Position numbers and translations under genes: made by a program. 64,000 bases of DNA from contig JBBHKE010000059.1 of NCBI GenBank assembly GCA_037447655.1, positions 186,001-250,000 on the forward strand. The letters are read 5' to 3'. Positions 1 through 64,000 of this stretch are shown here, in pieces (the stretch's first letter is position 1; every line of letters begins with the position of its first letter). The stretch is from Zygnema cylindricum. Taxonomy: Eukaryota > Streptophyta > Zygnematophyceae > Zygnematales > Zygnemataceae. The notes under the pieces are model-generated. The model was not told the DNA's origin. It searched no databases and saw only the letters and a program-made list of their open reading frames with translations.

Positions 1-497
1 AACACACGAATCCCATTATCATTTGCCAAAGAACCCCGCTCACCTATTCCAGAAACAGCCTCAAGCATCACCGCTGAGGCATTAACTATTTTAGAGAAGA
101 GTATACAAGACACATATAAGGTCAAAGAACGTCTGTCCATCCTGTCCACAATGCTTCCGGAGTTGGATAGCAACGAAAAAACTATAGATCTAACTCCTTC
201 AGCAGTTGCGTTACAAGCATTCAAAACCATCGTAATGCTCTCTCTCTTCAAGCTATTACTATTGAGGAGCGGTCTAGCCTCACTCCTCACATCAGTTTTC
301 TAGATAACAAATTGGGCATTTTTACGGTTAATGGGTTTGCTCCGGCACTTCCTCTCATTGATACAAGCGCAAAGCCAATTATCCTCGGTTCTGATTTTGC
401 CATCAAAATAGGTCTTACAACGGATAAGTTACAACCTACTACCACACGTCTATTGACTTCCGCGGTACCACAGAGCCAGTCCTCGGTATTACGATAG
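1..497 (+). pseudogene. gag-pol linker and retropepsin region, gypsy copy 1
   Basis: The first ~250 bases are open in frame 1. The frame then shifts near 250-257 and runs on to 497. The protein at 312-497 holds the retropepsin-like segment LPLIDTSAKPIILGSDFAI, where the family signature D-T/S-G-A appears as DTSA. The matching segment of copy 2 reads MDIGA. Known family role: the aspartic protease cleaves the gag-pol polyprotein. Both variants depart from the canonical D-T/S-G, so activity is doubtful. The frame breaks again at 497, just before the methyltransferase region. Confidence 0.55.
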
Positions 498-551
498 ATC
501 CAATCTGTTTTCAGTTTCAGAGTCAGTCAGCGACGGATTTCGCAGAAATTT

Positions 552-1938
552 ATGCTCACGCCTTTGTCACCAAGTGTAGTGACTATGAATGCTTGGTCGG
601 TCAAGACGTTATTTTTCGAGTTGGGGGGGGGGTTGATATGCATGATCACACATTTTCGTACAGGCCGAACAACTTTCCGGAACGTAAAATTTGCTTACCC
701 CTTATCTCAGCGCGGCAACCCATGCCTACTACGCCCCATTCGGCGCTGATCTTGCCAGCCTATGCCGCAGTTGGCATAGGTGCAGACATCCTTGAATCTC
801 TAACAGTGGATGAAATCTCACCAGATTCCCCGAGTTTACCTGAATTATTTAGTACACCGGGATTTATCATAAACTCTTCGGAATTTGACCAGCTTTATAA
901 ATTTACTATACCAATACCTTTATCTAGTATTCCAGATCCACCCTCCATTACGATGGATCCGTCCGGGTTCCTGCCCATTAAATGGACACCAGTCAATTTA
1001 CAACCTCACCAAAACGATCTCGTTATCTTGGACCTTTTTGCAGGAATAGGGACTTCACTTCTCTCTTGCCTTCGGAACGGTCTTCTGATAAAGCATTACT
1101 ATTCCATAGATATTGATCCTTTAGCCAGGCGCGCTCAGTTGCACCACTGTCAAGTCTTGCACGAAGAGTATCCTCATCTCTTACCCCAGTCTGCGTTCCA
1201 CGATATGCATTCGGCGTTGCCACAGGATATCCGGCAATAGGGAATCATCATTTAATGGAATTAAAACCAATTGATCTCCTCTTTGCCGGATGGGAATGTC
1301 AGGGTATGTCTAGGGCCGGGAAAGGTTTAGGTCTTTCACATCCGCGCACTAAGCTGTTCTTCGAGGTGGTTCGTCTGATCCATTTTTTCCAAAAATTGGA
1401 TCGTCCTTTTGGATACATCTTAGAGAACGTAGCAGCTTACAATGACCCCCGACCTACGGTCCTCGCAGATTATAAACGTATTGAATCATTAATTGGACCA
1501 CCACTGATCATTGATGCCGCACGCCACGGTTCGCTGGCCCACCGGGTCCGTTCCAAGTGGACTAACCTGGTGGACATGGGTCGGCTCCGAGAGGCTAACC
1601 TCGCTGTCCGACCACCTAACCTTTCCATTCAGGATGCACTTCTTCCATTTCATAAAGTCCAGACATGTATATTGACAGACTATCCTCCTGCATTTGGTCT
1701 TAACATCCCGGGCCAACCACTACGTGCACTGCCTACACTAGTTGCATATCCACACTCTCACGCATACTCGCATGATGGACCGGGCATGCTTCAGAATACT
1801 CATATAGGCAGCTTAGAGGAACCTACTGCCACAGAACGAGAACATCTTTTACATTTCATCTCAAGCACCACTGCTGCTCCGGGACTCACCGACAGGCAAC
1901 GTTGCACCTTACTTGGTCGTGTCATGGATCCCCAATGA
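552..1938 (+). pseudogene. DNMT3-like C5 cytosine methyltransferase domain of gypsy copy 1 (frameshifted)
   Basis: Two frames (593-1240 and 1255-1938) make up one methyltransferase. A 1-nt loss near 1235, judged against copy 2 (CGGCTAATAGG there, CGGCAATAGG here), splits them. SAM-binding motif I reads DLFAGIGTSLL, followed by SIDIDPLARR. Catalytic motif IV reads GWECQGMSRAGKG, with the Cys codon at 1297-1299. Motif VI is LENV, and a motif-VIII-like HRVRSKWTNL follows. The C-terminal motif RQRCTLLGRVMD resembles motif X of DNMT3 (RQR-LLGR). Motif IV has Glu before the Cys where most C5 methyltransferases have Pro. An in-frame TGA at 1936-1938 separates the domain from the RT region. The sequence-level match is DNMT3-like. 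Activity is inference, and this copy is broken. Confidence 0.85.
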
Positions 1939-1956
1939 CTGTCATTTGTCTTAGGC

Positions 1957-4091
1957 ATGGGGTTCGCAGCCGGTCGATACGCACAGAACCATCCGTCTCA
2001 ATCAGCTTGGGGGGGGCATACACCATTTAAACACACGGCTTCCAAATCCTCACCTTCTCTTCGGGGTACAACTTTTCAGCTCGCTCTTTTTCCATTCCCC
2101 GCTAAGTCTAACACTATTTATGATTTTTTGGAACCTAGTCACATGAGTTGGTCTCTCCCAGCATACACGGCCGCTAGATCTCAGGTACCGGTACGGGCAT
2201 CACCACACTGGTTAGCTGCATTTCCGTCTAGAAGTTGGCATCACGCTCTAAATTGTTTGCATCAACTTCCTGTCGAGTATGAGTTGGGTCACTCCTTGAT
2301 AGCAGATGAACAACTATCATTTGCACAAGCCATGGAAGCCATGACCATTAACACGCCTGAAAAACCGACATGGAAATTTGAAACTGGACTAACAAAAACT
2401 AAACGCGAACTGTTAGATGAAGTCGTAAACCAAAACGTAGACGCATTTGCTTTCTCCATGAAAGACTTAGGTCGACACACCACTTACAAAATGTCTATTG
2501 ACTTAGAAGATGACAAACCTATATTTAAGCCCAAGCATCGTCTATCCAAACCGAATGGGAATCTGTAGATAAACGATGCGCAGAGTTAGAAGAGGCAGGT
2601 TTGATTTATAGGTCCGATTCCACTTTCGCGGCACCCACCGTCATGCCTCGTAAAAAAAACGCGGAGGGGAATTTTACAGAACGTCGCATGTGTGGGGACT
2701 ATCGAGAACTGAATTCACGAACAATCCAGGACCGACATCCAATGCCGTTGGCCGAGGACATTTTTGATCACGTGGGCAGAGCTAAATATTTTAGCATCCT
2801 AGATCTGCGACAGGGATTTAATCAAATCGAAATAGAGGAAAAAGTTCGACACAAAACTCCATTTTGGGGTAGTGACGGACGTTGGGAATGGGCGGTTATG
2901 CCTTTTGGACTGAAAAATGCACCGGCAGTATTCCAGAAAGTCATGGACTTAGTCTTGGAGGGATGTTAGTTTGCCCGTTGCTATATTGACGATCTAATCA
3001 TCGCTTCAGCCTCTATAGAGGAACATGCAGTGCATATAGAGTGGGTGTTGAAGGAATTAAAAAAGGTAGGACTTAAATGTCATCCTGCCAAATGTACCTT
3101 TGGGGCCGAAGGGGTCCCATACCTTGGGCACTTTATCTCATCTGAGGGAATTACTCCGCTAGAAGTCAAAGTGGAAGCAATTAGTAAACTACCGGCACCA
3201 ACTGACTTGACTAGCCTGCGTGCATTTCTGGGGTTAGCCAATTATTACCGACGGTTTGTTCCTAGTTTCAGCACACTTGCATCACCATTAAATGAACTCT
3301 TGAAGAAATCTGTCCCGTTCACGTGGGGACCCTCTCAGATCAAGGCATTTCAAGGATTAAAGGACGCACTGTCCACCGCTCCCATTCTTCGTCCACCGAA
3401 TCATAAGTTACCATTTTGCCTACAGACAGACTTTGGTAAGCCAGGTATTGCGGCCATCCTAACTCAACGTAAACTCACAGGTGAAGAATATGTGGTGGCT
3501 TATGCCAGTCGAAGCAACAACCAAGCGGAATCAAATTACAGCAGTTATGAGGGAGAATGCCTTGCCGCAGTTTGGGGTATTGTGCATTTCCGACATTACC
3601 TTTATGGCAAGCCTTTTACCATTCTTACTGACCATCAACCGTTGCATTGGCTCATGACCAATGACAAGCTATCCGGCAAATTCGCCCGTTGGGCTCTTAT
3701 TTTACAGGAATATGATATGGAAATAATTCACCGACCCGGGCTCCTCAGCTTGAATGCCGACGGGCTCTCCAGGAATCCTTTGCCCAACTCCATTGATAAT
3801 GGGGTACGACAGGATTTTGATGGCGAAACGGTTGCCTCCTTATCGGCCGGAGCGCATCTGATCTACAGTTTTTCCGCACCTACATATCACAAAACCGAAC
3901 ACGATCCATGGCGGGACAGCCCTTTAATCCTTTTCCTATCTACTCAGTCTTTTCGGGCGGGCACCTTACCAATGGAAGAGGAGCGTGTTCGTAAGAGAGC
4001 CCAGAGTTACTTATGGATGGGGGGCTCACTTATTCGTCTTCTCTCAGATGGAAGTCACCGGCACGTCCCACGACCGACAGAACGACTATGA
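1957..4091 (+). pseudogene. Reverse transcriptase and RNase H of gypsy copy 1
   Basis: 1957-2568 covers the linker and the RT N-terminus (DDKPIFKPKHRLS). A frameshift near 2550 leads to 2601-2969, the palm domain: MCGDYRELN, YFSILDLRQGFNQI and VMPFGLKNAPAVFQ are typical Ty3-gypsy blocks. An in-frame TAG at 2967-2969 precedes the active-site box CYIDDLIIAS. 3030-4091 contains the thumb/connection (YLGHFIS, FLGLANYYRRFV), then RNase H (LQTDFGKPGIAA, SYEGECLAAVWG, LTDHQPLHWL). The frame ends at TGA 4089-4091. Known family role: copies element RNA into DNA in virus-like particles. The accumulated stops mean it is dead. Confidence 0.9.
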
Positions 4092-5384
4092 CTTATCAAC
4101 CAGATTCATACTGACCTTCGACACTATGGCACCAAACGGACTTTGAGCTTGGTACAGGCACGGTACTGGTGGTCTGGCATGCAGGCTGATGTGGCGGCTG
4201 TGTTGCAGGAATGTAGCACCTGTGACCGGCTACGAACTTCATTTTCTAACCGAGAGACCTCCCTTCAGCCCTTGCCTATTCGGGGTCTCTTTTACAGGTG
4301 GTCGTGTGATCTTCCAGGTCCCTTTCCCATTTTCGAAGGGGCAAACAATATATCATGAAATTATTCCATACACATGGACTTAGCCAGGAAAGTAAAGATC
4401 AGGTAAGTAAGGATGGAAACTGCCAAACTTACCACCGCAGCTTTCAAAGAGCACGTGCTCCTCCGGTATGGAGCCCTCGCAGAAGTACTTACCGAACAAG
4501 GAACCGAGTTCCGTGGCGAATTTCAAGAGATGCTGGACGAGGCGTTAATCGATCACCGGCGGACGAGCCGAGATCATCCTCAAGCAGACGGTTTGGCAGA
4601 GAGAGTTGTACAAACCTTTAAGCGTGCTTTGCGTAAACATTGCTTAGAAAAACAGATTACGGTGTGGGATGAATCATTGGGATATATTGTCATGGGTTAT
4701 CGCATGTCTGTACAGGCCAACCTGGCAATTTTCAGCCCCTATTATGTGTTGTTTGGTCGAAAACCACTATTAGGTAGGAATGTACAGAAAGCCGCAAGCT
4801 TACCTCTACTTCTTATGTCTGATTCTCTGTTTTTGGAAGAACTAACTAGACGAGCGTTGCTTTTTGCTAGAGAAATGCCCATGGCTTTTGAAAACCTGGA
4901 GATTGCCCAACATCGCGACTCCTTACGGTTTGCGACGACTCGCAGTGGCAGCTACCGGCCACAACAAAAACCCTTTCGGGTGGGGGATTACGTTTATTTG
5001 CGACGGCAAACTTTTGATACACTCGACACGGATGTGTCAGCTCACATCTTGAGGATAACAAAAATCGACCCCAATGGATTATTAAGCCTACAAGGGGCCG
5101 ACACGCGAACTTTGCGGGAGCATTCAAAAAATTGTGCCCCTTGCTATCTTTCTGATCTTTCCCACAGCATGGACCCGTGGCGGATGCCAATTACCGAGGC
5201 TACTGAGTGCCAATTATGCCGGCGGTCTGATGGAGAAACGACAATGCTCCTCTGTGACTATTGCAATCTGGGATTCCATATGGAGTATTTGGTTCCACCT
5301 CTGCACACTATCCCGGCTGGACAGTGGTTTTGCCACGGGTGTCGCGATCTACCAGTTGTCTTTACTAGCTCCCTCGCAGGCTGA
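4092..5384 (+). pseudogene. Integrase with C-terminal SH3-like domain and PHD finger, gypsy copy 1
   Basis: The HHCC region starts IHTDLRHYG and ends with CSTC. The catalytic core has WSCDLPGPFP (first Asp), TEQGTEF (second acidic residue, Glu here, Asp in the sibling copy: TDQGTQF) and the Glu in ADGLAERVVQTFK. A scrambled stretch at 4345-4415 breaks the frame. After the core, VGDYVYLRR...RITKIDPNGLLSL looks like the GPY/F or SH3-like integrase tail. Codons 5208-5342 then encode a PHD-type zinc finger: CQLC, CDYC, FHME[Y], WFCHGC. It is Cys4-His-Cys3 except that Tyr replaces the Cys after His. The sibling copy at 45 kb keeps that Cys but loses others. A chromatin-reading role in targeting integration is inference. 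Confidence 0.85.
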
Positions 5385-5390
5385 GGAGTT

Positions 5391-5403
5391 GGGGGGGGAG
5401 GAT
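5391..5403 (+). other. G-tract / candidate polypurine tract after the PHD stop codon
   Basis: A run of eight G followed by AGGA lies just after the integrase-PHD stop. The same tract is longer in the sibling copy (45311-45323). Polypurine tracts prime plus-strand synthesis in LTR retrotransposons. This one lies about 230 bp before the apparent 3' LTR start, which is unusually far, so the assignment is tentative. Confidence 0.4.
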
Positions 5404-5623
5404 TCCATCCTTACTTACTTGTTCTGTCTTTGATTTCCTTGTCAAGTCCATGTGCTCGGAGTATTTATTTCTTTCCGGGCGGATTCATTTATTATTTCTT
5501 GCAGTATATATGTTTTGTCCTTCGATTGTGGTCACAAATACTGTACATATGTAATGCCTTTCATTTTATTGTGTTTTTCGGCGACCCACGCGGGATGTGA
5601 TGCATGCCATTCACGGTTGTACT

Positions 5624-6640
5624 GTCATGCTCGATAGCTTTCATGCTGTAAGACGTCAGCGGGTATTCTGATTAAAACATGTACTAATTAAAGTTTCAGT
5701 GATGTGACAGGTATATATCCGAGAGTACAACTAGAGATTCGTACGGGACAAAAATCGAAATATACTCTCGTACGGCACCACGGGAACACAATGTGAAATC
5801 AGCGTGGCACTAGACCACGGTACGGCATCAGACGTCGAAATTCAAACGGCTACAAACCTGACAGGTGTCTGAAGTCATGAACACTTAGAGGTTCATGCAT
5901 CATTTTTGCTTAGCTTAGGGAGGGTTTTTATCCTCGAGGTGTAGATGTAAGGCAGTGAAACTCTGAGACCTCCATAAGTCCTCAGAGTAGACAGCTTCCA
6001 AGAAGCCTCTAGGATAATCCTGACCCCTTTGTGTTTCAGCAAAAATAACTGCCACCCTGGCAGACAAAAACCCTGACCACCTGCACCCCTGTGAAGGCAA
6101 GACTCCCCTGAGTCGGTAGCAAAAAGAATCTCTGAATTTGCTCCCCTGAGCAGTAAGTTATGGAGGGTCAAAGTTGACCTTTTATACAGAAGCTCTCTGG
6201 GAGAGAGGGTCCTATCTTCTAAATTTTTCTAAGTCCTATCTCTCTCACAGACTCTATCTACTGATGTACGAAACCAATCAGAATTGAGTTCCGTACGCAA
6301 AAGTACAGCTGCCGGTGTACTTTAGGTACGGACATTGTACGACATGGCCTAAATGTCGACAAATGTCATATCCGGATTCGGTACCATAATCTCCGGAGAT
6401 TCCACGATCCTGACTATTTTCTACTTGCTGTGATTTGTGAATTGTGTCTGTGGACTTCGCGTTTTCTTGCTGTCTGGATGCTGACCGCACGGGCTCGTAC
6501 TCACCTTGTCTGGCCTTGGAGGAATGTCGGTTATCTCGGCTCTTTCATCCGGCTAAGGAAGGGTTCTTACAAGCTGATTGGACTCCGGTACGGAATATTG
6601 ATGACTTCAGGGCCTAGTGGCTACTGTCGCAAATAAATGC
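5624..6640 (+). repeat. 3' LTR of gypsy copy 1, interrupted by a copia LTR fragment
   Basis: 5624-5957 and 6415-6640 align by eye with 17963-18143 plus 25045-25855. Shared landmarks are the GTCAGCGGGTATT region, the block around 5888-5950 (GGTTCATGCATC, GAGGTGTAGATG) and the GGAATATTGATGACTTCA block near 6592-6610. The left boundary is placed at TGTCATGC by analogy with the LTR start at 17963. The right boundary is simply where copy 2 begins, so the true LTR end may be missing. Confidence 0.65.
5958..6414 (-). repeat. CopB-type copia LTR fragment (3' part), inserted in the gypsy LTR
   Basis: It starts on + with TGAAACTCTGAGACCTCC, the reverse complement of the end of the CopB2 5' LTR at 29354-29371. 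It continues collinearly with that LTR (CCACCCTGGCAG, GACTCCCCTGAGTC, the CTCTCTGGGAGAGAG hairpin, GTACGACATGGCC) to about 6414, where similarity stops. The first part of the LTR, including the antisense tRNA-like cassette, is therefore absent. It is a truncated solo LTR in minus orientation. Confidence 0.75.
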
Positions 6641-8578
6641 TGGGAGAGACCAACTCATGTGACTAGGTTCCAAAAAATCATAAATAGTGTGATCTGTGTC
6701 AGACATAGCGGGGAAAGGAAAAAGAGCGAGCTGAAAAGTTATACCCCGAACAGAAGGTGAGGATTTGGAAGCCGTGAGTTTAAATGGTGTATGCCCCCCC
6801 CCCAGCTGATTGAGACGGATGGTTCTGTGCGTATCGACCGGCTGCGAACCCCATGCCTAAGACAAATGACAGTGATTGGGGATCCATGACACGACCAAGT
6901 AAGGTGCAACGTTGCCTCTCGGTGAGTCCCGGAGCAGCAGTGGTGCCTGAGATGAAATGTAAAAGATGTTCTCGTTCTGTGGCAGTAGGTTCCTCTAAGC
7001 TGCCTGTATGAGTATTCTGAAGCATGCGCGGTCCATCATGCGAGTATGCGTGTGAGTGTGGATATGCAACTAGTGTAGGCAGTGCACGTAGTGGTTGGCC
7101 CGGGATGTTAAGACCAAATGCCGGAGGATTGTCAGTCTGTATACAGGTCTGGACCTTATAAAATGGAAGAAGTGCGTCCTGGATGGAAAGATTAGGTGGA
7201 CAGACAGCGAGGTTAGCTTCTCGGAGCCGACCCATGTCCACCAGGTTAGTCCACTTGGAACACACCCGGTGGGCCAGCGAACCGTGGCGTGCGGCATCAA
7301 TGATCAGTGGTGGTCCAATTAATGATTCAATGCGTTTATAATCTGCGAGGACCGTAGGTCGAGGGTCATTACAAGCTGCGACGTTCTCTAAGATGTATCT
7401 AAAAGGACGGTCCAGTTTTTCGAAGAAGTGGATAAGACGCACCACCTCGAAAAACAACTTAGTACGTGGATCTGCGAGACCTGAACCTTTCTCGGCCCTG
7501 GACATGCCCTGACATTCCCATCCGGCAAAGAGGAGATCAATTGGTTCCAATTCCATTAAATGATGATTTCCTATTAGCCGGATATCCTGTGGCAACGCCG
7601 AATGCATATCGTGAAAAGCACACTTAGGTAAAAGATGAGGATACTGTTCGTGTAAGACTTGACAGTGATGCAGCTGAGCGCGTCTGGCCAAAGGATCAAT
7701 ATCTATGGAATAGTAATGTTTTATCACAAGACCGTTCCGAAGGCAAGAGAGAAGTGAAGTCCCTATTCTTGCAAAAAGGTCTAAGATGACGAGACCGTTT
7801 TGGTGAGGTTGTAAATTGACCGGTGTCCATTTAATGGGCAAGAACCCGAAAGGATCTATCGTAATGGAGGGTGGATCGGGAATACTAGATAAAGGAATTG
7901 GTATAGTAAACTTATAAAGCTGGTCAAACTCCGAAGAGTTTATGATAAATCCCGGTGTACTAAATAATTCTGGTAAACCCGGGGGATCTGGTGAGATTTC
8001 ATCCGCGGTTAGAGATTCAAGGATGTCTGCACCTATGCCAATTGCGGCATAGGCTGGCAAGATTAGCGCCAAATGAGCCGTAGTAGGCATGGGTTGTCGG
8101 GCCGAGATAAGGGGTAAGCAAATTTTACGTTCCAGAAAGTTGTTCAGTGTATACGAAAATGTCTGATCATGCATAACAACCCCCCCCCCAACTGGAAAAA
8201 TAACGTCTTGACCGACCAAGCATTCATAGTCACTATACTTGGTGACCAAGGCGTGAGCATAAATTTCTGCGAAATCCGTCGCAGACTGACTCTGAAACTG
8301 AAAACAGATTGGTTCTATCATAATACCGAGGACTGGCTCTGTGGTACCTGTAGAAGTCAATAGACGTGTGGTAGTGGGTTTTAACTTATCTGCTGTAAGA
8401 CCTATTTTGATGGCAAAATCAGAACCGAGGATAATTGGCTTTGCGCCTATATCCATGAGAGGAAGTGCCGAAGCAAACCCATTAACCATAAAAACGCCCA
8501 ATTTGTTATCTAGAAAATTGATGTGAGGAGTGAGGCTAGACCGCTCTTCATGGGTAATAGCTTGAAGAGAGAGAGCAT
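6641..8578 (-). mobile_element. Ty3-gypsy DNMT element, copy 2 (fragment, minus strand)
   Basis: The reverse complement matches copy 1 from about position 239 (the CTCTCTCTTCAAGC segment) to about 2170 (CACATGAGTTGGTCTCTCCCAGC). It therefore holds protease, methyltransferase and the start of the RT linker. The left end abuts the LTR of copy 1. The right end is cut by the CopA LTR, which begins at 8579, and no gypsy sequence resumes beyond CopA. The rest of the element was lost or was never present. Confidence 0.85.
6780..8501 (-). CDS. Retrotransposon protease-DNMT3-like methyltransferase polyprotein segment (573 codons open)
   Basis: This is the longest intact methyltransferase frame in the window. 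Residues 1-60 are retropepsin-like (MDIGAKPIILG at 16-26). Residues 238-550 form the C5 methyltransferase: motif I ILDLFARIGTSLL (239-251), SIDIDP (265-270), motif IV GWECQGMS with the catalytic Cys at 330, LENV (371-374), IIDAARHGSLAHR (400-412), a motif-IX-like EEPTATEREHL (503-513) and a motif-X-like TERQRCTLLGR (527-537). The order LFFE-VVRL, RPF-x-x-x-LENV, IDA...AHR...GR follows DNMT3-family catalytic domains. Two changes could impair it: G to R in motif I (FAGIG in copy 1, FARIG here) and R to C near 414. The listed first codon is TTG, because this is the inside of a polyprotein. The frame ends where a G-run (nine G) is one base longer than in copy 1. Confidence 0.85.
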   Translation of the reverse strand: MGVFMVNGFASALPLMDIGAKPIILGSDFAIKIGLTADKLKPTTTRLLTSTGTTEPVLGIMIEPICFQFQSQSATDFAEIYAHALVTKYSDYECLVGQDVIFPVGGGVVMHDQTFSYTLNNFLERKICLPLISARQPMPTTAHLALILPAYAAIGIGADILESLTADEISPDPPGLPELFSTPGFIINSSEFDQLYKFTIPIPLSSIPDPPSITIDPFGFLPIKWTPVNLQPHQNGLVILDLFARIGTSLLSCLRNGLVIKHYYSIDIDPLARRAQLHHCQVLHEQYPHLLPKCAFHDMHSALPQDIRLIGNHHLMELEPIDLLFAGWECQGMSRAEKGSGLADPRTKLFFEVVRLIHFFEKLDRPFRYILENVAACNDPRPTVLADYKRIESLIGPPLIIDAARHGSLAHRVCSKWTNLVDMGRLREANLAVCPPNLSIQDALLPFYKVQTCIQTDNPPAFGLNIPGQPLRALPTLVAYPHSHAYSHDGPRMLQNTHTGSLEEPTATEREHLLHFISGTTAAPGLTERQRCTLLGRVMDPQSLSFVLGMGFAAGRYAQNHPSQSAGGGAYTI

Positions 8579-9470
8579 TGTTGTTCTACGACCACTGAAA
8601 CAGGTGGAGCATCAGCAGTAGTAGTGGAAGTAGACATAATCTCACTCACAGAAGCTTATCAAGAATCCTATTAAACAGCTGTTTTCTACAGCTCACCAAA
8701 TCTGATACAATGAACCAAATTGCTTCACACTATACCACAGTATAGAATATCACAAAAACTGACAAATCCTAAAGTTTCAGCTTAATTGATCCAACATACA
8801 CCAAGATAAGCAACTCAGAAGTTTCCCAAAAACAGTCTGCAGATTTACACAGTCTGGAAGTCTGGATACATAAAATGTTCTACGTCCTAAGTCTTATACT
8901 CTTCACTTAGTTGTACTTCTACATAGTGCTGTGCCGCTGATACAAGTGTTCCTACAAGATACGTCCAAAAGAACTAAACTGCCACTAAGGTCTAAGTGCA
9001 CCTGATCACGATAAAACTAATCTATCACTGCACACTCAATATGACTAAGAATCCTATACAGGTTATTTAATCAAATACTTGTCGCCTGGCTTAGTGAATC
9101 TCGTCCGTTGACTTGATTCGAATCAACCGCAGTAGCGCAGTTCAATTCCTGATTATATTCAAAAATATCCGCAGCTTCGTAGCAGCTGCGTTATCACACA
9201 CAAAAGTTCGCCGCAGCTGCGTTTGTCTAGTTGCGTAGCAACTGCGTTGTTATGTACCAAAATATCCGTAGTTGCGTTTGACCCGTTGCGTCGCAGGCTG
9301 CGGTTGTCCGTACAAAAATAACCGCAGCTGCGCTTGTTCCATCTGCGTCGCAGCTGCGTTGTCGGTGCCAAAATCCTGTACTGTGATTCAAGTGATGACG
9401 CGTGTCCATATAGATCTATTTTTCCGCCGTCCTATAGATTTGCTGAGACTTAAAGCTTTTCAAAACAACA
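8579..9470 (-). repeat. CopA 3' LTR
   Basis: It matches the other LTR at 13778-14669 with a couple of dozen differences by eye. It contains a GC-rich zone (about 9120-9365) packed with palindromic GCAGCTGCG-type motifs. On the minus strand it starts TGTTGTTTTGAAAAGC and ends CGTAGAACAACA. Confidence 0.9.
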
Positions 9471-9482
9471 CTCCCCTAAAGC
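9471..9482 (-). other. CopA polypurine tract
   Basis: The minus strand reads CTTTAGGGGAG directly against the LTR start TGTTGT. The purine run is in the expected position for plus-strand priming. Other copia elements here have a similar GGGGAG or AAGGAG tract at the same place. Confidence 0.75.
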
Positions 9483-9496
9483 TTTAGACTCAGTAT

Positions 9497-9665
9497 GTCA
9501 GAGCAGCTGCGATTTCGAACTAGCGCAGCATCGCAGCATAGCAACGTAACAATTTTCAGAGCCGCTGCGATTTCGAACTAGCGCAGCATAGCAACGTAGC
9601 AATTTTCAGAGCCGCTGCGATTTCGAACTAGCGCAGCATCGCAGTATAGCAGTGCAGCAACTCAG
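9497..9665 (-). repeat. Three tandem ~50-58 bp units upstream of the CopA polypurine tract
   Basis: Units at about 9498-9555, 9556-9605 and 9606-9665 share CAGAGC-GCTGCGATTTCGAACTAGCGCAGCAT, followed by a variable GCAGCATAGCAACG tail. They lie between the pol stop and the polypurine tract and echo the GCAGCTGCG motif of the LTR. Confidence 0.8.
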
Positions 9666-12600
9666 CTATTCACTTAATCCCACTGCGTCCCTACAATACT
9701 TCAGTTTAGGAGCCGGAAGAGCTTTAGTGAGCATATCAGCAACCATTTTTGCATCTGGCAAATAGCATAATTTAATCACTCTAGAGAACACTTTTTCTCT
9801 TACAAAGTGTAATCTTACATCCATGTGCTTGCTTTTGAAATGGTGACTTGGGTTAGAAGCAATGGCAATGGCAGCCTGGTTATCACACCAGATCACTTGT
9901 GGGCCAACCTGCATGTATCCCAGCTCTTGTAACATGGATTTCACCCATAAGAGTTCTTTGAGGGACTGAGCTTCCTGCCATATATTCTGATTCCATCGTC
10001 GATTGTGCCGTGACTTTTTGAAGTTTGCAGCTCCAACAGCAAGTCCCGTTCCCAATTTGAAGAACAATCCCGTGGTGGATTTTCAACTCGGCATATTCTA
10101 TAACTTGCATCACTCCATGTTTGTAGCTTCACTTCTCCTCCGCGTAGTGTGAGTTTAAGGTCTTTGGTTCCTGCCAAGTATCTTAAAACTCTTCTTGCTG
10201 CATCACGGTCAGATTTCTTCGGATTCTCTAGACTTCTGCTCAGTACCCCGACTGCTGCAGCAATGTCAAGACGGGTACAATTCATGAAGTATATTAAACT
10301 TCCCACTATCTGTCTGTAAGGTATCTGTGTCATAGAATCATCCTCCCCTGACCCAAAAATTTCACTGACAATAACACCCGGTTCTGTTTCTTCCCCCTCT
10401 AACTTATGCCGAAACTCCATTGGTGTTACACATCCTTTTGCCCCCCGCATTCCATATTCATCTAACATGTTTCCAATAGCCTCCTTTTGAGTCAATTGTA
10501 TTAATCTGTTTTTCCTGTCCCTCTCTACCTGAATACCCAAAATATATTTTGCCTCACCGAGGTCTTTCATCTCGAAGCGTGATTTCAAAGCAGTTTTAAT
10601 TTTGTTAATTTCAGCTATTGATTTGCTGACTAATAGTAGATCATCTACGTATACCGCTATATATACTATTCCATCCTCACCCTGTAGAACATAGACAGAG
10701 TGATCAGAGCTTATCCTTTTAAAGCCTAGACCAGTTAAGAATTCATCAAGTTTTAGATTCCATTGCCTCGGGGCCTGTTTTAGGCCGTATAATGATTTTA
10801 GCAATTTACATACTAGGTGCTCTTTTCCTGGTTCTGCATACATTTCAGGCTGCTGCATGTAAATGGTCTCCTCTAGTTCTCCATGCAAAAAGGCCGTCTT
10901 TACATCCATCTGATGTATTTCCATATCTTCTATAGCAGCTAGAGATAGCAAAATCCTAACTGTTGGAAATCTTACAACAGGAGAAAAGGTTTCTTCAAAG
11001 TCAATTCCTTCCTTTTGGTTATAACCCTTTGCCACAAGTCTAGCCTTGTATCGTTCAATGGTATTATCTGGATTTAACTTCACCTTGAATACCCATTTGC
11101 TGCCGATCGCTTTTCGATCCGGAGGAAGGTCCACAAGCTCCCATGTCTGAGCCTTCATGATCGACTTCATTTCATTGTTTGCCGCCTCGATCCAGTGATT
11201 CCGCTCCGGCGATGAGAAGGCTTCCCGGATGGTCATAAGCTCCCCTGAGGCTGCCAAGTAGGCAAAGTGAGAACTTGCTTGCAGGCGGCTACTGGATCTT
11301 CTTCCCCCCGGAAATTCTGAGGCTGAAATTGTCGGATCCCGTGCGTTGCGCTTGTTGCGCTGGTTGCGATCCGTAGGCACTGACTGCTGTTGTTGCGCTG
11401 CGAAACGAACTGGTTGCGCAACCCGATTTTGTTCCGACGCCGGTGGTACCACTGGTAAATTTTGCATCCGCGGGACAATATTATGGATGCTATCTAAAAT
11501 GACATATTCTTGTACTTTGTGCTGCTTTTGCTGCTCTGTCATTTTAAATAAGTCTATCGAGTCTAGTTCATCTTTTACAACGATATTCCTTGCTACAATG
11601 ATTTTCTGTCTCTCAAAAACAAACACTCTATAACCTTTGGAGTGATCATCATATCCTAACAAAATGCCCGGCAATCCCTTAGGTTCCATTTTCCATCTAT
11701 TATTAGACGTATCCAAAATAAAGCATTTACTTCCAAAGACTTTGAAGTGACTGACATCCGGTTTTCTACCCGTCCAGATCTCATAAGGAGTGGTTTCTAT
11801 CGATCTTGAACCTATCCTATTTTTGATATAAACTGCACAATTTAATGCTTCAGCCCAGAATTTCGGATCGACGTCCTTATCCGCAAGCATGGACCTAGAG
11901 CTTTCTGTGATAGTTCTGTTTAGTCTTTCTGAGACGCCATTCTGTTCCGGAGAGTATGGGACAGTCAATTTATGACTTATACCTTCCTTGAGTAAGAAGT
12001 TTTCAAACTCTTTTGACGTATATTCCCCGCCATTGTCCGATCTAAGCTCCAAAATTGGTAGACCGTGTAGTTTCTCCACCCACGCTTTGTAGTGTTGAAA
12101 ATGAGTGAAGACTTCACTCTTTTCTTTCATGAAGTAGACCTTAGTAAACCTCGAAAAATCATCTGTAAATGTAACCATATATTTCATCCCCCCGGCAGAT
12201 GGTACCTTTGCAGGACCGAAAACATCAGAATGAATGAGTTGCAAAAGTTTAGTGGACCTGTGTTCAGACTCTTGAGGAAACGGTAGTCTGTGTATTTTTC
12301 CTAGTGCACATCCATCACATGTTCTAGGTGACTGGTTTGACACAGTGACTCCTTCTATTTTACCAGCATTGACCATTTGTTTCATACTATCATAGTTCAC
12401 ATGGCCTAGCCTTTTATGCCACAGCTCATCTGAGGATAATGCACCGGAATACAAAACATCATTTTCTTTATTATCCGGCATATCCATTCGATACATTTTG
12501 CTGGCATCTCTAGTTCCCGTAACTGCAATTTTCCCATTTTTGCTAACAACTTGCCTGGCGTGTTTCAGATTGACCTCAAACCCTTTACTTTCTACCAAAG

Positions 12601-12853
12601 ACGTTGAGAACAAATTTTTCTTAAAATCTGGGACATAAAGAACATTATGAAGAGTTCTCTCAACAGCCTTTCCCTCTACATCAACTAGCAAGGAGACATC
12701 GCCTACAGCCCGCGTTTGCACACTCATCCCACATGCATAGTATATATTTTTCTCTGGTGTTGATTTCAGATTTTTGAAAACTGCCTTGTTCCAGCACATG
12801 TGGGCCGATGCTCCCGTGTTCATTATCCATCCATTGTCTTTAGCGCCCTCCAT
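9666..12853 (-). pseudogene. CopA pol polyprotein: protease, integrase, reverse transcriptase, RNase H
   Basis: The 970-codon frame (12853 down to 9941) starts with protease WIMNTGASAHMC, where the catalytic Asp of the D-S/T-G motif is Asn. Next come the pre-integrase zinc region (LWHKRLGHVN...CDGCALGK), the integrase core with HSDVFGP, RSDNGGEYT and PEQNGVSERLNRT (all three acidic residues present), and reverse transcriptase (KWVFKVKLN, YKARLVAKG, MDVKTAFLHGEL, YGLKQAPRQW, VYVDDLLL). Near 10067 the frame shifts, and the RNase H part continues to 9666 (VIWCDNQAAIAIA, HHFKSKHMDVRLHFVREKV, DMLTKALP). The D-to-N change and the frameshift argue that this copy is not autonomous. Confidence 0.9.
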
Positions 12854-13848
12854 CGCTGCCCCATCGCAAATAGATCATCATCCTCCTCGTTAGAGAGTGA
12901 GAGAGACTCGTCATGATGAGATGAAGACGCCGAGAATAGTGCATTTCCTCGTTGTGACGATCCCGTGAAGCCGTGATGAAACTAGCTATGCTGCCAACCA
13001 GGCCTATATAGACCTGTTTCATTAGCCTTTTTAAGCTTAGGACAGAATTTGTATCCATGACCTTTTTCATTACAATAAAAACAAGCATTGAAAGATTGTC
13101 TATTTCCTCTTTGATTAAACTGTCTAAACTGATTCTGATTCTGATTAAACTGATTTCTCTGTTGATTAAAATGACCTTTTTTGTCAAACTCAGTGTTAAA
13201 TGCCTCTACTTGTATTTCACCATTAAGAATTTTCGAGTTTGCCTCCTCTTCTAGTATCAAATTAATAGCTAACTGTAGTGTCCAGCTAGCTTTATCTTTT
13301 TGTTTCAGCCTATCTGACGCTGCTCTCATAGTATTAGGAAGGCCCCTCATTAGCAAAGCAGCCTGCTGAAACTGAGGTAAAGATCCGCCTGCACATGCAT
13401 GAGAATCTATTAGTATTCAAAATTTGTTACAATATTCAGCCATTGTGCCACTCGTGTATTTGTAGTCCCAAACTCGTCCAGCCAAAAATAGTTCTTCCTG
13501 CACATTAGCCTTTTCAAAATCATCCTTGAGAGATTTCCAGATATCGATCGCCTTTTTCATTTTTATCCGTGACATCGCCAATTCTTCTGAAATACAGAAC
13601 TTCAGAATTGACCGAGCTTGCGAATTTTTCTTTGACCATGACGGATCTAATTCCACCAGTGAACCATCCAGAATATCCAAAAGATTAACATTTTCGAAGT
13701 GAGTTTCCACCATATCCGCCCAATACGCGTATTTTTCTCCTGAGAAAATAAGAATTCTTGATGAAAGGCCCATAACCTGTTGTTCTACGACCACTGGAAC
13801 AGGTGGAGCATCAGCAGTAGTAGTGGAAGTAGACATAATCTCACTCAC
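12854..13848 (-). pseudogene. CopA gag with zinc knuckle (in-frame TGA)
   Basis: The start ATG at 13848 lies inside the 5' LTR, 71 bp before its end. The coding sequence then reads through the primer site as QQVMG. Residues 1-143 are a copia gag N-terminus (YWADMVETHFENVN, WKSLKDDFEKANV). An in-frame TGA at 13414-13416 interrupts the frame. The same frame resumes with LPQFQQAALLMRGLP and reaches the CCHC knuckle CFYCNEKGHGYKFC near 13080-13040, then stops with TAG about 12979-12981. An acidic linker follows, and pol is in another frame. Known family role: the gag shell packages element RNA. Confidence 0.8.
13763..13777 (-). other. CopA primer-binding site (half initiator-tRNA type)
   Basis: Immediately inside the 5' LTR the minus strand reads GGTTATGGGCC then TTTC. 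The first 11 bases complement the anticodon arm of plant initiator tRNA-Met (GGGCCCAUAACC), not the tRNA 3' end. The same sequence encodes VMG of gag. Confidence 0.7.
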
Positions 13849-14669
13849 AGAAGCTTATCAAGAATCCTATTAAACAGCTGTTTTCTACAGCTCACCAAAT
13901 CTGATACAATAAACCAAATTGCTTCACACTATACCACAGTATAGAATATTACAAAAATTGACAACTCCCAAAGTTTCAGCTTAATTGATCCAACATACAC
14001 AAAGACATGCAACTTAGAAGTTTCCCAAAAACAGTCTGCAGATTTACACAGTCTGGAAGTCTGGATACATAAAATGTTCTACGTCCTAAGTCTTATACTC
14101 TTCACTTAGTTGTACTTCTACATAGTGCTGTGCCGCTGATACAAGTGTTCCTACAAGATACGTCCAAAAGAACTAAACTGCCACTAACGTCTAAGTGCAC
14201 CTGATCACGATAAAACTAATCTATCACTGCACACTCAATATGACTAAGAATCCTATACAGGTTATTTAATCAAATACTTGTCGCCTGGCTTAGTGAATCT
14301 CGTCCGTTGACTTGATTCGAATTAACCGCAGTAGCGCAGTTCAATTCCTGATTATATTCAAAAATATCCGCAGCTTCATAGGAGTTGTGTTATCACACAC
14401 AAAAGTTCGCCGCAGCTGCGTTTGTCTAGTTGCGTAGCAACTGCGTTGTTATGTACCAAAATATCCGTAGTTGCGTTTGACCCGTTGCGTCGCAGGCTGT
14501 GGTTGTCCGTACAAAAATAACTGCAGCTGCACTTGTTCCATCTGCGTCGCAGCTGCGTTGTCGGTGCCAAAATCCTGTACTGTGATTCAAGTGATGACGC
14601 ATGTCCATATAGATCTATTTTTCCGCCGTCCTATAGATTTGCTGAGACTTAAAGCTTTTCAAAACAAAA
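13778..14669 (-). repeat. CopA 5' LTR
   Basis: Same length as the 3' LTR. Several differences from it are CpG to TpG or CpA changes within the GCAGCTGCG zone (14365-14600). The gag start codon (13848) is inside. Confidence 0.9.
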
Positions 14670-16680
14670 ATGTGGTTGTAACTTAGCTAACTTACTTTGT
14701 ATTTTAGCGTGGATTAGGCGGACCCGGATTTCAGGTGTCTTTATGTGTTTACTTGAAATTGTTATTTAAGTTTGTGACGATTGTATACGTGGACCATACC
14801 CGTGATGGCTGTCACCGTGTAAAATCTGTCTTTGCTGCACCGTATTTTTTCGAATTTTTTTGAAGCTTCGCAAGACACATCATAATTTTTTAAACGATTT
14901 CGTATGTAGCATGTGTTTGCGTGACATTGTAGACGTGCAACCTTGTAGCCGTGGTTGTACGACATGCCTTTGCGTAAACCTCTCCTGTCTGGTCGCCATG
15001 ACTTCGCAAATTTTTCACCTTCTCAAATTTTTCACCTTTGCGTGAAATGACACTACAACATCGAGACCTCTGCAAAAAAAACCGTACAAACTGCATGGGG
15101 ACAAAAACCAAAAACCATGTACTTTTTTCTTTCGTCAAAAAAAATCGAAAAACTTTTCACACGTGGAAATATATTTTTCTATTGATGTAAACTGTTTTTC
15201 TTAGCCTAAAACACATTGTCGATGTTGTTTATGATAAGTTTGAAAATGACGTGACAGTGGGTCGAAAAAACACAAGACGACAAATTTTATTACATCCTAA
15301 GTTTGACAATAACGCAATTTGTTATTTATAAATTTACGATTTCTTCGTACGGTTGCAGCTTCGGCAGTACGACGCTAAGTCATACATGAAACAACAGAAA
15401 AAAACCCGAACCTAGCCACATGGGGCCGCACCCTGAATCAAAATTTTGAATTGTTATTTCAGTTAGAGAAACTTGACCACAATTCAAACAAAACCTAGTC
15501 ATACACAAAAATAGAGAAAAGCATTGTTGCTTCTCTTAAAACTATAATCCAAAAAGAACTTTAAAAACAAAAAAAATGGTGAAATTGCTCAGTATTACCC
15601 AGTGAAAGAAAGCAGGGCCACTTCAAGTTGTTGGAAAAAAGTTGAACATGTGTATGAAACTAAAACATCAAACAAATGCATAGTGAAGGGGGAGGTTTTG
15701 CGGCGTGTAACACATGTTTCATAGTTTATCAATACAAGTCAACAAACAGTACTTCAACAATTAACACTCACACATGTTCAGCTTTGGCCAACACGGATAG
15801 TTCGAGAGGACTTCTTCGTAAGTTTATTTAAAAAACGCAGGCAAAAAATAGTGACCGAAAAAATATTGCAAAAATGGTGGCGTTGATGTGTTGCGAGGAC
15901 TTTCGACCATTTTAAATTGGGTTCCACAATTTTTTTGGTGAGAGCGATGACGAAAATTAGGTTTTTATTACCACCGACAAAAAACGCTTGTTAGTGACGA
16001 ATTGAAACGTTATTTTGATTTAAAATTAACGAACGAGGAAAGATTAAACTTTAAAATACTAAAATGGTGGGAAAAAAAAAGAGATGTACTTGCGAAAAAA
16101 AACAAGATTTCCTATTCTAGCCGGTGTTGCTACATCTATTCTAGCTATTTTGGCTTTTAGATCCATATCTAAATGCCATTTTTCGGATGCCGAGAACACA
16201 ATAACAAACAAAAAGAGCTCACTAACGATTTTAATGATTAGTGATCTTATGTCTGTTAAATCCAACCGAAATCTTTTTAATGCATAATTTTTTGTTTTGT
16301 TTTGTTTTCTAACTATTGTTTTTTTGTTAGTATCGGTTATATATTTGTTTCTTTGATTTTTTTTTTTGTATTTCACAGTTTTTCTAGTGTTTATCTTTTT
16401 TTTTTTCTTAAACCGGAATGCTTATTTTACCAAATTACCAAAGCGTGGTATTAATACCACATTTAGATTTGTAGATTTTGTGTAATTTTTAAGTTTGAGG
16501 TTGAGATTTTGTATAATAAAGTCGAAAATAGGACGAGGTTGTGATTTGATTATTTCTATATTTGATACTACAAATCATTATTTGGATTTTATGCTTATTA
16601 ATTAACGCGTGGAATATAACCTACTACATTTACCACATCTTCTTGCAGTAAATAGTATTATAAATCATAATTTCCCAATA
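14670..16680. other. AT-rich intergenic DNA, no gene seen
   Basis: Short frames only, with no conserved motif, splice-supported exon or RNA gene recognised. It is rich in homopolymer A/T runs and in GTACG/CGTAC motifs that recur across the non-genic parts of the window. Confidence 0.6.
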
Positions 16681-16681
16681 A

Positions 16682-17366
16682 CACTACACTGCGAGTCGTT
16701 AGTAGTGTTATTAACGCTAATTCCGTCACCATGAGTTTTGACCCAAAAACCTTAAAAAAAGTAAATAACTCTAAATTTTTCTTTACATTATTTAAGGTAT
16801 TTTTTGAATCAACGTTAACAACTATACACCGCGAAACGTCATTAGTGTCAATAACTCTAATTTGGGTTCTTAAAATTTTGATTTTTTTCCTCAAATAAGA
16901 TATATGATTTTAATTTTTCGTTGACGATAATTAAGGTACCATACAAAATAGTGTAAAGAACGAAAATAAAATAAGATCTAAATAGTGTGGTGAACAGTCG
17001 ATGTTAGACCGTACCTAATTGTACCTTTTCAAGTGAAAAAAAATAAATCGGACGTGCACGGATAGAAACATGCGCTAAAAAAACGTGATTAGTCTGACAC
17101 GTAAATTAGTTTGACATGTACGGATATTTAAATTTCACAACGGCCTACTATTTTTAATATTTTGTACAGATACATATATTAATGTATATAATCGTACGAC
17201 GATTATTCCATTTTTGTTGTTCCCAAATTAACATTAGTGTCGAAATTATAATACACCTTTTAAAAAAAAAAAAACAAATTTATAATTAGCATCAATTACA
17301 ATAATTTTTTTGCAAAACTATTTAAAATTTGACACTAATAACGATTCACGGTGTAGTATAATACTA
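16682..17366. mobile_element. Possible degraded MITE-family element
   Basis: The left end ACTACACTGCGAGTCGTTAGTAG and the right end ACTAATAACGATTCACGGTGTAGTA resemble, as inverted repeats, the termini of the MITEs at 17834, 60161 and 61381. A second left-like end (TATACACCGCGAAACGTCATTAG, ~16825) lies inside, so two overlapping or nested members are possible. The interior is AT-rich with no coding. Confidence 0.45.
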
Positions 17367-17833
17367 TTTTAAATAGTGTGGCTTACGATCAGTGTCTGAC
17401 CGTGCAAAATTGTACTGTATTAACGAAAAAGTACAAAAAATGATTTAATACATGTCGTTATGATGTAACTGCGCTTTCACAAACTGCGTAGTGCAAATGT
17501 CACAATGACGTGAAATTGTACGTTTGTCAGACTTTGTATGTGTACCAAAAATATATATTTACGATAATTACGGTTCGCTGTGAAATAAATGCTTACCTTT
17601 AAAAACAACGAGCGTTGTAATTTTGTACTTTTTCCGTTACGATCGGGTACGATCAATTGCAAAATATGGAGTTTCGGTTAACTTTTACTTTCGTAAACGA
17701 CGGTCAGTTAATGGTTAACAATTTTGGAGCGTGACATAACACGGTCAGGCGTCAATTACTCTGATTTTGGAAAAAAAATCGGTGGGTTTCGGTCATATTA
17801 AATTTTCACTTTTGCTACCTCTAATGGGCAACT

Positions 17834-17962
17834 ACTACACCGCGAATCGTTGTTAGCGTTATGAACTCTATATCGGCGCCCCAAAATTTTGACATTAATA
17901 CCTTAAATAGAATAAACTATACTATTTAAGGACATGGACTATAATATGCCACGTCTTCTGGC
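17834..17962 (+). mobile_element. Left half of a MITE split by the gypsy element
   Basis: It starts CTACACCGCGAATCGTTGTTAGCG and aligns with the intact MITE at 61381-61583 up to CCACGTCTTCTGGC, where the gypsy LTR begins (17963). The missing right half is at 45552-45633, directly after the far end of the gypsy element. TGGC is duplicated at the junctions (17959-17962 and 45552-45555). Confidence 0.75.
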
Positions 17963-18143
17963 TGTCATGCCGCAAGGCGTCGGCGGGTATTATTGCTGAA
18001 TCCTATACTAATTAGCGTGTATGTGACGTGACACGTTTGTAATTTTGCGTACAGCTGAAGGTACAAGATAATCAAAGGCCGTACTACATGCACGTACGAT
18101 ACAACGAGAAACCGACGTGGAACTAGATTGTGGTTCGACATCG
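17963..18143 (+). repeat. Gypsy 5' LTR, first part
   Basis: It starts TGTCATGCCGC directly after the MITE half. It aligns with 5624-5810 of copy 1 (GGCGGGTATT, CTAATTA, GTGACGTGACA, CGTGGAACTAGA). It is cut by CopB1 at 18144, after the target site CATCG. Confidence 0.7.
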
Positions 18144-19168
18144 TGCAATTATGTGTCCCCCATTAGACTACAAAATACAGGAAGCCTCTAGATACTTGTT
18201 AACTAGCCCACTTTAACCCACAGCCACTGCTGGCCAGGCAATCAAGCTGACAATCTGAATGCACCCCTGTGCAGCCTGGACTCCCCTGAGTCCGTAGCAA
18301 AAAGAATCTCTAAAAACACCCAACCAGGCGATAAGTTATAAGGCAGTAAAAATGCCAATTTGTACAAACTCTCAAAGGGAGAGGTGACTGCATACCAAAA
18401 TTTTCTAAGTCCTGATTCCCTCTAATAACTTCTATCTACTGAAGTACAGACCAATGAGATTACTCTATCGTACCAGAAAGTACTACTGCCGGTGTACCTT
18501 TTGTACGGCCTATGTACAACCTGACTATTAAGCGGACGCGTGTCTCCTTTTCACCCGTCCGTACATTCCTCGGAATTCCTATGACCGAATGTCACCTCTC
18601 CACGTGGCTCCAGGTCATGCCACATCACTAAACGCCAAAGTGACTACTCCAGGATTTCGGCGATGATGTGCGCCGTTGGATTTGCATCGAGACGCAATCT
18701 TGGCCGTAATAATACTTGCGCGATATTTGTTTCGTTGTCGAAACAAAATGCGTGGTATCCGTTTTGAATTGGTACATTTATAAAACTGTATCCATGCACG
18801 CCGTACACAATTTTAGTTAAATGGATTTGCTCCTTTCTAAATATATATATATATCTATCACATACCATAGCATTTAGCATTGGTCCTAGTCTAGTAGGAT
18901 AAAGTTGACCACTATCAGCCAGCTTGACAAACCGCAGGTACCGCGATCAAAACCTGGGTCTGTCAGGTATATTATTAGTAGCCATAAAAATATCTGCTTG
19001 TTGAACAAAGGCAGCCATGGATAAACCACTCTCTCTATCCTTCAGTGACTACAATAAGTATAGGGGCTTGAGAGAGGAGGTGTAAGAAGGTTGTCTGCCC
19101 TTTTTCTTTTTCTTTTATACTAATATTTTAAACCTAGAAAATACTCTAGAAATCTATGAATTTAAACA
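18144..19168 (-). repeat. CopB1 3' LTR
   Basis: About 1025 bp, TGCAATTATGTG...TTTAAACA on +. It is clearly homologous throughout to 24019-25044. The adjacent purine tract on minus (AAATAAAAGGAG, 19169-19180) fits a polypurine tract. Confidence 0.9.
18885..18965 (+). other. tRNA-like A-box/B-box cassette, antisense in the CopB1 3' LTR
   Basis: The A-box-like CTAGTAGGATAAAGTTG (~18891) and the B-box-like CGCGATCAAAACCTGG (~18942) are spaced about 50 bp, as in tRNA genes. They lie opposite to the direction of the LTR, about 200-280 bp from its start. A full cloverleaf is not convincing. Confidence 0.45.
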
Positions 19169-19181
19169 CTCCTTTTATTTT

Positions 19182-20540
19182 CTAGTCTAATTTTAATTTT
19201 TCTTTCAACCCGCATTTTTCTCGACAATATTTTAATTTAGGAGAGGGCACAGGTTTGGCCGTTATATCAACCACCATTTCTTCATCAGGTCTATACACAA
19301 GATTTAAAATTTTATTTTCAACTTTTTCTCTTACGAAGCTTAATCTTATATCTATATGTTTTGCTTTGAAATGGTGTTTTGGATTGGCTGATATTGCGAT
19401 TGCAGCTTGATTATCACATAAGATTTCATGCACTCCCTCCTTTATATATCCCAGTTCTTGCAATAATGACTTCACCCACATTAGTTCTTTTACAGCAGAA
19501 CAAGACGCTATTTACTCAGCCTCCATAGTAGACTGAGCGACCACCTTTTGTTGCTTACTGCTCCAACAGCAAGCACATTCCCCCACATACAAAACATATC
19601 CAAAAGTGCATCTTCTCAAAGGTGCATCCCTATAACTGGCATCACTCCAAGTGGTGATATCAGTGTGCTCCCCTCCCAAATGCAACCATAATTCTCTGGT
19701 TCCAACGAGATATCTCATGACTCTCTTGGCTGCCTCCCAATCTCTCTTTCTGGGATCGTTGAGACTCCTATTGAGGACTCCTACTGCTGCCGCTATGTCT
19801 GGCCTTGTACAGTTCATAAAGTAGATCAAACTTCCTACGACCTGTCTGTAAGGAATAGACTTCATAAACTCTCTCTTTTCTAGACTCATCTGATCATCTA
19901 AGATTATCACTACTCCTTCTACACTCCCATCACTTATTTTTTTCAAGTCCATGGGAGTGGTACAACTGTTAGCTTTCTCCATTTGAAATTTCTCAAGCAT
20001 ATTTCCTATTGCTTCTTTCTGAGTGAGTCTTATGATCTTTTTACCCATATCTCTTTCCATTTGAATCCCCAAAATATATATTGCCTCCCCTAAATCTTTC
20101 ATGTCAAATCTGCTTCTAAGATCTTTCTTCAACTTATTGATCTTTTCCAAAGACTTACTTCACACCAGCAGATCATCCACATAAATTGCAATAAATACCA
20201 CACCATTCTCATCCTCAAACATATAGATAGAATGGTCAGAGCTGATCCTGATATATCCCAGACCAGTAAGAAACTCATCTAGTTTCTTATTCCACTGTCG
20301 TGGAGCCTGCGTAAGTCCATATAAGGATTTTATGAGCTTGCAGACTTTACTCTCTTCTCCATTCTCCACAAATCCCTCTAGTTGCCTCATGAAGATTTCT
20401 TCCTCTAACTCACCATTGAGGAAGGTGGTCTTAATGTCCATATGATGAATTTCTATGTCTTGCGCTGCTGCTACACTGAGGAGAATCCTGACTGATGGGA
20501 AACGAACAACTGGGGCAAATGTCTCCTCATAGTCAATCCC
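19182..20540 (-). pseudogene. CopB1 reverse transcriptase (C-terminal part) and RNase H
   Basis: Three pieces in different frames. 20441-20160 (MDIKTTFLNGEL, YGLTQAPRQWNKKLDEF, IAIYVDDLLV). 20150-19512 (RSRFDMKDLGEAIYILGIQ, SIPYRQVVGSLIYFMNCTRPDIAAAVG, RDWEAAKRVMRYL, WSDASYRD). 19481-19182 (EILCDNQAAIAIS, HHFKAKHIDIRLSFVREKVE). The YVDD box is intact but the frame is broken by stops near 20540, 20155 and 19500. Confidence 0.88.
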
Positions 20541-21203
20541 CTACTTTTGGGTGAAACCCTTTGCCACCAAACGAGCCTTATATCTTTCGATGGTATTGTC
20601 AAGGTTTAGTTTTAGTTTAAAGACCCATTTACACCCAATAGGTTTTCTGTCTGGAGGGCAATCCGCTAGTTCCCAGGTATTTGCGTCCATGATGGAAGCC
20701 ATTTCATCATTTATGGCCCTGATCCATCTGTTTATTTTTGGACTGTTCATTGCCTCCAAGTATGACTGAGGCTCATCAGGATGTGATAGCTTACTTACCT
20801 TATGAGCCGCCTGTTTCTCTTGTATCCTTTTGCTGCTCCTTCTCCCCCCTTCAAATTCTAAAGCTGGAATAGAGGGAAGTCTTAGGTTCCTCCTTAGTGT
20901 CTCATTAGCTCCCCTATTCATGGAAGATGGTTCCGATTTCTCCTCTTTTGTCTCCTCGAAATCCATGGGAATATGTGGGGTATCTGGTAGCTCTCCTGTA
21001 TCTTGGATCTCCAGTGAATCTGTAATCACGGTATCACTCATGTCATTTTCGGGAAAAACAAAGTTCTCCTCACTCTCGGACTCAAACTTGATTCTTATCT
21101 TCTTAGTATATTTAAAGGGGTCAATTGACTTTCCTTCATCCATGACAACTAGGTGTTTTACCAGAATGATATCTTGTTTCTTCCAAGTATGACTGAGGCT
21201 CAT
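20541..21203 (-). pseudogene. CopB1 integrase-RT linker and start of RT (duplicated unit A)
   Basis: Contains the basic GGRRSSKRIQEKQ stretch typical of the copia linker, then WELADCPPDRKPIGCKWVFKLKLN and RYKARLVAKGFTQK (RT fingers). 20756-21182 is unit A of a tandem duplication whose unit B is 21183-21600. A stop follows TQK. Confidence 0.85.
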
Positions 21204-21600
21204 CAGGATGTGATAGCTTAGTTACCTTATGAGCCACCTGTTTCTCTTGTAGCCTTTTGCTGCTCCTTCTCCCCCCTTCAAATTATGAAGCTAGAATAGA
21301 GGGAAGTCTTGGGTTCCTCCTTAGTGTCTCATTAGCTCCTTTATTCATGGAAGATGGTTCCGATTCCTCCTCTTCTTTCTCCTTGAAATCCACGCGAATA
21401 TGTGGGGTATCTCGTAGCTCTCTTGTATCTTGGATCTCCCCTGAATCTGCAATCACTGTATCACTCATGTCCTTTTAGGGAAAAACAGAGTTCTCCTCAC
21501 TCTCGAACTCAAACTTGATTCTTATCTTCTTAGTATATTTAAAGGGGTCAATTGACTTCATCCATGACAACTAGGTGTTTTACCAGAACGATATCTTGTT
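20756..21600 (-). repeat. 427-bp tandem direct duplication inside CopB1
   Basis: 20756-21182 and 21183-about 21600 carry the same sequence at an offset of 427 bp, from CCAAGTATGACTGAGG to GATATCTTGTTT, with scattered substitutions. The unit spans the end of integrase and the linker, so the acidic/basic linker is present twice. Confidence 0.85.
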
Positions 21601-22615
21601 TTGCTAAGTCATAAACTCTATATCCCTTAACATCCTCATCATATCCCAAAAAATATCCACGTTTTCCCTTAGCATCAAGTTTCCAGTTTTTCTTATCTGT
21701 ATCTAGACTGTAAACTTGACTACCAAAAACTTTAAGGTGAAAGATATCTTGTTTTCTTCCAACCCATCTCTCATAAGGTGTCATACCTTTGACTGCTGAT
21801 GTGAGGACTCTATTTTTAATGTAATTGGCACAGTTCATGGCTTCAGCCCAAAATCTCTTTCCTATTTTCTTGTCAGCCAACATACTGCATACACTATCTC
21901 CTAGTGTTCGGTTTAGCCTTTCTGCTACACCATTTTTTTCCATATTATGTTGTACAGTTTTCTAGTGTTGAACTCCCTAATCTCTTAAGTATTCCTCAAA
22001 TTGGTTAGAGGTATACTCTCCCCCATTATCACTCCTTATTCTCTTAATGGGGGTTCCATACAACTTCTCACTCCAGGCTTTGTATTCTTTGAAGTAAGTT
22101 GGTGTTTCTGACTTTGTTTTTAGAAAATAAACTCTTGAGTATCTAGACCAATCATCTGTGATTGTCAACATATATTTTTTCCCTCTAACTGAGGGTACCC
22201 TTGTTGGTCCTCAGATATCTGTGTGGATAAAATCTAGTGTTTTTTCACCCCTATATGTGGCGCCTTTAGGTAAAGGAAGTCTGTGAGTTTTTCCATGGGC
22301 ACAACCACTACAATCATCCACCATTTCATTATCACTGAACTGAATGCCTTCTACCACACCCAGCTTCTTCATCTCCCTCAACCTATAAAAATGCACATGC
22401 CCTAACCACTTATGCCAAATCATCAATTTTGGGACACCAACATAGTAAGCATTCTTCTTTTCATTACTCAAGTTAAGCATAAACATTCCTTGGCTACCCT
22501 TATCTGTAGTGAAGTAAACTTCATCCCCATACTTGGCTGTAAAAACTCCCTTTCTAGTGAAAGTATTGTTGTCCATAGCCATTTCTAGCCATGGATTCAC
22601 CCTCGGAAGCACCAC
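21548..22615 (-). pseudogene. CopB1 pre-integrase and integrase region
   Basis: 22615-22211 carries the pre-integrase zinc region (MIWHKWLGHVHFYRLREMKKLG, CSGCAHGKTHRLPLP) and the first part of the core (FIHTDI, then a stop). 22171-21977 has ITDDWSRYSRVYFLK and RIRSDNGGEYTSNQFEEYL. 21943-21548 has the catalytic-Glu region (NGVAERLNRT), WAEAMNCANYIKNR and the chain to KGRYFLGYDED-like residues. Stops separate the pieces. Confidence 0.85.
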
Positions 22616-22850
22616 AGACTACCCAAAAACAACCTACTTTGAATCAACACAGAATTCAACAGAATTAACAAAACAAGCTGAAACTAAATTAACAGATACT
22701 ATATAGGCTATAAAATAACCTCACAAAGTTTCAGATAAAAATAATAAACAGAGTGATCACATCATCTAGTCAAAGTTGCAGAAAAACAGTCTGCCAGAAC
22801 TTTGATTAAACAGACTAACTTCACAAGTAGGGATTTTCCTTAGCTTAGTG
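22616..22850 (-). other. Foreign segment replacing part of CopB1 protease
   Basis: Compared with CopB2, sequence after KIPT is replaced by about 235 bp of non-coding AT-rich DNA before coding resumes near 22600. On minus it contains GCAGACTGTTTTTCTGCAACTT and CTGAAACTTT blocks resembling part of the CopA LTR, so it may be an LTR remnant. The upstream protease motif (22905-22870) reads IID-stop-GASMHMC, a nonsense change at the Ser of DSGA. Confidence 0.5.
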
Positions 22851-23006
22851 TAGAGGTCATTCTCACGACACATATGCATGGATGCACCTCAGTCGATGAT
22901 CCATCCATATATGGAGCTTCCCCAATTGCTCCAAGGGCAACACTTTTGTCTCCGATGGATCTCCTTCTCCTCTAGACTCTCGTCAAGAAGAAGCTCCCCA
23001 TCCTCC

Positions 23007-24038
23007 TCAGAGGACTCGTCCTCGGTGTCTACTATCACCTGTTTGACCAAAAGTTGTTTTTTTCTTCCCTCCGGAAGAACCCCCTCCTTGGTTCTCTTTG
23101 AGCCTCAGCTCCGCCAGCTTGGCACAATCCGCAATAAAGTGCTCTGGTTTTTTGCAAAAATGACATAGGCCCTTTGGGGGCCTCGGTCCACCAGGTTGGA
23201 CTCTTTCTCCTTTGTATGGTTTTTTCGGTTCTGGTCTCCACTTGTCCCCTCCGGCGGCTAGAGCTTGAACGCTCTTTCCACCTCCCCTGATCTCCATGGT
23301 ATTCTCCTGCACAAGTATCATCCTGACCACTGTATTCCACTTCCATGAACTATCAGTCATTTCTTGTACTCGGTACACTAAGTTCTCATACTCGTCTGGT
23401 AACTTCATGATGAGAGTGTTTACTTTCATTTTCATTCTGCCTGTCCAACCAACACTTTCCATCTCCATATACAAACAAGAAAGATCATTGCAATAATCTA
23501 ACATATTTCGTCCTTTGTAAGTGTAACTCACTAGCTTTTGCTCAACCAACTGGAGCTCTTGAATGGTACCAGCTCTATAGATCTCCACCAAACTTTCCCA
23601 CAACTCCTCGGCCTTGTAAATATTAAGGTGAGAGGTGGCCAAGGCTTGAGTGAGAAGCCTTAGAATGAGGTTCTTGGTAGCCATGTTTATGTCTTCCCAC
23701 ATTTGAACAACGTTCTCCACTGTCTTCACGGCCGCCGCTCCTGGTGCCATGGCAATAGCGGTGAGGGGTGTCTCCTTCCCTTTCCCCTTTTCGGACACAG
23801 TGCTGTCCCCATCATCTGCCTCCTCTGCGGAAGCAGTCGCTGCTGCAGAAAACCTTACTCCTCCAAATCTTGGCGGAGTTCCCGAAGGTGGACGTTTCAC
23901 TTGTCCACTAATGATACCGCAGTATCGTTTTTCACACAAAGCTCCCATCATCATGGCTTCCCAATAGATGAACCCAGATCCATTGAAAGTGGGCACCCTA
24001 GAGGGTGGGCCCATAACCTGCAATTTTGTGTCTTCCAT
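23007..24038 (-). CDS. CopB1 gag (343 aa) with CCHC zinc knuckle
   Basis: An intact frame from ATG 24038, which lies 20 bp inside the 5' LTR. It reads through the primer site as LQVMGPPSRVP. The gag core includes YWEAMMMGALCEKRYCGIISG, NLILRLLTQALATSHL, LWESLVEIYRAGTIQELQL and LMKLPDEYENLVYRV. The knuckle CHFCKKPEHFIADC (CX2CX4HX4C) is at about residues 291-304. The frame ends after the knuckle (GDSRHRGRVL), out of register with protease. Known role: RNA packaging and particle formation. It is the best-preserved gag in the window. Confidence 0.9.
   Translation of the reverse strand: MEDTKLQVMGPPSRVPTFNGSGFIYWEAMMMGALCEKRYCGIISGQVKRPPSGTPPRFGGVRFSAAATASAEEADDGDSTVSEKGKGKETPLTAIAMAPGAAAVKTVENVVQMWEDINMATKNLILRLLTQALATSHLNIYKAEELWESLVEIYRAGTIQELQLVEQKLVSYTYKGRNMLDYCNDLSCLYMEMESVGWTGRMKMKVNTLIMKLPDEYENLVYRVQEMTDSSWKWNTVVRMILVQENTMEIRGGGKSVQALAAGGDKWRPEPKKPYKGERVQPGGPRPPKGLCHFCKKPEHFIADCAKLAELRLKENQGGGSSGGKKKTTFGQTGDSRHRGRVL
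24004..24018 (-). other. CopB1 primer-binding site (half initiator-tRNA type)
   Basis: The minus strand reads GGTTATGGGCCCACC directly after the LTR. All 15 bases complement the anticodon stem-loop region of plant initiator tRNA-Met (GGUGGGCCCAUAACC). It lies within gag codons VMGPP. Confidence 0.85.
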
Positions 24039-25044
24039 TCGACTACAAAATACAGAAAGCCTCTAGATAGTTGTTAACTAGCCCACTTTAACCCACAGCC
24101 ACTGCTGGCCAGGCAATCAAACTGACAATGTGAATGCACCCCTATGCAACGTGGACTCCCTTGAGTCCGTAGCAAAAAGAATCTCTGAAAACACCCAACC
24201 AGACGATAAGTTATAAGGCAGTAAAAATGCCAATTTGTACAAACTCTCAAAGGGAGAGGTGACTGCCTACCAAAATTTTCTAAGTCCTAATTCCTTCTAA
24301 TAACTTCTATCTACTGAAGTACGGACCAATCAGATTACTCTATCGTACCAGAAAGTACTATTGCCAATGTACCTTTTGTACGGCCTATGTACGACAGGAT
24401 TATTAAGCGGACGCGTGTCTCCTTTTTACTCGTCCGTACATTCCTCGGAATTCCTATGACCGATTGTCATCTCTCCACGTGGCTCCAGGTCATGCCACGT
24501 CACTAAACCCCAAAGTGACTACTGCGTGATTTCGGCGATGATGTGCGCCGTTGGATTTGCAAAGAGACGCAATCTTGGCCGTAATAAATACTTGCGCGAT
24601 ATTTGTTTCGTTGTCGAAACAAAATGCGTGGTATCCGTTTTGAATAAGTACATTTATAAAATTGTATCCATGCACGCCGTACACAGTTTTAGTTAAATGG
24701 ATTTGCTCTTTTCTAAATATATATATATATCTATCACATGCTATAGCATTTAGCATTGGTCCTAGTCTAGTAGGATAAAGCTGACCACTATCGGCCAGCT
24801 TGACGAACCGCAGGTACCGGGATCATATCTTGGGTCGGTCAGGTATATTTTTAGTTGCCTTAAAAATATCTGCATGTTGAACTAAGGCAGCCATGGATAA
24901 ACCACTCTCTTTATCCTTCAGTGACTATAACAAGTATGGGGGCAAGAGAGAGGAGGTGTATGAAGGCTGTGTGTCATTTTTCTTTTTCTTTTATACTAAT
25001 ATTTTAAACCTAGAAAATACTCTATAAATCTATTGATTTTAACA
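24019..25044 (-). repeat. CopB1 5' LTR
   Basis: 1026 bp, matching 18144-19168. It contains the antisense tRNA-like cassette at 24766-24842 and the gag start codon at its inner end. Confidence 0.9.
24766..24842 (+). other. tRNA-like A-box/B-box cassette, antisense in the CopB1 5' LTR
   Basis: CTAGTAGGATAAAGCTG (A-box-like) and CCGGGATCATATCTTGG (B-box-like) on the strand opposite to the element, at the same LTR position as in the other copies. Confidence 0.45.
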
Positions 25045-25674
25045 CATCGGTTGTGAGGAACTCAAACGGCTCTGAATGTGACAGATGGCTAAGTCGTGAA
25101 CCCTCGGAGGTTCATGCATTGTTTTTGTAGTGTAAGGAGGGTTTTTATCATCGAGGTGTAGATGAAAGGCACCCCGAGGCGGCCACGCAACGACCGTCTC
25201 TAGAAACTGGCAGCGTTAGCACATAGAAACCTTCTAGCTCAAAGACATACAAGAATTAGTGTAGCTTTACGATAAGCAACAACATAGGATAAAAGCCATG
25301 TGGCTACGTAGGAATAGTTAAAAATTACAACACGGGAATCTAACTTTAGGAATATATCGTTTTTTGGCAATCTTTGTTCTCCGAATTTGTCGAACTTGGT
25401 CCGGTTAGTGTTTCAGCCGTATACTTACGATCAAGCTTGTTGTTGAGTTAGGGTTTCTTTTATCCTTAGTTTTTGCTAGCTCTTGTCTTTGAGATTTCTA
25501 TCTTCTCTTCTCTTGTACCTAAGTCTTTACCCAATCTACCAGCGCAAGCCAGCCTGCAAGGTTTCCTTCCAGACTGTGTTCCACTTACCGTGGCTTATGA
25601 ATCTTGGTGTACAGATCTAGTGTTTTCTGGTTGCTTGTGCGTCGACCTCGCAGTCCAACATCCTTCTAGTATAA

Positions 25675-25776
25675 CGTCGAAAGTGTTGGCTTTTTCAACT
25701 TTTTTGTTTGGTTACCGAGGGTCACGTCGAAAGTGTCGGCTTTCTCGGCTTCTTCGTTTGGTTACGGAGGGTTTGC
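25675..25776 (+). repeat. Two tandem ~50-bp units in the gypsy 5' LTR
   Basis: ACGTCGAAAGTGT-GGCTTT...GTTTGGTTAC-GAGGG occurs twice back to back. Copy 1 shows a single diverged unit at the equivalent place. Confidence 0.8.
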
Positions 25777-26116
25777 TACCTGCTGGTTGTACTCCTATAG
25801 GGAATATTGAAGACTTCACGGCCTATTGGCCACTGACGCAAATATTCCCGTGCTGTAATTTGTCTTTCTTTTTCATTCAACATTAATTGGTTATTTTGTT
25901 TTCTTTTCCAGTCTAGTTGTTTTCTTTCGATTGCTTTAATTTGTTTTGAATCTCAATTTTTAGGGTTTTTTTTTGTTTGGTGGACTTTGAGTTTGATATT
26001 TCTGATTTTATCTGTAAATTCGGTATAGTTTCCTCTTTCTGTCTATGTACCGGATTAAATCACTCAGAAAACCTAGCAAACCTAAAAACTTATAAAAAAT
26101 ATATATATAAAAAAAC

Positions 26117-26124
<8 letters not shown>

Positions 26125-26172
<48 letters not shown>
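26125..26172. repeat. (AT)n microsatellite
   Basis: About 24 uninterrupted AT dinucleotides preceded by A-rich sequence, within the gypsy leader. Confidence 0.95.
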
Positions 26173-26175
<3 letters not shown>

Positions 26176-26822
26176 AGTATATAAATTAAGTTGCACGAAT
26201 TATCACATAAAATTATAACTGCTTTAATAGTTGGGTAGAGCGTGGCTTAAAGCTGATACCCGTACCCTAACAGGCTACTAACTACTTTGGCATTGAGCTG
26301 CGGTGTGATTACGATCACGTGGAACCGAAGCAACTCTGGGAGACATTTACAGTATCCTACTGGATGCTATCGCTTCAGGTGAGTAACCGATCCTTGTGGG
26401 TGCACGCCCGATCTAGGCTATCGAGTGTACTCGCTTAGAGGGTTAGAGATCTTACCGAAGGTTGCACCCTTGTTCTTCGAAAGAACATCATTATTGCATG
26501 GTCTTAGATCTGACCTTGATTGGTCGTGAGTAGCACTTTCCTCTTTTCTTATATCTGGCCGTGTTGGCCCTGGATAGTTTCCTCCTTTATTACATCTGGC
26601 CGCAAGCGGCCTTGTATAGGTGACATGAGTTTGCTTGGTGTGCCTTGATGTGAGTGGAATTGTGAAAGACAATTTACGAGTCGACTAACTCCGGTGATAC
26701 AAGATAGACCGAACTTCTTCGTGTTTCTAGATTGCGGTTATTAGTGTACTTTTGTGTGTGTTCGGCATTTAGCTGCATTCGGATAGGACGATCTTCTTCG
26801 GATAGGACGATCTTCTGGTTAC

Positions 26823-28037
26823 ATGCCAACGGACTGGAATAATTTACAGCTCCCCGCTGGTACCACTAGAAGCTCAGGCTCTTACCGGGGGCCGCCCAGA
26901 GAGTCGATTACAGCCGGCTCCCCTCCGATATCTTTTCCAAACTCAACAGTTCAGTCGCAATTTTTAGGATCACCCAGTCCGTCTACATCTGGTCTTTCTT
27001 CTCTCCAGAGGTCTACGTCATCTGTTTCTTCGTCTGTCACCCACAGTTCGGGGGAAGATTCGGACACGGACTCACTTGACATACAGGGTCTAGGGTTACC
27101 GTCGTTAATTTTCTCAGTGAACAGTACCTTACACACTAATTCTAGTCCTTCTAGCGTGGACATGGCTATATCCATGGACAACGGAGGAGGCAAACATCAT
27201 TTTTGTTTTTCAGGTCTCAAGGACACCATGTCCTTGTCACACTTTCGCATGCTTTTTGATACTGAAATGCATGACCTCGCATTTCGATACCAAGACCGTA
27301 AAGACCTACGGGTTGCTTTTTTTTTACTAGGAAGATACCTCAGAGGATGTGCCCTATCCCTTTATACACGGAAATATGAAGAAATTTGTGTTATGACTGA
27401 AATAGCACCTGCCTATTCTGGAGCTCTAGTCATAATTGGCAGCCACAAAATTCCTTTCCAACCCGCTGTCCCTGCAGTTTATGACTCCGCAGACAATGAA
27501 ATTTCATCTACAATACCTGAGGTTCCCCATCAATTTGTTGTCGCAGCTAGGGCTGCAATTCCGGCTAGACCTGAAATCTTAGTCCCTCTTAGAGATCCAG
27601 TCTCATTAATTTTCAATTTATTACAGGACGAGTATCGAATGCAGAATCTTAACCAAGTCAAAGAATTAATGAATTTCGAACGCAAACCGGATGAAAGAGC
27701 CTCGGCATTGCGGTCACGTATGGAAACTTTGCGTGAAGCCCTACTGGATCTAATGTCAGAGGCTGAGGCGGTACAAAAATTTGTGTGTCAATTTCCCACA
27801 CAATCTCGACGGTTCCTTCAGAATCGTCTGACCAAAGCATATGGCCTTAAATTCACTTTCGAGCAGGCTGTAGAGTATGCTGTAAAGTATGAAATGCAGA
27901 CTAGCTGGTGGGACGCTTATGAGCGGCCAAAACCTTCACCTAAAGATTACCCAAATCCGAATCCTAACCTGAATCCTAACCCGCGCAACCTATGGCCTAA
28001 CCCAAGACCTCCAAGGGCCCCCGCCATGGGATCCTAA
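26823..28037 (+). CDS. Gypsy gag (404 aa), capsid region
   Basis: Open from ATG 26823. The first ~90 residues are Ser/Pro/Thr-rich and probably disordered. Residues ~120-370 form a retrotransposon capsid-type domain: FRMLFDTEMHDLAFRYQDRK, VSLIFNLLQDEYRMQ, FERKPDERASALRSRMETLR and FVCQFPTQSRRFLQNRLTKAY match the C-terminal half of Ty3-type gag. The tail is Asn-Pro repeats (PNPNPNLNPNP). TAA at 28035-28037 ends it, and a zinc-knuckle sequence continues in a shifted frame. It is the best-preserved frame of the host gypsy element and lies upstream of the CopB2 insertion at 28318. Confidence 0.85.
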   Translation: MPTDWNNLQLPAGTTRSSGSYRGPPRESITAGSPPISFPNSTVQSQFLGSPSPSTSGLSSLQRSTSSVSSSVTHSSGEDSDTDSLDIQGLGLPSLIFSVNSTLHTNSSPSSVDMAISMDNGGGKHHFCFSGLKDTMSLSHFRMLFDTEMHDLAFRYQDRKDLRVAFFLLGRYLRGCALSLYTRKYEEICVMTEIAPAYSGALVIIGSHKIPFQPAVPAVYDSADNEISSTIPEVPHQFVVAARAAIPARPEILVPLRDPVSLIFNLLQDEYRMQNLNQVKELMNFERKPDERASALRSRMETLREALLDLMSEAEAVQKFVCQFPTQSRRFLQNRLTKAYGLKFTFEQAVEYAVKYEMQTSWWDAYERPKPSPKDYPNPNPNLNPNPRNLWPNPRPPRAPAMGS

Positions 28038-28049
28038 CCGACGACTCCT

Positions 28050-28317
28050 GGGTGCGTATATATTTTCGGTGCGGTCACAGTGGTCAGGGCGCATGCAGTT
28101 GTCCGACGCATGTGATGTCACATTAAGAACCTTGATTTCATTTATCAAAATCAAATAAAAAACGGCGGTATACATGCTCGCTCGGCAAAATTGGCCACTC
28201 CACCTAAAGGGGAAGAGAAAGACACTCCCCCCAAAATCAACCAGAGGGACCGAGATAGAGCAGAGATGCAGGCTGGCGTGGCGGCCATGAAGAAGGAGCA
28301 GTTTGCCGCGCTTATGG
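28050..28317 (+). pseudogene. Gypsy gag tail with degenerate zinc knuckle
   Basis: One base out of frame with gag, codons read YFRCGHSGQGACSCP. It aligns with CX2CX4HX4C but has Tyr for the first Cys and Gln for the His. Further on, SAKLATPPKGEEKD...MQAGVAAMKKEQFAALM is a charged linker still open up to the copia insertion. Confidence 0.5.
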
Positions 28318-29371
28318 TGTAGAAATTTATGGTCCATTTAACGTATTTTCTAGGTCTAAATAGAAATATAGAAAGAAGCCGAGGCAGTTACCTCTAACTT
28401 CTCTCTCCAACTCTCAAACTTGTAGCAGTCACTGAGAAATCGGAGAGGGAGCTAGAGCCATGGCTACCTAGGCTATCCAGAGGTTTACAAGAAATATATA
28501 TTAGTTAGGGGTTAATTTACTAAAAGGTATATGCCGGCCACAGGATTTGATCCTAGTACCTATCGGAAGGTAGACAGCCAGTAGCCGATAGCCTTAGCCG
28601 TTTAGTCTTTAACTAGTGTTACGTACTATATGGTTTGATATTCAATTAAAAATTATCAGGTAGGATAATTCATTTAACTGTAACTTTTTACGGGAAACAT
28701 AGATCCAGTAATGTAACAGTACGGATTACGGTACGGATAAGAAACCAATACCGCACATTTATTTCTTTACTGAAACGAATGCCGCGCATGTATTTATTAC
28801 AGTTACGATTAAATGTGAATTTAATCAGATGACCGGAATTAACGCCGAGATCGCGGAAGAGGATTTTGGCGGTTTTTCGTCATCGCCACATCGGATGACA
28901 CGTGGCGGAATGACATTGGATCGCGGCATCTCCGAGGATTAAGGGAGCGAATCCAAACATACCACGTGTCGGCATTTAGGCCATGTCGTACAGTGTCCGT
29001 ACAGAAAGTACACCGGCAGCTATACTTTTGTGTACGAAACTGTAATCTGATTGGCTCCGTACATCAGTAGATAGAGTCTGTGTGAGAGATGTGACTTAGA
29101 AAAATTAGGAGATAGGACCCTCTCTCTTAGAGAGCTTCTGTACAAAAGGTCAACTTTGACCCTCCATAACTTACTGCTCAGGGGAGCAAATACAGAGATT
29201 CATTTTGCTATCGACTCAGGGGAGTCTTGTCTTTACAAGGGTGAAGGTGATGAGAGTTATTGTCTGCCAGGGTGGCAGTTGTTTTTTCTGAAACACAAAG
29301 GGGTCACGGTTATCCTAGAGGCTTTTAGGAAGCTGTCCATTCTGAGGACTTATGGAGGTCTCAGAGTTTCA
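28318..29371 (+). repeat. CopB2 5' LTR
   Basis: TGTAGAAATTTATGG...GAGTTTCA, 1054 bp. It shares with the CopB1 and CopB3 LTRs the start TGTN(A)AAATT, the CCATGGC-CTTCAGTGACTACAA-like block, the GTACGACATGG block, a CTCTCTCTTAGAGAG hairpin and the GCAAATnCAGnGATTC-GACTC-GGGAGTC block. Confidence 0.88.
28530..28610 (-). other. tRNA-like A-box/B-box cassette, antisense in the CopB2 LTR
   Basis: Minus strand: CTAAACGGCTAAGGC (A-box-like), then CTAGGATCAAATCCTG (B-box-like, with a self-complementary T-arm AGGAT/ATCCT), then CCTTTTAG, a Pol III terminator-like T4. Confidence 0.5.
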
Positions 29372-30300
29372 GGTTATGGGCCCACCCTCTAGGGTACCAA
29401 TCTTTAATGGAATTGGCTTCTTATACTGGGAAAGTATGATGATAGGAGCTCTATGCGAAAAAAGGTTTTGGGTGATATTGAGTGGACGGTTGGGGCGTCC
29501 ATCAAGTCTTAAAATCCATCCAGGGTTTGGAGGAAGCAGATTCACCAGGAAAGAGGATCCACCTTCAACGGAGGAGATAAAGAAAGGAGAGGTGGTGGAC
29601 AAAGGAAACGAGAAGGAGGCGACCACACCAATAGCAACTGGTTCGGCATTCATGTAACCTATTCCGAGGAACGAGGAGAATGATACTGAAACCTGGGACT
29701 TCAACAATATGGCGGCAAAGCACTTCAACCTACGCTATCTCACTCAAGGACTTGCATGTCCTCATTTGCAGGTAGAAAGGGCATCCGATCTTTGGATGGC
29801 TCTCATTGAGATGTACCCAAGTGGTACGATTCAGCAACAACAGTTGGCTGATCAGAAAGTTAAGGAGTATGTATACAAAGGGGGAAGATGTTGGATTTTT
29901 GCAATGAGTTTGCTACACTCTTAATGGAGCTAGAGAGTGCGGGAAAAGATGTTAGTGAAAAAGAAAAGATTAACTGTTTACTGATGAAGTTACTCGATGA
30001 GTTCGAGAACATAGTCGTCTGTGAGTAGGACTTGTCGGACTCAAGGTGGATATAGAACTCAGTGGTAGGGATGATTCTCGTTCGAGAGAATACGATTGAG
30101 ATCTGAAGAGGAGAAAAGAGTGGCCAAGCCTTTGCAACTGCGACCGATTGGAGGAAAAAGGATTCTCGGAAATAAGTCGGAAACTATGGGGGGGGGGAGC
30201 AAAAAAATCAGACCGACGAGTTCAGACCAAGGGCTCCCAAAGGTTTATGTCATTTTTGTAAGAAACATGGGCACTATATGGCAGAGTGCACTAAGCTAAC
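29352..30300 (+). pseudogene. CopB2 gag with in-frame TAA
   Basis: ATG 29352 is 20 bp inside the LTR and the frame reads SEFQVMGPPSRVP through the primer site. The first 101 residues run to TAA at 29655-29657. The same frame continues as ENDTETWDFNNMAAKHFNLRYLTQGLACP...WMALIEMYPSGTIQQQQL. Further shifts lead to the knuckle CHFCKKHGHYMAEC at about 30246-30290. Homologous to the intact CopB1 gag. Confidence 0.85.
29372..29386 (+). other. CopB2 primer-binding site (half initiator-tRNA type)
   Basis: GGTTATGGGCCCACC directly follows the LTR, identical to CopB1 and CopB3, and encodes VMGPP of gag. Confidence 0.85.
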
Positions 30301-32860
30301 CGAGCTTCGGTTAAAAGAGGGGCAGACCGGTGGTACCCCGAGAGGAAAGAAAAAGGCCCTTGTGACACAGGTACATGAGGCGGAATCCGAGGACGAGGAC
30401 GATGAGCACTTTTTGGATGGGGAGTTGGAGGCGAAAAACGAGGTCGAAATACCACGAAGGCAGAAATGTGTTTACAGTGGATTGAAAGGTGAAGCAGGCT
30501 GGATTGAAGATTCAGGTGCCTCCATGCACATGTGTAAGGATAGGCACCTGTTCACTAAGATAAGAAATATTCCCACCGTAGATATAGAGTACGGGGATGG
30601 GAGGATAGTCACCTCTACTCTTGTAGGATCGGTAGATTTAAAAATGTTAGTAGAAGGAAAGACATCCATAGTAACATTCTCCGATGTATTGTTTATTCCG
30701 GAGCTGAACAAAAACCTCATCTCTACATCCGTATTAGATGATAAGGGTTTTTTTACTAGCACTAGGGAAGGAGTCTTTACTGCTAGTTTTGAGGAGGATG
30801 TCTATTTCATTGCTGAGAAAGGTAGCCATGGGATGTTTAGGCTGGTTTTAAGTAATGAAACGAAGAAACTTTATTATGCTGGTGTTCATGATATTATGAT
30901 GTGGCATAAGAGGCTTGAGCATGTGAATCTAGACAAGTTAATAGAGATGAAAAAGATGGGAGTGGTGGAAGGGATTAAGTTCAATGAGAGTGATAATATA
31001 AGTGATTGTGGTGGATGTGCTCAAGGTAAAGCACACAGATTACCGTTTCCTAAAACAACCACTTATAATAAAGAAAAAATTCTACATCTAGTACACACAG
31101 ATATTTGGGGACCGGCTAAAATGCCCTCACCGGGGGGGAAGAGATTTATGATGACTATCACTGATGATTTGTCTCGGTAATCCCGGGTGTATTTTTTGAA
31201 AAACAAGTCAAAAGCTTAGGATTGTTTTAGACAATATAAAACATGTAGTGAAAAACTCCATGAAACTCCAATCAAGAGAGTAATGAGTGAAAATGGTGGG
31301 GAGTATACTTCTAACCAGTTTGAAGATTTTCTAAGGGAAGATAGAGTCCAACACCAAAAGACAGTTCCAGAAAACTCGGAACATAATGGGGTAGCTGAAA
31401 GGTTAAATAGAACATTAAGTGATAGTGCTAGAAGTATGTTGTCAGATAAAAAGATAGGAAAAAGGTTTTGGGCAGAAGCAATGAACTGTGCTAATTACCT
31501 CAAAAATAGAGTTCTTACATCAACTATAAAAGATCAAACACCTTATGAGAGATGGACAGGCCGGAAACCAGACATATCTCACTTAAAGGTTTTCAGCAGT
31601 CAAGTATTCAGTCTAGATACAGATCCGTCTAATTGGAAGCTATACCCTAAAGGAAAACCGGGATACTTATTAGGATATGATGAGGATGTTAAAGGATATA
31701 GAGTTTACGATCTAAAAAGGGAAGATATAATCTTAGTAAAGCATCTAGTAGTTATGGATGAAGGAAAGTCTGTGGATCCCTTCAAGTATACAAAATCAGT
31801 AAAAATCAGTAAAAATCAGATTTGAGTCAGAAAATTCCGTTGACTTTGAGCTTCCTAACTATCCAGGTTTTAGAGAAGATGACATTCTTGCAAGTACAAA
31901 TCAGACCAAAAAGGACTCGGCTGTGGAAACTCTAGTGACAACTCTACCCGAAGCAGAAGACGTGGTGGAAATTGATTCGGAATCAAGGGATAGGGGAGAA
32001 GCCGAGTTTGTTCGAAAGAATCCACGAAAACCATCTATTCCGGCCTCAAATTTTGAGGGGGGAAGGAGAAGTAGCAAAAGACTACAAGAAAAACAGGTTA
32101 ATAACAAGGTAACTAAACTATCTCATCAGGATGAACCTCAAACTTATGGAGAGGCGATGACTTGTCCAGAAAAAAACCGGCGAAAGACAACCATCAATGA
32201 GGAGATGGCCTCAATTATGGCAGCCGATACTTCGCAGCTGGTGGATTGTCCACCTAACCGAAAACCAATCGGTTGTAAGTGGGTTTTCAAATTAAAACTG
32301 AACCCAGATAACACAATCGAGCGCTACAAGGCTCGATTAGTGGCAAAGGGATTTACACAAAATGAGGGAATTTACTACGAGGAAACCTTTGCTCCGGTGG
32401 TCAGATTTCCCTCCGTCCGCATACTTCTCAGCTTGGCAGCAGCGGAAGACATGGAAGTGCACCAGATGGACATCAAGACAACCTTTTTGCATGGAGAATT
32501 GGAAGAGGAGATCTTCATGCAACAACCCGAAGAGTTTGTGGAGGAACGAGAGGAGATTAATGTTTGCCGGCTGATTAAATCTCTTTATGGTTTGAAACAG
32601 GCGCCTCGACAGTGGAATAAGAAGCTTGATGAGTTTCTTACCGGTCTGGGATATATCCGGATCAGCTCTGATCACTCAATCTATGTTTTCGAAGATGAGG
32701 AAGGTTTTATATTTATTGCAATTTATGTTGATGATTTGCTAGTTTTGAGTAAATCAATGGAAAAAATTAATAAATTGAAAACCGATCTTAAGGGGAGATT
32801 TGAAATGAAGGATATGGGGAAATGTAAAATATTTAAAAAATTTGGAAAAAAGTGGGAAAG
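30278..32860 (+). pseudogene. CopB2 pol: protease, integrase, reverse transcriptase
   Basis: 30278-31180: protease WIEDSGASMHMC, pre-integrase MMWHKRLEHVNLDKL...CGGCAQGKAHRLPFP, integrase start VHTDIWGPAKMPSPGG, then TAA. 31283-31825: ENGGEYTSNQFEDFL, HNGVAERLNRTLSDSARSML, RFWAEAMNCANYLKNR and the C-terminal chain. 31923-32850: linker with GGRRSSKRLQEKQ, then RT (KWVFKLKLNPDN, RYKARLVAKGFTQ, MDIKTTFLHGELEEEIF, YGLKQAPRQWNKKLDEF, IAIYVDDLLVLSKS, LKGRFEMKDMGK). Coding decays after 32830, with most of RNase H lost. Confidence 0.9.
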
Positions 32861-33509
32861 AAAAAAAAAAAAAAAAAAAAAAAATTGGATAAAGGTTGTG
32901 GAGTTTATTTTTATTTTGTTTTTCTTTTAATACTTGTTTGTAGAAAATTTGGGAATTAAGTAAATGGTTTGAAAAATCTAGAACTTTGAAAAGATTAGTT
33001 TTTTGAAAATTGTTGTGGTAGTCAGAGAATTTGTGGGATTTTGTTTGTGTATTTCGATAGAATTTTTGGGAATATAGTTTTTGTTTAATGGGAAATTTTG
33101 GGATTTGATTATTAAATGAAAAAAATGAAATCTAGTTTTGTTATGGTGAGGTAGAAATTATTTGAGTGGGGATATATTATTAGTGTGATCTTTTGGTTTT
33201 AATTTTTAGTCGATTTGTGATAGAATTTTGGGAGTGTAGATTCGGATTTAGATGTTGGTAAAAAGGAATTTTTTTTTGTTGTAATTTGAAAATGAAAAAA
33301 ATATATATGTATATTTTATTTTTATAAAATTTGGAAGCTTTATGGAGGCAGCGGAAGCAGTGGTACAGCAAGGGAGGTGTAATTTGTTGGAGGCGGTTGG
33401 CGGATTCATCTGGAGGTGGCAGTTGCGAAGGCATGTGTGAGAGCCGGTGAAATTGATGACAGCTGATGATGTGGCGCCATGGATGCACGAAACTAAATTT
33501 TCGGGGGAG
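32861..33509 (+). other. AT-rich segment between CopB2 RT and the foreign LTR
   Basis: Begins with a long A-run and is rich in GGGAATTTTGG-like words. No coding motif was recognised. The last part (33345-33505) is less AT-rich and ends in a polypurine tract TTCGGGGGAG against the LTR, as expected for the 3' end of a copia element of another family. Confidence 0.55.
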
Positions 33510-34970
33510 TGTTGTTTTTGAAGATTAAGTTTCGTGCGTATTCGTCGTTTCGTGCGTTTGCGATGTTTCGTGTGTACGCGGTTTTTTTTTGGTGCGTACA
33601 TGTTCACCAAGTGTAGCGTGGAGGTTCGCATGGTTTCATTGATTGGGGGAGTAAATGTACGGATGCATTTAAAGGGGCGTAAAAGACTAATTGAGTGGCG
33701 CGAAATGCGCAATAGAAATGGACGGCGGATCGTGAAGCGATCCGACGTTTATTATACGCAACATTTAAAGTGTACGTCGATCGTACGGAAGATAATGCGA
33801 CAGGTGGCATTTATGAAAAAGGACGTCGCTGGTACGTAAAATCTATTTTGGACAGGTGTACCTTTATTTCGGCAGGCGTCATTTATGACAAAGTACGTAG
33901 ATGCGGTACGAAACAGATTTGGATGGTACGATATCATTTCGTCAAGTGGATTGAAGTGGCACGTGGCGCGACATCGAGGGTGCCGAATAAGAGTGACGGA
34001 CGGTGGATATAGGCCGTCATATTTTTATTCAAGTAGTGGTGACGCGAAATCGCGTCAATCACACGATGTTTATTTTGGACGGCCCGGATTGTTTTACGTA
34101 ATTCGAGGAGTTTCGTTGATTGACTGAGATGACTCAGCACACGATTTTGTGAGATTGTGTGTACTTGAAATATTTGGAACAACATTTCTTTGTCTTATTT
34201 TCAATAATAAATTAGTGTTGATATGACGTTTATATTTACGTGGTCAATTAGGATTTCGACATGTTAATTTGTGTGTGTAAAATATCGTACTTGTAGACAA
34301 GTGTACGCTTACGATTGCTTGACTCTCAGGTGGACGCTTACGATTAGTTACTCTTACTAGAAGGTTATTATGCGTAAATAGGATTTAGTGACAGTTCAAA
34401 ATATACATTGGTTATTTTGACACTTAGTGATTCGTTGACAGCTCACAAGTGTATATATAGGAATGAGCTTTGTTAGGAATTAATCATCAATGCTTAGCGT
34501 GAAAAGTAGGAACCAAAGATGTAGTAATTTAGGGTTGCCGATCATGTCATGCATTTAAATGATACATTTATTATCTGATTATACTTTTGTTTATATGTGA
34601 TGCATTCTCTTATTATTATTTACATATAATATTTATATGCTTGTTTGTTATGCATTATTTATGCATTTGTCCTAGGGTTTCTTGTGATTTTCATGTAACC
34701 CTAGTTGTTGTTTAATGCATCTGTGTATGCATTTTGTTCCGTCAGTGTACGGATTGTTAATGCATCTGTGTATGCATTATGTTGCGTCTGTGTACGCATT
34801 GTTTTAGGGTGAGTTGTGATTTTCACGGATCCCTAATTGTTATTTGTTGCGTCTGCGTACGCATTGGGAGGGTGCACCTTTCAATATGATTGTTCATCAG
34901 CCTAGCTTTGCTTAGCTTCTTGGGTGATAGTTTGGGTGGCTTCTGCGGTCTTTTAGACCAAAGAACAACA
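33510..34970 (+). repeat. LTR of a third copia type (LTR-C)
   Basis: TGTTGTTTTTGAAGATTAAG...AAAGAACAACA with terminal TGTTGT/ACAACA and a GGGGGAG tract just upstream. Its start resembles the CopA LTR start (TGTTGTTTTGAAAAGC). It contains repeated TTTCGTGCG words near the start and repeats of TGCATCTGTGTATGCATT / GCGTCTGTGTACGCATT near 34717-34870. No second copy of this LTR was found in the window. Confidence 0.7.
34715..34868 (+). repeat. Short repeats within LTR-C
   Basis: Four imperfect copies of an approximately 17-bp word (TGCATCTGTGTATGCATT and TGCGTCTGTGTACGCATT forms), partly palindromic, with a longer duplicated frame around AGGGT-TTTGTGATTTTCA. Confidence 0.65.
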
Positions 34971-35898
34971 TTATTGCAGATACACTACAACCCACTACTA
35001 ATCGGTTGTTAACTTCCGCAGGAAATACAGAACCTGTCTTGGGTATGATAAAAGAACCTCTCTGTTTTCAATTTCAGTGTCAATCCGTAACCGATTTCGC
35101 AGAAATATACGCTCAAGCCTTGCTCACCAAGTGTAGTGATTACGAATGCTTGGTCGGCCAACACGTCACTTTTCGAGTGGGGGGGGGGGGGTGGATATCC
35201 ATGATCAAACATTTTCGTACAGACCAAACAATTTTCCAAACCACAAAGTTTGCTTACCTCTCATCTCGACTCGACAACCCATGTCGACTACGACTCATTC
35301 TGAGTTTGACTTGCTAGCCTATGGCGCATTTAGCATAGGCGCCGAAATTCTTGAATCTTTAAAAGCGGACAAAATATTACCAGATCTGCAAGGAGTGCCG
35401 GAATTATTTAGCACATCCGGATTTATCATTGACTTCTTAGAATTTGACAGATTGTATAAATTTACGGTACCGATTCCCTTATTCAATATTCCGGATCCAC
35501 CCGCTATTACAATGGATCCTTCCGGGTTTTTGCCCATTAACTCGAAACCAGTCAGTTTACAACCTAACCCGAACGATCTCCTTATCTTAGACTTTTTTGC
35601 AAGTATAGGTACCACACTTCTCTCTTGCCTTCGGAACGGTCTTCTGATTAAGCAGTATTATTCTGTAGATATTGACCCTTTGGCTAGACGCGCTCAGTTA
35701 TACCACAATCAAAACCTGCATGAACAATACCCTCACCTCTTACCACAGACCGCTTTTCACACCATGCACTCCGCTATACCACAGGATATTCGCCTAATAG
35801 GAAATCATCATTTGTCGGAATTAGAACCGATCGATCTCCTTTTGGCCGGATGGGAATTTTAGGGTTTGTCTAGGGCCGGTAAGGGCTTAGGTCTTGCA
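34971..35898 (+). pseudogene. Gypsy copy 3: protease tail and methyltransferase N-terminal half (catalytic Cys lost)
   Basis: Homologous to copy 1 positions ~425-1330. 35146-35862 has motif I LDFFASIGTTLLSCL and SVDIDPLARR. The catalytic loop reads GWEF-stop-GLSRAG: the Cys codon TGT is TTT (35857-35859) and the next codon CAG is TAG. A G-run of about 13 (35178-35190) shifts the frame between the protease part and the methyltransferase. The solo copia LTR begins at 35899, right after the catalytic loop. Confidence 0.85.
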
Positions 35899-37078
35899 TC
35901 AAACTCTGAGACCTCCATTGGCCCTCAGAGTAAACAGATCCAAAAGAAGCTTATCTAGATAGTGCCGACTCCAAGTTGATATAAACCCAAATGACTGACC
36001 CCTTGACAATCACAAACCCATTATAGCTTCACCCCTGTGAAATATGACTTTCTGTGTGCTCAGTTCCACCACAGAATGCAAAGTTAAAATATGAGATTTA
36101 GACCCATTCACCCACTTTGACTTTCCCTTAGAAATACCGCCACCCTGGCAGACAAAAACTCTGATCGAATACACCTCTATGTAGCCTGGACTCCCCTGAG
36201 TCAGCAGCAAAAAGAATCACTGAAAATGGTCAAGTAAATTGATAGTTATGGCTGGCTAAAGTTTGCCATTTATATAAGGTGCTCTCTCAGAGAGAGGGTC
36301 CTATCTGCCAAATTTTTCTAAGTCTTATCTCCCTCTAAAACACTATCTAATGAAGTACGGCACCAATCAACTTAGTGTGTCGTACAGAAAAGTATAGGTG
36401 CCGATGTACTTTCTGTACGGCCATTGTACGACATGGCCAAAATGTTGACACATGTCATCTCCAAATTCGTTCACGTAATCCTCGGAGATGTCGCAATCCA
36501 ATGTCATTTTGCCACGTGTCATCCTATGTGGCGATGAACGCAAACCACCAAAATATTTTTCCGCGATCTCGGCATCTTTTTCGGCCTTCCGATCAAAACA
36601 AGTTTTCGATCGTAGCCGTCATAAATACGTGCGCGGTATTTGTTTCGTGTTCAAAACAAATGTCGGTATCCGTTTCATATATATAAACCGTACTCCGTAC
36701 TATCTATAACTGTATATATGCACTACGTATATATTTCCAATTAAATGATAAAGTCTACATGTAACTAATTAAATAATTATCAAACCTTTTATGTCTTAAT
36801 ACTAGCGCTAGATTTAATGGTTAAAGCTACCGGCTAGGATTGGTTGACAGACGGCAAGTACCAGGATCAATTCCCGGTTCCGTCAACTAACTTTTGGTAA
36901 GTCTACCTAATTTATCCCCTGTCTTCTCTAAAGAGCTTAGGCAGCCATGGCTCTAGCTCCCTATCCAGCCTTCAGTGACTACAACAAGTGTGGGGGCTTG
37001 GAGAGGGGAGTTAGAGGCAAACTGCCTCTGCCTTTTTCTATCCTATTTACAGACCTAGAAAATACACAAATATCAACA
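35899..37078 (-). repeat. Solo CopB-type copia LTR with TSD TTGCA
   Basis: The 1180-bp LTR in minus orientation starts T(C)AAACTCTGAGACCTCC on + and ends ...ATATCAACA. The 5-bp duplication TTGCA is perfect (35894-35898 and 37079-37083), and gypsy methyltransferase coding continues across it. It arose by LTR-LTR recombination that removed a whole copia element. Confidence 0.92.
36806..36893 (+). other. tRNA-like A-box/B-box cassette, antisense in the solo LTR
   Basis: Best example of the set. A-box-like TTTAATGGTTAAAGC (compare CTCAGTGGTTAGAGC of plant tRNAs) and B-box-like CCAGGATCAATTCCCGG, about 50 bp apart, followed within 25 bp by CTTTTGG. The orientation is opposite to the LTR. Confidence 0.55.
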
Positions 37079-38164
37079 TTGCAGACCCGCGTACTAAACT
37101 GTTATTCGAGGTTGTGCGGCTTATCTATTTTTTTCAATCACTGAACCACCTTTTGGATACGTCTTAGAAAACGTTGCAGCTTATAATGACCCTGACCCAC
37201 GGTTCTCGCAGATTACAATCGCACGGTTCTCGCAGATTACAAACGCATTGAATCATTAATTAGACCGCCACTGATCATAGATGCCGCACGCCACGGCTCG
37301 CTAGCCCACCGAGTTCGTTCCAAGTGGACTAACCTGGTGGATATAGGCCGGCTTCGAGAAGCTAACCTTGCTGTCCGACCACCTAAACTTTCCATTCAAT
37401 AAGCACTTCTTCCATTTCATAAGGTCCAAACATATGTCTAGATAGACTATCCTGCTGCATTTTGTCTTAACATCCTTGGCCAACCATTACGTGCACTTCC
37501 TACACTAGGCGCATATCCAAACTCTCACGCATATTCCCATAATGGACCTGGTACGCTTCAGAACACACATACGGGCAGTCTAGAAGAACCTACTGCTGTA
37601 GAGCGAGATCACCTTCTCCATTTCATCCCAGGCACCACTGCTGCCCCAGGACTCACTAAGCGGCAGCACTGCACATTACTTGGTCCGGTCATAGATCCAC
37701 AATTACTGTCATTTGTGTTGGGCATAAGGTTCGCAGCCGGTCGATACGCACAAAACCATCCGTCTCAATCAGCTGTGGGGGGGAATATACCATTTAAACA
37801 CACTGCATCAAAATCCTCACCTTCTCTTTGGGGTACAACTTTTCAGCTTTCTCTCTTTCCTTCCTCTAAGTCTGAGAGAAATCACACTATTTACAATTTC
37901 TTGGAACCTAGTCATATGAGTTGGTCCATCCCAGCTTACACATCGGCTAGGTCTCAGATGCCGGTACGCGCAGCACCACACTCGACAATTGCATTTCCAT
38001 CTAGATGTTGGCATCATGCAATAAATTGTTTGCATCAGCTTTCGACTGAGTATGAATTGGGACAGTATTTAATAGCGGATGAACAGTTAGCGTTTGCACA
38101 GGCCATGGAAGCCATTACCATCAACGCACCTGAAAAACCAACGTGGAAAATGGGACGGGACTAA
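37079..38164 (+). pseudogene. Gypsy copy 3: methyltransferase C-terminal half and linker
   Basis: Continues from copy 1 position ~1345: LFEVVRL, LENVAAYNDP, a 24-bp duplication around CACGGTTCTCGCAGATTACAA (37198-37245), then TAGCCCACCGAGTTCGTTCC (AHRVRSKW) and the motif IX/X region (RDHLLHF, LLGPV). Stops include TAA near 37400 and TAG near 37440. The linker at 37715-38164 retains long identity to copy 1 (RYAQNHPSQSA, HTASKSSPSLWGTTFQL). Confidence 0.85.
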
Positions 38165-39275
38165 CGAAACTGGAACACCAACCGTTAGATGGAGTCATAA
38201 ACGAACACAAAGACGCGTTCGCTTACTCCATGAAAGATTCAGGTCGACACACCACTTAGCGAATGTCCATTGATCTAGAAGATGACAGACCCATATTCAA
38301 GCCCAAACATCGTTTATCATAAAATGAATGGGAAGCAGTGGACAAACGATGCGCAGAGTTAAAAGAGGCAGGACTAAATTATATGTCCGATTCCTCCTTT
38401 GCGGCGCCCACCGTGATGCCTCGTAAAAAAGACGCAGAGGGGAATTTCACAGAACATCGCATGTGCGGGGACTATCGAGAACTAAATTCACGTACAACCC
38501 AGGACCGATATCCAATGCCTTTGGCGGGGGACATTTTTGATCATGTCGGAGGGGCTAAATATTTTTTGCATTCTGGATCTACGACAAGGGTTTTACCAAA
38601 TTGAAATAGAGGAAAAAGACCGACATAAGACTGCATTTTGGGGAAGTGACGGGCATTGGGAATTGTTAGTTATGCCCTTTGGCCTGAAAAATGCACCGGC
38701 AGTTTTCCAGAAGGTTATGGACTCAATCTTATGGGGATGTAAGTTTGCCTGTTGCTGTAGTGACGATTTAATCAATGCTTCGGCCTCTATATAATAACAC
38801 GAAGTACATATAGAGCGGGTATTAAAAGAGTTAAAAAAGGTGGGTCTCAAATGCCATCTTGCCAAATGCATCTTCGGGACTAAAAGGGTATCATATCTTG
38901 GGCATTTTATCTCCTCTGAGGGAATTACTCCGCTAGAAGCCAAGGTAGAAGGGATCAGTAAACTACCGGCCCCAACAGATTTAACTAGCCTGCGTGCATT
39001 CCTGGGCTTGGCTACTAAAATCGGAGGTTTGTTCCTAGTTTTAGCACGCTCGCATCCCCACTAAATGAACTCTTGAAAAAATCAATGTCGTTTACTTGGG
39101 GACCCTCGCAGATTGAGGCATTCGAAGGATTAAAGAAAGCACTGCCCACCGCTCCTATTCTTCCTCCACCAAATCATAAGTTATCATTTTGCCTGCAGAC
39201 ACACTTTGGTAAGCCCGGTATCGTAGCCATCCTAACCCAGCGTGAGCTCACAGGTGAGGAATATGTGGTAGTTTA
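38165..39275 (+). pseudogene. Gypsy copy 3: reverse transcriptase
   Basis: Frames at 38338-38604, 38537-38794 and 38840-39275 cover RT: MCGDYRELNSRT, LDLRQGFYQIEIEEKDRHKT, VMPFGLKNAPAVFQK. The active-site box reads CCSDD instead of YIDD. FISSEGITPLEAKVEGISKLPAP and the start of RNase H (LQTHFGKPGIVAIL) follow. CopB3 interrupts RNase H at 39276. Confidence 0.88.
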
Positions 39276-39479
39276 TGTTGAAATTTATGTATTTTCTAGG
39301 TCTGTATTGGAAAAATAAATAGAGTGTTGGAAAAAGGTAATTAATAGTTCACTTCTATATTTTAGTTAGAATGTAAAGAGAGAGAAAGAGAGGACCAAAG
39401 GCAGGCCATGGCTGTTCATCATTTAGAAGGCGGCAAAATAAATTAGAAGGTATTTTACTAGTTTTTATAAAATAGTGCT

Positions 39480-39547
39480 TCGGGCCGAATTTGAAACGGG
39501 GTCTGCAAATTACTATGTAGACCTACGCCTTATCCATTAAGGCACTA
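39480..39547 (-). other. tRNA-like A-box/B-box cassette, antisense in the CopB3 5' LTR
   Basis: Minus strand: GCCTTAATGGATAAGGC (D-arm CCTT/AAGG possible), GGTCT/AGACC pairable arm with a 14-nt loop, then CCCCGTTTCAAATTCGG (B-box-like), then CTATTTTATA. The A-box resembles that of tRNA-Arg-type genes. Confidence 0.5.
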
Positions 39548-39970
39548 ACAAAACGATATACAAAAAATGTTTCACGTATATTTATATATTGATTCAAAGG
39601 ACTAATTCGCAGCAGAGTAACGAAAACGCACATTATTCAATTCACGCATAGAAGCGAATCGAAGCCGTATAAATATAACTAATCGGACAGCCACCATTAC
39701 AGCCGCCACCCACAATAAGCTTTCGGCTTTTGAGGATAGCGTCACGCGGTGCCACGTGGCGCCATATTATTTGATATCGGAGAAGATGGGAGGAGGAACC
39801 ATGGCTCCCGATTTGGCAAATGTCACCTTGTAGACCATGTCGTAAAATGGTCGTACAATAAGTACATCACCCATCGTACCTTCTTGTACTTTCTAGTGTT
39901 CCTATTGGACTAGGGTTTAGTAGTAGGTATTCGTGAGTAAGCAGACCAAGACTTAGTGATATTTAGGTAC

Positions 39971-40000
39971 CTCTCTCTAAGAGAGCTTGTTACTATAAAG
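39971..40000 (+). promoter_or_regulatory. LTR hairpin and TATA-like element
   Basis: CTCTCTCTAAGAGAG followed 7 bp later by TACTATAAAG. The hairpin recurs in all CopB-type LTRs (CTCTCTTAGAGAG in CopB2, CTCTCAGAGAGAG in the solo LTR, CTCTGGGAGAGAG at 6190). A core-promoter role is inferred from the TATA-like box and from its position upstream of gag. Confidence 0.35.
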
Positions 40001-40348
40001 GTCATGTTTGACCAGCCATAACTTAATGCTCGGGTGAGCAAATTCAGTGATTCTTTTTCCTGCGGACTCACAGAAGTCCATGCTAAACAGCGGTGTAGTT
40101 GGTTAGACTCTTTGCGTGCCAGGGTGGCACTTATTCAGTGGTAAAGTCAAAGTGGGGAATATTGTACAAAACACATATTCAAGCTTTCCATTCTGTGGTG
40201 GAACTGAGCATACACAAGGTCTTGTCTTCACAGGGGTGAAAGTGTATTGGGGTTCCTATTGACAAGGGATCATTCATTGGGGTTTATATCAACTTGGAGT
40301 CGGCATCACCTAGATTAGCTTCTTTTGGATCTGCGAATTCTGTGGGCA

Positions 40349-42295
40349 ATGGAGCCCATAGAATTTCAGGTTATGGGCCCACCATCTAGGGTGCCTATGT
40401 TCGATGGAAAAGACTGCACTTATTGGGAGTTTACGATGGAGGGATTCCTTTTCGAAAAGCATTTGTGGGGAATTGTTTCGGGGCAAGTGAGGTGTCGGCT
40501 ACCCAGCTTTGGTGGAACTCATTATGGAGAATCATCTGGGGCTTCCCAGAAAACTAACTGGAGTTCACATGTAACGGAAGGTGAAGGGAAAATCATTGCC
40601 ATGGAAGGGAAAAAAAGGGAGAAGGATAAAGGGACATTTATGGTGAGGGGAGCTATGCTCTCCGCCACAGCTCCACTTAGAGGGGTTATAAGTAAAACTT
40701 AAGAAAATGATAGTAAAATTTGGGAGTATAAAAACACTATAGCAAAACATCTAATACTTAGATATGTGTCTAGGTCCATAGCTATCACTCTTTTAAGTCT
40801 AACGAAGTCTTCGAAAATCTGGGAAACACTAAGTCAGATTTATAAGAGTGAGACTATTCAAAGGCAGCAGTTAGTAAAATGGGAAATAGAGGCATATGTT
40901 TATAAAGGCAGTAACATGATAGTGTTTTGTAATGATATTGCTGCGTTATATGTTGAGCTTGTTAGTGCGGGATATGTAGAATCCGAGGAGAGAAAGATTA
41001 ATACACTACTCATGAAACTCCCAGATGAGTACGAAAACATTATTTATCGTATGCAGGCAATGGGTGGCTCCTCATGGACTTGGAGCTTTACCATGAGGAT
41101 AATTATAGTGAGGGAAAACACTTTGGAGCTTCGTAGGGGAAATGGCAGAGTGAATGCATTTACAGCTGGTGGTGATTGGCGGAAGCGTGATGAGAGGAAC
41201 GACGGTGACGAGCGAAAGCGTGACGAGAGGAAGAAAGACGAAGGTAAACCTTATCGGAACTTTGGTGGAAAGAGAGGGAGAGGAAAAGAAATGGGAGCTT
41301 TGAAAAAGGGGGTTTGCTTCTTTTGTAGGGAACCGGGTCATTATATGGAGGGATGCCCTTGTTTGGAAGAACTTAGAAGTTGGAATGTGGATGAGGAGGA
41401 AGAAAGGGAAGAGCAGAAAGAGGATAAAGAAATCTTAGAGCTTCTCCACATCGGTAGAATGGAGAAGAGAGAAAAGTACACAGAAATTCCACGAAAGCAA
41501 CAGTGTGCTTTTGGAGGTATAAGGGAAGTAAAGGGAAAGGTGGTACTTGAGGGAGTTAGAAATGATGAGGATGTCAAGGAGTGTAAAAAGTATGACTTAG
41601 AAATGAGAAAGTCAGATCTAGAATCTATAATTGAAAAAGGGAAAAGTAAAAATAATGAGGATAATTTTATAGATATTTTGGAAACAGAAAACTGGTCGCA
41701 AAGGGAGACTTCAACGGATTCCGAGGAAAGGGGAGAAGTAAATCTAGAGGGGGTTTTAAAAGATAGGGGAGAAGAGGAATATTTAATGAAAGGTTTAGGG
41801 GAGGAGAAATATTTATTGGGAATAAAAATAGAAAGTGATAGCGGAAAGAATTCCATAGGAGAGAGTGAGGAAAGTTCAGAAAATGGAGTAAGTATCATGG
41901 ATAAAAATATGAGTACGGAAGACGTAGAACTTATGAGGATCTTATTGGGGACACTTGTTTTTTGGGAAAATTTGGGGGGTAATGGATTTGACATCACTAA
42001 CGGGAGGGATGGCATTTATGAAGGTGTGCTTGTAAAAATATTAGCATATGGGTGTGTGTCGCATATTGGAGATGGGGCTGGCTATTTGAATTGCAAGAGG
42101 GAAATTGGATTTAGTGTGAATGGAAAAGAGATGAGGTGGATAAAATATTTTCTCGGATTTATGAAAAATGGCATGCAAAATAAAATGTGTGATGTAATTA
42201 ATATTTCGGTTCATCTAATACACTTCTTTAAATACGAGGGTATTCACTTAAAGTTTTATGAGGAGAAAAGAAGTAAGAAAAAAAAAAGTGTTTAG
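40349..42295 (+). pseudogene. CopB3 gag plus in-frame pol remnant (one in-frame TAA)
   Basis: Start ATG 40349, 20 bp inside the LTR, reading IEFQVMGPPSRVP through the primer site. An in-frame TAA (40700-40702) splits a 117-codon N-terminal part from a 509-codon part in the same frame. gag core: WETLSQIYKSETIQRQQL, LMKLPDEYENIIYRM. Knuckle CFFCREPGHYMEGC (~41315-41356). After RKQQCAFGG protease, integrase and RT are gone. An acidic Glu/Lys-rich stretch leads into remnants of the pol end (GLGEEKYLLGIKIE, then MRWIKYFLGFMKNG...CDVINISVHLIHFFKYEGIHLKF, recognisable as the RNase H end of CopB1). It ends with TAG at 42293-42295. Confidence 0.8.
40369..40383 (+). other. CopB3 primer-binding site (half initiator-tRNA type)
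   Basis: GGTTATGGGCCCACC immediately after the LTR, identical to CopB1 and CopB2. Confidence 0.85.
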
Positions 42296-42334
42296 TGGGA
42301 GTTAAAAAGAAAGTAGACTAGAAAATAAGGGGAG

Positions 42335-43431
42335 TGTTAAAATTTATGTATTTTCTAGGTCAGTATTGGAAATATAAATAGAGTGTTGGAAAAAGGTAAT
42401 TAATAGTTCGCTTCTATATTTTAGTTAGAATGTAAAGAGAGAGAAATAGATGACCAAAGGGAGGCCATGGCTGCTTCGTCATTAAGAAGGCGGCATAATA
42501 AATTAGAAGGTATTTTACTTGTTTTTGTAAAATAGTGCTTCTGGCCGAATTTAAACCGGGGTCTGCAAATTACTATGTAGACCTACGCCTTATCCATTAA
42601 GGCACTAACGAAACGATATACAAAAAATGTTTCACGTATATTTATATATTGATTCAAAGGACTAATTCGCAGCAGACTAACGAAAACGCGCATAAATCAA
42701 TTCATGCATGGAAGCGAATCGAAGCCGTATAAATATAACTAATCAGACGGCCACCATTACAGTCCCCACCCACAATAAGATTTCAGCGGCCTTTGAGGAT
42801 AGCGTCACGCGGTGCCACGTGGCGCCACATTATTTGATATCGGAGAAGATGGGAGGAGGAACCATGGCTCCCGATTTGGCAAATGTCACCTTGTAGACCA
42901 TGTCGTAAAATGGTCGTACAATAAGTACATCGCCCATCATACCTTCTTGTACTATCTAGTGTTCCTATTGGACTACGGTTTAGTAGTAGGTAGTCGTGAG
43001 TAAGCAGACCAAGACTTAGTGATATTTAGGTACCTCTCTCTAGGAGAGCTTGTAACTATAAAGGTCATGTTTGACCAGCCATAACTTAATGCTCGGGTGA
43101 GCAAATTCAGTGATTCTTTTTCCTGCGGACTCACGGGAGTCCAAGCTAAACATGAATGTAGTTGGTTAGAGTTTTTGCGTGCCAGGGTGGCACTTATTCA
43201 GTGGTAAAGTCAAAGAGGGGGATATTGTCCAAAACACATATTCAAGCTTTGCATTCTGTGGTGGAACTGAACATACAGAAGGACTTGTCTTCACAGGGTT
43301 GAAGGTGTATTGGGGTTCTCATTGACAAGGGATCATTCATTTGGGTTTATATCAACTTGGAGTCAGCATCACCTAGAATAACTTCTTTTGGATCTGCGAA
43401 TTTTGTGGGTAATGGAGCCCATAGAATTTCA
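42335..43431 (+). repeat. CopB3 3' LTR
   Basis: 1097 bp, TGTTAAAATTTATG...AGAATTTCA. The tRNA-like cassette is at 42540-42609 on minus; here the B-box-like GGTTTAAATTCGG is closer to consensus than in the 5' LTR. TATA-like CTATAAAG near 43056. Confidence 0.92.
42540..42609 (-). other. tRNA-like A-box/B-box cassette, antisense in the CopB3 3' LTR
   Basis: Same organisation as in the 5' LTR: TTAATGGATAAGGC and CCCCGGTTTAAATTCGG on minus. Confidence 0.5.
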
Positions 43432-45310
43432 GCTTATGCCAGTCGAAGCAACAATCAAGCGGAGTCGAACTACAGTAGTTATGAAGAGGAGTGCCTTGCC
43501 ACAGTTTGGGGAATTGTGCATTTTCGCCATTATCTTTATAGCAAGCCTTTTACATTTTTTAATGACCATCATTCTTTGCATAACTCATGACCAATGACAA
43601 ACTATCCGGCAAATTAGCACGTTGGGCCCTTATTTTGCAGTAATACGATATGGAGATCATCCATCGACCCGGGCTCCTCAGTTTGAATGTCGATGGTCTT
43701 TCTCGAAACCCTTTACCTAATTTTGCCGATAATGGAGTGCGACAAGAGTTTGATGGCGAACCAGTTGCATCGTTGTTTGCTGGAGCACACCTGGTTTACA
43801 ATTTTTCGGGCCCCACAGTTCACAAAACTGAACATGATCCATGGCGAGACAGCGTTTTGCTTTTCTTTTTATCCACTCAGTCCTTTAGAGCAGGCACCTT
43901 ACCAGGAGAGGAGGAGAGTGTTCGTAAAAGAGTTCAAAATTACTTATGGATGGGAGGTTCCCTTATTCGTCTCCTCGCAGATGGAAGTCTTCGGCATGTT
44001 CCTCAACCGACAGAACGCCTATTACTTATTGATTAGATTCATATTGATCTGGTACATTATGGTACTAAACGAACTTTGAGTTTGGTACAGGCACATTATT
44101 GGTGGTCAGGTATGCAGGCTGTCTTGATACAAAGATGCAACACATAAGACCGGTTGCGAACCTCATTCTCTAACCGGCATACTACACTTCAACCTTTGCC
44201 TATCCAAGGTCTCTTCTACAGGTGGTCGTGTGATTTGGCAGGTTCTTTTCCTATCTCGCGATGGTGCAAGCAATACATCATGATCATGATCGAGAATTTC
44301 AGCAAATGGGTGGAAGTTGTGGCCCTCACGCACAAAACTGCCAAACTCACCATCGCCGCTTTCAAGGAGCATGTGCTCCTCCGATATAGAGCACCGACAT
44401 AAGTACTTACAGACCAAGGGACCCAGTTTCGTGGCGAATTTCAAGAGATGTTGGACGAGGCGTTGATTGATCATCGTCGAACAATTCGAGATGATCCCCA
44501 GGTAGACGGTTTGGTAGAGAGGGCGGTGCAAACATTTAAGCGGGCTTTTCGCAAACATTGCTTGGAGAAACAGATCAATGTCTGGGATGAATCATTGGGT
44601 TATATTGTCATGGGCTGGTGCATGTCTGTACAGGCCAACTTAGCAAACTTCAGTCCATATTATGTGTTATTTGGTCGACAACCACTTCTAGGTAGAAATA
44701 TACAGAAAGCCGCTAGTTTTCCTTTGCCGCTTATGTTTGATTCTCTTTTTTTGGAAGAACTAACCAACCAAGCTTTGCTTTTTGCTAGGGAAATTCCAAT
44801 GGCTTTTGAAAACTTGCAGATTGCTCAACATCGTGACTCCTTACGGTTTGCAATAACTCGCAGTGGCAGTTACCAACCACAACAAAATCCGAATCGCGTG
44901 GGGGACTATGTATATTTGCGTCGGCAAACATTTGACACACTCGACACGGATGTCTCGGCTCACATATTGAGGATCACAAAAATTGACTCCAATGGATTAT
45001 TAAGCCTACAAGGGCCGACACGCGAACTTTGCGAGAACATTCAAAAAATTGTGCCCCTTGCTACCTACCTGATCTTTCCCACAGTATGTATCCGTGGCGG
45101 ATGCCGATTATCAAGGCCAGTGAGTGTCAGTTGTGTCAACGTTCTGATGGAGAAACGACGATGCTTCTCTACGACCATTGCAATCTAGGATTTCATATGG
45201 AGTGCTAGGTTCCACCTCTGCACGCTATTCCGGTTAGATAGTGGTTTTTTCCACGGATGTCGCGACCTACCGGCTGTCCTTACCAGCTCCCCTGCAGGCT
45301 AAACAGCTAG
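43432..45310 (+). pseudogene. Gypsy copy 3: RNase H, integrase and PHD finger
   Basis: Resumes with YASRSNNQAESNYSSYEEECLATVWG (RNase H). 43650-44036 is the linker. 44154-44402 and 44448-45188 carry integrase: WSCDLAGSFPI (first Asp), a frame break near 44400 where TDQGTQFRGEF (second Asp) is encoded, then DDPQVDGLVERAVQTFKRAF (Glu). The SH3-like tail is VGDYVYLRRQTFDTLDTDVSAHILRITKID. The PHD finger at 45119-45262 has CQLC and FHMEC but YDHC for the second pair and stops after the His-Cys pair. About 80 percent or more identical to copy 1 by eye. Confidence 0.88.
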
Positions 45311-45551
45311 GGGGGGGGGGGGATTCCATCCTTTCTCATCTTTACCAACTGAACTTGTCTTTGTACTTTTATTTGTTTGCTTGTTTTTTTTGGGCTGATT
45401 CATTGATATTTCTGTTGGTATATATTCTTTGTACTCTGGTCGTGGTCTTGACCACCAAATATGAATGAGATTCATACAATTTCTTATGTTTACTGTCAAT
45501 GCTAGTTGGTGGTGATGCATGTTCCACACGGTTGTATGCTCATGCAGGACA
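45311..45551 (+). other. Gypsy copy 3: G-tract, 3' non-coding region and 3' LTR remnant
   Basis: A run of 12 or more G (45311-45322), then ATTCCATCC as in copy 1. The following 200 bp align with copy 1 5404-5623. After CACGGTTGTA only about 15 bp of LTR-like sequence remain (TGCTCATGCAGGACA) before the MITE right half. Confidence 0.6.
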
Positions 45552-45633
45552 TGGCAGTAAATTAGAATGAATGATGCTAATTTTTTCTTTACACTAATAA
45601 TTTCTCAACGCTTATAACGATTTGCGGTGTAAT
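45552..45633 (+). mobile_element. Right half of the MITE split by the gypsy element
   Basis: TGGCAGTAAATTAGAATGAATGATGC...AACGATTTGCGGTGTA aligns with the right half of the MITE at 61381-61583, and begins exactly where the left half (17834-17962) stops, with TGGC present at both junctions. Confidence 0.75.
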
Positions 45634-47150
45634 GTTGGGTATCGAGGACCGTTTGCCGATATTCAATATATTTTGAATTTCAGCTACCAGATAATCAAAA
45701 TATTGCTTCGATAAACCAAAAATCAAAATTATCGCGATTTACCATCGACACATCGCCAAAATATCGTGTTGCCAATATATCAAAGCATAAAAAAAAATGA
45801 AAATTTTCACAGGTCTCCAAAGTCATGTGCCTTTGGACAAGGTGACCGTAAAATCTTTGCCGAAAAGAAATACGGTTTTTCTTGAAAGTCAGTAGAGTGA
45901 AGGAGATCTCTGAGGTACATTGACGTGGTACACTTGCAAAGTACATATACATAATATGCAAGTACGGATTTTCGTACAAAAATGGTCGATTTTCAAAATT
46001 TTGACGATTTAATAGATTTGATCGTCAACTTACAAGAAACCACTCAAATTTAAACAGGTATGTAAAACTTGTTTACAGACGATACGCGATGTAACCGAAG
46101 CATAGTTCAAAAGTAAGCTTTTTTATGGTAGGCCTTTGGTAGGCGCACAAAACTTTGCACAAAACTCGCGTAGAGGAGGCATGCTGTATGTGTGTGCGTC
46201 GTGCACACTCTTGTACGAACGTCCGAATCTTACGTAAGATTATATTGCAGCGCACGCCGCCGGACGAATTTGTTTAGTGAACAATAACACGCAGATGTTC
46301 AAAATTGTATACGCTTATATGACAGATAGTCTTATCGTAAGTTGTGTTGTGGGTTTTTCATGTGATCTTCTTAGATCACCACTTTAATTAGCGACCGTCC
46401 AATCGTCTAAATCTGACGGTTTAACTAAAAAACATCTCAAAACTCACAGAAAAATATTTTTATTGTTCAATTATTTTTCAAAATTTAGACATGCGTTTAA
46501 TTCTCTATCGATCGATGTGCAACTCAACCCTGTTACCTTTTTTTCAATTTTGAGGCCAATACAATATGGGTCTTAAGGTCATATTCATAGTTGTTCAAAT
46601 CGCGCGATTTTTTCATTTTTTCCGATTAAAACGTATAATTCGTGACTTTTGAATAAATCGGAAAAAAACGCGATGTACTTTCAGTGCGGTAAACTGAACG
46701 GCTAATTCACGGAAACTGTACGGTTTTTTACGAAAGCTGTACGGTTTTGTACGGTAAATGTACAAAATTTGACGAAAAGATACGTTGCACTTCGTAGGAC
46801 TTTCTGTCCGGTAAACTGAACAGAAATTTTAAGGAAATATACGGAATTGTACCAAAAATGTACCGACTATTACGATAAGATACGGAAAATGTACGAAAAT
46901 GGTACAAGCTGCGGTATATGTGAAATTTATTTTTGTTTACATGTACGGAATAGTACGAACGAAAATTCATTAACGATTTTTACGATTTTTTCAAAAGGTT
47001 CAATGCGTTTGTTACGTATAATTCGTCGCGATTAAATCGTTCGCACTAAACGCCGTGAACAACTATGGTCATATTGTATGTTTTGCGTACAATAAGCATA
47101 TTGTATGGGCGTACTTTCACCTACTTTTGAACTATGAACCGAAGCCTCTA
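45634..47150. other. AT-rich intergenic DNA, no gene seen
   Basis: No conserved coding. Notable only for many GTACGG/TACGAAA words (46680-46960), which make translations look repetitive. Confidence 0.6.
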
Positions 47151-48548
47151 AGGGTCAAGTTCCATCAGTCAAAAATTGGGGTAGTTTACAGAAATATGCG
47201 ACTATTCGTACTAAACCGTATCTCTTATTTTGTTTTTATACGCGAAACAACATTACAGAAAATCTTGCCAATACTCTCCGAAGGTCTTGGAGGTAATACC
47301 GACGGTCGGATGTTCATCTGCGAGGAGTTCGCTTCATTCTTTTCTGTAGCTGCCAACGTACCTGTAGGAGGTGGGTTGGCAGCTACATAAAAAAATTAAT
47401 AGTGACACGCTGGACTAATAAGCAACGTGTCATGATGTAAAGCCAACGAAAATTGACGAAATTTGCACATGGTATGTACTTTTCAAAATGCAATTGAAAA
47501 TCAAAAAAGTAATTTTGAAACGGTCATTCGTCGCGCAATTTCTTTCATCACACTATTTCCCGAAAAGGAGTTTCGTCATGTTGGAAAACATAAATGAGCT
47601 GGCGTAAAAGGCTGGCGTTTGCAGAAGGTACAAAAGTTTTGTCGTATTATGACTTGGTACGCAGGTACATGGTACTCAAGTGAAGATTTGAAGCGAAATT
47701 TGTCGGTGTGAAGATTTTTAAAAGATTTTAAATATCCCGGTTAAGATCCACGTGGCTCCACTCAGTGTTTGACACGTGGATTGCATACTTTTCGTGATGG
47801 ACCATCGACTCGATTAACCCGACCCGTAGAGTTGGCCGCACGTTTACAGAAACAACTAGGGTCAAGTTCCACTAACCGTTTCTGTAAACGTACGACCAAC
47901 TCTACGGGTCGCGTTAATCGAGTCGATGTTCCATCACGAGGTGTATGCAATCCACGTGTTAAACATTGAGTGGAGCCACATGATTTTTGACCGGATGTTT
48001 AAAATCTATTCAAAATCTTCACACCGACAAATTTCGCTTCAAATCTTCACTTGCGTACCATATACCTGCGTACCAGGTACGACTGAAATTTTGTACTTTC
48101 TGCAAACGACATTCTTTTACGCCAGCTCATATTTTAGGGTTCTTGTTTTCGAACATGACAAAAATCCTTTGCCGGAAATAGTGTGACGAAAGAAATTGCG
48201 CGACGAAGGACCGTTTCGAGATATTTTTTTTATTTTTTGTTGCATTTTGAAAAGTACATACCATGTGTAAATTTCGTCAGTTTTCGTTGGTTTTCCATCG
48301 TGACACGTAGCTTATTAGTCCAGCGTGTCACTATTAAATTTTTTTGTATCTGCCAATCCACCTCCTACAGGTACGTTGGCAGCTACAGAGAAAAATGACG
48401 AGAACGCCTCGCGGATGAACATCTGACGGTCAGAATTGCCTCCCAGACCTTCGGAGAGCGCCTCGCAGATGAACATCTGACGGTCAGCATTGCCTTCAAA
48501 ACCCTATGGTACGGATAGTCGCGGATTTCTGTAAACTACCCCACTTCT
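47151..48548. mobile_element. Foldback element: 1.4 kb near-perfect palindrome
   Basis: Two arms of roughly 690 bp are reverse complements around a centre near 47861-47868 (loop about CAACTAGGGTCAAGTTCCACTAAC). Landmarks pair in order. CGTTTACAGAAA with TTTCTGTAAACG. GAGTTGGCCGCACG with CGTACGACCAACTC. CCACGTGGCTCCACTCA with TGAGTGGAGCCACATG. ACATGGTATGTACTTTTC with GAAAAGTACATACCATGT. GTAGCTGCCAACGTACC with GGTACGTTGGCAGCTAC. GGGGTAGTTTACAGAAAT with ATTTCTGTAAACTACCCC. The right arm has a ~54-bp tandem duplication (CCTCGCGGATGAACATCTGACGG). Non-coding; mirrored short frames are an artefact of the palindrome. Confidence 0.9.
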
Positions 48549-49630
48549 AGGGTAACCTTCCATCAGGCGAAAAGTGGGATTGTTTATTGGAGAAAATACA
48601 TTTCCGTACTAGGTCGTACTGTTTTTTTTTTTTTTACAAAAGATGATTCCTAAAAATTCGTTAAGATTCTCCAAACTTCTTGGAGAAAAATACCGTTGTC
48701 CAATTTTCAATTTTCGACGCAAACGCTTCTTGTTTCTAGTACGTAGCTAGTCTCCTCCGACTGTCCTCGGGAGGAGTGTTTGTGATTACTGGACGCGTGT
48801 TTTGGTCCACTTGTAAAGTCAGAGTCGATCCATGACAGACGTGAATCAATAAACTTACATGTGGCAAATGGATTGTACCGTGTGACATCAAAGCCAGCTT
48901 GCTCGACGACAAAAAAATCTTGGTTGTATAGTCAGCCTGCTCGACGACAAAAAAAACTTGATTTTGTGGTTCATAACTGTGGGTACAGCGATAATACATT
49001 CACGTACAAATGGTACATTATTGGCCATTTGTACAAATTTAAATTTGCAATGGTTTTCGTGGCCCTTGGTACGACAACAACCCTAAGAACGTTCAGATTG
49101 TACATTAGCGTGATGCTACTACACCGTGAATCGCTATTAGCGTAATAAAAAATATAGCGTAATGAAACAATTAGCGTACTTTACGGTAAATTGTGTTTTT
49201 TCGGGTACACCATGATACTAATTTATCATGTACTCTAATTTGCAAACTGCTTTGTAAAAATTTTCGGCACATAATATGTCCACACTAAAACATGTAGATG
49301 TACGAAATTGTTCAAATCGTACGCCGTCGCGTTTTTTTGACATCTGCGTATGCCGGAAAACATCTACGCAATTATATATTATTATATTTTCTGTACTTTT
49401 AAACTAAATGAGATACGGAATAGTACAGATCTGGCAGTCCGTACTCCACACTATTTAAAATTACACTAAATTACAGTTATGAACCGTATTAGGGGGTACC
49501 TCAAATAACGTGCAAAATATTTAGCGTACTTTATTCTATTTGAGAATTTGCCCCAAAAAAAGGGGTACCCCAATTAGCGTCATGTACGCTAATAGCGATT
49601 CGCGGTGTACATATTTTCATCGGCGTATGA
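48549..49630. other. Intergenic DNA with a short tandem repeat and MITE-like ends
   Basis: No gene recognised. Two ~37-bp units around GTCAGCCTGCTCGACGACAAAAAAA (48888-48963). CTACACCGTGAATCGCTATTAGCG (49119-49142) and GCTAATAGCGATTCGCGGTGTA (49589-49610) form an inverted pair of the MITE-type termini, so 49119-49610 may be a diverged MITE-family member of about 490 bp. Confidence 0.5.
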
Positions 49631-49894
49631 CCGTACACATACGCAGCTGCGATTTTGTCCATTTCGAAATGATGATTATTCCCGGGCGGCTCAGCAGGAC
49701 CCTGCGTGGTACCAATCGCAATCGAGCACCTCATTTACCGGCACGACCTGATGGAAGGGTGCCCGTACACATACGCAGCTGCGATTTTGTCCATTTCGAA
49801 ATGATGATTATTCTCGGGCGGCTCAGCAGGACCCTACGTGGTACCAATCGCAATCGAACACCTCATTCACTAGCACGACCTGATGGAAGGGTGT
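49631..49894 (+). repeat. 132-bp unit in two tandem copies
   Basis: 49631-49762 and 49763-49894, both CCGTACACATACGCAGCTGCG...CTGATGGAAGGGTG, with few differences. The length is a multiple of three, so one frame reads through both copies, but nothing supports a gene. Confidence 0.92.
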
Positions 49895-49961
49895 TACAAT
49901 TATTACTGCCAGTAAACGTGTTCGTACAATTACTGGGAACGCCTGATGGAAGGTTACCCTT

Positions 49962-50733
49962 AGGGTGGAATTCCATTAGGCCGTCCCAGTAAATGTACGG
50001 AAAATTCTACTGGCAGCGTTTACTAGAAGACTATTCCATTTTGTCGGGCCAGTAACAAACCTTCCTCAATTATGATTAGCGCCACGAAGATTAGAGTCCA
50101 GATTTGAAAATCTTAAATAAAATCTTAAATAAAATCTTCAAACGGAATGTCAAAACGAAATATCTGTACGGCAGGAGGTAATTAATGATTCGTACGTAAA
50201 TTTTGAAGCCAGATTTTTGATTTTGAAAACTGAAATCAAAATTTCGAAACGGAATGGCAAAAAGACGCGGCAAACTTTGAAGGTCGCGGCAAACTTTGAA
50301 TGTCGGTGGATGTCAGACGGAGCGTGCGAAAAAAAATTCGGCTCACTTGCATCCAGCGTGGCAGGCGGCACATGGACCGTACGACGTAGGCACATGGCCT
50401 ATACGACGTGTAGACCTGTGAACGCTTGTTCAAAGCATATTTTTTTTTTCTTTTTCACGTGTACCAATGGTACACGTCTAGTAATTACAACTCTCCTCGC
50501 GAGGAGAGTTTCGTGACACTGGATGATGTGCGCGATTGCTTCGCGGATCTGAAAAAGTGGAATATCCAACGGCCAGGAATTGCGCCTACATCATTGGAGC
50601 TTCCCGACAGCTTTCCAGTAACGATTTTTCGTCTGACAAATATTTTTTTAAGGTACGGCGTGGTACGTATATGTACGAGCTTGTACGGTGTCCAGTAACG
50701 AACCACACTTTTCTTCTAACGGAATTCCACCCT
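49962..50733. mobile_element. Small TIR element (~770 bp)
   Basis: Ends AGGGTGGAATTCCATTAG (left) and CTAACGGAATTCCACCCT (right) are inverted repeats, with GTACGG-containing subterminal sequence on both sides. It has no transposase-like coding. The flanks hold further copies of the CTGATGGAA-GTT/ACC motif shared with the foldback element. Confidence 0.6.
50095..50300. repeat. Short direct repeats inside the small TIR element
   Basis: CTTAAATAAAAT twice (50111-50134) and TCGCGGCAAACTTTGAA in two units (~50267-50303). Minor low-copy repeats of unknown significance. Confidence 0.6.
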
Positions 50734-51019
50734 TTGACTGATGGAACTTGACCTTAATACAGTACTATTACAGAGACCTCTGATGCAACCATACCCCAAA
50801 TAAGTAATTATATGAATTACAGAATTAGCACTTTTTTGTCGGTTGCATTTTGCGGCGTCTACCTTTAAGGGCGTGTTCCCATGTAACCGATATTTTGAAA
50901 CGTTATTTTGGATTTTAGCGCTGATTTTACGGTCTAACCAGATGTTGATCCACACGGTGACATCTCAATTTCATTTGTGATCATACAGGTACTGTAGTGT
51001 AGTGTTGTTGGTTGATAGA
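50734..51019. other. Upstream region of the Cys-rich/Pro-rich gene
   Basis: No gene. It lies between the TIR element and the proposed start at 51020. No convincing TATA box or CpG feature was picked out. Confidence 0.5.
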
Positions 51020-52861
51020 ATGGCAATATTGACATCATTTGGAATGTGCTGCCGCAGATCCATCCTTTTATGGTAAACTGACGCCTCTTTCCCCCCTTTG
51101 GTCACATTACTTTCGTGCTTTCTTAGACTTATTGGCTCGAGAGGTGCAATCTTATTAAAATTTGCCTTTAATATATCTGCGAATATTTACAGCTTAACTG
51201 CTTTTGAACTTCTACTGGTGCTGGCTGTGCAGTGTTTTTGTTCTTCATTTCTTTTCGCTATGGCACCCAGCTGCTGCAGCGTGCGGCCTCAAAACTAGCC
51301 TTCTTGAAGGTTTGTTCGAACAAAGACACTTGAACTCTTCATCAGATTGTTTGCAGGATAAAATGTGTTGTTTGGCCTTCTGTTTGGAATTGAAATGTAG
51401 CTTCAAATTTTCTGTTTGGTAAATTTTGGTGTCATGTTTGCATTCAATATATTTCACGCATTTTGCATTTTCTCATTTCCAGTTCGTGTTATGTTCTGCC
51501 GCAGGTCTGTCTAGCTGTACGGGAAAAACACCGGCGGATTCTTGTTGTAGTGATCTCCGGGCTGTCGAAAATGCAATTGCAGTCGATAATCCTGGCGCCT
51601 ACTTGGCCGTTATCACAAATACATATCAAAATGCTGATTGCAAAGCGGTATGACTTAATGTCCAAAATCGTTTCTGTTTGCTTTCGCTTCTGCTTTTCAA
51701 TCTATTGCTTTTCTAATGAGCCTGTTCAATTTTTTAGGCATACAAATCCACGCTTAACGAAAGCGGTGTGGTAGTGGACGTCTTCAAGTATTGCCCTGAT
51801 GCAGACTTGCTATCCCTTCTTGAAATTAACTCGTCCAGTACATGCCCCAACTATTTACTGCAAGATTTGATCACATCGTAAGAATTTTTGCCTAGGTTTT
51901 TTTTTGTTGAAATTCGTTACCTTGTTTTGACTGAGAGTTTCGTATTAAATTTCAGCAATTTATTCTTAGGGTTTTTCGAACAGAATTTCTCAGCCTTACT
52001 CTTTATTTTTGACTGCTGAAAATGATGGATATCGGGTGAAACAGAGTCAACCTCACTATGCTGGCAGAAAACTGTTCTACTGGCGAAGCAGCCTGCAGTA
52101 ACTGTTTAACTGCTGTGACAACAGCGGCAGCTACCCTTGCAGATGGAAGTGGTGAACAAACAGTCATAGACGATTGTAAGAAAGCACTTATCGTGTACCT
52201 CTTCCAACAACAGGTATTGAAACACCTCAGTAGCTTGGAAGGCATTTATTTTTTCACTGCAAGGCCCCCTGTTCTGTGGCAAATAGAAGTTTCTGGCTGT
52301 GTGCCAAGTCTTTCTTTCACAGATTTTTGTTGTGAGCTTTTCTGCAGGGTGCGACAACATCTGCTGCACTTGTTCAAGTTGTACGTTCAAGTGGTTGTAC
52401 AGAGGATGTTGTCCTTTTGTCTCCTCCGCCTCCATCTCCTCCCCCGCCACCATCTCCGCCTCCCTCTCCTCCTCCTCCTCCTAATCCACCTCCTAGTCCA
52501 CCACCGTCTCCAAAACCACCTCCTGTTCCTCCTCCACCAGTCAAAATTACTCCCCCATCGCCTCCATCGCCCCCATCTCCTCCCATTGGGCCACCACCTC
52601 CAGTGAAGCCACCACTTCCAGTGATGGCATCACCACCACCTAAATCTCCACCACCAGTGTCTCCTCCACTTTCGCCACCACCACAGTCTCCTCCACTTGG
52701 AACGCCACCACCATCTTCTGTGTTGACGTCAGCACCTGATTCTGTTGTTAACCTCGCCACCTCCACCAACAAGTTTCACCACCACCATTCAGCCTCTGGC
52801 CACTGTGGCAGGAGGTCTTTTGATTGCATTTTTAGTTATTGTCAACGTTTTTGTTATCTGA
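51020..52861 (+). CDS. Secreted Cys-rich (SPARK-like) protein with Ser-Pro-rich stalk and probable GPI tail, 7 exons
   Basis: Proposed exons: 51020-51072, 51233-51309, 51505-51647, 51738-51877, 52045-52213, 52348-52719, 52793-52861. Introns 1-5 have GT-AG ends and the phases fit exactly; the last intron (about 73 nt, donor TCT|GTGTTG) is uncertain and could be a frameshift. The N-terminus is a signal peptide (CVFVLHFFSLWHPAAAA). The ectodomain has patterned Cys: SSCTGKTPADSCCSDL, NADCKAYK-like after splicing, FKYCPDAD, STCPN, ENCSTGEAACSNCLTAV, DDCKKAL, SGCTED. This spacing resembles plant SPARK domains (weak, by eye). An extensin/pherophorin-like PPSPPP stalk of ~100 residues follows, then a terminal hydrophobic segment GGLLIAFLVIVNVFVI ending at the stop, as in GPI signals. 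Likely a cell-surface or wall protein. Function unknown. Confidence 0.7.
52417..52719 (+). repeat. Pro/Ser-rich low-complexity coding stretch
   Basis: CCT/CCA-CC repeats encode SPPPP and PPSP motifs within exon 6 of the Cys-rich protein gene. The Gly-rich frame on the opposite strand is a by-product. Confidence 0.85.
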
Positions 52862-54608
52862 GTTTTGGACAGTAGAGTTACATGTGCAGCAATAATGGTA
52901 CAATTATGTACAGTCCTTTGGCAAAGTCCTGTTTGTCATTAAAGGTAGAATTAGAGCACTCACGAGGTTACAACTGGTCATTTTTGTTTTTTGCCGTAGA
53001 TAGGAATAATTGAACCGGTGCAGGCATGCAATGCAGGCAGGTAGATATATGATTGATCGTTAGAACTTTGGTATCTTTTTGGACAGTGTGGATTCGACAT
53101 TTGGTTTAATTTCAGTTTATTTTGTTGTGACCCTTGTACATTCGGTGAATCTGAATTTCTTGCAATATTCCTTGCGTAGTCTGAAATCGAAAAGAAATTG
53201 GTGGTAAAGTCATTCTGCTTTTGTCTAGTCGTTTTCACTTTGTCTGAAATCTACTAAGATTTCTTAGCATGCTGGAAATATTGCCAGAAATGAGGTGGGC
53301 ATTTCTGAATATTGAAATGACTGTTTTATCAAATGGAGCTTGAGTAGAAGGTATGACGTTAGCACATGTATAATTCATAAATGAATTGTCCTAATGGGAT
53401 ATGATGATTTGTTTGTCAGGCAAATCGTTGTCCAGGTTGGAAAGCCTGGAAAGCTTGTTCTACTCTTTTTAAACAGATTTGAACATGCTAAATTGCATAT
53501 TAGTAAAATCCAAAGACCTCCTAAAACATGAGGGCACTTCTGATCATAATTCCATACGAATGTTTTCAATGGTTAGTGTTGATGTCTACAATTCTGAACG
53601 ATCCTACCCTAGCACAAAGGGGATGGATCTCTCCAAGTTGGAGTAATACCTGAACCAATAAAGCTGGCACAGATGAATTAAAAGGCACATTCGAATAAAC
53701 TCAACCACCTAAAATTGCATGTCACAATCTAAATACCGGAGAAAATTATGGATCAATTATCCTGGATAGATAGTGTTTTCTTTTTCTTCTCAGTATTTGC
53801 TTTGAAACCCGTGCAGTGTTTGTTGCTAAAAATGCTGAAAAACATTTCACAGTTTTCAAAAACATCCGCTATATTATACTACAAAGTCGTGGGGTTTTCA
53901 TGCTTCAAATTGGCAATGTAAAAGAAGCATCACCAGGATTGCATCATCATTTATAACTAGTGCATGCTAACAGCTAGTTTATTAACGCTTTCATGCGTTT
54001 TAACTTCTTTAATTGAGAGCCTTTCTGGTGGAGAAACTTGATGTCAATCCGAAAACTGAAGGTTCATGCGGTTTGTATCTTTTGTTACGGTATAGATCGT
54101 TAACAAATTACAGTCACATTCCCTTTGATGTTTCATCATGTAGACTAATCTCTGAGCTTCACAAAGGGCTGATCAAGATATGAGCTTGTTTCTTAAGTCC
54201 TTGGGAAAGTATGCTCCTTAATATGAGAATCTTGAATACATTTCTTTTTATTTTGTTTTTCTCTTATCCTAATGAGATTTTGACATTCTGGTTTCTTTAT
54301 ATCCAAGACAACCTCATGATCAATATCTTTGCAATTTCCATAGCTTGGTTACTACTGAATAATAAGACTGACCTGGATTGATTTACCAGAATCATGATCT
54401 CCAAAAACTGGTTCAACAATTTTATTCCAGGATTTCGTTTCATCTGGATCCCCTTTCCTAATATTTCTCTATTCTTGGTAATGGGCCAATCGACCAGAAT
54501 TTATAGAAACTAAAGCGGACAAAGACTTTACAAAGGGCACAAAGCCTCCGATCTTTCTTTCAAAGTACAAGAAAAAAACACTTAATAATGCAAAAACCAG
54601 TCTTCAAC
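52862..54608. other. Convergent 3' flanks, no further gene seen
   Basis: 3' region of the Cys-rich gene (ATTAAA-like signal near 52938) and of GET1 on minus. No conserved coding recognised in between. AT-rich, unique-looking. Confidence 0.5.
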
Positions 54609-57600
54609 TCAATTGAAATTCCCTAAAATATACGCATTAACTCTGTTACAAGCCGCCAACCACGGAATTACTGTAACCTGTAGAAACAAATACCCAAACT
54701 TCTCCATTAGTAAAGACTTCGTTTTTTCGTAATCTACGGTAGATACATCCCATGTATCATCACGGGCCAGATTCTGATGAAAGTATACAGTAGTTCATAA
54801 CAATCAAGATGAATAAAATAAGATAGACACAAGAAACCGATCAAAATGCAGTTCACTCCCACCCTCCCTCCCTCCCTTTCTCCCTCCCTCCCTCCCTCCC
54901 CACACTATTCAAACTGCAAACGAAGTCAAGTTCACCAAATAACCACATAGTCACTGGTCCTATCTGCGAGTCACGAGAGAATCGTGAGATTCAATAAGAA
55001 TACTGGCTTCGATGGAAAATTAAAAATACCACCATCGGAAAAACCAGAATAAATCCACACCAAAAAATACAACCGTTCCGTTAGAAAGTAGTTAACTTCG
55101 AAAATTGAAAAACATGCTTCCAACGCATCTGTTTTTTAATAATATAAGAGAAGTATACAAGAGAGTCTAAAAGAAAGTATATAGGAAAGTATACAGGAAG
55201 TAAATAAGGAGGTATTTAAGAAAGTGTAAATGATGGTATACATGAATTTATACAAGAAGCATTTAAGAAAGTACATAATAAAGTTTATAAGAAAGTACAA
55301 GAATGTGTATAAGAAGAAGGTGCACAAGAAAGTATACAAGCATACAAAAAAGTATATAAAAAAGTAGACAAGTATAAAAAAAAGTTTATAAGAATGTATG
55401 TAAGAATGTATTTAAGAAAAGTATACAAGAAAGATACAAGCAAGTATATAAGAAAGTACATAAGAATGTTTGTAAGAAAGTATTGAAGAAAAGTACTAAG
55501 AAGGTATATAATCAAGTATTTAAGAAGGTTTATAAGAAAGTACATAAGAAAGTATACAAGAAAGTATACAAGAAGGTATAGGAAAAAAGGATATAAGAAG
55601 GTATACACGAAAACCTTAAGAAAGCATCTAAGAAAGTAGGTAAGAAAGTACATAAGAAAGTATTTTAGATAATATATAAGAAAGTACATAAGAGAGTATT
55701 TTAAAAAGTATACAAAGAAAGTACGTGACTTACCGCACCACCTCCTCTCCAACTGTGTCCACGTGGAAAGCTTAATACTCCTCCTGTGAACAAATATGAA
55801 GCCATAAGGAACCAAAAAAAAAAAAAGAAACAAAAAAAAATCAAGCAACACAGCGACTCGACAGGATAGTAAACCTTTTCATACACCTTTTGAGAAAACC
55901 TTCGATAAATCTTTTAAGAAAACCTTTCAATAAACCTTTAAAACTTTTGATAAACCTTTCAATAAACCTCTTGATAAAACTTTTTGTAAACCTTTTGGTA
56001 AGCCTTTTGTCGAATTACAATTCTGAAGCCCACGAATATTCAATAGGCTATTATATTAGGTTTATCGGTCGAATGATTTGAACATAAATAGGGTGGTAAA
56101 CATTTCATTTGTGACCTTAGAACAGAGGCCAAAGTACTTTTTCTTTTTTGCTCAATAACAGCCAAATTTTTTAAAAAAAGTTATTTCACTCGAGCAAAAA
56201 AAGTTTGTGAATCTTACATCTGCCCACAACGCTGTTTTGTACAATTTATTATTACGAAGAATTCCAGTACAAAAAAAACCGTTATGAAAAATTAAGAACA
56301 GGACAGAGAGTACTTTGAAATCGACAGAGCACACGATTTCCGGCCACAAAAAGGTACAAAATTCAAATAAATTACCCATTGGAGAAAGAAAATGGGGAGG
56401 CAGTTCCACCACAGGTATGTCCCAGAGCCTCCATACTAGAAACCAGTACACTCCCATCTGTTCACTGAACACCAGAATGTTCAGTCCCTTGTTCCTTTTT
56501 TTGCTTTGCAAATTAGAAAACTACTACTGCTTACTAGTTTCCTTCTTTTTTTCTGCTACTTCACTTTTCTTTCCTTTTTGGTTTCTTTTTCATTTTTAGG
56601 ATTGAAAGATTGAGCATCGCAAATGGAAGTTTCATTAATAGAAACATAAGCTACATGCAAGATACAAAAGAAAAAATGATATGAATGAAGGACGGAGAAC
56701 CGAGGACGAAGAGAGGAGAACAGAGAAAAGAATGGAGAAGAGGAAGGAGAAGCGAACAGAGAACAAAGATAAAAAAACGGGAACGGGAAAACAGAAAAGA
56801 GAAAACGGAAACGGAAAACGGAAACGGAAAACGCAGAATGGAAAAGGAAAAATAGAAAACAGGAAACGGAAAATGGAAAACATAAAAAAACGGAAAGAAA
56901 AGAAACAGGGAACAAATAACCGGAGAATAGAGAACAGAGAACGGGAACAAAGGAAAGAAACCAGGTAACAGCGAAATCAGAAAGGCAGCCAAAGAATCAT
57001 CTTACACGCAGAAGAAAGGGAATCAGTGACCGTATGGATGGCCATAATTGTACTCCTCGTTTCTTTCTCACTGTTGTCATAAGTAAACACGCATATGATA
57101 CAATACAAGGTCAGTCAGGAGGGCCATGCTTCAATGCAATAAAACATTAAAGACTAAAAACTGAAGAAGAAAGATTGAGAAGAAATATTGACAATACAAT
57201 ACTAAAGACGAGAAAATGAAGGACAAGGACTGCGAAGAAACATTGACAGCAAAATACTAAAGGCTAAAAACTGAAGAACAATTACTGAGAATAAATAGTA
57301 GAAAAGACAAAAAATGGAAGAACAAAGATTGAGAAGAAATATTAACAATGAAATGCTGAAGACTAAAAACTGAAGAAAAAAGACAGAGAAAATATATAGA
57401 CATGTATCTAATGTTCTTCAACCGGCAGACTGGGACGCATCCCCCATATCAGGTTTTTCAAAGTTTCTGATTCTGAAAGCATATCCATGTCTCCTTTTCC
57501 TTAATTGAAGACATGAGTGTCCCAGTGATTAGTGAGTGTCATGAGTGTCACACTGATTATGAGTGGACCATAATGCGCCACGTTACAATACATAATTTAG

Positions 57601-60106
57601 CGTAGTTAACTCTAATAAACTGTTAACTCTAATAATTCACTAACTATAATAGTGATGGACGGACTAACAAAGTCACATAACAGAAAGGACCATGTTTGAC
57701 TTTCACAGATTTTCCACACTTTTTCGGGGTAATAATAGACAAAAACAGTGATACATATAGAAAGATTGACAAACTTGTAAAAACATTTTCTGAGTGGCAA
57801 GGCTAACAATCCCCCTTATGAAAGACAAAACCAATTTTGCATTACTTCAACTGGGTACAACCACATTAGTTACTGTAGTTTAATCTGGTTTTTGGACTCA
57901 AACAACTATTACTCAAGCTAATTATAAGGGGGTATAGAATCCTCAATTTAGCAGTGATCAACATAAATCATGGATTTACTGGACTACTGTAACTCAGTTC
58001 ATTTCGACCGAAAACTGTTCAATAGACTTTGCCAAGAATTAGAGTGGTCTATCTACCTACAGTTAATGGAGCCCCCCTCACATTGGCTTACAAAATGTGA
58101 AATCAAATATAAAAACTTGAGATCTATATTGCACTTACATTCCTGAAGTTCTCGCTCCTTCACTTTGGCGGCTCTTTGTAGTTTTGCCGCACTTGCAAAA
58201 GTGTCAGGCCTGCAAGCTCCATAACAAGTTCAAAATAATTACTCTGTTTCAACATTTAGTAATTACTATTTATAACATTTAATAATCACTACTAACATTT
58301 GAGGTAACTAGTCAGAATTCGAAATTAAAAGAGACTGCATTCTATTGTGCAAAATTTGGGCCGATTAGGACAATGACAATTACCAGCTTGACTGAATTTT
58401 AATGGAATTATTTCTGATGTTTCCACATATGAATCAAGAAATGCCACATTGCAATAAATTTTACGTCTTTGCACTACTGTTATAAACTATAGTACATCAA
58501 AACAACAAACTTATCATCGTTTAGAGAGGATACTTCAGAGTGCACAAACATTATGTACCAATTAATAGAGCATTTCCTCAGCACCTCTCTCTCTCTCTTT
58601 CCTCTCTCTCTCTCTCATGCAGAAAAGAAAGATATTGTATTAACACTAACATCAGTTTACAATAACGGTGTTACACGAGGTAGCCCACATTATTGCCTAT
58701 TTCCTCTTCTTGCAATATCTTCATCGTTGAAACAAAGTTCTGTTAGTTTCTTTTTACCGTCATTATAATTTCACATGTTTGTGAACTACACCATGAGCCG
58801 CTATTAGAGTAAAGAAGTTATTAACGTGGCGTTTATATCAGAGCTATTAATTATAACTCAGTTCCAAATGACGTGGTTGGTTTCCAACTGTTTAAAGAAT
58901 TAGCGTCAAGGAAATAACAATTAGTGTAATTAACACTAACTGAGATCCACGGTGTAGTTCATCAAGAGATTAAACATGAAAATTCTAGTATTACCACGCG
59001 GTAAGATACTATACCTGGCATCAGACCAGCTACTTTGGAATCTTAGATATTGTTGAATTCCTTAAGTAGCTATAAATAATTATAAACAATAATTGGTTGC
59101 AATTAATAGTAATAACGTTTGCATTTTGTTTTTTTCCGTTTTGTTTGTTCCTTAAGAAGCTACAAATAATTACGTATTCTTCTTTTTCCTTATTTCGTTT
59201 TCTTTATTCCTTGAAAAGCTATAGAGGTCAGATGATTATAACAAAAATAACAATTGCATTCTTTTTTTGTTTAATAAAAATGATGAGTGCATTCTTTCTT
59301 TTGTTTTCTTGAACGGCTTACGTGTTAAGTGCTTCTGCTTTTCGTCGTAACTGAAGAAGCTCCAACCCTATTTTTTTCTCCTTTGCACTTACAATGACCG
59401 CCTGACCAACGCCAAACCCAACCCTAAAGAAACTTTGAAACTGAAAAACCAAAACGCTGAAAAACTGAAAAATTGGAAATCCAAAAAAAAAGAGTAAAAG
59501 GCATCCTGTGGAGGTTTAGCGCAGCTCTTACTCGTCTTACTCTCAATGAAAGGATGTAAGGAACGGAAAATGTAAAAAAAAAGAATAGTTTGATGAAAGG
59601 AAATAAGTACGACAAAATTTTGAACCAATGAAGAATTTCCATTTGTTCAATTGACTATAGACACGTAACCTTATGAATAAAATTGACGAGGGATGAGGGA
59701 TAAGAATTAGGGAAAGAAATTCCCTGTCTCCTTTTATTAAAACATATTAAACATATTTCATTAGTTTACGTGGTTCAACAAATGCTTAAGTCCAGCGTTT
59801 TCCTACAGTTTTTGTGCTCGTTTTTAACCTTGTTTCAGACAATTTTCATTTTAAATTAGACAGAGCACTAATGTTATTGTTTTGCATGTTTGTCATTTCC
59901 CCTTCATCTGATTCATCTTATGAAAATCGTTGCTGCGTTTACTCATGTAATTGCTCCATTCATTCTTGCTCTTAAATTTCACGTCATATAAATACTTGTG
60001 TAAGAGTGCGCACTGGAAGAAAATGTTTGAGCAGTAAAGAGAACAAATCCGCCGCCAAAACGGTAAGGAATGTGATAAGAGCCGGAGGCCATGTCCAACC
60101 ATTCAT
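54609..60106 (-). CDS. GET1: GET1 / WRB-type tail-anchored protein insertase subunit (multi-exon)
   Basis: Known role: ER membrane receptor for GET3 that inserts tail-anchored proteins, working with GET2/CAML-like partners. Exons seen on minus: 60106-59996 (ATG, first TM: PPALITFLTVLAADLFSLLL), 58209-58139 (coiled-coil TFASAAKLQRAAKVKEREL, the GET1 hallmark), 56457-56376 (second TM: VYWFLVWRLWDIPVVELPP, then SPMG), 55783-55734 (GVLSFPRGHSWRGGGA), 54677-54609 (third segment VTVIPWLAACNRVNAYILG, then TGA). Donors and acceptors are canonical (GTAAGTGC, GTAAGTCA, GTAATTTA; CACAG, TACAG, TGCAG) and the phases fit for the last three exons. Exons for the segment before TFASAAKL and for ~20-25 residues after ELQE were not located. 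The introns carry many tandem repeats and one MITE. Confidence 0.8.
54862..54901. repeat. (CCCT)n microsatellite
   Basis: About ten imperfect CCCT units within the last GET1 intron; on the sense strand this is an AGGG purine tract. Confidence 0.9.
55145..55733 (-). repeat. 12-bp minisatellite filling a GET1 intron
   Basis: About 49 degenerate units of AAGAAAGTATAT (as read on +) run from near 55145 to the splice donor of the 55783-55734 exon. On the coding strand it is pyrimidine-rich, and since 12 is a multiple of 3 one frame stays open with a hydrophobic YFL/YTFL-type repeat if the intron were retained. Confidence 0.9.
55876..56010. repeat. Degenerate CTTTTGATAAAC repeat in the next GET1 intron
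   Basis: About ten imperfect 12-15 bp units (CCTTTTGAGAAAA, CCTTTCAATAAAC, CTTTTGATAAAC and similar). Confidence 0.75.
56684..56966. repeat. Purine-rich low-complexity tract in a GET1 intron
   Basis: Nearly all A and G on +, with GGAAACGGAAAAC words repeated (56790-56850). Long Phe/Ser-rich frames on minus here are low-complexity artefacts. Confidence 0.9.
57150..57395. repeat. About five tandem ~54-bp units in a GET1 intron
   Basis: Units start AAGACTAAAAACTGAAGAA at about 57151, 57205, 57259, 57305 and 57360 and share AAAGATTGAGAAGAAATATTGACAAT. Confidence 0.85.
58584..58616. repeat. CT-rich microsatellite
   Basis: CTCTCTCTCTCTTTCCTCTCTCTCTCTCTC within a GET1 intron. Confidence 0.9.
58783..58961. 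mobile_element. MITE in a GET1 intron
   Basis: Ends TGAACTACACCATGAGCCGCTATTAG and CTGAGATCCACGGTGTAGTTCA are inverted repeats (TGAACTACACC-TG). About 180 bp, related at the termini to the MITEs at 60161 and 61381 but with a different interior. Confidence 0.75.
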
Positions 60107-60160
60107 GTCAGAAGCGTTTACAACTGAAAAATAAAATTCCGAAATCAAAATGAAAGCTTC

Positions 60161-60368
60161 AGCACACCTTGAATCGTTATTAGCGTATAGAAATTATTAG
60201 TGTAAAGAAAAAATTAGCGTCATTCATTCTAGTTTAGTGCCAAGAGACGTGGCAGATTATGGTATACTTCCTTAAATAGTGTAATTTATTACATTTAAGG
60301 TATCAATGTCAAAATTTTGGGGTGCCGATATAGCGTACATAAGGCTAATAACGATTCACGCTTTACTG
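60161..60368 (-). mobile_element. MITE 55 bp upstream of the GET1 start codon
   Basis: ACACCTTGAATCGTTATTAGCG...GCTAATAACGATTCACGCTTTACTGTAG. In reverse orientation it aligns over nearly its full length with 61376-61583 (CACTATTTAAGG, CATAATCTGCCACGTCTC, TAGAATGAATGA-GCTAATTTTTTC). No coding. Its position suggests it contributes to the GET1 promoter or 5' UTR (inference). Confidence 0.85.
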
Positions 60369-60422
60369 TAGCAAATCGAAACAAGGGAAGAAGTGAAAAA
60401 AGACGTGAGGTGACAGATGATA

Positions 60423-61138
60423 CCTGAGGGCAAGGTTCCATTAGGGGAAAAATGACGTTGTTTACTGAAAGCCGTACTGTTTCGTACAGTGCCGTACCAA
60501 AGAAAAAAAAATGTCTGAAAAACAAGGCTACTGAATGAGGGATTTGATTCTCCACGTTTATGGGCGTAAACGTGGACCGTCGGATGCATTATCGGATACG
60601 CCGTCGTCTGACAATTTCAGTTCGCAACAAGTGACCCGGAGTAGGACAATTCTCAGCGCCTGAACGAATACCGTCGTGCCTCGTGGAAAAGTGAACAAAT
60701 ATCCACGACGACCGCGCGACCAGATGGGTACACGTCGCATATGACATGTGCCTTCCGCCAGGGAGGATACGAGGCCACCGGAAGCCGCAAGAAAATCTTT
60801 GACGGAAGATATTGTTTCACGCTTCTGTTGGTATCCACTAACCATTCTGACATTTTCGTACGCTTTTACATATCTTACGTTTCGTCCGCCCGTACATATT
60901 TAATTCAATACGTCGTACAAGTCACTTTTCACCTTTCGCTGGTACAAATATGTGGTCACAATTTGCTCTCAGAGATTCTTTGAAGATTAACAGAATCGTA
61001 TTCATCTATTACGTGAACCAATCAAAATGTGCCACGCAAAACAAATGTCGGTTACTGACCCGACACAATGGAACGATCGCCCCAGTAAACGAATTTTTGA
61101 CGTTTACAGAGAGCGCCTAATGGAACAACGCTCTCAGG
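60423..61138. mobile_element. TIR element between GET1 and YLMG
   Basis: Ends CCTGAGGGCAAGGTTCCATTAGG (left) and CCTAATGGAACAACGCTCTCAGG (right) are imperfect inverted repeats of about 23 bp. Subterminal AAAAATGACGTTGTTTACTG and CAGTAAACGAATTTTTGACG also pair. Non-coding, ~716 bp. The TTCCATTAGG core is shared with the elements at 47151 and 49962. Confidence 0.65.
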
Positions 61139-61375
61139 CTACAATATTGCAAAACAAAACTAATTGAAACGATCGGACGGTGAGGATCGTGTCTGCAAAA
61201 TAAGGAGGTGTATGAGTGCAGGTTGCTGGTGCGCAAATCGAGTATTTTCCCCATCCATGGGATAGCCAAACTTAGAGAGCGACTTATGTTGCAATTACGC
61301 TTTCTGAACTAGGGAGTAACTTCAAAATTGACACGTAGGTTCGTAATATCCAAGGGCGACGATGGGCAGCTACAG

Positions 61376-61583
61376 TAAAGTACACCGGGAATCGTTATTA
61401 GCCTTATGTACGCTATATCGGCACCCCAAAATTTTGACATTGATACCTTAAATATAATAAATTACACTATTTAAGGACGTGGACCATAATCTGCCACGTC
61501 TCCTAGAACTAAATTAGAATGAATGATGCTAATTTTTTCTTTACACTAATAATTTCTATACGCTAATAACGATTCAAGGTGTA
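61376..61583 (+). mobile_element. MITE ~200 bp upstream of the YLMG start codon
   Basis: TACACCGGGAATCGTTATTAGCC...GCTAATAACGATTCAAGGTGTAG with terminal inverted repeats of ~20 bp. Full-length homologue of 60161-60368 in the opposite orientation; also the reference for the split MITE at 17834/45552. Confidence 0.88.
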
Positions 61584-61778
61584 GTTTCCCGTTGGCGATC
61601 TCAAAATGGTAATGGGATAATGTGTGCACCCAGTAAAGGCGATTTGTTGTAGCAAAAAATCCCTGGAAGCTAATAGTGATACACCGTGTACCGGGCTGTT
61701 GGAAGCTTGGAACATTCCTGTATGAACCCTGTCAGCTTTTCTGCCTTATCAATATCTTGTTGATCCGCTTGGTAGAGG

Positions 61779-63167
61779 ATGTCGACTATGGCTTCCGTCG
61801 CACTTCCCTCCCGTCTTCTTTCGCATGCACCATGCTTGTCGTCTAACTCCTCCGCAACTCTTTCCAGTCGAAGTCATGGCGTTTCTCTTGGAAAGGCTAT
61901 TGTGCTCAGACGATTTTCTCAATCACATGCCCTTCCTATTCACTTGCAGGGACGAAGGCGCCCGTCGACAGCTGTATGCTTGGCAGTCTCCTCTTCTTCA
62001 TCCACTGAGCTGCAGGAAGAGTCGCTATCCACGCCACCTATTGTAAACTCTTTAGTATTGCCTGACGTGGTCGGATTAGCTCTGGCAATCACAGCTGCTG
62101 GAAACGTAGCAGGACGTCTCATAGGAAGCTTCGTAGGAAGTTTCTTGAAAGTCCATGGCGGTCCTCTCTTGACGCCGCTTTTAGCAGCTCGTGCCACGTC
62201 ACTTGCAGCGCTTGGGAGCTCTCACATGTCCATGGCTCTCGGAAGCCTTTGTCTTGCGGCCGTAAGACAGCCAAACCCCGTGAGCACTCCTCTGACAGTG
62301 GTGGCGAGTGGAATGGCGAAGTGGTTGGAGCTCTACAGTGGAGTGCTGCTTGTGAGAGTGTTGCTCAGTTGGTTCCCTAATATCGATTGGGAGCGCCAGC
62401 CATTGCAAGCAATGAGGGATATGTGTGATCCTTATCTCAACTTGTTTCGGAACATCTTGGTAGGTTTTTTTTTTTTTTCTCTCCTACGTGAATTAGGGCT
62501 CATTTTATCGTCCTTGATTAGGTTGAGAGGTAGTTCCGAAAAGGGTTTATTGTTTCTTTTTGGAATTCTTTCCAAATGGATTCAAAACCTGTCAAATTGT
62601 GAAAATTTGTTGTTGAGATGAAAATTAGTCATTCTTGCAGTGAGCTCAGTTCTAAGCTGCTTTTTTTCATATGCGGAATATAACTTTTTTGCCTCTCAGC
62701 CTCATCCTTTACGTGTTTTGTTATGCTTTCAGTCAAAATTCTGTGGTTTGCATGACTTCTTTTGTGGTCACTGCAATAATTATAAGGCAGAGAAGGACCA
62801 TGTCACTGTGTACCCTATATATGATTGTGCTTGTTGCAACGTCAAGTTAAAAAGGAAAGCTGTGACAAGGTGAATAGTTCATCTGTGTAATTTAACTTAA
62901 TCAGCGAATGAAGGGTAGTATATCCTACGACGCTCGGCAGTGAGGGGGCGAATAGTCATGGCTGTATGTTTTGAGTTTTGTACTTCATGTGACTGTCAAG
63001 ACATTGAAGGATAACAAATAATTCTTGAGAACCCCATTCCTAACATTTGTATGCCTTTTCTGTGCTTGCAGCCTCCCTTTTTTGGTGCTTTAGATTTGAG
63101 CCCTATGCTGGCCTTTTTGGTCCTCGGGTTGTTATCGTCAATTTTGAATACGACAATGTATGCATAA
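61779..63167 (+). CDS. YLMG: Chloroplast YGGT-family membrane protein (YLMG1-like), 2 exons, 258 aa
   Basis: Exon 1 61779-62459 (227 codons), exon 2 63072-63167 (31 codons and TAA). Splice sites TTG|GTAGGTT and CTTGCAG|CCTCCC leave the frame in phase 0 and join NLFRNIL to PPFFGALDLSPMLAFLVLG, which restores the conserved YGGT signature (YLNLFR...P...DLSP). The first ~60 residues are Ser/Arg-rich, like a chloroplast transit peptide. Hydrophobic segments lie around residues 95-120, 140-170, 185-205 and in exon 2. Known family role: YlmG/YGGT proteins affect nucleoid or membrane organisation in plastids and cyanobacteria and septum-related functions in bacteria. Divergent from GET1; a MITE lies just upstream. 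Confidence 0.9.
62460..63071 (+). other. YLMG intron 1
   Basis: 612-bp GT-AG intron, starting GTAGG and a long T-run and ending in CTTGCAG. The exon 1 frame runs 54 codons into it before a stop, so the unspliced reading would give a false C-terminus. Confidence 0.85.
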
Positions 63168-64000
63168 GACTGCACCAACAGTTTTATTATAACCGATTTT
63201 GCTCGTAGTCAGAAGCTGCATGCCTGGAGTTAAGTTGTCAGAATTATGTAGTTGTATTACTTATTAGCCGTCTTTCATAGTTAAATCTTCTTCGACGTGG
63301 AGTTCCTTGTTGAACTTTGCCCGTTTCGCTTCCAGTTGTGCTACTTAGTTTAGAGTTTACAGTTTTTTCACTCACAGCTTTTTCTAAATGCTTCCAGCGA
63401 AGTGTGCTTGGGTGTTTCACCTCTGCCAGTTTCTAGAATAATGAGAAATAAAGTTTATTAGAAAGATGTTTGCAAAAATGAGACTGGAAACCTGCTGGTT
63501 GTGCTTCTGGTGAGTTATCATGTATTTTGCATTTTGAGTGTTGTGGTCTTCCTTTATGGGTATGGCCTTTGTATGATCGTGAGTTAAAGACATCTTGTGA
63601 AGGCCATAATTTGTTTTAGTTTTTACTTTTTTTTACATAATTTTACTTTTTTGTTCTGCTTTCCCGATTGAGAACAACATCATTATCCTTTACACCTTTA
63701 TTGAAGGAACACCTGTTTAAGTCATTATTTAGAAGCAGCTGAAGACCATAATTGTGGCAGAGAAGAAAGAATATTAAAAATAACTTAATGTCAATATCCT
63801 AAACTATCAAACCAAACCATTTTGCCCTTCAAAATGGTTTGTAAAGATAAATGTTTGGTCCAACTGCAAATGATCGGAACTGAGGGTTTTTATCTACATT
63901 GTATGTCTTGCTACATAGGAGTTAACCATGTGGTATGATTGTGGCAGTTTAATGGGTGATGACATATTGGTGATTGTGACTGTTAGATTGAACTGTATGC
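63168..64000 (+). other. YLMG 3' region, no further gene seen
   Basis: GAAATAAAG at about 63445 is a plausible polyadenylation signal. Beyond it the sequence is AT-rich with no recognisable exon up to the window end. Confidence 0.45.

What the first reader, a model, noticed from the sequence alone, without database searches (positions are those of the whole stretch)
6780..8501. A gypsy retrotransposon family that encodes its own DNMT3-like cytosine methyltransferase
Seen: three copies (552-1938; 6780-8501; 34971-38164) carry a methyltransferase between protease and reverse transcriptase, with motif I (DLFAGIGTS), the catalytic Cys loop (GWECQGMS), LENV, AHRVRSKW and a motif X RQR-LLGR. Copy 2 keeps a 573-codon frame. 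Known: C5 methyltransferases with the LFFE...LENV...IDA...AHR order are DNMT3-type. Retrotransposon capture of DNMTs has been described in dinoflagellates and charophytes (de Mendoza and colleagues, 2018, from memory). Inference: the element could methylate its own new copies, hiding from or exploiting host silencing. The Glu before the catalytic Cys, where Pro is usual, is a family peculiarity worth testing.
Basis: partly seen in the sequence, partly recalled or inferred. Interest (0 to 1): 0.95.

Follow-up and report, generated by a model that had tools for sequence, protein, structure and literature searches.

The report
Retrotransposon with built-in DNA methyltransferase
In what is probably a green alga, a large family of jumping genes carries its own DNMT3-type DNA-methylating domain plus a histone-reading finger, a distinctive new version of a rare arrangement first described in 2018.

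Summary
The domain is real. Window copies 1 and 2 match Pfam DNA_methylase; the nearest solved structures are DNMT3A/3B. The three window copies are relics: copy 1 is frame-broken, copy 2 is a truncated piece with a damaged SAM motif and no reverse transcriptase, copy 3 has lost the catalytic Cys and is split by insertions. Elsewhere in the genome a single 2395-aa frame shows gag zinc knuckle-DNMT3-RT-RNaseH-IN-PHD. Three clades carry the DNMT before RT. Glu-Cys replaces Pro-Cys throughout clade A (Glu 28 of 28, Cys 27 of 28); clades B (10 of 10) and C (2 of 2) keep Pro-Cys. The ends are split repeats A-coding-B-GC-A-B with a palindromic joint and 4-bp target duplications, exact in 4 of 6.

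Gypsy elements with internal Dnmt3 and DIRS-like repeats were described in Klebsormidium nitens in 2018 (PMC5890265), so this is a new variant of a known kind. New against that paper's main text: a PHD finger and the Glu-Cys motif (word searches). Self-methylation remains inferred: CpG decay is weak, and Pro-to-Glu could mean altered or lost catalysis.

The parts
1..5378 (+). Copy 1 (runs off the window's left end): PR region, DNMT, RT, RNase H, integrase and PHD finger, with frame breaks
   Evidence: tblastn of the 2395-aa frame of L009: residues 600-2394 in five segments, 89-95% identity; Pfam hits
998..1983 (+). Copy 1 DNMT3-like domain: DLFAGIGTS, GWECQGMS, LENV, AHRVRSKW, RQRCTLLGR; frame change near 1234-1240
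   Evidence: start computed from the alignment
623..632 (+). G10 tract in the protease region of copy 1
2009..2016 (+). G8 tract directly after the DNMT (G9 in 9 of 16 clade A copies); possible central polypurine tract or slippage site
5208..5342 (+). PHD finger at the integrase C-terminus of copy 1
   Evidence: Pfam PF00628 E 9e-9; PDB sequence matches PHF12, BAZ2B, KDM5-type, WSTF, PHF21A
5391..5398 (+). 3' polypurine (G8) tract of copy 1
5402..5634 (+). Repeat B1 of copy 1
   Evidence: 85.4% to B1 of the element at C1344
5641..5956 (+). Start of repeat A2 of copy 1; similarity ends at 5956 where another repeat begins
   Evidence: 89.0% to the first 387 nt of A1 of C1344; repeat from 5956
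6617..8585 (-). Copy 2: truncated fragment, residues 676-1331 only (PR end, DNMT, linker); 601-aa open frame 6780-8585; a Copia terminal repeat abuts its 5' side
6828..7814 (-). Copy 2 DNMT3-like domain: DLFARIGTS (damaged motif I), GWECQGMS, LENV, AHRVCSKW
26745..28319 (+). Gag of copy 3
   Evidence: tblastn residues 12-550, 73%
34952..35898 (+). Copy 3 PR end and first part of DNMT: DFFASIGTT, GWEF-stop (catalytic Cys lost)
35899..37056 (+). Insertion that splits the DNMT of copy 3
   Evidence: gap between tblastn segments; the stretch matches repeats elsewhere in the window
37057..39255 (+). Copy 3 rest of DNMT, RT, start of RNase H
39276..43438 (+). Nested element inside copy 3 with direct terminal repeats 39276-40375 and 42335-43438 (93.9%)
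   Evidence: self-BLAST
43411..45290 (+). Copy 3 RNase H end, integrase, PHD
   Evidence: tblastn residues 1763-2392, 75-76%

Best explanation
This is a lineage of retrotransposons with a Ty3/Gypsy-type pol, in clade A read as gag-PR-DNMT3-RT-RNaseH-IN-PHD. The DNMT3-type domain was most likely acquired once, before clades A, B and C separated, and selection has kept it since. Its most likely job is de novo C5-cytosine methylation of the element's own new DNA (cDNA, its circular form, or the fresh insertion and its flanks). The PHD finger on the integrase would hold the integration complex at H3 tails that lack active marks, so that targeting and methylation act together, as ADD plus methyltransferase do in animal DNMT3. 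Shown: architecture, homology, conservation, split repeats, target duplications. Inferred: enzymatic activity, substrate, PHD ligand, benefit to the element.

For the ends, the likely route is this. Reverse transcription gives repeats of the form B-GC-A. The cDNA ends are joined into a two-repeat circle, and integrase opens that circle at a GACA-GC-TGTC palindrome. That yields A-coding-B-GC-A-B with 4-bp target duplications. This route is a model only.
For: A single 2395-aa frame in L009 holds a zinc knuckle (weak, below the Pfam cut-off), DNA_methylase, RVT_1, RNase H, integrase zinc domain, rve and PHD. An aspartyl protease match precedes the DNMT in L011 (2e-4, just below cut-off). A profile of nine real copies hits DNMT3A at 8.5e-20, well above other classes, and a model of the window's own domain has DNMT3A/3B as its 50 listed Foldseek hits (best 7e-11). 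In clade A the catalytic Cys is kept in 27 of 28 copies, LEN[VI] in 25 of 28 and AHRVR in 23 of 28. DNMT in A1 x A2 comparison: pN 0.147 at saturated pS 0.81, 18 pairs. RT and DNMT identities rank the clades alike, A against B+C. Repeats and target duplications. A Dnmt3 from another retrotransposon class methylated CG de novo in yeast (PMC5890265, section read).
Against: Clade A has Glu where a Pro is called invariant (PMC2965745 passages). Ka/Ks within A2 is 0.37 (38 of 78 pairs kept). The DNMT is less constrained than RT (pN 0.048) or IN (0.075). CpG decay is weak: C/T differences 0.148 at CpG against 0.118 at CpH in A1 and 0.207 against 0.189 in A2, G/A differences in A2 even lower at CpG (0.145 against 0.176); CpG o/e 0.69-0.94 in A. 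VIA-align ties M.HhaI with DNMT3A. The K. nitens Gypsy Dnmt3 gave no activity in yeast, which its authors call inconclusive. I have no expression or methylation data for this genome.
Confidence: 0.58

Rival explanations
1. In clade A the domain is a catalytically silent or altered partner, like DNMT3L or DRM3: the Pro-to-Glu change ended or retuned methylation, and the domain now binds DNA or SAM or stimulates another methyltransferase (clade B elements or the host's).
For: The Pro before the catalytic Cys is described as invariant, and OsDRM3, which has Cys without Pro, is predicted inactive (PMC2965745 passages). In the exact context AGWECQG no C5-methyltransferase-like frame was seen in viral contigs (0 of 7 matches) or prokaryote genomes (0 of 58), against 27 of 40 for AGWPCQG in viral contigs (the Pro control was not run on prokaryote genomes).
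Against: Cys (27 of 28), LEN[VI] (25 of 28) and AHRVR (23 of 28) remain in clade A, whereas DRM3 and DNMT3L lack the motif IV Pro-Cys and other catalytic residues.
Confidence: 0.25
2. The domain methylates RNA (element RNA or a tRNA) rather than DNA.
For: Suggested for LINE DNMTs by the 2018 authors (PMC5890265 Discussion). Weak CpG decay would fit.
Against: The closest class is DNMT3, not DNMT2 (8.5e-20 against 3e-7).
Confidence: 0.08
3. Passenger: the domain hitchhikes with no function and is on its way out.
For: Many copies are broken: 12 of 28 A copies and 6 of 10 B copies have no stop in the aligned DNMT codons, frame shifts not counted, in a sample leaning to open frames.
Against: Three clades with 38-52% identical DNMTs still keep the motifs; pN is far below pS at saturation; synonymous GAA/GAG drift at a fixed Glu.
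Confidence: 0.04
4. The domain was captured from a phage or bacterial methylase rather than from a eukaryotic DNMT3.
Against: The sequence profile prefers DNMT3A by about 35 bits over HaeIII. One relative was confirmed in viral contigs, at 31% over residues 8-144, and none in prokaryote genomes.
Confidence: 0.05

Closest known systems
KnitGypsy-Dnmt3 of Klebsormidium nitens (de Mendoza et al. 2018, PMC5890265)
   Same: Intronless Dnmt3-type domain in the Pol ORF of an LTR Gypsy element; no DRM-like rearrangement; purifying selection; repeats with the structure of a DIRS element but Gypsy domains (section and figure legend)
   Different: Here a PHD finger follows the integrase and clade A has Glu-Cys (the words PHD, chromodomain, finger, proline, cysteine and glutam- do not occur in the paper's main text; figures and supplements not seen). 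Ends and target duplications are resolved here. The genome is 352.8 Mb against 104 Mb for K. nitens. I could not compare sequences.
SymbioDIRS-Dnmt3 (Symbiodinium)
   Same: Dnmt3 within Pol; split direct repeats A-coding-B-A-B
   Different: Tyrosine recombinase (passages); here a DDE-type integrase (rve) and 4-bp target duplications
Plant DNMT3 / DRM and animal DNMT3A/3B
   Same: Catalytic domain type and motif order
   Different: Host genes; Pro-Cys motif; DRM is rearranged; animal DNMT3 carries ADD and PWWP (PMC12344493 passages)
Chromoviruses (Gypsy with chromodomain)
   Same: Chromatin-reader module at the integrase C-terminus
   Different: PHD finger instead of a chromodomain

Membership tests
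Ty3/Gypsy LTR retrotransposon | gag, aspartyl protease, RT, RNase H, then DDE integrase in Gypsy order | tested here: met
   L009 2395-aa frame and frames of L011, L016, L018; zinc knuckle and protease matches are weak
Ty3/Gypsy LTR retrotransposon | Simple LTRs at both ends with a tRNA primer site beginning TGG after the 5' LTR | tested here: not met
   Split repeats A-coding-B-GC-A-B; no TGG within 25 nt after A1 in 7 of 7 elements. Hence Gypsy-type pol, not a standard LTR element.
KnitGypsy-Dnmt3 type | Dnmt3-type domain inside the Pol ORF of a Gypsy element | tested here: met
KnitGypsy-Dnmt3 type | DIRS-like repeats A-coding-B-A-B | tested here: met
   All four repeats in 6 clade A elements (C1344, C1915, C829, C2602, C1811, C449) and 1 clade B element (C1042). 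C1407 shows B-A-B at its 3' end only; none found around L013.
KnitGypsy-Dnmt3 type | Sequence relatedness of RT and DNMT to the K. nitens copies | not testable with these tools
   No K. nitens sequence was reachable; protein search switched off
DNMT3 | Best match to DNMT3 among C5-methyltransferase classes, unrearranged motif order | tested here: met
DNMT3 | Pro-Cys in motif IV | tested here: not met
   Clade A: Glu in 28 of 28 copies; met in clade B (10 of 10) and C (2 of 2). So clade A is DNMT3-like with a departing motif IV.
DNMT3 | De novo DNA methylation activity | not testable with these tools
   needs a bench assay
DIRS | Tyrosine recombinase, no target-site duplication | tested here: not met
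   Pfam finds rve and H2C2; 4-bp duplications exact in 4 of 6 elements
Chromovirus | Chromodomain after the integrase | tested here: not met
   Pfam finds a PHD finger there and no chromodomain in the scanned frames

The most novel reading that the evidence does not exclude
Clade A encodes a working C5-methyltransferase that uses a Glu-Cys motif in place of the supposedly invariant Pro-Cys. Tethered by an H3K4me0-type PHD finger on the same polyprotein, it methylates the element's circular cDNA or insertion site. The element integrates by opening a two-repeat circle at an internal palindrome, a route I do not know for DDE-integrase retrotransposons.
Probability: 0.13. Interest if true: 0.88.

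Novelty: new variant of a known kind. Interest (0 to 1): 0.62.

Why it matters
It indicates that DNMT-carrying Gypsy-type elements are not confined to one small charophyte genome: here several diverged clades co-exist, with 123 scored matches (40 of the 41 places examined are element copies) and some very young insertions (A repeats 100% identical at C1344). A de novo methyltransferase and a PHD reader in one polyprotein mirror the logic of animal DNMT3 (catalysis plus H3 tail reading) in a parasite. A Glu-Cys clade and a Pro-Cys clade in one genome make the role of the motif IV proline testable with natural domains. The resolved ends give a concrete model of how a Gypsy-type element with DIRS-like repeats could integrate.

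Tried and rejected
Every whole-genome search after the first did not complete, so I have no copy counts beyond, no rRNA, and no count of DNMT-free relatives. First AlphaFold job on a two-row alignment: pLDDT 30, unusable. Second job with 15 viral methylases in the alignment: mean pLDDT 63, under 50 at 106-114 (just after the catalytic loop), 146-150, 178-273 and both ends; it shows the fold but cannot place the Glu reliably. VIA-align does not separate DNMT3A from M.HhaI (tied Z).

Idea that copy 2 is a domesticated gene: not needed. It is a truncated piece with Ka 0.030-0.034 and Ks 0.085-0.099 against L009 and L019 (ratio about 0.3-0.4) and a damaged motif I. Strong methyl-CpG decay: not borne out. 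Canonical-LTR reading of the ends: rejected by the A-B-A-B mapping. Repeats were not found within the 10-kb loci L012 and L013, and the flanks fetched for L013 added none, so the clade B structure rests on one element. Literature on a PHD finger in Gypsy integrases: none seen in the listings; the two listed papers whose single mention I opened use the words for a host gene near an insertion and in a reference title. On a Glu-Cys motif: listing, one paper opened in passages. These searches cover an open-licence library only.

Host: a CMT-like exon (L007; best chains 9mvy, 7ubu, 4fsx at 3.4-3.7e-29, other DNMT1 chains from 1e-12; 4fsx recalled as maize ZMET2) and a YGGT gene point to the green lineage. 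Assembly size is nearest to Zygnema cf. cylindricum SAG 698-1a_XF in a published table (359.8 Mb, 3,587 scaffolds; PMC11096116 section read) but not equal (352.8 Mb, 2,689 contigs), so the species is unproven.
Full report
WHAT IS IN THE WINDOW. The window is contig C46, 186001-250000, of an unnamed 352.8-Mb genome in 2,689 contigs. At 6780-8585 on the minus strand lies a 601-residue open frame with a Pfam DNA_methylase match (E 4e-10), and a second match lies in copy 1 (1e-9). Mapping the 2395-residue frame of another genomic copy (L009) onto the window shows three copies of one family. Copy 1 runs from the window's edge to 5378 and holds PR region, DNMT, RT, RNase H, integrase and a PHD finger, with frame breaks. 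Copy 2 (6617-8585) is a fragment, residues 676-1331 only; a Copia element with 97.8% identical terminal repeats (8579-9468, 13778-14667) abuts its 5' side. Copy 3 runs from gag at 26745 to PHD at 45290, split by several insertions.

None of the three is an intact enzyme. Copy 1 keeps DLFAGIGTS and GWECQGMS but is frame-broken. Copy 2 has DLFARIGTS and AHRVCSKW. Copy 3 has DFFASIGTT and GWEF-stop plus an insertion of about 1.2 kb.

THE FAMILY ELSEWHERE IN THE GENOME. The DNA_methylase search of the whole genome scored 123 of 782 candidates, and all 123 are over the cut-off. I examined 41 places: 40 of those 123 rows plus window copy 3. Twenty were picked with a leaning to long open frames and 16 for long profile spans, so intact copies are over-represented. 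One (L007) is a host chromomethylase-like exon by its nearest solved structures. Of the other 40, 28 fall in clade A (the window's family), 10 in clade B and 2 in clade C.

L009 is one 2395-residue frame with a weak zinc knuckle (0.009, below the cut-off), DNA_methylase, RVT_1, RNase H, integrase zinc and core domains and a PHD finger. An aspartyl protease match (2e-4, just below the cut-off) precedes the DNMT in L011, and the PHD finger is also found in L016 and L018. Clade B frames L012 and L013 have DNMT-RT-RNase H-integrase in the same order; their PHD matches (21.5 and 17.5 bits) lie below the Pfam cut-off of 24, and gag and protease were not recognised there. The clade C frame L020 shows DNMT-RT-RNase H. 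Clade A and B DNMTs are 41.6% identical, B and C 51.9%, A and C 37.9%. RT-RNase H gives 56.8 (A-B), 81.9 (B-C) and 54.9% (A-C). Both rank A against B+C, which fits one acquisition followed by shared descent.

WHAT THE DOMAIN IS. A profile of nine real copies (alignment A1) hits DNMT3A at 8.5e-20, DNMT3B at about 1e-17, HaeIII at 5e-9, HhaI and DRM2 at about 1e-7 and DNMT2 at 3e-7. A model of the window's own copy 2 domain built with 15 viral methylases (mean pLDDT 63, poor in 106-114 and 178-273) has DNMT3A/3B as its listed Foldseek hits, while VIA-align ties M.HhaI and DNMT3A. So sequence favours DNMT3, and structure says C5-methyltransferase fold.

THE GLU-CYS MOTIF. In clade A the residue before the catalytic Cys is Glu in 28 of 28 copies, written GAG 16 times and GAA 12 times; the Cys is kept in 27 of 28 (window copy 3 is the exception). 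Clades B and C have Pro (10 of 10 and 2 of 2). As a matched control I scanned viral contigs for DNA encoding AGWECQG and AGWPCQG: 0 of 7 and 27 of 40 matches lie in a C5-methyltransferase-like frame by a simple downstream EN-x test. The test covers only that exact context. A paper on Arabidopsis DRM3 calls the Pro invariant and predicts inactivity without it (PMC2965745, passages seen). That is the main reason for doubt about catalysis in clade A.

SELECTION. Nei-Gojobori Ka/Ks medians for the DNMT: 0.157 within A1 (44 of 45 pairs kept), 0.374 within A2 (38 of 78), 0.262 within B (17 of 45), 0.143 for A3 against A1 and A2 (29 of 115); pairs with saturated Ks, Ks of 0.02 or less, or fewer than 200 codons were dropped, which removed all 130 A1 x A2 pairs. 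Uncorrected A1 x A2 proportions (18 pairs from 3 and 6 copies) are pN 0.147 and pS 0.811 for the DNMT, against pN 0.048 for RT, 0.075 for IN, 0.145 for PHD (12 pairs), 0.24 for the protease region and 0.28 for gag. So the domain is constrained, less than RT and integrase, more than gag. CpG decay is weak: CpG o/e is 0.69-0.94 in clade A and 0.55-0.70 in clade B, and C/T differences are only slightly more frequent at CpG than elsewhere (0.148 against 0.118 in A1; 0.207 against 0.189 in A2). G/A differences are 0.107 against 0.093 in A1 and go the other way in A2 (0.145 against 0.176).

THE ENDS. At C1344 the order is A1 85514-86444, coding, B1 94737-94978, GC, A2 94981-95911, B2 95912-96154; A1/A2 are 100% and B1/B2 99.6% identical. 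The same order is seen at C1915, C829, C2602, C1811 and C449 in clade A and at C1042 in clade B. C1407 shows B-A-B at its 3' end only. Outer ends are TGTCATGC...GCACGACA in clade A, and the internal joint is the palindrome GACA-GC-TGTC, found in 9 loci including clade B (L024) and clade C (L020), against 0.26 expected for one 10-mer in 268 kb. Flanking 4-mers are identical in 4 of 6 clade A elements (TTGG, CCCT, CCCC, AAGG) and differ by one base in the other two. A G8-G12 tract precedes B1 in 11 of 14 clade A copies that cover the site, and another G tract follows the DNMT in 16 of 16 clade A copies looked at (lengths 6-10, G9 in 9). There is no TGG-type primer site within 25 nt after A1 in 7 of 7 elements.

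HOW IT MOST LIKELY WORKS. If B starts at the polypurine tract, ordinary reverse transcription gives repeats B-GC-A at both ends. Joining the ends gives a circle: coding-B-GC-A|B-GC-A-back to coding. Opening it at the second B-GC-A joint gives A-coding-B-GC-A|B, as observed, with the palindrome as the attachment site. This is a model; circles were not seen, and how synthesis is primed is open. The DNMT3-type domain sits in Pol, so it would be carried with the cDNA. The PHD finger resembles PHF12, BAZ2B, KDM5-type, WSTF and PHF21A fingers. Several of these bind H3 unmodified at K4 (recalled, not from a call), and the finger lacks the cage Trp of K4me3 readers (my reading of the sequence, recalled criterion). 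The Dnmt3L PHD-type domain reads unmethylated H3K4 (stated in PMC2965745). The combined picture is targeting to silent chromatin plus local methylation. The benefit to the element (hiding cDNA, insertion into tolerated sites, self-restraint) is open; the 2018 authors list similar options (PMC5890265 Discussion).

WHAT IS KNOWN. PMC5890265 (sections on charophyte elements, yeast assay and Discussion read; passages elsewhere) describes KnitGypsy-Dnmt3 in Klebsormidium nitens: Dnmt3 in Pol of an LTR Gypsy element, purifying selection, conserved key residues, and repeats arranged as in DIRS. The words PHD, chromodomain, finger, proline, cysteine and glutam- do not occur in its main text; its figures and supplements were not available to me. 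PMC12344493 (passages) again mentions retrotransposon DNMT3s in streptophytes and dinoflagellates. Hence a new variant of a known kind. The assembly here is not the 104-Mb K. nitens one; the green lineage is supported by a chromomethylase-like exon and a YGGT gene, but the species is not identified.

Noticed in passing
window 623-632, 2009-2016, 5391-5398; L009 4096, 5482, 8869: G8-G12 tracts bracket the DNMT (the upstream one not in the A2 copies) and precede repeat B1; the one after the DNMT and the 3' one are both preceded by AGCT in many clade A copies, and clade B also has G tracts right after its DNMT. Possible central polypurine tract or slippage site.
   Followed up: partly
L008, L012, L013, L020, L022-L025, L041-L044: Sister DNMT-Gypsy clades B and C with the canonical WPCQGYS motif; clade B has lower CpG o/e (0.55-0.70).
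   Followed up: yes
L056/L024 (C1042 280216-283126): Further repeat units similar to A and B lie beyond B2 in the clade B element, as if tandem or nested insertions.
   Followed up: no
L007 1498-1797: Exon of a host chromomethylase-like gene (GGPPCQGASGHNRFR), nearest solved structures 9mvy, 7ubu and 4fsx at 3e-29 to 4e-29.
   Followed up: partly
window 8579-14667: Near-complete Copia element (977-aa frame 9941-12874; terminal repeats 8579-9468 and 13778-14667 at 97.8%) next to copy 2.
   Followed up: partly
window 18123-25045: Copia-type frames between 92% identical repeats 18123-19169 and 23998-25045.
   Followed up: no
window 39276-43438: Element nested in copy 3 with 94% identical terminal repeats and a 530-aa frame (40703-42295) that was not identified.
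   Followed up: no
window 61776-62621: YGGT-family gene fragment (Pfam 3e-10), likely a host gene and one of few non-transposon features here.
   Followed up: partly
window 52336-52875: Open frame rich in SPPPP repeats, of the kind seen in algal cell-wall proteins (recalled).
   Followed up: no
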